Shown here piece by piece: positions 1 to 38,285 of a stretch of DNA of 38,285 bases. Numbering within the stretch: the first letter of the stretch is position 1; every line of letters starts with the position of its first letter. The position numbers and the translations under genes were made by a program. Source of the DNA: Acaryochloridaceae cyanobacterium RU_4_10 (GTDB lineage Bacteria; Cyanobacteriota; Cyanobacteriia; Thermosynechococcales; Thermosynechococcaceae). Location of the stretch: positions 1 to 38,285 of the forward strand of contig JAAURS010000002.1 of assembly GCA_012032135.1 (NCBI GenBank). The letters are read 5' to 3'. The notes below the pieces were generated by a model. It worked only from the letters and a program-made list of their open reading frames with translations, did not search any database and was not told the DNA's origin.

Positions 1-600
1 TGCGGGTATCGCCATCTGGGGTATGGACGGTTCGATGACCGTGCCAGGATTGTTTGTCGGTCGCAAACAGCACCATGCGGTTGAATAGGGGGGCGATCGC
101 ACGGATTCATTCATAGCTGATGTCCAAAGCTCTAAGTGACCGCCTTTTTCTTCTGTCCAATCAGGATTTAAGTATAAAAGTAAGTTGAGCCTTCGATACC
201 AAGGGTGAACGGGATGGGAACTGTTATCAATGTGTATGTTCAAGAAACTACTATCTGCCCCCTGAGCTAGTCCTGCTGCATAAAGCTGGCAATCCGGCAA
301 GAGATCTGGAATATCTGTAATTTGAGCAACAATATCCAGAAGGCGTCGAGAATGAAGATGTTTGAAGACAATTTCCTGAAAGATAGGATGAAATTTGCTC
401 AAGTCAGGATCTTGTGCTTTGTATTGCCGAAAATCTTTGAGTTTATCCATCTCTCCCATTTTGGGAAAGACCTGGAAAGCAGTTTTGGCAAAGTCTTCAT
501 CTAAAAAATTATCAATAATCAGGTGCCGATGCGGTTTAGCCTCAGCGAAGCGTTTGCGATATTTCTCAATCTGAGTTTCTAAAAAATTGTAATTGAGCAT
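1..600 (-). CDS. 2OG-Fe(II) oxygenase, 3' end off the window, frameshifted
   Basis: The protein begins MLNYNFLET, with AGGAG about 7 nt upstream of the ATG at 600. It resembles the 2OG-Fe(II) oxygenase / prolyl-4-hydroxylase-like family. It has the HxD iron-ligand pair in NIHIDNSSHPVHPW, then YRRLNLLLYLNPDW and GGHLELW. The frame then breaks near 85-100. One frame over it resumes as APLFNRMVLFATD and SWHGH, which supplies the distal iron-binding histidine. The break lies at a run of six G on the plus strand (88-93) joined to a GCGATCGC octamer, so one base is probably missing from the read. The arginine that binds 2-oxoglutarate would lie off the left edge. Substrate unknown. The adjacent glycosyltransferase suggests a role in surface glycan or glycoprotein modification, which is inference. 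Confidence 0.8.
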   Translation of the reverse strand, partial: MLNYNFLETQIEKYRKRFAEAKPHRHLIIDNFLDEDFAKTAFQVFPKMGEMDKLKDFRQYKAQDPDLSKFHPIFQEIVFKHLHSRRLLDIVAQITDIPDLLPDCQLYAAGLAQGADSSFLNIHIDNSSHPVHPWYRRLNLLLYLNPDWTEEKGGHLELWTSAMNESVRSPPYSTAWCCLRPTNNPGTVIEPSIPQMAIPA

Positions 601-687
601 TCCACTCTCCTTGGTAGCAGCAATATCTCCCGAGGGGCTATCCCACAATTGCTTCGATTCGCAGACGCTCCATATTTCCCACGCGGC

Positions 688-704
688 TGTGAATATTTTG
701 TGAA
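688..704 (-). promoter_or_regulatory. TGTGAA direct-repeat motif upstream of the 2OG oxygenase
   Basis: The plus strand reads TGTGAATATTTTGTGAA, two TGTGAA hexamers with an 11-bp period. It lies 88 nt upstream of the oxygenase start codon at 600. Near-identical 17-mers occur at 2046-2062 and 14249-14265, also upstream of minus-strand genes. A tandem hexamer with one helical turn per unit is typical of OmpR/PhoB-type binding sites. The binding protein is not known. Confidence 0.5.
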
Positions 705-719
705 CGCGATGTTGGAAGG

Positions 720-1925
720 CTAGCGTAGGGCCGTTGAACCCACAGAAGCATAGATATTGGAGAGGGTTTGGGCGATCGCACCCCAGGAATACCGCTCCTG
801 CGCTAAGCGTTGCCCATTATCCCCAAGGCGTCTGCGTTCCTCAGGTGCGTGTAGCAATTGCACAATTCCTGCCACCAAGGTATCTAATTCACCTTCAATG
901 ACCAAACCTGCTTGACTGTCGGCAATATCCGGTGAAATTTGAACTCCTGGCGTGACAACCACAGGTAGACCCGCAGCCATTGCCTCTGCTACGGCAACCC
1001 CAAAGTTCTCCGCATAGGATGGCAGCACGAATAGATCGGCCCCTTGCAATAGCAATGTTTTATCTGCTCCTGTCACAAAGCCCGTAAATGTGACACGCGA
1101 GGTTAACCCCAAAGAATCTACTAGATCAGTTAGTTCCTCAAGATATTGTTCGTCGCCAGAGCCTGCCAGGATGAGGTGACAGTCCAGTGCCTGAAGGCTT
1201 AACTGATACAATACCTGTAAGAGTAATTCAGGTCGTTTTTTGGGATGAATCCGAGACAGGAACAGAAGGATAGGTGTCTCAGATGGGATTTTGTAAAGTG
1301 CGTGGAGTTGTTGCTTGGCATCGGCTTGGGGGTGGGGGAGATCGACACCTAAGGGCAAGGTAAAGGTTTGGGTTTGAATGCCAAAATGCCGCACATCTTC
1401 GGCTTCTCCGTCTGAGGTGCAATGAATGGCAGCAGCACAGTTCAAGTTCTGCTGCTCGATCAAAAGGCTATACAGACGCTTTTTAAGCTGACTCTGGGCC
1501 AATGCCCACGGGGAAAGCTGGCCGATCGTCCGCACAATGTAGGGGATTTTCTGCCATCGGGCGATCGCACCCGCACAGGTGGAAGCATAGGAAAAAAGGT
1601 AGTGCGTTTCAACAAGATCGTAGTTTCTCAGGTGTTGCCAAAGCCATTTTGTTAGATCGGGCGAAAAAATAAAGGCTTTATCCTTTCCGACCGAAAAGCT
1701 ATCTTGTTTAGGGGTTGGAAATTGAGGAAAAAACCAGACCGGAACTCCCTCATACTCGATCCGTCGGTCAAACGGTATATCAAGCACCGTTGAACCAGCG
1801 TTATTAGTTGTGGCGATTTCCGCATCGACTCCGTGCGATCGCAATGCTCTGACCATGGCGAAAATGGCATGACTAGGACCGCCGCGCACCGACGCAACTG
1901 CTGGAATGACGTGAAGTACTTTCAT
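720..1925 (-). CDS. GT4 family glycosyltransferase
   Basis: Glycosyltransferase with a GT-B fold, expected to move a sugar from a nucleotide donor onto a glycan or lipid-linked acceptor at the cytoplasmic membrane. The N-terminal acceptor half starts MKVLHVIP and has the glycine-rich RGGPS loop. The C-terminal donor half carries SRIHPKKRPELLL and the EX7E-type motif in ENFGVAVAEAMAAGLPVVV. I prefer the ATG at 1925 because family members begin MKVLHVIP. An in-frame ATG at 1949 would add eight residues unlike the family. No strong Shine-Dalgarno is seen for either. The length of about 401 residues is normal. It lies downstream of one copy of the TGTGAA direct repeat. Donor and acceptor cannot be told from sequence. 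Confidence 0.88.
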   Translation of the reverse strand: MKVLHVIPAVASVRGGPSHAIFAMVRALRSHGVDAEIATTNNAGSTVLDIPFDRRIEYEGVPVWFFPQFPTPKQDSFSVGKDKAFIFSPDLTKWLWQHLRNYDLVETHYLFSYASTCAGAIARWQKIPYIVRTIGQLSPWALAQSQLKKRLYSLLIEQQNLNCAAAIHCTSDGEAEDVRHFGIQTQTFTLPLGVDLPHPQADAKQQLHALYKIPSETPILLFLSRIHPKKRPELLLQVLYQLSLQALDCHLILAGSGDEQYLEELTDLVDSLGLTSRVTFTGFVTGADKTLLLQGADLFVLPSYAENFGVAVAEAMAAGLPVVVTPGVQISPDIADSQAGLVIEGELDTLVAGIVQLLHAPEERRRLGDNGQRLAQERYSWGAIAQTLSNIYASVGSTALR

Positions 1926-2045
1926 TCTTAGGTCTTTTGCCACTTGCAATCAGAATATTGAGATCCCCCAAGTTTTAGCAGGGTGGCATTGGCACGATCG
2001 ACATTCGGCAAACTATCCTGCTATGTTGTATTTTCTTCACAAAGC

Positions 2046-2062
2046 TGTGAATTTTTTGTGAA
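2046..2062 (-). promoter_or_regulatory. TGTGAA direct-repeat motif upstream of the GT4 gene
   Basis: The plus strand reads TGTGAATTTTTTGTGAA, 121 nt upstream of the preferred GT4 start at 1925. It differs from the other two copies only in the central bases. An additional inverted TTCACA hexamer at 2036-2041 sits four bases before it, so this site has three half-sites. It fills the otherwise featureless gap between the GT4 gene and the MFS remnant. Confidence 0.5.
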
Positions 2063-2080
2063 TACGAATTGTTGCTGGTA

Positions 2081-2178
2081 TTAAGTCGTGCGGCTGCGGG
2101 TAAGGTTGCGCACTTGGGATTTAAAGAACGCAAACCCCAACGCAATCCTGGTTAAAATACCCCCAGTCAGCCCATAGA
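2081..2178 (-). pseudogene. C-terminal remnant of a second MFS transporter copy
   Basis: Read on minus, this stretch encodes YGLTGGILTRIALGF then AFFKSQVRNLTRSR and a TAA stop at 2081-2083. It is a diverged copy of the C-terminus of the MFS transporter encoded at 2809-4019, which reads YALTGGILVIIALGF then AVFKSQVRSLTRSR. No start codon or further MFS sequence lies upstream; instead it abuts the porin stop codon 9 nt away. It is therefore the tail of a lost tandem copy. Similarity was judged by eye over about 30 residues. Confidence 0.7.
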
Positions 2179-2186
2179 CTTGATTT

Positions 2187-2783
2187 TTAGAAAGAAAACA
2201 CAGCTCGCAATGTACCCGTAACAATAGTACTATTACTACTCTGGTTTGCAGGATTGGTAATCACTTGCAGGATTGGGGTGATTCGCAAATTTTCACTAAT
2301 CGGAATATTATAAAATGCCTCAAAGTTAGTTTGACTAGCATTGCCGACTTCTTTTAGTAGGAACGGTTGAGCGATCCCAATTCCCGCCAGATCGCTTTTG
2401 GTGAATAAATCTTGGAATGCGATGCCAGCCGACCAATATTGGGGACGAATATCGCCAAGGATTGTATTGGGATAAAAGCCATAACCATAACGGACAAATA
2501 AGCCGACTTGAGGAGAAATTGCCACTTCTATGTTGACTCCGAATACTTGAAATTTGCTCCCGAGCAGTTCGCCACCGCTGTATTGTAAGCGCATTGCGAT
2601 CGTTGTCGTGGATACTATCTCCTCCATGAACCTGACCCGTAATTATTTTTTGCCTTCCAAGAATGTGGGTTTAAGATCTGAAGGTTGCTGAATATCTATC
2701 GACTGGATTGGTTTGTTTGCTCGAACGGGAGTTAATTGGAGACCATTGAAAATAACAGATGCAATCGGGAAAGCGATTCTCAT
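2187..2783 (-). pseudogene. Decayed or truncated cyanobacterial outer-membrane porin
   Basis: The downstream part, from about 2594 to the stop at 2187, matches the C-terminus of cyanobacterial iron-uptake/OprB-like porins: QYWSAGIAF, GNASQTNFEAFYN, ITPILQVITNP, TGTLRAVFSF, with the terminal phenylalanine expected of a beta-barrel protein. Upstream, an ATG at 2783 opens a signal-like leader (MRIAFPIASVIFNG... TPVRA) that stops at a TAA at 2643-2645. Between them another frame reads ITGQVHGGDS, which looks like porin sequence, so at least two frame changes are needed to join the parts. The SLH domain and most of the barrel are absent; full-length family members exceed 500 residues. This is a relic or a badly damaged short paralogue. 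The 146-residue ORF from 2627 alone is unlikely to make a working pore. Confidence 0.65.
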
Positions 2784-2808
2784 TCCGAAGTTCCACTCAA
2801 GCTTAAGT

Positions 2809-4019
2809 TTAGACAGCGCGAGAACGAGTTAAACTACGCACCTGAGACTTGAAAACGGCAAATCCCAAAGCAATGATAACTAGAATGCCGCCAGTGAGAG
2901 CGTAGGTGCCACTTAAGCCCATTGTTTTGGTGAGCGGCTGGGTCACGATCGGCGATAAAAATTGCCCCAAAAACATCGCTGTCGAAAGGCCGCCCAATGC
3001 TCTACCTCGTAGGTTGTCAGGAACCGCAGAACTAAGCCACACTGACATATTCGGCATGATAATTCCTGACCCTATCCCTGAAATTGCTAATCCGACGAGC
3101 ACCTGTGCCCAGTTTGATGATTGGCCGATTAACAGATAGCCAATCCCCATCAATCCGAAGATAATTGGTAGAAAAGTGACAAATTCCAGCCGTTGTTTGA
3201 GCTTGCCATAGGTGACAGAGCGATCGCCGCAAATAACGTGCTAAGCGCAATTGCCATCCCACTTTGAGAAGGCAAAGCTTTGACTAAATCATCGAGAAAA
3301 AAGGGTAATTGTACGGGAATTAGATAAAAAGCAATTTGACTGAGCGTTGTCAATCCATACACGATTATCATCACGCCGATAGGTATAGATTGACCGATTA
3401 AATCGGTTCCAAATCCTAAATTCGGCTGAGCAGTATTGCTCCGATCGGGTTCGACAATAAATGCAAAAACTAATAACGCGATCGGCCATGCCAGCAGGTA
3501 AATACCAAAGGGATAATGCCAATTTTGTTGAGCGAGTGCGCCGCCCAGTGTCAGGAATACCACGCCCCCCAACCCCATAAATCCCGCCTGTAATCCCATA
3601 AATGCCGCCCGTGCGGGGCCGCCATAATAATCGGCAATTAGGGTAGTCGCACTCACCATCACTCCAGCAACAGCAAAGCCGAGTAATGCTCTTCCGACTA
3701 GAATTGCGGGTAAATTGTCTAAGAATAGACCAGAACTGCCTGCAAAACCGTACAAGATAGCAGTAATGAGTAACAGCGGTTTGCGTCCGAACCGATCGAC
3801 GATAATCCCTGCGATCGGCGAACCCATGACGATAAATAATGCGGGTAATGTGATTACTAATTTAACCAGAGTTGTCCGAAGATCGGGGTCGGCGATCGCA
3901 CTTTCAAATTGTTGTTTCATCGCTGGGAGTGATGGTGAAACGGTGGCACCAGCCATCACCGTCAGGCTACTGGCGAGTAACAGCGTTAATTTAGTCGTCC
4001 AAGAATTTGGATTTTGCAT
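2809..4019 (-). CDS. MFS transporter (DHA1-like), one frameshift
   Basis: Major facilitator transporter, probably a drug or metabolite exporter of the inner membrane. The N-terminal half has many hydrophobic segments and motif A, GIIVDRFGRKPLL, in the loop after helix 2. The frame breaks near 3219. Up to there it reads LSTLFAAIA, and one frame over it continues SVTYGKLKQRLEF to the end at 2809. The break abuts a GCGATCGC octamer at 3220-3227; restoring one base there gives an uninterrupted protein of about 403 residues, the usual MFS size. It is the last intact-looking member of the minus-strand operon that starts at 7030, next to a flavodoxin and an SDR, so export of a toxic organic compound is plausible. 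A truncated second copy of its C-terminus lies at 2081-2178. Confidence 0.85.
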
Positions 4020-4058
4020 TGGTTAAGACATCTGAGATTTTTGTGTTGCCGGGGGGAT

Positions 4059-4646
4059 CTATTTCTGCCAACGCTGGGTCGCTGTCGCAATTCTCTGGCC
4101 GTATAGTTCGCAAGATAGTCGATCGCCTGCATCGAGTTCTACCGTTTTTGTCCCCGTAAAATCAGGCACAGCTTGTCCCATCACCCCAGTATAAGAACCC
4201 AATCGATTGACCCCACTGGGTTGAGACATTTCACCCGCACCCACCCAAATCATTGAATGTTGGGCAGCATTAATTGCCAAATAAATCAGCGTTCCTTGCT
4301 TATCACCACTCAGACCGCCAGAATGAGTGAAACCACCCGCAATTTTATCTTTCCAAAGCTGTTGTGCCCAGGCACTGCTGGCACCATCTACAAATGCTTT
4401 GAATTGAGCGGCAACGCCACCCATATAAGTTGGCGAACCAAACACGATCGCATCGGCACTATTCAAAGTAGCCATCATTGCTTCATCTTTCCAGCGACCA
4501 TTGATGATTTGTTCGCCAGTAATGCGGAGTAATTTGGCTTTTGTGTCGGGAATTATTTGAGTACCTGTGGCGATCGCCTCTGCCATCAGATGGGTGTGTC
4601 CTGTTCCAGAAAAGTAGCCAATTGCAATATTTATCATAACTTTCAT
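4059..4646 (-). CDS. Flavodoxin-family / WrbA-like NAD(P)H:quinone oxidoreductase
   Basis: FMN-binding flavodoxin-fold protein of about 195 residues. The phosphate-binding loop is YFSGTGHTHLMAEAI, followed by the flavin-contacting loops FGSPTYMGGVAAQFKAFVD and GGFTHSGGLSGDK. The spacing is that of WrbA-like and NADPH-dependent FMN reductases, which reduce quinones by two electrons in the cytoplasm. Start is ambiguous: ATG at 4646 gives MKVMINIAIGYF, while ATG at 4637 gives MINIAIGYF, closer to the family; neither has a clear ribosome-binding site. It lies between the SDR and MFS genes in the operon facing the HxlR regulator, and HxlR proteins often control quinone or aldehyde reductases. Exact substrate unknown. 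Confidence 0.85.
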   Translation of the reverse strand: MKVMINIAIGYFSGTGHTHLMAEAIATGTQIIPDTKAKLLRITGEQIINGRWKDEAMMATLNSADAIVFGSPTYMGGVAAQFKAFVDGASSAWAQQLWKDKIAGGFTHSGGLSGDKQGTLIYLAINAAQHSMIWVGAGEMSQPSGVNRLGSYTGVMGQAVPDFTGTKTVELDAGDRLSCELYGQRIATATQRWQK

Positions 4647-4676
4647 TTCAATTGAATCGGATTATCGATAGAATAA

Positions 4677-5411
4677 CTACAAAATGCCACCATTGACTTG
4701 TAGATTTTGTCCGGTCATCCAGTGAGCGTCATTACCGACTAAAAATGCCACCACATCAGCAATGTCTGCGGGTTGTCCCAAGCGTCCGAGGGGGGTTTGT
4801 TGAATGAGATGGTCGATCGCCGATTGTGGCAAAATCAATCCATCAGTTTCAGTAACGCCGGGAGATACTACATTCACAGTCACCTGACGCTGCCCGATCT
4901 CTTTAGCCAATGCGAAAGCAAATTGTTCGCCTGCTGCTTTACTGGCTGCATACAAGCCACCCGTAATTCGAGGCTGTTTGGTAGCTCCAGTGGAAAACTG
5001 GACGATCCGTCCGCCATCTTTGACGCAATTAGCGGCTGCTTGCAACATATACACGGCACCTTTAACGTTCACTGAAAATACTTTGTCAACATCTTCATCG
5101 GTTAGCTCGGTATGAAGTTTATAAGCTGCTGCACCTGCTACATTTATGACAATATCGACTACTCCCAACTGCTTCTCTGTTTCGTTAAATAATCGGGTCA
5201 CATCGGCTTTGTTGGCTACACTACCTTGGATGGCAATCGCTCGTCCGCCGTTGGTAATAATTTCCTTCACTACAGCTTCGGCTTTGTCTGGCGAAGCAAC
5301 ATAGTTAACTGCTACGGCTGCTCCATCTCGTCCTAATCGCAAGGCGATCTCTTTACCAATTCCCCGCGATGAAGCGGTAACGATCGCTACTTTTCCAGTT
5401 AATGCTGTCAT
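4677..5411 (-). CDS. Short-chain dehydrogenase/reductase (SDR)
   Basis: Classical NAD(P)-dependent SDR of about 244 residues. The cofactor loop is TASSRGIGKEIA, with serine where the second glycine of TGxxxGIG usually stands. The NNAG-like motif is NVAGAAA, the catalytic motif is YAASKAAG, and the C-terminus DAHWMTGQNLQVNGG is the usual SDR ending. I prefer ATG at 5411 (MTALTGKVAIVTA) because GAGGA lies 7 nt before it. The upstream ATG at 5420 sits directly on that GAGGA. An oxidoreductase of alcohols, ketones or quinones is expected; the exact substrate cannot be read from sequence. It is part of the HxlR-linked operon and probably co-transcribed with the flavodoxin 30 nt downstream. Confidence 0.88.
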   Translation of the reverse strand: MTALTGKVAIVTASSRGIGKEIALRLGRDGAAVAVNYVASPDKAEAVVKEIITNGGRAIAIQGSVANKADVTRLFNETEKQLGVVDIVINVAGAAAYKLHTELTDEDVDKVFSVNVKGAVYMLQAAANCVKDGGRIVQFSTGATKQPRITGGLYAASKAAGEQFAFALAKEIGQRQVTVNVVSPGVTETDGLILPQSAIDHLIQQTPLGRLGQPADIADVVAFLVGNDAHWMTGQNLQVNGGIL

Positions 5412-5471
5412 TGTTTTCATCCTCGGTAGAGTTTGTTTGCGCTGATGTTGTCATCATTCGAGCACTGCTAT

Positions 5472-5983
5472 TCAATCAACAAGTTTTAAATCGCCAATGG
5501 TCCGATCCTCCTGATTCTTTGGCGACACCAATAACCCCCAACTCGCAAAGGTTAGTGCTGCGATCGCCAATCCTGTTCTAAGCCAGTGCCAAGTTGCCCA
5601 AGTATGGATAGCATTGCCAATTTGAGGAAGTGCGATCGCTCGAGTTAAAAATTCGGCATTGGCTCCGGCAAAGTAGATCGGATAGGTAATGGTGCAAGCA
5701 AAAATGAAAATCAAGCTCAGTCCTAAAGGGATTCGGCTCGTTGGTCGCAGTTTCCAAGCAGTGCCGAAGGCGGCGATCGTGAGCAGTAAAGCGACTATAT
5801 TCAATGGCACCATTAAGGCTGGAAAACGAAAAAATGATCGTTCATCCAATTGAGAAAAACATCTGGCTGCACTGCTTGCCAAAATCTGACGACTACAAAA
5901 GCAATGAATAGGAAGGCTCCAGAGAAGAGACTGAGAGCAATCACAGACAATAGATTTAGGATTCTGGAAAGATTTATCATCAT
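5472..5983 (-). CDS. DUF1772-type integral membrane protein, frameshifted
   Basis: A small membrane protein. From ATG at 5983 (MMINLSRILNLL) it has a hydrophobic N-terminal helix, then VVRFWQAVQPDVFLNWMNDHFF. The frame breaks in a run of six A on the plus strand (5829-5834). Restoring one base joins it to RFPALMVPLNIVALLL and three further hydrophobic stretches ending at 5472. The repaired product is about 170 residues with four predicted membrane helices, matching the DUF1772 / anthrone-oxygenase-like family. Those proteins often sit beside SDRs and flavin reductases, as here. Function is not established. Left unrepaired, the downstream part would be a 136-residue ORF with an implausible N-terminus. 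Confidence 0.7.
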
Positions 5984-5994
5984 GTCAATCTCAT

Positions 5995-6381
5995 CTAAAG
6001 TAGAGTACGTTCTGGCTCAGAAAGCGTGACTTGGACAGTAATTTTGCCGTCATTAAGAAGCCACGGACGAATCGTAAAAGTCCTTGCACCACTTCGATGC
6101 ATCGGATCGGCTTGAGCAATTTGATGTGCTTCCTCAACTGAATGTGCGCGGTAGATTAGCAATCCATCGCCTTCAAAATATTGACCATCATCTGTCCAAA
6201 GTGGGCCTGCACCAAACAAAGTATTTTTATTTTCCAGTTCACATAAATAAGCTCGATGATCTGGCAGATTTTGTTTGACAGCATCTAGGCTTTGGGCAAT
6301 GGAGGTTACGACATAAAGCTGCATACGCAAAGATGGAGCAGATGTTTCAATAATTTTGGCAGATTCAACGCGATCGCCCAT
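5995..6381 (-). CDS. YciI-family protein
   Basis: About 128 residues with a single YciI-like domain, a dimeric ferredoxin-like fold. Visible family marks are PDHRAYL with the conserved histidine, GAGPLWTDDGQYFEGDGLLIYRA, and ADPMHRSGARTFTIRPW with the conserved aspartate. In studied members the His/Asp pair forms an active-site cleft, and some are dehydrochlorinases or degrade chlorinated aromatics; most have no known reaction. AGGAGA lies about 8 nt before the ATG at 6381, which sets the start. The gene follows the isochorismatase-like gene by 58 nt and precedes the DUF1772 gene by 11 nt, so it belongs to the HxlR-linked operon. A role in handling aromatic or quinone compounds is inferred from that context only. 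Confidence 0.82.
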   Translation of the reverse strand: MGDRVESAKIIETSAPSLRMQLYVVTSIAQSLDAVKQNLPDHRAYLCELENKNTLFGAGPLWTDDGQYFEGDGLLIYRAHSVEEAHQIAQADPMHRSGARTFTIRPWLLNDGKITVQVTLSEPERTLL

Positions 6382-6439
6382 GATTATTTCTCCTTAATTG
6401 ACCAAATGGTTGTAACTCGATTTTGCTTGCTCTAGTCGA

Positions 6440-7030
6440 TCAAGCAGCAATTGTTGGGAGCACATGCTGGAAGAGGACTTGAATCAATTGGCTACCCGCA
6501 GGCGTACTCCAATCCTGTGCTAATTCAGCAATAATCGAATCCGTTGCAGTCAAAATCGTTCCAGCATTTTCCATCCGGTGGCGAGATACTTCTTCGGCAA
6601 GTTCGGAAGGAGATCCGCAAGCATCCATCACAGCTTGGACGGTATAGCCAGCAGCGATCGCACTCAGAGCTGGATAAACCACACAAACACTGGTTGTCAC
6701 CCCAGCCATAATCAGATTTTTCTTGCCTGTCGCGGCAACGGCTGCGCTGAAGTTGGGATCGTTCCAGGCATTGACAATCCCTGCTCGCTGAATACGCGCC
6801 TCAAATGCTTCGGGTAGAATTTCTTGCAACTCAGGCAGTAAAGAACCTTGGACGTTGGTTTCCTGACTGCTCGTGAGCACAACGGGCATGTTCAGGATTT
6901 TGGCGGTTTTGGCGAGGGCGATCGCATTTTGCTTCACTACTTCGTAGGGAATATTTTTGACCAACTGCATTGTGCCGACTTGGTGATCGATTAAGAGGAG
7001 AGCAGAATCTTGGGATGTAAAAATAGTCAT
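6440..7030 (-). CDS. Isochorismatase-family (YcaC-like) hydrolase
   Basis: Cysteine hydrolase of about 196 residues. It has the first catalytic aspartate in LLIDHQVGTMQL, the family strand VVLTSSQE, and the nucleophile cysteine in MAGVTTSVCVVYPALSA. The length and the PxxxxRxGIVNAWNDPNF segment suit the YcaC-like subgroup, whose physiological substrates are unknown. AGGAGA lies 8 nt before the ATG at 7030. It is the first gene of the minus-strand operon and faces the HxlR regulator gene across 142 nt, so it is probably the most directly controlled gene. The operon also encodes YciI, DUF1772, SDR, flavodoxin and MFS proteins. Confidence 0.88.
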   Translation of the reverse strand: MTIFTSQDSALLLIDHQVGTMQLVKNIPYEVVKQNAIALAKTAKILNMPVVLTSSQETNVQGSLLPELQEILPEAFEARIQRAGIVNAWNDPNFSAAVAATGKKNLIMAGVTTSVCVVYPALSAIAAGYTVQAVMDACGSPSELAEEVSRHRMENAGTILTATDSIIAELAQDWSTPAGSQLIQVLFQHVLPTIAA

Positions 7031-7120
7031 TGCGTTTGTCTCCTATTTGTTTAAAGTCGGTTGACATTACCTCGAACTTCAATGTATTGATTATCTAGCT
7101 GAAGCCTTCAATATGACAAG

Positions 7121-7155
7121 TACGTACAAAAAAATGCTATACATACAAAAATGTG
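7121..7155. promoter_or_regulatory. Candidate HxlR operator, tandem direct repeat
   Basis: The gap between the divergent HxlR and hydrolase genes holds TACGTACAAAAAAATG at 7121-7136 and TACATACAAAAATGTG at 7140-7155. They share TAC-R-TACAAAAA and lie 19 bp apart, close to two helical turns. The first copy contains the perfect palindrome GTACGTAC when read with the preceding G. The site lies 18-52 nt before the HxlR start codon, where autoregulation would be expected. Binding by the adjacent HxlR protein is inferred from position. Confidence 0.5.
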
Positions 7156-7172
7156 CGTAAGGGAAATAGTTT

Positions 7173-7562
7173 ATGAATTCATCGAGTCAAGGTAATCCTC
7201 CGACCAATATTCTGGATTTCCACCCCCATCTGCGCCAAACCCTAGATTTGGTAGCGGATAAATGGGTAGTAGCAGTGTTATATATTTTGTCTAGCGGAAC
7301 GAAGCGTTATGGCGAGTTGCAGCGCGAAATCGGCGACATTTCGCAGCGGATGTTAACTCGAACGTTGCGCGATTTAGAACGTAATGGGCTCGTCCAACGT
7401 AAGGTGTATCCAGTAGTACCGCCAATGGTGGAGTATTCTTTGACAATCTTAGGAGAAACGATCAATGGAGTCCTCAAGTCGGTTTGCGAGTGGTCAACCG
7501 AGAATTTCGATGCCGTGGAAGCAGCGAGAGCTGAGTACGATCGCTCTCAAGGTCGTCAATGA
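7173..7562 (+). CDS. HxlR-family winged-helix transcriptional regulator
   Basis: About 129 residues with a single HxlR domain: LDLVADKWVVAVLYILSSG opens the winged helix, RYGELQREIGDISQRMLTRTLRDLERNGLVQR is the recognition region, and VVPPMVEYSLTILGET is the wing and following strand. The usual cysteine near the N-terminus of redox-sensing members is not evident; a cysteine occurs late, in KSVCEWS. AAGGGA lies before the ATG at 7173. Family members often repress or activate a divergent operon in response to quinones, aldehydes or disulfide stress. Here the divergent operon holds a flavodoxin, an SDR and an exporter, which fits that role. The ligand is unknown. Confidence 0.9.
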   Translation: MNSSSQGNPPTNILDFHPHLRQTLDLVADKWVVAVLYILSSGTKRYGELQREIGDISQRMLTRTLRDLERNGLVQRKVYPVVPPMVEYSLTILGETINGVLKSVCEWSTENFDAVEAARAEYDRSQGRQ

Positions 7563-7572
7563 TTCTGCAATT

Positions 7573-8271
7573 TCATTTGGAAACCACTTCTAGAGGGGGC
7601 GTAAACATCTTTTTCACGGCACCGCAGATCGGACAATGCCAGTCATCTGGAATATCTTCAAATGCCGTACCGGGAGCAATACCAGAATCTGGATCGCCTG
7701 CCGCAGGGTCGTAAATCACGCTGCACTGTTTGCAGATCCACTTTTGGGTTGCTTGCTTTTCAGGGGCAATGCCGCCATTGAGAACCGTAAGCGCCTCAGT
7801 ATAGAGATCGGCATGATGATGTTCGATAGGCGTTAGGAGTCCAAATCGATGGGCAGCTTGGCGAAAGGTTCGCGCATGGGTCGCAGATTCTTCGCTTTGG
7901 GCTTGGAATTCTGCTGCTGCCGCTCGATCGCGCTCTGCGATCGCCATTTCGGTAAACTCAGGATACATGGTGGTGTATTCGTAGGTTTCACCCTCGATCG
8001 CTAGGGCTAAACATTGGGCAACGATCGCTTTTTTCTGTGCTTCAGAGAGTGCTACGGGGTCTGCGATAACCAGTTCGGGATGCAGTAGGGTGAAATGGGC
8101 AAAAGCGTGGGCAGTCTCCTGCTCAGCGGTTTCTTTAAAGAGTTTGGCAATGTCAGTAAAACCTAACTTGCGCGTAACATCTGCAAAAAAGAGATACTTG
8201 CGGTTGGCGATCGCTTCGCCACTAAAGGCAGTAACTAGATTCTGAAATGTTGTAGCTTTGGATAAGTCCAT
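7573..8271 (-). CDS. Rubrerythrin
   Basis: Non-haem iron peroxidase of about 232 residues that reduces hydrogen peroxide in the cytoplasm. The N-terminal four-helix ferritin-like domain (about 1-150) shows the di-iron ligands in [43 protein letters not shown] and [11 protein letters not shown]. The C-terminal rubredoxin domain (about 175-225) has the two Cys pairs CKQC and CPIC with [25 protein letters not shown] between them. A purine-rich AGAGG lies before the ATG at 8271. It converges with the HxlR gene and faces the AraC-type gene across 208 nt. Its placement beside a stress regulon fits oxidative-stress defence. Confidence 0.95.
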
Positions 8272-8479
8272 TGGATGCCTCTTATAGACAAGAATACTTT
8301 GTAACCAGTTGAGTGTTTATCGGCTAAGGGTTTGAGGCTGCAATGAATGCTTTCTGATTTTAGACATTACTGTTATAGGCAAATCTAGATGCCCCTGTCT
8401 TGACGCTTCTTGGGCTTTTTTATCTAAAGTTGGGGAATCTTGAAAAAATCAGATAATGTTCTAAAAAAGCTGCTGCATA

Positions 8480-9448
8480 ATGGCAATATCTCGATATGCT
8501 CGGCAAGGAAAGCCCTCTAAGGTTAAACGTATGATCCAAGATCCCTTAACCGCTTCTTTACCTTCCTTTGATCGGCAAGATGACATTTGCCATCCTTTAG
8601 TCCTATTTAAGGAGGAATGGGCTGTTCATGGTGAAATTACTCTGCATTCAGGTGGGCTGATCGTTCGACATGACATAGAGCCACCAGATGAGGTTGAAAC
8701 GCCTGGAGTCACGCATAATATGCTGATGATGGTCTTAAATAAAGCCTCTCGGCAAGTTCATCGATTCAGTGGAAGTCAATACGATGGACCGCAACAGCCT
8801 GGAAATTTTGGGCTATTACCAGCAGGAGAATCTGCATTTTTTCATTGGGAAAGTACCGATGAAGTAATCTGTTTTATGACAGAACCGCAGTTTCTTCAAA
8901 AAACGGCCATAGAAAATGATTGTCTCAACTCTGACGAGCTAGAACTTCAACCCATTCTGATGGCAATGGATCCTCAGATACATGCCCTAGCGCTCCAGTT
9001 CAAACAGGAAATGCAGAACAATGCTCTCGGCGGACAGATGTATAGCGAATCCTTAGCAAATGTTTTTGCTATTCACCTACTGCGAAACTACTGCACGACT
9101 GCGCCTATTTTGCGGACGTATGCAGGAGGGCTATCGACAAAACGATTAAAGCAGACGATCGCTTATATCCAAGCTCATCTCCATGAAAAACTGAGTCTAG
9201 ATGCGATCGCTGCTGAACTAAATCTAAGCATTTACTATTTCTGCGAACTCTTTACCCAGTCAATGGGTATACCGCCTTATAAATATGTTTTGCAACAGCG
9301 AGTCGAACGGGCAAAGCAACTGCTAAAACAATCCCAAAAGCCACTTGCCGAGATTGCCTTAGACTGCGGGTTTGCCAGTCAGTCTCACCTGAATCGCCAC
9401 TTCCACAAACTAGCGGGCGTTACGCCTAAAAAATACCGCGATCGTTAA
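8480..9448 (+). CDS. AraC-family transcriptional regulator
   Basis: The C-terminal 100 residues form a double helix-turn-helix AraC domain: KQTIAYIQAHLHEKLSLDAIAAELNLSI, then QRVERAKQLL and LAEIALDCGFASQSHLNRHFHKLAGVTPKKYR, the family signature. The N-terminal 200 residues have the look of a cupin-like sensor but no identifiable ligand motif. Two starts are possible: ATG at 8480, giving 322 residues with a basic, unusual N-terminus, and ATG at 8531 (MIQDPLTASL), with TAAGG upstream; I lean to the second but it is not decided. The gene faces rubrerythrin across a shared 208-nt promoter region. Targets are unknown. Confidence 0.88.
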   Translation: MAISRYARQGKPSKVKRMIQDPLTASLPSFDRQDDICHPLVLFKEEWAVHGEITLHSGGLIVRHDIEPPDEVETPGVTHNMLMMVLNKASRQVHRFSGSQYDGPQQPGNFGLLPAGESAFFHWESTDEVICFMTEPQFLQKTAIENDCLNSDELELQPILMAMDPQIHALALQFKQEMQNNALGGQMYSESLANVFAIHLLRNYCTTAPILRTYAGGLSTKRLKQTIAYIQAHLHEKLSLDAIAAELNLSIYYFCELFTQSMGIPPYKYVLQQRVERAKQLLKQSQKPLAEIALDCGFASQSHLNRHFHKLAGVTPKKYRDR

Positions 9449-10034
9449 TCTCATCAACCGATTACTTAGCTGCTAACCAAGATAATTGGGCTATGCTTTT
9501 TAAGCTATCCAAGGCCCCCATCCCGCTAGAAGCATCGATCGCCCTAGCATCAGGGGATTTTTCGAGCCTCGGCAAACAGCCTTGCACCAGCCGCCTTACG
9601 CCAAAGGTTGGTTTGCATTGCTGTGTTGTGGAGTTTGCGCGAGAAGAAAATTGCAACCTTGTGGATTGAGATTCAATCATGTTTTAATGAAAATAGCAGA
9701 CAAAAACTAACATCCTGACTATAAAATGGGAATCTGAACCTGAACCCAATGCAATCTTTAGAACCCAAACCATTGTTATTAGATGTTCATCGGATCACTC
9801 TTCGCGTTACCCATGAAGAGTTTGAGCGGCTAGGTCCTGGAGTCTCCTACCTCGATCGACTGTAATGAAGTCATGCCAGGGTTTATATTAGATATGAGTA
9901 GAATTTGGTGATTAGGTTTTGTTGATTGCATGAAATCATATTAAGGTTCCCGAAATCAGATAACTCGAAGCCGCTCGTCACCTGGCATAAACAGGCATTC
10001 ATGTCCTCATCGGTGCCCGCGATGTAACCAAATT
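9449..10034. other. Gap with gene remnants, no complete gene
   Basis: No convincing complete gene is seen in this 586-nt stretch between the AraC gene and asnB. It holds a short open frame at 9749-9865 and a plus-strand piece around 9967-10068 that looks like a broken reductase. The minus-strand open frame at 9462-9680 has no recognisable protein features. The gap therefore looks like a site of past gene loss between two oppositely oriented units. Confidence 0.5.
9749..9865 (+). CDS. Short hypothetical ORF, 38 residues
   Basis: ATG-initiated frame encoding MQSLEPKPLLLDVHRITLRV then THEEFERLGPGVSYLDRL. The phrase VTHEEFERL followed by a leucine-rich segment resembles the opening of cyanobacterial Uma2/DUF820 proteins, where a similar helix precedes the catalytic core, but the rest is missing. 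It may be a truncated relic or chance. No ribosome-binding site stands out. Confidence 0.25.
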   Translation: MQSLEPKPLLLDVHRITLRVTHEEFERLGPGVSYLDRL

Positions 10035-10068
10035 TTATCCTGAAACCTTCTGCAACCAATGCTGAAGA
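9967..10068 (+). pseudogene. Possible remnant of a short-chain reductase
   Basis: Read in one plus frame the sequence gives EAARHLA, a TAA stop, then TGIHVLIGARDVTKFYPETF. This resembles the first helix and second strand of SDR proteins, where GIGLEVARQL is followed by a short loop and VLIGARD. There is no start codon and no catalytic motif, so if real it is a fragment. It overlaps the 3' end of asnB on the other strand by about 30 nt. Similarity was judged by eye. Confidence 0.35.
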
Positions 10069-11831
10069 ATACTTAGACTCCAACGGCGAGACCAATTTTT
10101 TAACGGGATCTTTTTGCGGTTATGTTTAAAATCATGGAGCAGATCTTGCCATTCTCCAGCTAGCCATTGCTCAAAGGGAAAGGCAAAAGGCTGTTTTGGG
10201 CGATTTACGACCCAGCTTGGTAACTCAGGTACTGCATCGATCGCGATTTGCTTGCCAGGAGAGAGACGCAGTTGGCTGGGAATACTGGCAATCGCCTCTA
10301 ATAAAACTCGATCTGCCAGGGGCGTGCGTAGTTCTAGCCCACAGGACATGCTCATGACATCGCTATCGCGCAGGAGTTGGTTGCGCATGTAGCGATTGAG
10401 TTCGAGGAAACTGACCTCGTCTTCCAGGGTGGGAAGGTGGGGAAGATGGGTGGGGCGATCGCGGCTCGGCAAAATTGAGTCGCCAACGTACTGCTGGAGT
10501 AGCGTACACGCCTCCCAATGAGAAAAAATTCCCCGCACGCATCCGTAAGCTGTTGCTGATGTTGGAGCTTGCTGGAGCCAATCTCCTAATCGTCTGGTGC
10601 GGGTTGAGGTGCCCCAACGTTCCAGGCCCATACCTACTGTGCTGCGGATAGCACCTAGTCCCTGAATTTGCTTCCCCAGCCGCACCATTTGCGGCACTTT
10701 TTGAAAGGAAAGATACCCACCAAACAGTTCGTCGCCCCCTACCCCCGACAACACCACCCGCGTGCCATCTTTTCGGGCCAGTTGCGAGACGCAAAAACTA
10801 TTGAACCCATCAATGGTGGGCTGATCGAGGGTCTTTAGAAACTGCGGGAATAGTTCGCGCCCTAGAGTGGCTGTCATCGTGTATTCGGTATGCTCCGTCC
10901 CAAAGCGATCGGCAACCTTTTGAGCCACTTCTCCTTCATTCCAGCGCTCCTCCTCAAAGGCGATCGAATAGGTTCGCACATCCTGAGTTTGCGTTTGCCG
11001 CGCTAAGGCCACCACTGCCGTCGAATCAATCCCGCCACTGAGAAAAATCCCCACGGGTACATCGCTGATAAAATGATGTTGGATGGAATCGACTAGCGCA
11101 TCACGGACGATTTGTACCGCCTCTGGTTGGGAAATCGTTGCTGGAGTAAAGTCCATACTCCAGTAACGCTGCTGCGAGAGTTCTCCGGCGTGCCAACGCA
11201 GCCAATGTCCTGCTTCCAAACAGTAGATCCCCTCAATTAAGGTGTGGGGCTCCGGCACAGAGCCACTGGTGAGATAGCCATACAATCCATCCACGCTCAG
11301 ACAGCGGGAAGGAAGTTGTGTGGCCAGAATACTTTTGAGTTCTGAAGCAAAAACCAGGCTGGAGCCAGATTGCCAGTAGTAGAGCGGCTTGATACCGAGG
11401 GGATCTCGGGCCAGAAAGCAGGTTTTCTCCAGATCGTCCCAAATGGCAAAGGCAAACATACCCCGCAAAGCTTGCACGCAATTGCTGCCCAGTCTTTGGT
11501 AGAGCTTGAGAATGACTTCAGTATCCGTCTGAGAGTGAAAGGTTTCCCCTCGATCGATCTGGATCTGTCGCAACTCTCGGAAATTGTAGATTTCCCCGTT
11601 GAAGGTAATCCAGTAGCGCCCATCAGGGGTACACATGGGCTGATGGCCCGCTGAACTGAGATCCAAAATGGCCAGACGGGTATGAGCGATCGCCGCTTGC
11701 CGATCGGGTGCAATGAATATCCCGCGATCGTCTGGCCCCCGATGTTGCAGCGCCTGCTGCATCCGTTGGATCGGAATGTCCAGATTCTCTTCACGCCCGT
11801 TTTGGGTTAGGATGCCAGCGATTCCACACAT
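10035..11831 (-). CDS. asnB: Asparagine synthase (glutamine-hydrolysing)
   Basis: Makes asparagine, or an amide on another carboxylate, from glutamine and ATP. Start is ATG at 11831 because the N-terminal glutaminase needs cysteine at position 2 (MCGIAGIL). A TTG nine bases upstream would bury it. The glutaminase domain has QHRGPDDRG, FNGEIYNFRELR and TDTEVILKLY; the synthetase domain has the ATP loop GIFLSGGIDSTAVVAL and LSGVGGDELFGGY. Length of about 598 residues is normal. Only one nucleotide separates its start from the stop of the glycosyltransferase upstream (TGA-G-ATG), which implies translational coupling. In surface-polysaccharide clusters AsnB homologues often amidate sugar acids or act on glycan precursors, so a role in that operon is as likely as amino acid supply. 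Confidence 0.92.
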   Translation of the reverse strand: MCGIAGILTQNGREENLDIPIQRMQQALQHRGPDDRGIFIAPDRQAAIAHTRLAILDLSSAGHQPMCTPDGRYWITFNGEIYNFRELRQIQIDRGETFHSQTDTEVILKLYQRLGSNCVQALRGMFAFAIWDDLEKTCFLARDPLGIKPLYYWQSGSSLVFASELKSILATQLPSRCLSVDGLYGYLTSGSVPEPHTLIEGIYCLEAGHWLRWHAGELSQQRYWSMDFTPATISQPEAVQIVRDALVDSIQHHFISDVPVGIFLSGGIDSTAVVALARQTQTQDVRTYSIAFEEERWNEGEVAQKVADRFGTEHTEYTMTATLGRELFPQFLKTLDQPTIDGFNSFCVSQLARKDGTRVVLSGVGGDELFGGYLSFQKVPQMVRLGKQIQGLGAIRSTVGMGLERWGTSTRTRRLGDWLQQAPTSATAYGCVRGIFSHWEACTLLQQYVGDSILPSRDRPTHLPHLPTLEDEVSFLELNRYMRNQLLRDSDVMSMSCGLELRTPLADRVLLEAIASIPSQLRLSPGKQIAIDAVPELPSWVVNRPKQPFAFPFEQWLAGEWQDLLHDFKHNRKKIPLKNWSRRWSLSILQHWLQKVSG

Positions 11832-11832
11832 C

Positions 11833-13008
11833 TCAGGCAAAAACCTCCAAAGGCTGAATTAAGTTGGAGAACTGCTGAATCTGATGGGAGAGTGTTTGTT
11901 GAAAGCGATCGAAGCCAAATCGGTCAATGACAGCTTGGTGTAGGGCTTCCGGCTGATACATTAAGGGGTTGGGATAGGTTTTTTGGAGAATTTGAATCAG
12001 AGTTTGGGCGATCGCGTTACTATCATCCGGGTTAACCAAAGCCCCCAGTGCTCCATGACACAACGCATCTTGAGCGCCATCTCGATCGCCTGCTAAGGTC
12101 GGTTTGCCACAAGCCATAGCTTCTAAATAAACAATGCCAAACCCTTCCCCGTGGCTGGGCATGGCGAACACATCGCAAAGATTGTAATAATCGCAAAGTT
12201 CAGAATCAGGAATAAGTCCGGCCAAGGTGACGCAGTCTTGAAGCTGATGGCGTGCAATCCATTGTTCCAATCGGGGGCGATCGTCTCCTTGCCCGACCAG
12301 GATATAGCGAACATTGGGAATAGCTTGCCGAATCTGTGAAAGTGCTTCTAAAACTTTGTTATATCCTTTGTAGGATTCGTTTTGGCTCAGACGGCTGACG
12401 GTCAGGACAACGGGTTGCTCTGGCTGCAATTGATGGCGTTCCAGTAAGTAGGACGGTTTCGCCCCAATCCAAAATCGATCCGTATCAAAGGTGTTGGGCA
12501 AGATCGAGACTTTTTCTGGAGAGAGATCTTGTTCTCGGAGCAGGCGATCGCGGGTATATCCACTCACGGCCAGAATCCGATCTGCCTCGTGCAATGCCGC
12601 TTTTAGCGCGGGACGTTTGATATCCCAGGCTTCTATCCCGTGGGCGATCGTCCAATAGGGAATTCCTGCCAGTCGTTTTAGCCAATGTGCTGCGATCGTA
12701 AAGTTGAGATGGGTGCAGATGACTAAATCAGGGCGTTGGCGTAGCCCGCTACTGAGAATCTGAGTCGCAAAAGCTGGCGATCTTAGGAATAAAGGCCAAG
12801 CACCAGCAAAATGGAATTGAGTATCCAAGTCAATTAAAACATCAGAATTCTGTGGCAGGGACGAATCATGCTTCAGAAATACTTCAATATTGAAGCTCAA
12901 GGGTAGCGTTTGCAAAGCATTCAGCAAAAAAGAAGAATAGACTTGGATTCCACCTCTAAATTCAAAAATATTAGGCAACCATAGATGAATATTTCGTTTT
13001 TTTATCAT
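11833..13008 (-). CDS. GT4 family glycosyltransferase
   Basis: GT-B glycosyltransferase of about 391 residues. The N-terminal half has FRGGIQVYSSFLLNAL, the glycine loop seen in GT4 enzymes, and HLNFTIAAHWLKRL. The C-terminal half has VSRLSQNESYKGYNKVLEAL, LVGQGDDRPRLE and the EX7E motif in HGEGFGIVYLEAMACGKPTLAG. It is the middle gene of a three-gene operon, 13 nt after the preceding glycosyltransferase and coupled to asnB. The set suggests assembly of an exopolysaccharide or O-antigen unit at the inner membrane. Sugar specificity is unknown. Confidence 0.9.
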   Translation of the reverse strand: MIKKRNIHLWLPNIFEFRGGIQVYSSFLLNALQTLPLSFNIEVFLKHDSSLPQNSDVLIDLDTQFHFAGAWPLFLRSPAFATQILSSGLRQRPDLVICTHLNFTIAAHWLKRLAGIPYWTIAHGIEAWDIKRPALKAALHEADRILAVSGYTRDRLLREQDLSPEKVSILPNTFDTDRFWIGAKPSYLLERHQLQPEQPVVLTVSRLSQNESYKGYNKVLEALSQIRQAIPNVRYILVGQGDDRPRLEQWIARHQLQDCVTLAGLIPDSELCDYYNLCDVFAMPSHGEGFGIVYLEAMACGKPTLAGDRDGAQDALCHGALGALVNPDDSNAIAQTLIQILQKTYPNPLMYQPEALHQAVIDRFGFDRFQQTLSHQIQQFSNLIQPLEVFA

Positions 13009-13021
13009 GGTTTCAACCCAA

Positions 13022-14197
13022 TCAAGCCACTAAGCTCTTGATATCTGCAAGCAAAGGAGAAAATACTGATTCATAATTAAATTTCTGTTCAAATGCAGTT
13101 CTGGCAGACACGCACATAGATTTATAGCTCTCAAGATCGCTCAAAATATCAAGCACTGCTGACACGATCGAATGCGGATCGTCGGGATCTGCAAAACGAA
13201 CCCAAGACTCTCCTGAAAGATAGTCCCGATAGGTTGAAAAATCGCTCACAACCACAGGAAGTCCACAGGCCGCATATTCATAGATTTTGTTACAGGCGCT
13301 CGCACAAGCCACTCGATCAAAACTCTTATTCTTATACAGTGCAAAGCCAATACTTGAAGAGAAGGTAGGATCTTGCAAATCTTTATAGGGAAGCACACCT
13401 AAATAAGAAAAGCGATTGGATATATTTTCACAATTGACCCAATTCTTTAAATCGTTATAGACATCATCATGAATGAACCCAACAAATCTAATATTAATAT
13501 GTTTAATTAATTTACTTAGAAGAGATGTTGTAGTAATCATTTCCTTCATAGAGCTTGTCTCTGAGATCCACCCTCTGTAGAACAAGGTTACAAACTTCCA
13601 GCGCATTTCAATAATTGACATCCAATTTTCATCTAGAACAAATTGTGAATTTAATGGAAAATTTGGAACAATAATAGGCTGTCTGCTTAAATTCATTTGT
13701 GTTTGAAACAAATTTGCCCGATCTCGATCTGGAAATACAACAATGTTAGCTTTATGTATGAATTTTTTCTCTGCTCTCTGGATCCATCCCGTCAATGAAT
13801 GAAGCGGCTCCATATATTTGCTAATTTCGTGATTTTGATAGATTGTTGGAGCTTTATGAAATGAGAAAAACCGTGACAGATAGGCTGCAACATATCCAAA
13901 AGAATCGTAGGCATAGATCAGTGATACATCTTTGAAAAGATCTTTGACATTTACAATAAAATTTATATATTCCCAAAACTTATTCGCGGACGAGGCTTGC
14001 ATCCGTTCCACAATCGATGAGTATTTTCCTAGCCTAATAACTCGAACGTTGTTGGGATATTCACAATCGATCGGATCGTAATTGCGACCAATCAAAACGA
14101 CATCAAACTGTGCAGACAAGAGTCGAATCGCGTTGACTGTGGGAGGGTAATAATCGGGATTTGCGTAGATAACTACCCCAATCTTTTTCTTATCCAT
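13022..14197 (-). CDS. Glycosyltransferase (GT-B fold), likely acquired
   Basis: About 391 residues. It starts MDKKKIGVVIYANPDYYP and keeps the C-terminal donor-site pattern ACNKIYEYAACGLPVVVSDF followed by YRDYL, as in GT4-like enzymes, though the N-terminal half is not close to a named subfamily. Base composition is clearly more A+T rich than the two genes downstream, with many AAA and ATT codons, which suggests horizontal acquisition. The ATG at 14197 has no strong Shine-Dalgarno. A TGTGAA direct repeat lies 52 nt upstream, so this gene probably leads the operon with the second glycosyltransferase and asnB. Acceptor and donor are unknown. Confidence 0.82.
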   Translation of the reverse strand: MDKKKIGVVIYANPDYYPPTVNAIRLLSAQFDVVLIGRNYDPIDCEYPNNVRVIRLGKYSSIVERMQASSANKFWEYINFIVNVKDLFKDVSLIYAYDSFGYVAAYLSRFFSFHKAPTIYQNHEISKYMEPLHSLTGWIQRAEKKFIHKANIVVFPDRDRANLFQTQMNLSRQPIIVPNFPLNSQFVLDENWMSIIEMRWKFVTLFYRGWISETSSMKEMITTTSLLSKLIKHINIRFVGFIHDDVYNDLKNWVNCENISNRFSYLGVLPYKDLQDPTFSSSIGFALYKNKSFDRVACASACNKIYEYAACGLPVVVSDFSTYRDYLSGESWVRFADPDDPHSIVSAVLDILSDLESYKSMCVSARTAFEQKFNYESVFSPLLADIKSLVA

Positions 14198-14248
14198 TGG
14201 ACTTGTAAAGATAGATAGTCCGAACAGCTTTCAATCTTAAAGTACCAA

Positions 14249-14265
14249 TGTGAATAATTTGTGAA
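14249..14265 (-). promoter_or_regulatory. TGTGAA direct-repeat motif upstream of the GT-GT-asnB operon
   Basis: The plus strand reads TGTGAATAATTTGTGAA, 52 nt upstream of the glycosyltransferase start at 14197 and in the gap to the receiver gene. It is the third copy of the 17-bp motif also at 688 and 2046. The regulator at 17076-19442 has an OmpR-type winged helix and lies nearby, so it is an obvious candidate for binding; that link is inference. Confidence 0.5.
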
Positions 14266-14296
14266 TAGGGAGGGCGTGAAAAGTGTCGAAGGTATT

Positions 14297-14677
14297 TTAT
14301 TCCTGCCAGCAAAGAATAGTACGGATCTGCTCGACCAATTCTTGGGCTTTAATGGGTTTGGTAATAACGCCTGCTACACCCAAGCTCGTGAATTCCTGGA
14401 GTTCGCTCAGTTTTGCTTTTGCCGTCAACAAAATAGTCGGGATGTGTTGAATGACGGTATTAGCCTGTAGTTGTCGAAAGGTTTCAGCCCCATCCATATC
14501 GGGCATCATAACGTCTAGAAGAATGGCATTGGGCTGCTCTACTTCTGCTTTAACTAAGCCCTCGCTACCCGAATGGGCTGTTGAGACGTCCCAGCCTCCA
14601 GCAGCTTCAAGGGAGAACTGGATAATTTCCCTCACCCCATCATCGTCATCGATGACCAATATTTTTTTGGTTGCCAT
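14297..14677 (-). CDS. Single-domain CheY-like response regulator
   Basis: About 126 residues, one receiver domain with no output domain. It begins [18 protein letters not shown], with acidic pocket DDDD; the phospho-acceptor aspartate is in [13 protein letters not shown]; the conserved threonine and lysine are in [10 protein letters not shown] and [12 protein letters not shown] choose the ATG at 14677, where MATKKILVI begins, because upstream in-frame sequence belongs to the kinase. Its start overlaps the repaired 3' end of the histidine kinase by about 32 nt, so kinase and receiver are co-translated and probably form one phosphorelay. Confidence 0.9.
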
Positions 14678-17026
14678 TCTTCGTCGCCCCTGCTTCTGTG
14701 ATGGGTAGCACAAAATAAAAGCTACTGCCTTTACCTAAAGCGCTCTCAACCCAAATTCTGCCGCCATGTTGCTCTACAATGCTACGACAAATCGCTAATC
14801 CCAAACCCGTCCCTCCTTTTTGCGGGAATCTGAGGCGTCCACTTGTTTAAAGCGCTCAAAAATGCTGTCAAGTTTATCCCCTGGAATTCCTCGTCCTTGG
14901 TCTTGAACTTTGAAAATAACTTGACATTCGCAAAAGGGATCGCAGGAGTGGTGAGTGTTCGATCCGCTCTTTCTCTGGGCTTCTTTTTCGACGGTTTCTA
15001 GAACTTCAATACTCAACCAAATCGTGGAATTACTGGGGGCAAATTTGATGGCATTACTCAGCAAATTGGTCAAAACCTGGATAATACGTTCTGGATCGGC
15101 ACACAGTTCAATGGATTGAGGAGAAACAGCCAGTGTCATTCCCGCACGCTTGGCCATCACTTTCATTGTATCGGCGGATTTCTGAAGTAGGTCAGCTGTA
15201 TTGCAAGGCTGTTTTGATAGCCGCATTTTGCCGGACTCTAAGCGCTCCAAATCCAGAATGTCGTTAACCAGTAACACTAGGCGATCGACGCTTTCGGCGG
15301 CAATTTCAATGACGCGCCGTCCCTTATCGGATTGAGCGTCCATGAGTCCGCTGGAGAGCAGATCTAGGGCTCCATGAATAGAAGTTAGAGGGGTGCGCAG
15401 TTCGTGGCTGACAATGGAGAGAAATTCATCTTTCATGCGGGCCATGGACTTTTGTTCTGTGATGTCTTCCCCAATGCTCATGGTGCCGATAATCTCGCCT
15501 TGAGGATTGTGGAGCACGGTGTTACTCCAGGCAATGACGCGCTCTTCGCCAGATTTAGTCAGAATAGGATTTTCGTAGTGAGGTTGAAAGCTTTGGCTTA
15601 AGACGTCTAGGAAACGGTGTTTGACCTGTTGTTGTTGATGTCGGGGCAGGAAGTTTGCAAACCAGTCTTGGCCCATCACTTCTTCCTGAGCGTATCCGCT
15701 TAATTCCAGAAAAAAAGGATTTGCATATTCAACTTTTCCTTCAAGATCCAGTCCGATCACAATGAGACTGACCCCTTCTAGCAAAATTCGCCACCGACGC
15801 TCTGCCTCTCTCAATGTGGCTTCAATGCGCTTGCGCTCGGTAATATCCCGCTTAACGGCAACAACATGAGTCAGGACACCTGCTCCATTTAAAATGGGGG
15901 AGAGCGTCACTTCTTGGTCATAGAGTGTCCCATTTTTATGTCTGCTGACCAAAGAGCCTTGCCAAATCTCTCCCCTAGATACAATCTCAAACATCTTTTG
16001 ATAAAATTCTGGGCTGTGGCTTCCGCTGCGAAGTAAGGCTGCGGGGGTTTTACCCAAAACTTCTTGCTGCGCGTACCCCGTAATGGTTTCAAAGGCTTTG
16101 TTGACGTAGAGGTATCGGGCGTCATCATCGGTAATTTCAATGGCATCGGCAACATTGTCTAGGGCTTTTGCCTGTAAAGCAATGTGGGCGGTGGAGTGCT
16201 GCAAGTTTTCAGCCATCTGGTTAAAGGCGATCGCCAATATACCCAACTCTTTATTACTCATTGAGGGTTCGATTTGGGTCCCCAGATCGCCTTTACCCAA
16301 CCTCAGTGCGCCTGTTTTTAGATTCTCAATATCTTTCAGCAACGATCTGGAGATTAGAAATGCGATCGCCATTGCCAGGACAAAAGCCAGCAATGCAATG
16401 AGATAGATACCTTGCCTGTATCCACTAATAGTTGAGTACAGGAGATCTTTTCTGTCTTTGAGTTCATCATATTCATGGTTGAGTGCCTTTTGAATGATGT
16501 CATTGAATTTTTCATTGGCCTTCTCAAGATTTATTTGAATCAAAATAATACTAGAATCAGATCCACCCTTTTTGACAAGGTCAAGAAGATTTTCGGATGT
16601 CTTTATGACCTGATGACTTGAAGTTTTTAGTTCTCGTAAATATTCTTTTTCTTCAGGAAAATATTCAAGAACTAATTTTTCGTATTTATTTAATGCAATT
16701 CGATAGTTATCCTTGTCAGAATTCCATTCGTCAACTTTTTTATCTAGTTCATTTTTTCTTTTTTTAATACTTAAATAATCAGCAACAGACTTATGTTTTT
16801 TTAAATATTCGTGCTCTACAAAGATGATTTCATTGGTGTATATAACCACGCTACCAACGGCACTTCGCAAGCTATTGAGTTCGTTCTGAACTGGAATCGT
16901 TTCATTGGCAACTTGATTGAATCCACGTTGAATGTCTTGCGTTGCTTTAACTCCAACGTAAGCTGCTGCTCCTCCCAGAAGCGAAATTAATATGTAACTC
17001 AGATATAACTTGTAACAAACTTTCAT
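14646..17026 (-). CDS. Membrane PAS-PAS sensor histidine kinase, one frameshift
   Basis: From [13 protein letters not shown] at 17026 the protein has a membrane helix (about 8-28), a helical extracytoplasmic region (30-200) like four-helix-bundle sensors, a second helix (206-226) and HAMP. Two PAS domains follow (about 285-400 and 410-525), then HisKA with [12 protein letters not shown] (His about 541) and an ATPase domain with [11 protein letters not shown] and DQGRGIPGD. The frame ends early at KKEGRVWD, but one frame over it continues [19 protein letters not shown] to a TGA at 14646. The break lies in a run of five T on the plus strand (14817-14821). One added base restores a normal kinase of about 793 residues. 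It is flanked by a receiver protein and a hybrid diguanylate cyclase. The signal sensed is unknown. Confidence 0.88.
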
Positions 17027-17075
17027 GGAGTTGCACGGCTCATAACAAGCCAATTGGAAGTTTGAAGATAGACTA

Positions 17076-19442
17076 TTATCCTAGCAATATTTGATTTCGT
17101 CCAGCCGATTTTGCTTGATAGAGGATTCGATCTACAGCATTGTAGAGGGTTTGGACATCAACACCCTGTTGGGGATATTGCACGACACCCGCACTAAATG
17201 TGACCTGAAATAAAGTTCCATTGAAACTGACGAATTGTTCCTGTCTCAGAGTTTCTAAGACAACGGTGAGACGTTTTGCACCATCCTCTTTAGGAATGCC
17301 ATATAGACCTAAAACAAACTCCTCTCCCCCCCAGCGAGCCACCACATCTTCAGATCTGAAATTTTGTTTCAGCAATTCTCCCAATCTGCTCAAAACTCGA
17401 TCGCCAGAGTCGTGGCCGTATTGTTCGTTGATTTGCCTAAAATGATCTAGATCCAGGATCATAAAACACAAACACTGATTTTGACGCTCTGCTAGCCGCA
17501 ATAATCGACTCAGCTCTTGGATGGATTTACGTCGATTGGTTACCCCTGTGAGTCCATCCGTCTCAGCCAGCTTGCGAAGAATCCGAGTTCGGTCTAAACG
17601 ATTTAAAATTCGAGCCACGAGTTCTGGACCCGCAATCGGTTTATTGACAAAGTCATCCGCGCCAGCGCTAAAAACCTGATAGATGGTATCTGCATCCGTA
17701 TGAGCAGATAAAAACAAAATGGGAAGATCGCTCCAGTTGGGGTCATTACGTACCACCTGACAAAGATCGATGCCATTGATGTCTGGCATTTCTACGTCCA
17801 AAATGAGCAAATCTGGAGCAGTCTGCTCTAATGTTTCCCAGAACTCGCTTGGATTGTCTAACAACGTTAGTCTCAGTCCCCACGGTTCTAGCAATCCATG
17901 CAAGAACTCTAACAGTTGAGAATCATCGTCCACAATCAGCAGCTTGGCATCAGGCGGACTAGATTGATCCAAAACCTGGATAATTTCCTGCATCACTCGC
18001 GCAGGGGGGAGTGGCTTTTGGAGAAAACCCCGTGCGCCTAAGCGAGCCACTTCAATCCGATCTCCAAACTGTTCCACTCCAGTAAAAACCAGCACTGGAA
18101 TGGGCGATCGCACTTCCGCTAATTCCGCCAACAGTGTCAAACCACTTTCTGCCGAGCCTGAAAAACTGAGATCGAGAAGAATGACATCGGGTCGAGCACG
18201 GGCGATCGCATCCCGAGCTTGGGCTACATCGCAGGCGGATTCGACTTGAATCCCACAAGCCGCTGCCTCTGGTCTTAAAGTCAATTCCAATTCAGCATCG
18301 TCATCAACAATTAACAACCGGGCTCCTTGCTGTATGCTCCTTCTAGAAGTATCGACATTGTCAGCTACGATGGGCTTTTCTAACTCCTGTCGTAATGCTT
18401 CAACGAGTCTAGAGAGATGCTCTATCTGGTCTGGATTAAATTCACTTTCAGTTTGCAACAGCGTTTCAATCTCGCGGGCTAAACGTACCCCTTCAACTAA
18501 CCTGAAGCTACCTAATGAGCCTTTTAAGGTATGCGCTTCCCTTTGAGCCGCTTGTTGCAATTCAGCTTGGAGACTGCCTTCTCGCAAGGCGGTGATGGCT
18601 TGCTCCAAAACTGCGACCCGCTGGCGGTACTTTTCCTTGTTTCTCATCCAAATGGTCGTCAGATCTGAAGGCATAGGTGTCTGGGGGATATTATTTTGAC
18701 CCGTTGATAGGCCACTTGCTTTCCCCCTTCGTTGTATTTCGGTTCTTTCTTGAGTCTGGCTGTCCGACTCTCGAGCTTGAAGTCGGTAGCCCAGTCCGTA
18801 AACTGTTTCAATGAAATCCGCTGCCGCCCCCGCTTTTTTTAATTTTTGGCGCAAACTCTTAATGTGCGCTCTGACTGTATTTTCGGTTGGGTATTCTTCC
18901 AGGGACCAAAGGCGATCGAGCAGAGCGCTTTGGCTGAAGATACGGCGTGTGTTGCGCAGAAAAAGTTCTAGTAACTTATATTCTCTTGCCGTGCAATGCA
19001 ACAATTGTCCATCATAGGTAACTGTGCAGTTGCTAGGATCTAGACACAAAGAACCCCATTGTAGAATGGGTGCAACAGACGAACCACCACGGCGCAGCAA
19101 AGCCCGAATTCGAGCAAATAGCTCATCTATGTCATAGGGTTTGACAATGTAATCATCCGCACCTGCATCTAACCCAGCAACCTTGTTGGTGCTGCTATCC
19201 TGGGCTGTTACTAAAAGAACGGGAGTGCGATCTCCCTTATGGCGAAGCTGTTGGCAAAACTGGATGCCATTCAGTTTTGGTAACCTCACATCTAGCAAAA
19301 TTAAATCATAGTCAAACGTCTCAACCAAGTTCCACCCTGCCTGACCGTCCGTGGCAATTTCAATGAGATATTGTTGAGCGGCAAGTGCTTGTTGGAGTGC
19401 CTCAGCCGTTCCCTCATCATCTTCTACGATCAGGATTTTCAT
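17076..19442 (-). CDS. Hybrid response regulator: REC-wHTH-Hpt-REC-REC-GGDEF
   Basis: A 788-residue signalling hub. From ATG at 19442 (MKILIVEDDEG) the order is: REC (1-115, Asp51, Lys101), OmpR-type DNA-binding winged helix (about 127-222, ending ETVYGLGYRL), Hpt (about 265-350, His304 in AHTLKGSLGSF), REC (about 376-492, Asp424), REC (about 500-618, Asp549) and GGDEF (about 625-788). The GGDEF active site is RWGGEEF (705-709) and the product-inhibition site RSED precedes it by five residues, so an active, feedback-inhibited cyclic-di-GMP synthase is expected. The same chain could bind DNA, relay phosphate and make c-di-GMP. It lies 50 nt upstream of the histidine kinase. An upstream TTG would add 41 residues outside the REC domain and is unlikely. 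Confidence 0.93.
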   Translation of the reverse strand: MKILIVEDDEGTAEALQQALAAQQYLIEIATDGQAGWNLVETFDYDLILLDVRLPKLNGIQFCQQLRHKGDRTPVLLVTAQDSSTNKVAGLDAGADDYIVKPYDIDELFARIRALLRRGGSSVAPILQWGSLCLDPSNCTVTYDGQLLHCTAREYKLLELFLRNTRRIFSQSALLDRLWSLEEYPTENTVRAHIKSLRQKLKKAGAAADFIETVYGLGYRLQARESDSQTQERTEIQRRGKASGLSTGQNNIPQTPMPSDLTTIWMRNKEKYRQRVAVLEQAITALREGSLQAELQQAAQREAHTLKGSLGSFRLVEGVRLAREIETLLQTESEFNPDQIEHLSRLVEALRQELEKPIVADNVDTSRRSIQQGARLLIVDDDAELELTLRPEAAACGIQVESACDVAQARDAIARARPDVILLDLSFSGSAESGLTLLAELAEVRSPIPVLVFTGVEQFGDRIEVARLGARGFLQKPLPPARVMQEIIQVLDQSSPPDAKLLIVDDDSQLLEFLHGLLEPWGLRLTLLDNPSEFWETLEQTAPDLLILDVEMPDINGIDLCQVVRNDPNWSDLPILFLSAHTDADTIYQVFSAGADDFVNKPIAGPELVARILNRLDRTRILRKLAETDGLTGVTNRRKSIQELSRLLRLAERQNQCLCFMILDLDHFRQINEQYGHDSGDRVLSRLGELLKQNFRSEDVVARWGGEEFVLGLYGIPKEDGAKRLTVVLETLRQEQFVSFNGTLFQVTFSAGVVQYPQQGVDVQTLYNAVDRILYQAKSAGRNQILLG

Positions 19443-19479
19443 AACTCGAACACTTCTCAGCTTTTTAGCATCTTTAAGG

Positions 19480-19944
19480 TTATCCAAACACCAACTGCAA
19501 CCAACGCGGCAATTGATGAAAGACCTCGATTGCAACAGTGCTGCGTCCCAAAAACCATCCCCCAATCATTGCACCTCCGGCTACAACAGACAGAATCGTG
19601 AGAGTAATCTTCCGTCCCCACCCTTGGGTTTGAAGTTCCAAGCGTCCAAGCAACACGGTGAGCAACAAAATCAGTGACAGACCAAAAGGTTCTGGGTAAC
19701 TCAGAGCCAGCGTTAACGCCATACTCAAGCAAAAAATCAAGACCAAGCTCCTAGGTCCCATGCGAACCAAACGCAGCACAAATTGTCCGCGCCAGATCAG
19801 GATAAAAATGAGGACAACCGTGAGGAGCCAAACATCAATTAGCCAAAACGCCGCAAGACCAGAAATTTTCCAGCCCAATAGTCCGTAAGCAATTCCAATG
19901 CAAATCACTGAAAGCCAAGGGAAAGAAGAGAGACTGGGCTTCAT
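19480..19944 (-). CDS. Conserved hypothetical membrane protein
   Basis: About 154 residues, strongly hydrophobic, with four or five predicted membrane helices (around 10-30, 33-52, 65-82, 84-100 and 115-135) and basic loops such as WRGQFVLRLVRMG. It resembles small membrane proteins found widely in cyanobacteria, but I do not recognise a named family. It is 38 nt upstream of the hybrid regulator on the same strand and may be co-transcribed. Function unknown. Confidence 0.65.
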   Translation of the reverse strand: MKPSLSSFPWLSVICIGIAYGLLGWKISGLAAFWLIDVWLLTVVLIFILIWRGQFVLRLVRMGPRSLVLIFCLSMALTLALSYPEPFGLSLILLLTVLLGRLELQTQGWGRKITLTILSVVAGGAMIGGWFLGRSTVAIEVFHQLPRWLQLVFG

Positions 19945-20175
19945 GGTTGGGGAATCGCTCTATTGAAGGTCAACAGGTTGCTAACAGTGGGAGTCTGTAC
20001 CCAAAACTCGAACAAAAATTACATTATCGCCCCATGACGAACATAAAATGTTACAACTATGTTCTGAAATCCTCTTAGACTGGTCTTAAAGGCTGCTTTC
20101 TATTTATTTTAGAACCTCACACTGATCGGCAATAGACCCCTATTGCTGTTCGATGAACCACTTCTCCTAAGAATC

Positions 20176-20883
20176 ATGACAAATACCTCAGTGCCATTGG
20201 GCAGCAATTCAGAAACCTTTGATTTGCTGGCTTACTATAGCTTTGATTCTGAGCATTATCCACAAGTACCCGCAAAGGTAAATGTCCTAGATCGCTGGTT
20301 GAAAACCTATCCAGAATCGTGGATTCGTTTGGCCCTGATTGAGTCTTTGTATCAGGGGCGCTATAAAGTTTTTTGTGTCGAGCAACTCTTAGCGCATTGG
20401 CAGCGTCGTGGCTACCCTGTGTGTCACTTCAGTCACGAGTTTGAGGATTTAGTTTGCCACGATGTTCCTCGAAAGATGGGACAGTCTGAAATTCCAACCC
20501 AGCAAACCCGCCTGTCGCATACTAAGCAGAAGATTTCCGTACAGACTGAAGTAAACGCTGCCCCCGATCTACCCTTATCCGAACCCTGGGGCGAATTAAC
20601 AGAAGCCTCTCTCCCCGAGCCAGAGATCCCAATTTCTAGCCCAATTTCTAGCCCAATTTCTAGCCCAAATCCTGCCCCCAAAGGAGAAAAGGTTCGAGAT
20701 TTATTGGAGGAACCTTGGGGAGATACAAGTGGGTCTGGATTTCCTTCTATGTTTAATATTCAGCAAATGCTGCCTGTGACTGTGGGCCGTTTGGGATTAG
20801 AACCCATCCATCAATTTATTCCAGAAGCCCAACCCATCGAGTTCTGCGAGAAGTTAGACGCGATCGCCCGTGCCCAACCTTAA
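20176..20883 (+). CDS. Conserved cyanobacterial hypothetical protein
   Basis: About 235 residues from ATG at 20176 (MTNTSVPLGSNS); an upstream in-frame start at 20143 is less likely. The N-terminal 90 residues (LAYYSFDSEHYPQVPAKVNVL then RWLKTYPESWIRLALIESLYQG, RYKVFCVEQLLAHWQRRG) are a compact helical unit. The middle is low-complexity with proline and serine. The C-terminal 50 residues (QPIEFCEKLDAIARAQP) are again ordered. Three exact 12-bp repeats at 20628-20663 encode PISS units. I do not recognise a function. It converges with the CpcS-like gene. Confidence 0.7.
   Translation: MTNTSVPLGSNSETFDLLAYYSFDSEHYPQVPAKVNVLDRWLKTYPESWIRLALIESLYQGRYKVFCVEQLLAHWQRRGYPVCHFSHEFEDLVCHDVPRKMGQSEIPTQQTRLSHTKQKISVQTEVNAAPDLPLSEPWGELTEASLPEPEIPISSPISSPISSPNPAPKGEKVRDLLEEPWGDTSGSGFPSMFNIQQMLPVTVGRLGLEPIHQFIPEAQPIEFCEKLDAIARAQP
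20628..20663 (+). repeat. 12-bp tandem repeat, three copies, within a coding region
   Basis: The unit CCCAATTTCTAG occurs three times in tandem, followed by a partial fourth copy. It keeps the reading frame and encodes repeated proline-isoleucine-serine-serine in the linker of the hypothetical protein. Such in-frame repeats can vary in copy number between strains. Confidence 0.85.
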
Positions 20884-20898
20884 GATTTCAGAGTGCGA

Positions 20899-21479
20899 TC
20901 AGGAGTGGGTTTGGGCTGTGGGAGATTTAGCGTCGGCAGGGGGTGCCGGTTGAGAAATCATTCGAATTTCAGAACAGAACGTTGTGGCATAAGGCACGCC
21001 ATCTTTTTGACTAGACTGCTCCGCAGGCGAAGATTGGACGGTCTAGGACTGGCAAACCACATTCGTTCTTCCGTCACTAGGCCATTACTTTCCAAAACAA
21101 TTGTCAGAGCCTCATCCAAACCAAAGCTAAAAGTTCCCAAGGCAGTGTTTGTATTGAGCTTTCGCAGAATCCGACCCCGATTGGGAAAATCTGGATCTAA
21201 GATGGGCACTAATAAAGTCGATCCTTCATTGCGCGGTTTCAAACGGCTTTGGTAGGCTTCAGCAACCTCACTCCAACGAATATTTAAGCCACCATAAGCC
21301 TGGGATGATTGCAGGTCATAGAGTTTGCAAAGATCCACCACTTCGGTATGTTCGGGGTCTAAAATATCGACCCACAGATCGGAGCGATCGCTTTGATTTT
21401 TTTGTTCGATCAGGTGATGGGTGGTGCGTTGCGAGACCCACTTGCCACCGCACATTTGAAAAAAGTCTTGAATGTCCAT
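20899..21479 (-). CDS. cpcS: CpcS/CpeS-type phycobilin lyase, C-terminal frameshift
   Basis: Attaches phycocyanobilin to a conserved cysteine of phycobiliprotein subunits during phycobilisome assembly. The protein has the family opening MDIQDFFQMCGGKWVSQRTTHHL, the strand STLLVPILDPDFPNRGRIL, and EERMWFASP with NLRLRSSLVKK. The frame is lost at a run of five T on the plus strand (21004-21008). One frame over it continues DGVPYATTFCSEIRM, the standard CpcS ending, to a stop at 20899. Repair gives about 193 residues, close to the family size of 170-200. A few extra residues (RPS) sit between FASP and NLRLR. It is the only phycobiliprotein gene in the window. Confidence 0.85.
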
Positions 21480-21514
21480 GAAGTCAATCTGAAGGTGTGC
21501 TGAGCCTTTTCATT

Positions 21515-22366
21515 TTAAGGGTTGAGGTGACTGGCATGGAAGCGGATGTGATCTTCAATAAACGTTGAGATGAAGTAATAACTGTGATCGTACTGGGGCT
21601 GTTCTCGATAGATCAGGGGCCGATCGATTTGGCGACAGGCATTGACAAATAGCTCCGGGCGCAGTTGCTCTGCCAAAAAAGAGTCCGCCATTCCTTGATC
21701 GATTAGAATAGGTCGTCGATCGTCAGACAGGGTTAAAACCAATTCTGTGGCATCATAGGCACCCCACAAGGAACGGTCTTCCCCTAAATAATGGTGAAAG
21801 ACCTTCTGGCCCCAAGGACATTGACTGGGGGCCACAATGGGCGCAAACGCCGAAATCGATCGGTAGCGATCGCGGTTCCGCAACCCGCACACTAATGCCC
21901 CGTGTCCCCCCATAGAGTGCCCGCAAATCCCCTGACGACTGAGATCCCCATTAAAATGTGTGGCGATCAGTTCTGGGAGTTCATTCACTACGTAGCTGTA
22001 CATCTGGTAACGTTCGCTCCAGGGTTCTTCCGTAGCATCCACGTAAAACCCTGCCCCTGTGCCCAAATCCCAGTCCTGTTCTTCTCCTGGAATACCCGTA
22101 TTGCGGGGACTGGTATCGGGAGCCACCAATATCAGTCCTCGCTCAGCCGCATAGCGCTGAGCCCCCGCCTTCATCATGAAATTTTCTTCAGTACAGGTGA
22201 GCCCAGAGAGGAAATACAGCACGGGAAAGGAGTCTGTTTCCACGGGGTGTGGCACATACACTGAAAAATTCATGGGGCCACCACAACTTGCAGACACATG
22301 GCTGTAAAACGAAAGCGTGCCATTGAAGCAAGCATGTTGTTTGAGAAGATTGAGTTTGCCTGTCAT
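21515..22366 (-). CDS. fghA: S-formylglutathione hydrolase
   Basis: Esterase-D type enzyme that hydrolyses S-formylglutathione to formate and glutathione, the last step of formaldehyde detoxification in the cytoplasm. The sequence has LSGLTCTEENFMMKAGAQRYAAE, DTSPRNTGIPGE, the nucleophile in CGHSMGGHGAL (serine about residue 151), an acidic residue in ILIDQGMADSFL and the catalytic histidine in YDHSYYF. I choose ATG at 22366 (MTGKLNLLKQHACFNG), which matches family N-termini and gives about 283 residues. The longer open frame from 22483 would overlap the gene upstream. It follows a small hypothetical gene by 32 nt. No formaldehyde dehydrogenase is in the window. Confidence 0.92.
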   Translation of the reverse strand: MTGKLNLLKQHACFNGTLSFYSHVSASCGGPMNFSVYVPHPVETDSFPVLYFLSGLTCTEENFMMKAGAQRYAAERGLILVAPDTSPRNTGIPGEEQDWDLGTGAGFYVDATEEPWSERYQMYSYVVNELPELIATHFNGDLSRQGICGHSMGGHGALVCGLRNRDRYRSISAFAPIVAPSQCPWGQKVFHHYLGEDRSLWGAYDATELVLTLSDDRRPILIDQGMADSFLAEQLRPELFVNACRQIDRPLIYREQPQYDHSYYFISTFIEDHIRFHASHLNP

Positions 22367-22398
22367 GCCCAAAGCCGTATTGCGGTTACTCAGCGATT

Positions 22399-22704
22399 TT
22401 ACGCGGAAACTAAAGACTGTGGGTTTGTGATGGACGATTCGATTTGACGGCGAACGGGTGTGGCATCCTCTTCCAAGACCCATACAGAATAAGCTTTTGG
22501 AGCCTGAACGATCACGGCATCGTTGCCACTGTCGTAGAGCTTGCCTACAATATCCAACGCCTTATCGCGATCGCGAACGGTCCGAAAGAAACTGAAAACC
22601 ATTTGGTTCAAGGTGATGGCCGCTAAACGCTCTTGGGTGTCGGGTACCAAAACGTGGCAGGTTTGATAGTCGCCTTTTTGCAGAAATAGCTTTCTTTTGA
22701 TCAT
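22399..22704 (-). CDS. Conserved hypothetical protein
   Basis: About 101 residues starting MIKRKLFLQKGDYQTC. It reads as a small alpha/beta protein with NQMVFSFFRTVRDRDKALDIVGKLYDSGNDAVI. No cofactor or catalytic motif is recognised. Coding is supported by its position immediately upstream of the S-formylglutathione hydrolase gene on the same strand and by an acidic tail after an ordered core. Function unknown. Confidence 0.6.
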   Translation of the reverse strand: MIKRKLFLQKGDYQTCHVLVPDTQERLAAITLNQMVFSFFRTVRDRDKALDIVGKLYDSGNDAVIVQAPKAYSVWVLEEDATPVRRQIESSITNPQSLVSA

Positions 22705-22895
22705 GGTCTACCCTTATCCCCCAATAATGCTTAATCTTTCTTTATGATTCCTCAGGGGACACCCAAAACGATCGGGGTTATCCATTATTTTTGACGGTGT
22801 TGGGCCAAAAGCCAAAAGAAAAAGAAGTTGAGACGAAACAACCAAAGACGATCTATCAAGAGTAGAATTTTTGGATGTAGCGCGATGACGTTTAG

Positions 22896-23486
22896 ATGTC
22901 TCCTGATTTATTGCGATCGCTTGTTTGGACAGATTATCGTCTAGCCCTTGTGTTTGGGGTGTTGGTGCCCCTTGTGCTCCTAGTCTGGTCTATTGTCAAA
23001 AAAGCTCAACCCATTTCCCATCTGCTTTGGATTTACTGGCGGGTTTCTAGCCTGGTTGTCATTTCGGTTTATTTGTTAATTGACCGGAATCCGCTAGGTC
23101 TGGCCGTGGGCTTTGCCTCTTTGATTCTGATTCCCTTAAGCCTGTGGTTTTGGGTGGATCTGAATGAAGAAATTGCAGATCGTCGCGGTCCGCTCAAGTT
23201 GGCCGTGAGTTGTTGGCGCTGGGCCACCACGACCTATTGCATTGTTTCGGCGTTCGGCCATCTTCCTTACCTGAAATGTGCGGCCTCAAAAGCAGCAATC
23301 CTGTCCTCAGAGTGCCAAGTGTGGTTAGAACCCCCTTTGTTTTATAAGGAGATGTTTCACCGCGCCACTAAGAGCGAAAAACTTGGGTTTATTGCGATCG
23401 CGGCACTTCTGCTTTACGGACTGTACTTAGGGTATTTCGTCCTCTTTAGACTCACCAAACAAGGGCGATCGGCAACCAGTATTTAA
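22896..23486 (+). CDS. DUF3177-family membrane protein
   Basis: About 196 residues beginning MSPDLLRSLVWTDYRLALVFGVL. It has four to five hydrophobic segments (around 17-35, 45-80, 100-125, 170-190) and the conserved stretches IYWRVSSLVVISVYLLIDRNPLG and KLAVSCWRWATTTYC. The pattern fits a cyanobacteria-restricted family I recognise as DUF3177, whose function is unknown. The ATG at 22896 starts the protein at the family's conserved N-terminus. A palindromic element lies 46 nt after its stop. Confidence 0.8.
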   Translation: MSPDLLRSLVWTDYRLALVFGVLVPLVLLVWSIVKKAQPISHLLWIYWRVSSLVVISVYLLIDRNPLGLAVGFASLILIPLSLWFWVDLNEEIADRRGPLKLAVSCWRWATTTYCIVSAFGHLPYLKCAASKAAILSSECQVWLEPPLFYKEMFHRATKSEKLGFIAIAALLLYGLYLGYFVLFRLTKQGRSATSI

Positions 23487-23532
23487 GCTGTTAGGTACAC
23501 GCATCTCGATCTGAAGCTAAAGTTATTACACT

Positions 23533-23606
23533 CGGCCCCCCACCCCCCAAATTGGGGGACTTAAGAATCATTCAAAGTCCCCCAATCTGGGGGATCTAGG
23601 GGGCCG
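23533..23606. repeat. MITE-like imperfect palindrome
   Basis: A 74-bp element with arms beginning CGGCCCCC on the left and ending GGGGGCCG on the right. Inside each arm a shorter palindrome, CCCCCAAATTGGGGG and CCCCCAATCTGGGGG, can fold on itself. Elements of this look are scattered through filamentous cyanobacterial genomes as small mobile-repeat remnants. It sits between the DUF3177 gene and the next gene on the same strand and could also act as a transcription terminator, though no T-run follows. Confidence 0.75.
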
Positions 23607-23681
23607 TAGAGAGTTTGAAAACAATCCTTAATGTTTAAATTAACTTGCTCAAGACTGCTACAGCACCAGACTGGAGAACCT

Positions 23682-23973
23682 ATGTCTCAATCCGCTGGAA
23701 AACGATTGGAGCAATATACCCTAGCCCATCCTCAAGAAGTGCTACTGGTCAAAGCTGAGATAGAGGGAGAACCCGATGAAATTACCATTTTCAAGGGCTT
23801 TTCTAGTTCCTTGATGCGCCAGACCGCCTTCGACCCCGATGTGCCTGTTTGCCGATCGAGCTGTGATTCTTTCCGTCGATCGATACTTGAGTCCCTACAA
23901 CCCTTCCCAACCGCACCCCATTCAAGAAGGAATCCCGTTGGGAAGATTTTTGCAATTGCTCGATGGCGTTTAA
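23682..23973 (+). CDS. Conserved cyanobacterial protein (DUF7734-like), frameshifted
   Basis: Small protein of about 97 residues after repair. It opens MSQSAGKRLEQYTLAHPQEVLLV and continues EPDEITIFKGFSSSLMRQTAFDPDVPV, a conserved pattern in cyanobacteria. GGAGA lies 8 nt before the ATG at 23682. The frame breaks near 23848-23858, at GTTTGCCGATCG; one frame over it resumes DRAVILSVDRYLSPYNPSQP and ends LQLLDGV with a stop at 23973. The expected junction is VLPDRA, which would need one T and one C restored. A CGATCG site lies at the break. The DUF label is from memory. Function unknown. Confidence 0.65.
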
Positions 23974-23990
23974 GGGTGGGGATTAAACCC

Positions 23991-24765
23991 ATGCATAAAA
24001 CCTCTACGGTACTGGCATGGATTGCACTATGGGTCGGCCTCAGCCTTGTCCCTAAGACCGTCCGTGCAGCCCCTCTCCCCGATATCCTCAAACGCGGTCA
24101 CCTAATTGTGGCGGTGAAAGACAATAGTGAACCCTTGGGGTATCGGGATCCAAGCGGAAATCTCAAGGGGTTTGAAATTGAATTAGCCAAACACCTAGCT
24201 AAACCCTATTGGGTTCAGAAAAAGCCCTAGTTTTGCAGCCCGTCCGCAATACAGAACGGCTCACAGCGGTGACCTCTGGCCGAGTAGATATGGCGATCGC
24301 CCACATCACGGTGACAGAAAACCGGATGCGCCTTGTTACCTTCAGCGAAGCTTATTACCGAAACGGAACGGGTTTGCTAGTCAAAGACTCAAAATGGAAG
24401 AGCCTCCAAGCGCTCTACAGACAGGCGATCGCGTTTTACAGCCATCGGTTACCTTAGCGTACCTGCGCGATGCAGTTCCCAAAGCTCGGCTGGTGGGCGT
24501 GCAATCTTATCCAGCGGCCCAGACCTTACTCGATCGCGCTGAGGTTCAAGCCATTGCGGGCGATCGAATTGTTTTATCGAATTTAGCCCAACACCATTCG
24601 CAGTATCTGTTTTATCCCATCCCATTAACCGTGCAACCCTTAGCCATTGCACTTTCCAAAGGCGTGAAGTATGAGTCATTGCGCAACTCAGTCAATCAGA
24701 CCCTCCAACGATGGCAGCAACAGGGATGGTTAGAGGCTCAGCGTCGGCATTGGGGCTTGCCTTAA
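23991..24765 (+). CDS. Family 3 solute-binding protein, two frameshifts
   Basis: Periplasmic amino-acid-type ABC binding protein. MHKTSTVLAWIALWVGLSLV ending VRA is a signal peptide. The mature part starts PLPDILKRGHLIVAVKDNSEPLGYRD, with GNLKGFEIELAKHLA, the family motif. The frame breaks at three A at 24201-24203; one frame over it continues LLGSEKALVLQPVRNTERL and RVDMAIAHITVT. It breaks again near 24432, next to a GCGATCGC octamer, and resumes LQPSVTLAYLRDAVPKARL to the stop at 24765. Two added bases give about 258 residues, normal for the family. No permease or ATPase gene is adjacent, so it is an orphan component. Ligand unknown. Confidence 0.8.
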
Positions 24766-24833
24766 GAGTCTGTAAGTTTGATAGGCTGAATGAAAAGTCT
24801 CTACAAATATAGAAGCGGTTTTAGAAATCAGTT

Positions 24834-25361
24834 ATGGATCGATCTTTAGTGGGTGTCTATCTAGCCATTCTGGTGGCGTTACTGGCAACGGTCAGTTTTT
24901 TTGTACTCCGACAAGTCTTTAGAACCCGTCGTTCGGAATCAGCTCTCAGTCGGCTTCAGAAAAATCTAAGTCAAGGCAACGGAACCACTCAAGAACACTT
25001 TGAGTTGGGCAGCCTTTATCTCAGTAAAAAATTGAGCGCCCAAGCCCTCACGCAATTTCAAAAAGCTTTGAAAACAGCAGAAGCGGAACAAGAGACCGAT
25101 ATTGCTCCCATCTACAATGCAATGGGCTATGCCTACTTCGCACAAGAACAGTTCGATTTAGCCATTCGTCACTATAAAGAAGCCCTTAAACTCAAGCCAG
25201 ATTACGTGACAGCATACAATAACTTAGGCCATGCCTACGAACGTAAAAACCTTGCAAATCAAGCTCTAGAAGCCTACGAACAAGTCTTGAAATACGACCC
25301 TAAAAATGGCACCGCCAAAAAACGGGCGACTTCTTTGCGCAAGAGAGTGGCGATCGCCTAA
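24834..25361 (+). CDS. ycf37: Ycf37, TPR protein of photosystem I assembly
   Basis: About 175 residues. An N-terminal membrane helix (VYLAILVALLATVSFFVLRQVF) is followed by RTRRSES and three tetratricopeptide repeats, the clearest being YNAMGYAYFAQEQFDLAIRHYKEALKLKPDY and YNNLGHAYERKNLANQALEAYEQVLKYDP. Order, length and the RQVFRTRR linker match Ycf37, which in cyanobacteria and some chloroplasts supports photosystem I assembly or stability at the thylakoid membrane. It is 41 nt upstream of the CRR7 gene on the same strand, so the two are probably co-transcribed. Confidence 0.9.
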   Translation: MDRSLVGVYLAILVALLATVSFFVLRQVFRTRRSESALSRLQKNLSQGNGTTQEHFELGSLYLSKKLSAQALTQFQKALKTAEAEQETDIAPIYNAMGYAYFAQEQFDLAIRHYKEALKLKPDYVTAYNNLGHAYERKNLANQALEAYEQVLKYDPKNGTAKKRATSLRKRVAIA

Positions 25362-25402
25362 TTGTTCCTGAACTGAAAGCTTTGGACGAGGATGGATTGC
25401 TT

Positions 25403-25663
25403 ATGCCAGACACATTAATGTACCAGCCCGAAGAAACCTTTGTGGTTCTAGAAACCGATCGACCTGAAGTATTTTTAAGTTCGACCGAACTTTTAGGGAA
25501 ACTCAAGGATATTTTGGCAAATCGTCAAAATAATCTTCCCGCAGACCTACAAAAAATTGAATCTCTAGAGGCCCAAGCACAGCATTTGATGCAGACTGGA
25601 TGCGATTTAGACCTAGGACCCGATCGTTATTTACAGTGGTACGTGGTTCGTTTAGAAAAATAA
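25403..25663 (+). CDS. CRR7-like chlororespiratory reduction protein
   Basis: About 86 residues from ATG at 25403 (MPDTLMYQPEETFVVLE); an upstream in-frame start at 25382 adds seven residues not expected in the family. The C-terminus GCDLDLGPDRYLQWYVVRLEK is the conserved end of CRR7-like proteins, which in plants are needed for assembly of the chloroplast NDH-1 complex and in cyanobacteria are conserved without a fully settled role. It lies directly after ycf37. I recognise the family from this ending and the length. Confidence 0.85.
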   Translation: MPDTLMYQPEETFVVLETDRPEVFLSSTELLGKLKDILANRQNNLPADLQKIESLEAQAQHLMQTGCDLDLGPDRYLQWYVVRLEK

Positions 25664-25700
25664 AAATAATTATTTGATTCATATTCCTTAGGAGGATTTT

Positions 25701-26375
25701 GTGAGCGCTGAATCAATTGTTTCCTATTCTTCAGAGCAAATTACCACTTGGCTGAGAGGACTGGTTACTGTCGCTTGGGCCGATGGTAAATTCAGCGAAG
25801 ACGAGCAATTATTGATTGGGCAGTTAGTTGCATCTGACCTAGGACCTGAATTAACGCAAACGGCTACTGAGCCCATTTCTCCCGAGCAGTTAGCCCAACA
25901 ATTAGGCGCTGATGCTGCAACCGCAGAAAATTTTCTACGAACGGCTGTTATGGTTGCCCTTGCCGATGGGGTTTATTCCACTGCTGAAGATCGGATTCTA
26001 GAAACCTTTTGCCAAGCCTTAAACCTTCACGTCAGCGCCCTAGAGGCATTAAGACAAACTTTGGATGGTACGGAGGTAAAAGGGGGAGCAGCGCTCGCAG
26101 ATCCTGAAAAAGGCAGTCTCGATCTTTTAAACCCCGTCCGCCACTGGCTAGACGATCTAGAAATGCACGATCCTCGGATTGCACGGTTTTTGTGCCGTTT
26201 AATTCCACCTCAGTGCCCCTTTGAACGAGACGTAAAACTATTTGGCCGTAAAGTGGTCCATATTCCACCGCTTTGCAAACTCAACCCGCTCTACGAACAG
26301 TTAGTAGGCTTGCGGTTTAGAGCCCTCTCTTATTTAGCCGATGATTGCAAAGAAGATGTGTCTCCCTATTGCTAA
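25701..26375 (+). CDS. Mo-dependent nitrogenase C-terminal-domain protein with TerB-like N-terminus
   Basis: About 224 residues. The start is GTG at 25701, set by AGGAGG six bases before it. The N-terminal 120 residues form a TerB-like all-helical domain with two acidic helical motifs, VAWADGKFSEDEQLLIG and VALADGVYSTAEDRIL. The C-terminal 80 residues match the domain named for the Mo-dependent nitrogenase C-terminus: HWLDDLEMHDPRIARFLCRLIPPQCPFERDVKLFGRK, HIPPLCKLNPLYEQLVGLRFRALSYLADDC. Such proteins are widespread in cyanobacteria, including non-fixers, and their function is unknown; no nif gene is seen here. Confidence 0.88.
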   Translation: MSAESIVSYSSEQITTWLRGLVTVAWADGKFSEDEQLLIGQLVASDLGPELTQTATEPISPEQLAQQLGADAATAENFLRTAVMVALADGVYSTAEDRILETFCQALNLHVSALEALRQTLDGTEVKGGAALADPEKGSLDLLNPVRHWLDDLEMHDPRIARFLCRLIPPQCPFERDVKLFGRKVVHIPPLCKLNPLYEQLVGLRFRALSYLADDCKEDVSPYC

Positions 26376-26868
26376 TCATTGCCCTAATATCTATTTGTCA
26401 AAGTTCAGTCCCGTCTCCAATTCTTAACCCCTTCAAACTCATCGATCGGTGTAAATCTGAGGGATACATTAGTGTTTTAGGAGCGGCCTCTATCCATCAC
26501 AATCACATAAGAGTTCGGTTGAAGATTCGATCGCCCTTGGATTGAAGTCCATACCAGGGATCGAGGTACATTACCACACATCCATGCTGGGGATCGTTTA
26601 TCAGAAAAGTTTTTAAAACTGTATAAATATATGTTAAAGTTCCTCCTAGGCTGTTGGAATCAAGAACGGCCTTGGTATGAAAAGGTGGAAGAGTGCAGGT
26701 CAAAAACCAATGATTGACAAAAAGAAAAATACCAATAAAGGGGCCGGTCTTTGAAAATCCTTAACCTCTTTTGGACGCTGGTTTTGTGGGCTCGATTCAA
26801 AATCAAGTGTTCTAAAAAACTATTCTTTCTCAAAAGAAGAACAACGGTTTTCCGTTCCTAAAGCATCT
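26376..26868. other. Gap without a confident gene; possible 5' part of the next gene
   Basis: About 490 nt of A+T-rich sequence. I see no RNA gene and no clear terminator. From 26755 to 26868 the sequence is open in the frame of the following peptidase and encodes plausible coding sequence (SLTSFGRWFCGLDSK). An ATG at 26710 in the same frame is cut off by a TGA at 26752-26754. Upstream of that nothing is recognisable; open frames such as 26345-26545 have no protein character. Confidence 0.5.
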
Positions 26869-27939
26869 TTGAATTCGTCAACTTCAGGATTGAACTATTC
26901 CCGTAGTACGACGTCTCGTAGGAATGGCTCTCAACGTTGGTATCAGTCTTTAAGTCAATCCTTTGCCTCATGGTGCACTCACGATTGGCTCCGTCCGTTA
27001 CCTGGGCTGTCTGTGGTGTCCGTTGAAACTTTTGCCCCCTCTCCAAACAATACAAAGGGTGCGTTTTATCAATACGGCAGCGATTTTCTCCGCTACAAAC
27101 AGGAAAATTTAAATCGTAATAAGTGCAGTCGAATTGCTTTGTTTTTAGCAGGTACGGCTTCTGGGCGTGCGTTTAATACCCCCTTCTATACCTCTCAAAG
27201 TGTTTCAGTCGTTGGGGCTTCTCTGTCTTCTCGCTCCGGCAATCGTTCTTATCAGACTCTTCCACAAGGCTGGACCTTAGATAATTCCGTTGAATCCTGG
27301 TCTAATACCCTTCAGTTCTCTACAGCGATCGCTGTTGCAATTCCCATTGCCATCAGTACGGTTCAGGTCATGTCATCCCTGTCCGTGCCGACTCAAGATC
27401 GAGTCACGACGAAGGATGCGATCGCTCCCAACGCGCTGGACGAACAACCCAAAGCAGTCAAGCCAACAGTTAAAGTCCCTGCCCCAGTCCCTTTTCAAAA
27501 AATCAAGCCCACGGGCAAAATTGCTAATATTCAAGGCTATGTCTTGCCCGCTAAGGGCGAGTTTAGTTCTAAGTTCGGTTGGCGTTGGGGCCGGATGCAC
27601 CGTGGTGTTGATATTGCGGGGCCTGTAGGGACACCCATTGTGGCGGCAGCAGCGGGGAAAGTGATCTCGGCGGGCTGGAACTATGATGGCTTTGGCAATC
27701 GGGTAGAAATTTTACATCCTGATGGGACGGTGACGCTTTACGCTCACACGAATAAGGTCTTGACCAAGGTTGGTAAACATGTGCGTCAGGGTGAATTAAT
27801 TGCCGAAATGGGAAGTACTGGGAACAGCACTGGCCCTCACCTCCATTTCCAAGTTCATCCCAAGGGTAAAGAAGCCATCGACCCCATGTCTTTTATTGGG
27901 AAACAACTCAATACACTTGAGAAGTCTCCAACGATCTAA
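26869..27939 (+). CDS. M23-family peptidoglycan endopeptidase, start uncertain
   Basis: The C-terminal domain (about residues 225-345) is an M23/LytM peptidase: zinc ligands in HRGVDIAGPVGTPIVAAAAGKV (His and Asp) and in GPHLHFQVHP (HLH), with the intervening DGTVTLYAHTNKVL. It would cut peptide crosslinks of peptidoglycan in the periplasm. A hydrophobic stretch, LQFSTAIAVAIPIAISTVQVM, near residue 150 may be a membrane anchor, preceded by a long basic, serine-rich N-terminus. The only in-frame start in the open region is TTG at 26869, with no Shine-Dalgarno. The frame is open further back to a TGA at 26752, beyond which lies an in-frame ATG at 26710, so the true N-terminus may be longer and interrupted by a base error or nonsense change. 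Confidence 0.82.
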   Translation: MNSSTSGLNYSRSTTSRRNGSQRWYQSLSQSFASWCTHDWLRPLPGLSVVSVETFAPSPNNTKGAFYQYGSDFLRYKQENLNRNKCSRIALFLAGTASGRAFNTPFYTSQSVSVVGASLSSRSGNRSYQTLPQGWTLDNSVESWSNTLQFSTAIAVAIPIAISTVQVMSSLSVPTQDRVTTKDAIAPNALDEQPKAVKPTVKVPAPVPFQKIKPTGKIANIQGYVLPAKGEFSSKFGWRWGRMHRGVDIAGPVGTPIVAAAAGKVISAGWNYDGFGNRVEILHPDGTVTLYAHTNKVLTKVGKHVRQGELIAEMGSTGNSTGPHLHFQVHPKGKEAIDPMSFIGKQLNTLEKSPTI

Positions 27940-27951
27940 GCAACCATCTTG

Positions 27952-27974
27952 AGATTCCAATTTCCTTGGAATCT
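27952..27974. terminator. Bidirectional hairpin between convergent genes
   Basis: A perfect 9-bp stem, AGATTCCAA and TTGGAATCT, with a five-base loop TTTCC. It sits in the 49-nt gap between the stop codons of the peptidase (plus) and the methyltransferase-like gene (minus), where a terminator for both is expected. The following T-run is weak (GGTTTT), so efficiency is uncertain. Confidence 0.6.
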
Positions 27975-27988
27975 AGGTTTTGTGAGTG

Positions 27989-28669
27989 CTACTGTGGGTT
28001 CCGAACCGACAGCATTTCATTGCCTCCTTTTTGGAGTTCGTAGGGGACTCGGACGATCTCTACGCAGTACCCCTCCGTCTGAAATATGCTGGTGATGTCA
28101 TCCAGATAGGGCGATCGCTCTAGCATCAGCGTCAGTAGCGGAAAAATACGGACTTCGTGACTCACCCGCAACATTTCTCGAATCGAGTCTTGGTGAAAAG
28201 CGAGGTCGTAATGGGCGGAATAGAGAAACAAAAAGTGAGAGCAGAGGGCTAGGGCAAACGTCCCATCGGCAAAATTGAGCTTGGGTAATTCCTGTGCTTG
28301 GTAGCGATCGTCCTGTTGACCCAGCTCGTAATCTGTCAGAAATTTTTGAATCGCCTGCTCTCGGTTTTGCCGTAGATGTTCGGGAGATTGATGGTACGTC
28401 CAAACATAATTTTCTGATGTGGCTTTGACTTGATGGATGATGTCATCTACCACAGCATTGAATCGTTGCAGAATCTCATCCCCACTGAAGGTATAAATGG
28501 GGTCAATGGAGGTAATTTTCGCGCCTTTTTGAGTGGCCTCGGCATTAAAGCTGGCAGGCCCATCCCCAACGCCTAAAATGGGCTGACTCAGTTCTGCTGA
28601 GGTAAGGTCAAACATGTGGGTGTATTCGTCCAGCGATCGCCCAAAGGGGACAACGGCATCTAATTTCAT
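27989..28669 (-). CDS. SAM-dependent methyltransferase-like protein
   Basis: About 226 residues. A class I methyltransferase-like nucleotide loop, ILGVGDGPASFNAEATQKG, is followed by an acidic residue in ITSIDPIY that would bind ribose. Later LNFADGTFALALCSHFLFLYS fits motifs IV-V of that fold. Between them lies a family-specific helical insert (residues about 75-130). I prefer MKLDAVVPFGRSLDEY with ATG at 28669; an ATG six bases earlier is possible. The substrate is unknown. It is transcribed towards the peptidase gene and away from ilvE. Confidence 0.75.
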   Translation of the reverse strand: MKLDAVVPFGRSLDEYTHMFDLTSAELSQPILGVGDGPASFNAEATQKGAKITSIDPIYTFSGDEILQRFNAVVDDIIHQVKATSENYVWTYHQSPEHLRQNREQAIQKFLTDYELGQQDDRYQAQELPKLNFADGTFALALCSHFLFLYSAHYDLAFHQDSIREMLRVSHEVRIFPLLTLMLERSPYLDDITSIFQTEGYCVEIVRVPYELQKGGNEMLSVRNPQ

Positions 28670-28825
28670 GGCCATTGATGTATTCTCCGATTCCGCATCT
28701 TGAGTTCCACCTAGGCTATCTCAACTACGGCCATCCGTGCGGTTTAAGCTTGCGATCGGGTTCTACATCGGCTTAGGCTGAAGAGAGAAACCTCGTGCCA
28801 TTGCCGTTCCTCCTTGAAGTCGCTG

Positions 28826-29737
28826 ATGTATAACTTTTTGCCCGTTGCTTATTTTGAAAATCGGTTTATTCCGTTTGAAAACGCAAAACTTTCCATTGCG
28901 ACTCACGCACTACACTACGGGACAGGTGCTTTTGGTGGGTTGCGCGGCATTCCTGACCCCCAGAATTCACAGCAAATTCTATTGTTTAGGTTGGATCGTC
29001 ACGGTCAGCGCTTGGCCCAAAGCGCTAAGTTTCTCAACTTTGATTTATCGGCAGAGCAGATTCAAAGTGCGATCGTTGATTTTGTTCAGAAGAATCAACC
29101 CCAAGTTCCGTTCTATATCCGGCCCTTCATTTATACCTCTGACCTAGGCATTACCCCACGCCTCCACGATATTGAGAAAAGCTTTTTCATCTACGGCATT
29201 GAACTAGGCGATTATCTCTCTCCCGATGGTGTCCGCTGTCGCTTTAGTTCTTGGTATCGTCAAGAAGATCGCAGTTTACCCCTCAGGGGCAAGATTAGTG
29301 GGGCATACATCACGTCTTCATTGGCTAAAACGGAGGCAGTGGCCTCTGGGTTTGATGAATCCATTTTTTTAAATACCCAAGGCAAAATCAGTGAAGCCTC
29401 TGGAATGAATATTTTTGTGGTTCGCAACGGCAAGATTTTTACCCCTGGTGTGGAGCAAGATATTTTAGAAGGCATCACCCGTGACAGCATCATTCAAATT
29501 GCGAGGGATATGGGCTATGAAGTAGTGGAGCGTCCGGTGGATAAGTCGGAGTTATTGATTGCGGATGAAGCCTTTTTGAGTGGAACGGCGGCTAAGGTAA
29601 CGCCCATCAAGCAAATTGAAAATTATCATTTACCTTTAGAGCGCCCTATTACCGATCGTCTAAAGGACAAAATTACAGGTATCACAGAAAATCGCGATGT
29701 TGACTACCAAGACTGGGTTTTCAAAATACCCCTATAA
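28826..29737 (+). CDS. ilvE: Branched-chain amino acid aminotransferase
   Basis: PLP enzyme of fold type IV that catalyses the last step of leucine, isoleucine and valine synthesis, or the reverse. From ATG at 28826 (MYNFLPVAYFENRFIPFE) it is about 303 residues. It has the family stretch ATHALHYGTGAFGGLRG, the PLP lysine in LRGKISGAYITSSLAKTEA, and the phosphate-binding loops EASGMNIFVVRNGKI and GTAAKVTPI. An in-frame TTG at 28814 adds four residues and is less likely. It stands alone, with the neighbouring Uma2 gene converging on it only 5 nt from its stop. Confidence 0.92.
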   Translation: MYNFLPVAYFENRFIPFENAKLSIATHALHYGTGAFGGLRGIPDPQNSQQILLFRLDRHGQRLAQSAKFLNFDLSAEQIQSAIVDFVQKNQPQVPFYIRPFIYTSDLGITPRLHDIEKSFFIYGIELGDYLSPDGVRCRFSSWYRQEDRSLPLRGKISGAYITSSLAKTEAVASGFDESIFLNTQGKISEASGMNIFVVRNGKIFTPGVEQDILEGITRDSIIQIARDMGYEVVERPVDKSELLIADEAFLSGTAAKVTPIKQIENYHLPLERPITDRLKDKITGITENRDVDYQDWVFKIPL

Positions 29738-29742
29738 GCCAT

Positions 29743-30321
29743 CTAGCTTTTAGAAAAACTAAGCCAACCAAATAATTCTCCTAGCGTTAAATGCCAATCA
29801 CCCAATAGTGGTAACACTGGCAAAATATCGGACTCATTCTCCAAGGCGATCGGCTGTCGATCGGGCTGGAATATAATAACCGTCTTCTCGTCAGGGTCAA
29901 TCAGCCAACCTAACGTTGTCCTGTGGTTCAGGCAAAACAAAATGTTGTTAATGACTCGCGTAGGGCGCTGGTCTGGCGATAAAATTTCAATTGTCCAGTC
30001 AGGATAAATGGGAAACACATTCTCAATCTCTCCTGCCGTACTGATTGGAATTCTGTTCCATTCAAAGACCGTAATGTCTGGTACGAGGGAGCGTCCGCCA
30101 AAAGTACAGCGCAGTTCTGTAAACGCACATCCGATCCTTGACTTTTCTATAATCTGGTTAATGGTTGAGGGGAAATGGGTTTGTAATCGACTATATTTTC
30201 CTTGGGGCATGGGTTTTTGATAAATTCGACCGTCAATAAACTCGCTGGCAGGTTTAGTCTCTGGTAACTTCAGAAACTCTTCCAGTGATAAGGTTGGCGG
30301 TGCCAAGGGGGATATCGTCAT
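29743..30321 (-). CDS. Uma2-family (DUF820) protein
   Basis: About 192 residues, a PD-(D/E)XK-type fold found in many copies in cyanobacteria. The start is ATG at 30321 (MTISPLAPPTLSLEEFLKLP), with GAGGAA upstream; the longer open frame would overlap the lipase gene. It has the family features EFIDGRIYQKPMPQG, LVPDITVFEW, and PDWTIEILSPDQ followed by NHRTTLGWLIDPDEKTVIIF. The conserved D and E-x-x residues that would bind metal are present, though nuclease activity is not proven for most members. Role unknown; such genes are often mobile. Confidence 0.9.
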   Translation of the reverse strand: MTISPLAPPTLSLEEFLKLPETKPASEFIDGRIYQKPMPQGKYSRLQTHFPSTINQIIEKSRIGCAFTELRCTFGGRSLVPDITVFEWNRIPISTAGEIENVFPIYPDWTIEILSPDQRPTRVINNILFCLNHRTTLGWLIDPDEKTVIIFQPDRQPIALENESDILPVLPLLGDWHLTLGELFGWLSFSKS

Positions 30322-30344
30322 ACAATTATTCCTCGTAAAAACAA

Positions 30345-31049
30345 TTAAACCAAATATTTCATCCAATATGGAACGACATCCTCCGAGCCATACCAGCGAT
30401 GGTCTTTTCCCCGACGATGGGGCGAGGGACGGGGGGAGTGCCAAACTTTTTCAAGGATTAGATTGGTTACCCCCTCAAGGTGAGCAGATTCAATGGGAAT
30501 AACGCCATCTCCCCAGCAACAGCCCTGCCCACAGGTGAGTTGGTAGCTTTGATAAGTAAACCATTCGCCAATCCGCCAACTCGATTGGCCATAAATCGCT
30601 TTCCCCGCAACACAAACATAATTCACCGCTGGGTAAAATGCCTCTGGATAGGTTTCATTCACAAACTGGATATTGCGGCGAGTCCAGCGTTCTTGGCTGG
30701 TATGGGGTGTCCCCAGTGTAATCAGCGTGTTGACAAGGGGGTGACCGGACCAAGTGCGATCGCAATAAGGCTCCGCCCCTAAATAAATCCGCGCAATCCA
30801 TCCCCCCGCAGAGTGGCCAATCACATTAACTTGAGGCGCTTGGGTATCTGACAACACCCGTTGAATGGTTCGATCGAGAGCCTCCAAAATGGGTGTCACG
30901 GGTCTGCCACCTAGCGTGACAAACCAATCTTGACGTTTGAGCGGTACCGTCACCGTTGGAAAACCCTTGCGATTGAGGGATTGTTCGAGGTCTAAATAAT
31001 CTTTAGCAGGGGCCAGATAGCCCGGTAGAATGACGGTGGGAAGAGACAT
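30345..31049 (-). CDS. Alpha/beta hydrolase, lipase-like
   Basis: About 234 residues. It begins MSLPTVILPGYLAPAKDY, an oxyanion-side strand, and carries the nucleophile elbow VNVIGHSAGGWIARIY. Later segments LVNTLITLGTPH and GDGVIPIESAHLEG provide the acid (Asp) and histidine candidates of the triad. Esterase or lipase activity in the cytoplasm is likely; the natural substrate is unknown. The final 30 residues after the presumed histidine are proline- and arginine-rich, then VVPYWMKYLV, and look like an extension. The gene ends 23 nt before the Uma2 start on the same strand. Confidence 0.82.
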   Translation of the reverse strand: MSLPTVILPGYLAPAKDYLDLEQSLNRKGFPTVTVPLKRQDWFVTLGGRPVTPILEALDRTIQRVLSDTQAPQVNVIGHSAGGWIARIYLGAEPYCDRTWSGHPLVNTLITLGTPHTSQERWTRRNIQFVNETYPEAFYPAVNYVCVAGKAIYGQSSWRIGEWFTYQSYQLTCGQGCCWGDGVIPIESAHLEGVTNLILEKVWHSPRPSPHRRGKDHRWYGSEDVVPYWMKYLV

Positions 31050-31121
31050 TAATGATTTCCAGTAGCGGCGATCGCGCGGTTAGTGACAAAATAAGAGCAG
31101 TTTATCAAGCGTCTTTGCATT

Positions 31122-31864
31122 GTGAATACTGTCCGTACCGTCTCAGATACCAAACGAGCCTTCTATACGCTCCACACCCGACCTGTTTCTTCAGTGTATC
31201 GGCGGGTCGTTGAGGAGTTGATGGTGGAAATCCACCTGCTCCGCGTAAATCAAGATTTCCGCTACGATCCTATCTTTGCGCTTGGGGTGGTCAGCACCTT
31301 CGATCGCTTTATGGAGGGGTACGAGCCTGCGACCGATCGCGACTCCATTTTCAATGCCCTCTGTCGGGCAGAAGAAATAGACCCCGCTCAATTTCGCGCA
31401 GATGCCCAAATGGCTCAGGCTTCCGTTCGGGGACGTAATAATGAAGACCTGAAAACATGGGTCGAGCAATCTGCTGCCTCTGGAGGTGCAGATTTAGCTG
31501 GAACGCTTTATAACATTGCCCACAACGCAACCTTCAAGTACAGTCGTTTATTTGCCATTGGTCTCTACGTTTTGCTAGAGACTGTAGATGCAGATTTAGT
31601 TTCTGAAGAAGCTAAATTGAACGAAATGGTCGAACAACTCTCAGTTCCGCTGAATGTCTCTGCCAGCAAAATCCAAAAAGACCTAGAACTGTATCGCAGC
31701 AATCTCGATAAATTGCAACAAGCTCGTAAAGCAATGGCAGAGTTCATTGAAGGCGAACGTCGTCGCCAACAGCAAAGGATTGAAGAACAACAAAAAAAGC
31801 CGCAGAGGCATCTGAATCCAAGGAATCTGACTCAACAGACTCCGCTTCTGAAGTCTCCCCATAG
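31122..31864 (+). CDS. thf1: Thylakoid formation protein Thf1/Psb29, C-terminal frameshift
   Basis: Helical protein linked to photosystem II assembly and turnover and to thylakoid biogenesis. It starts at GTG 31122 (NTVRTVSDTKRAFYTLHTRPV, the family opening) and continues YRRVVEELMVEIHLL and TFDRFMEGYEP, with a C-terminal coiled coil KLQQARKAMAEFIEGERRR. The frame fails at a run of seven A (31792-31798). With one A added it ends AAEASESKESDSTDSASEVSP and stops at 31864, an acidic tail typical of the family. Repaired length is about 247 residues. Unrepaired, it would run into the next gene's start region with an unlikely proline-rich tail. Confidence 0.9.
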
Positions 31865-31876
31865 GTGCATTTTCCC

Positions 31877-32838
31877 ATGTCAACCATTCCCGTCTCCCTG
31901 ATTAGCGCCAACAGCTATGACGATCTTGCCAAGTTGCGACGTTCTCTAGAGCGCCTTCTGGAACCGCTTGGCGGAATGAGCGCTGTAGTTAAACCCGGCG
32001 ATCGCGTATTGCTTAAGCCCAATCTGCTAACGGGTTCGCGTCCCGGCAAAGAATGCGTGACTCGGCCAGAGGTGGTCTATTGCGTGGCTCAAATGGTGAA
32101 AGACGCTGGGGGAAACCCATTCCTAGGCGATGGTCCCGCCTTTGGCTCAGCTTATGGAGTAGCTAAAGCGAGCGGTTATCTCCCCCTCTTAAAGGAACTC
32201 AAGATTCCCGTTGTGGAATTTCATGGGGCCAGCTATCAAACCGTCAGCGATTCCTTCGACCATCTCCGCCTATCTAAGGAGGCCATGGATGCCGATGTGG
32301 TGATTAATTTACCCAAGGTCAAATCTCACGTCCAATTGATGCTGACCTTAGGGGTCAAAAACCTGTTTGGCTGTGTCCCTGGCAAAATGAAGGCATGGTG
32401 GCATATGGAGGCGGGTAAAAATAGCGATCGCTTTGGTGAGATGTTGGTGGAAACCGCTCGAGCGATCGATCCAGATTTAACCATAGTAGATGCGATCGTG
32501 GGTCATGAGGGCAATGGTCCCAGTAACGGAGGGCCCCGTCATCTGGGAGTTTTAGGCGCTTCGCGCAATGTATTTGCTCTAGATCGTGCAATGGTTGAGT
32601 TGCTCCAGGTCAATCCGCAGCATATTCCCACCCAACGGGCCGCTCAAAGGTTAGGGCTTCATTCAGCAGAGCTAAATTTTCCCATTGCGACGCCACAGGA
32701 GCTTGCCATTCAAGATTGGCAACTCCCTGAAAAATGATGCCCATTGATTTTGGAGCGCCTCGCGTACTGCGTTCGACCTTCAAACATCTCTATATTCGTT
32801 GGATTAAAGAGCCTATGGCGACCTATGCCAGCCGTTAA
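31877..32838 (+). CDS. DUF362 protein, C-terminal frameshift
   Basis: About 320 residues after repair. It starts at ATG 31877 (MSTIPVSLISANSYDDLAKL). DUF362 features are VLLKPNLLTGSRPGKECVTRPEVV, DADVVINLPKVKSHVQLMLTLGVKNLFG and IVDAIVGHEGNGPSNGGPRHLG. Repair at a run of five A (32730-32734) extends the protein from QDWQLPEK into MMPIDFGAPRVLRSTFKHLYIRW and ends ASR at 32838. Without repair it would stop at 32737 and lose its conserved tail. The reaction is unknown; some relatives carry iron-sulfur clusters, but no such cysteine motif is visible here. It follows thf1 by 12 nt. Confidence 0.85.
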
Positions 32839-32867
32839 ATCTAAAGTAATGGAAATTTCGAGTAAAC

Positions 32868-33413
32868 ATGAAGGTAATCCAAACGTCATTGCCAGGAGTA
32901 TTGGTGATTGAGCCGCGCGTGTTTGAAGACGATCGCGGTTTTTTCCTACAGTCTTACCATGAAAAACAGTTTTGGGATGCGGGACTGCAAGTCACATTTG
33001 TGCAAGATAATCATTCGTTTTCTAAGCGAGGAACACTACGAGGATTGCACTATCAACTCAAACATCCCCAGGGAAAATTAGTGCGGGTGGTAACAGGTGA
33101 GGTATTTGACGTGGCAGTTGATATTCGCCAAGATTCATCAACTTTTGGACAATGGGTGGGAGATATTTTGTCTGCTGAGAACAAGAAGCAGCTTTATGTT
33201 CCACCAGGATTTGCCCACGGATTTTGCGTATTGAGCGAAACGGCGGATTTTCTCTACAAATGTACGGACTTTTATACCCCAGGGGATGAGTATGGGGTCC
33301 GGTGGGATGACCCAGACATCAATATTGCTTGGCCCATCAAGGATCCCGTTCTTTCTGGCAAAGATGAGGTTGCTCCATTGCTCAAAGAGGCTAGAGAAAA
33401 CCTCCCCAGCTGA
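32868..33413 (+). CDS. rfbC: dTDP-4-dehydrorhamnose 3,5-epimerase (RmlC)
   Basis: Cupin-fold epimerase of about 181 residues that converts dTDP-4-keto-6-deoxyglucose to the L-rhamnose precursor. It begins MKVIQTSLPGVLVIEPRVFEDDRGFFLQSYHEKQF, has FVQDNHSFSKRGTLRGLHYQ with the catalytic histidine, GEVFDVAVDIRQDS, and LYVPPGFAHGFCVLSETADFLYKCTDFY with the conserved tyrosines. RmlA, B and D are not in the window, so whether it serves rhamnose synthesis or a related deoxysugar is not certain. It is the first gene of the sugar cluster and lies 29 nt after the repaired DUF362 stop. Confidence 0.93.
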   Translation: MKVIQTSLPGVLVIEPRVFEDDRGFFLQSYHEKQFWDAGLQVTFVQDNHSFSKRGTLRGLHYQLKHPQGKLVRVVTGEVFDVAVDIRQDSSTFGQWVGDILSAENKKQLYVPPGFAHGFCVLSETADFLYKCTDFYTPGDEYGVRWDDPDINIAWPIKDPVLSGKDEVAPLLKEARENLPS

Positions 33414-33515
33414 TTTGGAACTAAACGACTAAGGGCTGGGATGCTTGCGAGTCTTCGTCCAAGTGAGGTAGAGTCAAGTGCTGTGCGATCGTCAGGAAAA
33501 TTCTTAAAAGGATAG

Positions 33516-34549
<1,034 letters not shown>

Positions 34550-34554
34550 AAATT

Positions 34555-35720
34555 ATGCTGGATTATATTCCCTACGGTAAGCAAGATATTAATCAGCAAG
34601 ATATTGATGCAGTTGTAGAGGTACTGCAATCGGATTATTTGACTCAAGGACCTGCGATCGCGCGATTTGAGCGATTGGTTGCAGATTATTGTGGGGTAAA
34701 ATATGCTGTCGCTGTTGCAAGTGCGACGGCAGGCTTACACATTGCTTGCCTGTCAGCAGGCTTAGGATCTGCGATCGCTTCTGGACTGTACCCAATACTT
34801 TTGTCGCTTCGGCTAACTGTGGATTGTATTGTGGTGCTGAAGTTGATTTTGTAGATATCGATCCCAAAACTTACAATCTGAGTGTGAGTGCTTTAGCCAC
34901 TCAATTGGCGATCGCTGCGGAACGAGAAGCGTTACCCAAAATTATTATCCCCGTTCATTTCGCCGGACAATCTTGCGACATGAGCGCGATTGGAAAACTC
35001 GCTCAACAGTATGGATTTCAAGTGATTGAAGATGCTGCCCATGGAATTGGGGGACGCTATCGAGATCGGCCCATTGGCTGCTGTGAGTTTTCCGATCTGA
35101 CGGTATTCAGTTTCCATCCGGTCAAAATCATCACCACTGCTGAAGGGGGAATGGTATTGACGAGTCGGAAAGATCTGTATGAAAAATTAATCCGACTGCG
35201 GAGTCATGGAATTACCCGCGATTCTCGTTTCATGCAGGGCGAAACGGATGGTCCTTGGTATTACCAGCAGATGGAGTTGGGATATCATTACCGGATTACC
35301 GATTTACAGGCCGCTTTGGGTGCGAGTCAAATGAACCGATTAGATTCTTTTGTTAACCGTCGGCATGAATTAGTAGAGCGGTATAATATTGGACTCAAAG
35401 ATTTACCCCTTAGCACTCCTTATCAAAACCCTGATACTTACCCGAGCTGGCATTTGTATGTGATTCGATTGGAACTGGATCGAATTCAGTATACTCATCG
35501 AGAAGTATTTGAAGCACTCAGATCTGCACAGATTGGAGTAAATCTACACTATATTCCAGTTCATACTCAACCTTACTATCAAAATTTAGGCTTCAAATGG
35601 GGACAATTTCCCGAATCTGAACAATATTATCGGGAAGCGATTAGCCTACCTTTATACTCGGGATTAACTAACGAGAAACAAGATCGAATAATGAGTACAT
35701 TAGGAGAAATCTTGCAATGA
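34555..35720 (+). CDS. PseC-type UDP-4-keto sugar aminotransferase, one frameshift
   Basis: PLP-dependent DegT/DnrJ/EryC1 family enzyme expected to put an amino group on C4 of the keto sugar made by the preceding gene. It starts MLDYIPYGKQDINQQDIDAV and has QSDYLTQGP, VASATAGLHIACLSAGLGS, then FWTVPNTFVASANCGLYCGA one frame over. The PLP lysine is in FSFHPVKIITTAEGG. The break is at 34771, exactly at a GCGATCGC octamer, and adding one base gives GSGDRFWTVPN. Repaired length is 388 residues, usual for PseC. The stop overlaps the next start by 4 nt (ATGA), showing an operon. Confidence 0.88.
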
Positions 35721-36598
35721 AGTTGGGTTTAGGAACGGTACAATTTGGTACTGATTACGGTGTTTCTAACCGATTGGGACAGACAGGGCCAGATGAAGTA
35801 GAAAAAATCTTAAAATTTGCTGCTGCCAACGGAATTCATTATCTTGATACAGCCCCTGCTTATGGAAATAGTGAAGCTGTATTAGGGGCTAAGCTAACCC
35901 CCTCTCATCAGTTTCGAATTGTTACCAAGACCATCAAGATCGGCAAATCCACAATTACCGATGATGACGTAAAACTTACCTTAGATGCCTTTACACAGTC
36001 GCTTCGGCAACTACAGCAGGATTCCGTGTATGGTTTACTCGTTCATCATCCAGACGATTTGTTGAGTGCAGGTGGCGATCGATTGATGTCGGAGTTGAAA
36101 GCACTCAAGACTAAAGGATTAGTTAATAAAGTTGGAGTTTCTGTCTACGATCGCGAGGAGATAGACAGGTTATTAGATAAATACTCACTCGACTTAATTC
36201 AAGTTCCCTTAAATGTATTCGATCGAAGGCTGCTGAGGAATGACTATTTGCGATCGATCAAAAATCAAGGCATAGAAATTCATGTTCGTTCGGTATTTTT
36301 GCAAGGTATTTTGTTGATGTCAGCAGAGCAATTACCATCTCATTTGTCTGGATTTTCATCGTATTTAAAACAATGGCGAAAAATATTGAATTTGTATTCA
36401 ATATCACCATTAACTGCCGCTCTTAATTTTGTATCTAATCTTACTGAAGTAGATGCAATGATGATTGGAGTTAATAGTCTCGTTCAGTTAAAGGAGATAG
36501 TTAGTATATCACTCCAAGAGGTTATTCCTCAAGATGATATAATTGGACTGTCTATAGAAGACAGTAATTTGATCGATCCTTCTTTGTGGCATAGATAG
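35717..36598 (+). CDS. Aldo/keto reductase
   Basis: About 293 residues, a TIM-barrel NAD(P)H-dependent reductase. It opens MKLGLGTVQFGTDYGVSNR, with the catalytic pattern YLDTAPAYGNSEAVLGAKL (Asp and Tyr), the lysine in VTKTIKIGK and a histidine in LLVHHPDD. The 4-nt overlap with the aminotransferase gene makes co-translation likely. Aldo/keto reductases of this type occur beside PseB/PseC-like genes in surface-sugar clusters, but which carbonyl is reduced is not known. The C-terminal coenzyme region is less conserved. Confidence 0.85.
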   Translation: MKLGLGTVQFGTDYGVSNRLGQTGPDEVEKILKFAAANGIHYLDTAPAYGNSEAVLGAKLTPSHQFRIVTKTIKIGKSTITDDDVKLTLDAFTQSLRQLQQDSVYGLLVHHPDDLLSAGGDRLMSELKALKTKGLVNKVGVSVYDREEIDRLLDKYSLDLIQVPLNVFDRRLLRNDYLRSIKNQGIEIHVRSVFLQGILLMSAEQLPSHLSGFSSYLKQWRKILNLYSISPLTAALNFVSNLTEVDAMMIGVNSLVQLKEIVSISLQEVIPQDDIIGLSIEDSNLIDPSLWHR

Positions 36599-36709
36599 TA
36601 ATTTGTTAGAGATAGTAACTTGTTTTTTGGCTGGTATTATTTGCATACAACACATTAAAATATCCATTTACTTTAGTTTTTACTCTGCACATTTAGGAGC
36701 GCAATCATT

Positions 36710-37906
36710 ATGTCAACTCTCAACCGTTGTAGCCGTTGTCTATTACCAGAAACTCACGAGACAATATTTTTTGACGAGGCCGGAGTTTGTAATGTTTGTC
36801 GCCAACACGAATTCAAGCAAAACAAAATAGATTGGGATAAAAAAAAGATTGAGTTAGATGAATTGGTAGAAATTTATCGTGGTAAGTATGACTACGATTG
36901 CTTAGTTCCCTTTAGCGGCGGAAAAGATAGCACATGGACACTCTACTATTTGGTAGAACACTATAAACTCAAGCCCTTAGTTGTTCGTTTCGATCATGGT
37001 TTTCTGAGACCTAATCTAATAGAGAACACTACTCGCGTACTTCGTAAATTAGGAGTAGACTTTCACACTTTCACACCTAACTGGAAAGTAGTGCAAAAGT
37101 TAATGCTGCAAAGTTTTTTGGAGAAAGGAGATTTCTGTTGGCATTGTCATACTGGGATCTTTTCTTATCCCATGTGGGTAGCTATTCGGTACAATGTACC
37201 TCTGATTTTCTGGGGGGAACCTTCGTCAGAATACACCTCTTATTACAGTTATGAGCAACCAGAAGAAGTTGATGAAAAGCGGTTTAATCGCTATGTGAAT
37301 TTGGGTATTAACTCAGAAGATATGTTGGTGCGGCTGCAAGGAATGGTAGATGAACGCGATCTCAAGCCTTTCAGCTATCCGCCTTAAAGGAATTACGCCG
37401 CATCCAGTATCGTTCGGTTTGTCTGGGTTCCTATATGCCTTGGGACGTAAAACGCCAATATCAAATAATTCACGACGAACTGGGATGGCAAGGCGATCGA
37501 GTAGAGAATGTACCCCCAGAGTACCAGTACGAAAAGATCGAGTGTTATATGCAGGGTGTTCGTGACTATATCAAGTACATTAAGCGAGGGTATACACGCC
37601 CCTCCCATTTGGCTGCTATTGATATTCGTAATAACCGCATGGATACAACGAAAAGCCATGTCCATGATTTCTGAATACGAAGGTAAACGTCCACCTAGTT
37701 TAGATCTTTTTCTGGAGTTCGTTGGTTTGACAGAGCAGGAATTCTTAAATATTGCCATGAGCCATAGTGTCTCTCCTTACGAACACAATCCCAGCAAAGT
37801 TACTGAAGGAGAGAAGTTGGGTGATTTCGATCGATGGTCTCGTGAAGGTAAAATGGCACGAGAACAAACTGAGATGCAATTAGAAAGATGGAAGCTAAAT
37901 AAATAG
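36710..37906 (+). CDS. WbuX-type N-acetyl sugar amidotransferase, two frameshifts
   Basis: ATP-dependent enzyme that turns the N-acetyl group of a sugar into an acetamidino group, taking ammonia from a HisH/HisF-type pair. It starts MSTLNRCSRCLLPETHETIFFDE with two Cys pairs (CSRC and CNVC), likely zinc-binding, then the PP-loop PFSGGKDSTWTLYYL and VRFDHGFLRPNL. The frame breaks at 37382-37383 (CC, expected CCC) and resumes LKELRRIQYRSVCLGSYMPWDVKRQ. It breaks again around the four A at 37651-37654, consistent with one extra base, and resumes AMSMISEYEGKRPP to the stop at 37906. Joined length is about 398 residues, usual for the family. AGGAG precedes the ATG at 36710. A HisH-like gene follows. 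Confidence 0.85.
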
Positions 37907-38049
37907 AGTTATAGTTATTGGTAGCGATTGAATTCTAGTAATTTGAAGAACGAAAAGTCTTTTTTTAAAGTCAAAATCTTTAAATAAATATTTATCACTA
38001 CCAATAATTATTAACCACTGCGGACTTATGTAGAAGGTCTACTGAATAT

Positions 38050-38285
38050 ATGTTTGAGATTGGTATTGTAGACTATGGAATGGGCAATCTTCGTTCGGTA
38101 TACAGTGCATTGGAAGCAATTGGTGCCACCCCCGTAATTTGTCAGGAAGCACAGGACTTATCTCAGGTGGATAAAATTATCTTACCGGGAGTTGGTGCTA
38201 TTGGTGATTGTATTCAGAACTTAAAAAATAGAGGATTTGTTGAAGTTCTGAATCATCAAGTTTTAGAACAGGGTAAACCTATTCT
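38050..38285 (+). CDS. HisH-like glutamine amidotransferase, 5' part
   Basis: Open from ATG at 38050 to the right edge. It reads MFEIGIVDYGMGNLRSVYSA, then ALEAIGATPVICQEA and KIILPGVGAIGDCIQNL, the N-terminal signature of HisH, the glutaminase subunit of imidazole-glycerol-phosphate synthase. The catalytic Cys-His-Glu triad would lie beyond the window. Placed right after a WbuX-type amidotransferase, it is more likely the WbuY-type paralogue that supplies ammonia for sugar amidination than the histidine enzyme. A WbuZ/HisF-like gene would be expected next. Confidence 0.85.
   Translation, partial: MFEIGIVDYGMGNLRSVYSALEAIGATPVICQEAQDLSQVDKIILPGVGAIGDCIQNLKNRGFVEVLNHQVLEQGKPI

Follow-up and report, generated by a model that had tools for sequence, protein, structure and literature searches.

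A conserved 17-bp direct repeat ahead of surface and secretion genes in cyanobacteria, with an adjacent hybrid response regulator as its predicted binder

Background

Three almost identical 17-bp repeats, each ahead of a minus-strand gene or operon and all in the neighbourhood of a gene for a large hybrid response regulator, raise a simple question: what are they, and what reads them? They lie in a stretch of 38,285 nucleotides from Acaryochloridaceae cyanobacterium RU_4_10 (the window), which is the whole of contig C243 in a draft genome (G000) of 4.48 Mb, 77% complete and in 442 contigs. A sequence-only reading had proposed that the repeats are OmpR/PhoB-type sites, that the hybrid regulator could be their binder, and that c-di-GMP signalling is thereby tied to surface glycan genes. 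Most likely, the repeats are a genuine and conserved operator, of class II type, for a surface and secretion regulon, with the adjacent hybrid regulator as the predicted binder. The coordinates are given in Table 1.

Table 1. Repeats and genes of the window discussed in the text
Feature	Position	Strand	Remarks
2OG-Fe(II) oxygenase superfamily gene	1..600	-	truncated by contig start
Box copy	688..704	-	TTCACAAAATATTCACA, toward 2OG oxygenase; ATG 87 nt on; GAAATA at offset 9, no T....T
Family 4 glycosyltransferase (GT4) gene	720..1925	-	
Box copy	2046..2062	-	TTCACAAAAAATTCACA, toward GT4; ATG 120 nt on; AGAAAA at offset 9, no T....T
Asparagine-synthase (asnB-like) gene	10035..11840	-	
Family 4 glycosyltransferase gene	11833..13008	-	
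Glycosyltransferase gene	13022..14197	-	first gene past the box at 14249
Candidate -10 element TAAGAT	14234..14239	-	9 nt past the 14249-14265 copy; inferred, position calculated from that of the copy
Box copy	14249..14265	-	TTCACAAATTATTCACA, toward GT-GT-asnB; ATG 51 nt on
Single-domain receiver gene	14297..14713	-	immediately precedes the box at 14249
PAS/HAMP histidine kinase gene	14795..17053	-	ATPase domain match covers profile positions 2-72 of 111 only
Hybrid regulator gene, REC-wHTH-Hpt-REC-REC-GGDEF, proposed binder	17076..19442	-	domains: three receivers, Trans_reg_C, Hpt, GGDEF

The repeat in the window and in its own genome

An exact scan for TGTGAA-N5-TGTGAA, which reads TTCACA-N5-TTCACA toward the downstream gene (the box), finds the same three copies in the window as the sequence-only reading and no fourth, where 0.02 are expected. 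None of 100 dinucleotide shuffles of the window had three or more exact copies. The repeat is real and far above chance expectation. Gene calls agree that the 2OG oxygenase, GT4 and GT-GT-asnB genes downstream are all on the minus strand; the distances to them, earlier given as 88, 121 and 52 nt, count the first base of the start codon. If up to two mismatches are allowed, the window has 5 matches against 4.28 expected, so that the two additional ones are noise. A CRP-like inverted site was excluded by inspection, the hexamers being direct and not inverted in all copies.

The genome-wide search that had been suggested gives eight exact copies in the draft genome and none of the reversed-pattern control. 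They lie on four contigs (one each on C188 and C229, three each on C236 and C243), which sum to 74 kb or 1.7% of the assembly. With three mismatches allowed there are 37 matches against 16 in the control; hence the box is tight, and the degenerate list beyond the eight is mostly noise. One two-mismatch site, C298:9159 (TTCACAACATACTCACA), is ahead of a methyltransferase-like gene, has TTCGAT at offset 9 and may be a ninth site of this genome. Another degenerate site, C165:856 (TTAACAAAATATTAACA), has no T....T at that offset.

Copies in other genomes

Among 58 related genomes, 30 (G000 counted in) carry at least one exact TGTGAA-N5-TGTGAA, most of them as one or two scattered copies, with control matches often equally many. 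Two relatives have clusters: four copies on a single 13.5-kb contig in G002, of the same genus, and three inside 9.2 kb in G017, of another genus. A search of 388 class genomes gave TTCACAANNNATTCACA at 62 places, shared among 37 genomes, and the reversed control at 11 (a hand count of the table). Twenty-five of these places are in G000, G002, G017, G107, G158 and G101, and 37 are spread across 31 other genomes. Four copies are in G107 and five in G158, two close relatives from a different family, and each has one TTCACACATTATTCACA in addition, spotted in reading the loci. No further multi-copy genome was found in the family of G107 (42 genomes) or in that of G101 (36 genomes).

For what follows we use a linked set of 29 copies from seven genomes, selected by proximity to the regulator or by clustering: eight from G000, four from G002, three from G017, five from G107, six from G158, one from G101 and two from Calothrix sp. 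PCC 7103. The hexamers are exact in 27 of them, the two Calothrix copies having one hexamer mismatch, and 21 of the 29 are TTCACAAAWTATTCACA. G344, with three copies and a best regulator of 601 bits, was left out of the set. Two of its loci adjoin, as judged by eye, a chain-length-determinant-like gene and a CRISPR-type region. Also excluded was copy L068:9989 of G001, since it belongs to a tandem array running up to a start codon.

Occurrence inside genes had been set beforehand as the test that could sink the proposal. All 29 linked copies are intergenic, in loci that are 82.2% coding, and the next open reading frame is on the strand of the box in 28 of 28 cases, the remaining copy meeting a contig end (reading frames of at least 120 aa from a simple caller, trimmed to ATG or GTG). 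The box is also kept at orthologous promoters. At the orthologous glycosyltransferase promoter of G002, the exact box and about 15 following bases are conserved and the preceding sequence has diverged. The G002 contig starts within the receiver gene; the box and the beginning of the glycosyltransferase gene come next, so the order receiver gene, box, glycosyltransferase is conserved there. In G000, G002 and G017 the box is likewise kept ahead of a small conserved MCKS... protein, for which a Pfam search gave no match.

Elsewhere in the class there are tandem arrays and single copies of TTCACA type, and these could be cited for reading the boxes as noise (from chance, low complexity or tandem repeats) or as a mobile repeat. 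We give this explanation hardly any credence, and for the linked set it is already refuted: eight copies against none in the control in the own genome, the intergenic place and orientation of every linked copy, and flanks that have diverged around identical boxes all speak against it.

Promoter geometry and known operators

After the box, T stands at offset 9 in 21 of the 29 copies, followed by A at 10 in 18; T is also seen at offset 14 (24 copies) and at offset 4 (23 copies). A T....T beginning at offset 9 follows 19 of the 29 linked copies as against 7 of 60 unlinked ones (p = 4e-7), and the stricter TAN3T 10 of 29 as against 3 of 60; the 60 include copies of G176 and G275 that later looked real, which biases the comparison against our reading. 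Since the idea of offset 9 came from the copies of G000, G002 and G017 (9 of 15 there), we report the 14 copies examined later apart: 10 of them have the T....T (p = 2e-5, with two of the genomes close relatives). As G107 and G158 are close relatives, the count was repeated with five rows (L143 and L144) dropped: T then stands at offset 9 in 18 of 24 copies and at 14 in 19 of 24. The own genome has the element in only four of its eight copies, and the window in only one of three (TAAGAT, after the box at 14249).

Several operators of known type can be compared with this, as far as the excerpts of the cited papers describe them. In E. coli, a Pho box is made of 8-bp direct repeats in tandem, joined by an A/T linker of 3 bp, and ends 10 bp ahead of a -10 TAN3T/A (PMC1906773), and the PHO boxes of PhoB in E. 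coli and of PhoP in Streptomyces coelicolor are direct repeats with an 11-nt period (PMC4415409, PMC1906773). Our box is likewise a direct repeat with an 11-nt period, and over the set, not in every copy, it is about 10 bp 5' of a -10-like TAN3T/A. This bears out the OmpR/PhoB-type assignment, and the likeness to the spacing of the E. coli Pho box suggests an activating role for the box, in lieu of a -35 element. The core is another matter. According to the same excerpts, that of PhoP in S. coelicolor, GTTCACC, has TTCAC in common with the box, but TTCACA is unlike the E. coli CTGTCAT and unlike the cyanobacterial SphR box, with its three or more repeats of CTTAACCT (PMC4415409/PMC1906773), our box having TTCACA in two. 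The genes that it heads also differ from PHO targets in being surface and secretion genes. With PHO-like geometry and a different core, the box would work like a PHO box and is not classed as one.

HLR1, the site of RpaB, consists of two (G/T)TTACA(T/A)(T/A) elements 2 nt apart with a 10-bp period, in the excerpt of PMC9241938. It resembles the box in being a cyanobacterial direct repeat with an OmpR-type binder (a predicted one for the box); it differs from it in sequence and in period, which for the box are TTCACA and 11 bp, and the earlier distinction between the two was correct. A partial literature search found no described operator with the sequence of the box. What is new would be the DNA specificity and the regulon; the kind of promoter is already known.

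The fixed distance to the -10-like element would also suit an alternative sigma factor promoter, in which the hexamers and the offset T....T are -35 and -10 parts and there is no activator site. We regard this as very unlikely. Two identical hexamers with a period of exactly 11 bp, separated by an A/T-rich spacer, are characteristic of winged-helix proteins binding in tandem, and a sigma factor promoter leaves the clustering of copies beside one response regulator, described below, unexplained.

Linkage to one regulator lineage

The regulator next to the boxes of the window has a receiver and, as had been noted, an OmpR-type winged helix (Trans_reg_C), which makes it an OmpR/PhoB-family response regulator; the solved structure nearest to it by sequence is RegX3 (1.7e-44). 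Its closest relative in the 58 genomes, G017 C87:135997-137883, is 69% identical and adjoins the three-box cluster of that genome. Regulator, PAS kinase, single-domain receiver, box and target row follow one another in this order in G000, G017, G107 and G158. A profile model built from these four regulators and run on the 388 class genomes puts the four on top by construction. Fifth, and the best outside the four aligned, is the regulator of G101 (900 bits). The sole TTCACAANNNATTCACA match of that genome is 5.2 kb upstream of it, heading a same-strand row of SDR, isochorismatase-like (by eye), OprB and regulator genes, with kinase and receiver behind. The chance of a copy so near is below 1 in 1000 by our own arithmetic (37 background places, about 380 genomes). 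Among the matches listed, the Calothrix sp. PCC 7103 homologue of the regulator is 53% identical and has two copies beside it, each with one mismatch: TTCACAAAATATTCACT, 130 bp from the regulator start and directed away from it, and TTCACAAAATCTTCACT, which precedes the gene of a PAS protein. Each of the two is followed by T....T at offset 9.

A contig scan for relatives of the regulator yielded at least 80 loci, a sample and not a census. In a tree of 68 rows, the six motif-linked regulators are all inside one clade of 13 (95/92). They are not monophyletic (three label changes), and none of 500 shuffles had so few changes. Beside the remaining seven members of the clade no copy was found among the loci listed, nor a convincing variant box by exact and relaxed direct-repeat scans; three of these seven are on short contigs of 3.7 to 9.6 kb. 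No core-matching copy was found in about 45 neighbourhoods of more distant relatives. Two scanned neighbourhoods outside the clade, L169 and L187, have one-mismatch matches, both without the A-rich core. The region upstream of the window regulator gene itself has no copy of the box.

The recognition helix is ENTVRAHIKSLRQKLK in the window regulator, ENTVRAHIKSLRRKLK in G017, ENGVRAHIKGLRRKLK in G107 and G158, ENGVRAHVKALRRKLK in G101 and VNTVRAHIKALRRKLK in Calothrix; most other regulators have EDTIRSHIKGLRQKLK or EEAVRTHIKGLRQKLK. Yet the clade member of G083 has ENTVRAHIKSLRQKLK, as in the window, and no copy beside it, so the helix alone is not predictive of the box.

That copies cluster beside this lineage in the four genomes, in G101 and in Calothrix makes the adjacent hybrid regulator well supported, by linkage, as the predicted binder. 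The box could also be a true OmpR-type operator that is bound mainly by some other protein: SphR/PhoB, RpaB/RpaA or a paralogue of the regulator. Such sites are common to OmpR/PhoB proteins as a class, the own genome has several related regulators (e.g. on C157, C72, C269 and C350), and in G176 and G275 the box stands ahead of homologues of the G107/G158 targets with no regulator above 752 bits, that is, no close orthologue of the window regulator. We nevertheless hold another main binder to be unlikely, because copies adjoin one regulator lineage across several families, the more distant relatives lack core-matching copies, and the SphR box and HLR1 differ as described above. A scan of the own genome for the SphR box gave 19 matches at two mismatches against 26 in the control.

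It is likely, in our judgement, that the repeats are operator-promoter elements of a surface and secretion regulon which the adjacent winged-helix regulator is predicted to activate. Two copies of it, or of the conserved REC-wHTH-Hpt-REC-REC core, would bind head to tail, the bound TTCACA hexamers sitting one helical turn apart. Like PhoB, the bound regulator would do the work of a -35 element, at about 9 nt upstream of the -10. The PAS histidine kinase encoded next to it and the single-domain receiver may pass phosphate via the Hpt domain to the first receiver, and this transfer would turn the promoters on. The output would be cell-surface or secreted products: here glycosyltransferase operons, in relatives double-glycine peptides, C39 exporters and giant beta-helix/RTX proteins, presumably with a role in matrix or biofilm.

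Genes behind the boxes

Glycan genes are indeed among the genes downstream of the boxes, as had been proposed, and are only part of them. G000 has the 2OG oxygenase, GT4, GT-GT-asnB, an epimerase followed by a GT4, and a row of a GT4-like start, a Wzt-like ABC protein and a polysaccharide deacetylase. Its remaining boxes precede a 48-aa peptide (glycine-rich in the tail that follows MKTDLKSNLLIELTTQETAAISGG), the MCKS protein and a signal-peptide-like protein truncated at a contig end. In G017, a 48-aa peptide whose leader ends in MIAGG is followed by APH-like, HopA1-family, C39 peptidase, ABC and HlyD genes. G107 and G158 have beta-helix/Calx-beta/RTX proteins of up to 1895 aa, PpiC with a C39-cNMP-ABC exporter, SDR, zinc ADH, and a PadR-like gene, the last of these immediately before the regulator. 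In G176, of another genus, 640 nt separate the box from the gene downstream, whose 1293-aa product is homologous to the G107/G158 beta-helix/RTX proteins. Since the downstream genes span glycan genes, double-glycine peptides, C39 exporters and beta-helix/RTX proteins, the theme of the regulon is surface and secreted material, with glycans as one part.

HopA1 and a kinase reportedly occur together in class V lanthipeptide clusters. The tail of the G017 peptide has no cysteine, and hence we do not claim a lanthipeptide. The double-glycine peptides, L009:6661-6807 and L064:10882-11028, are glycine-rich and stand immediately behind a box. By description, not by sequence, they can be likened to EbfG of Synechococcus elongatus, which, in the excerpt of PMC4997328, comprises small proteins with a double-glycine secretion motif that are proven to matter for biofilm.

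Phosphorelay and c-di-GMP

In Anabaena PCC 7120, the kinase CdgK, with receivers and Hpt, feeds the receiver-GGDEF protein CdgS (PMC9927289, in excerpt), so a chain from phosphorelay to c-di-GMP exists in cyanobacteria. The excerpt mentions no DNA-binding domain in that pair, whereas the window regulator joins receiver, winged helix, Hpt, two receivers and GGDEF in one protein. The proposed tie to c-di-GMP may apply to the window regulator, whose GGDEF domain carries GGEEF, and is not conserved: unlike CdgK-CdgS, five of the six motif-linked regulators (G017, G101, Calothrix 7103, G107 and G158) have no GGDEF domain. Because of this, c-di-GMP is at most an addition in the window lineage, and the link is lineage-specific. 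The clade members of G045 and G364 do have the domain.

A wider suggestion can be made more tentatively, as a possibility that we think rather less probable than its opposite. Regulator, kinase and receiver might form a dedicated master switch for the extracellular matrix in several cyanobacterial families, acting through one class II box on sugar-polymer operons, on double-glycine peptides with C39 exporters and on giant adhesin-like beta-helix/RTX proteins, with a diguanylate cyclase added in the same polypeptide in the window lineage. If correct, one phosphorylation event would set both matrix transcription and c-di-GMP in that lineage. The main reading by itself would tie an uncharacterised class of cyanobacterial hybrid regulators to a readable DNA code, so that the regulon could be read off from any box-bearing genome, and it offers a testable control circuit for the export of polysaccharide, peptides and adhesins.

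The reading frame of the kinase in the window seems shortened, given the partial ATPase match (Table 1). In the four aligned regulators, D51, H304, D424 and D549 are invariant.

Genes downstream of the box and further candidate sites

Copies of the proposed operator, the TTCACA-N5-TTCACA box, lie 55-58 nt upstream of a gene for a small conserved protein beginning MCKS in each of three species; Pfam gave no match for these proteins. Peptides with double-glycine leaders also follow the box. One of 48 aa, with a glycine-rich tail, lies 144 nt past a copy in G000, the draft genome of RU_4_10. Downstream of another copy, in G017 (another genus), a leader peptide of this kind stands with genes for an APH-like kinase, a HopA1-family protein, a C39 peptidase, ABC and HlyD, and this row is a set for peptide modification and export.

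A ninth site in G000 is possible: it has TTCGAT at offset 9, where 19 of 29 linked copies carry a -10-like T....T, and a methyltransferase-like gene starts 108 nt past it. The class genome G344 has two direct repeats of TTCACA, 70 nt apart (offset 9, TATAGG and TAATAG); judged by eye, the next gene looks like one for a polysaccharide chain-length/tyrosine-kinase protein. No close orthologue of the regulator was found in the G344 genome. In other genomes (L050, L070, L041, L097), units of 11 bp built around TTCACA stand in tandem, in some cases at least three of them; most of these arrays lack the offset-9 signature.

The triad of regulator, large kinase and receiver genes occurs without the box in two class genomes, G368 and G377. 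Since it adjoins glycosyltransferase-like genes in G377, a diverged operator may be present there. The ATPase domain match of the window's kinase gene covers only profile positions 2-72 of 111, and its reading frame seems to be cut short; a two-frame split is also seen in the C236 epimerase and the G017 kinase.

Locations of the features discussed (L, extracted loci; C, contigs)
Feature	Location	Remark
MCKS protein genes	L009:7149-7624; L063:10472-10915; L064:17135-17575	
48-aa peptide	L009:6661-6807	G000, C236
Peptide export row	L064:10882-17047	G017, C87
Candidate ninth site	C298:9159-9175 (L013:1501)	TTCACAACATACTCACA
Paired repeats	L151:9623 and 9693	G344
Tandem arrays	L050:1501-1539; L070:9392-9403; L041:1501-1512; L097:1501-1512	
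Triads without box	L266:4571-12969; L267:8560-14210	G368, G377
Kinase gene	14795-17053	window
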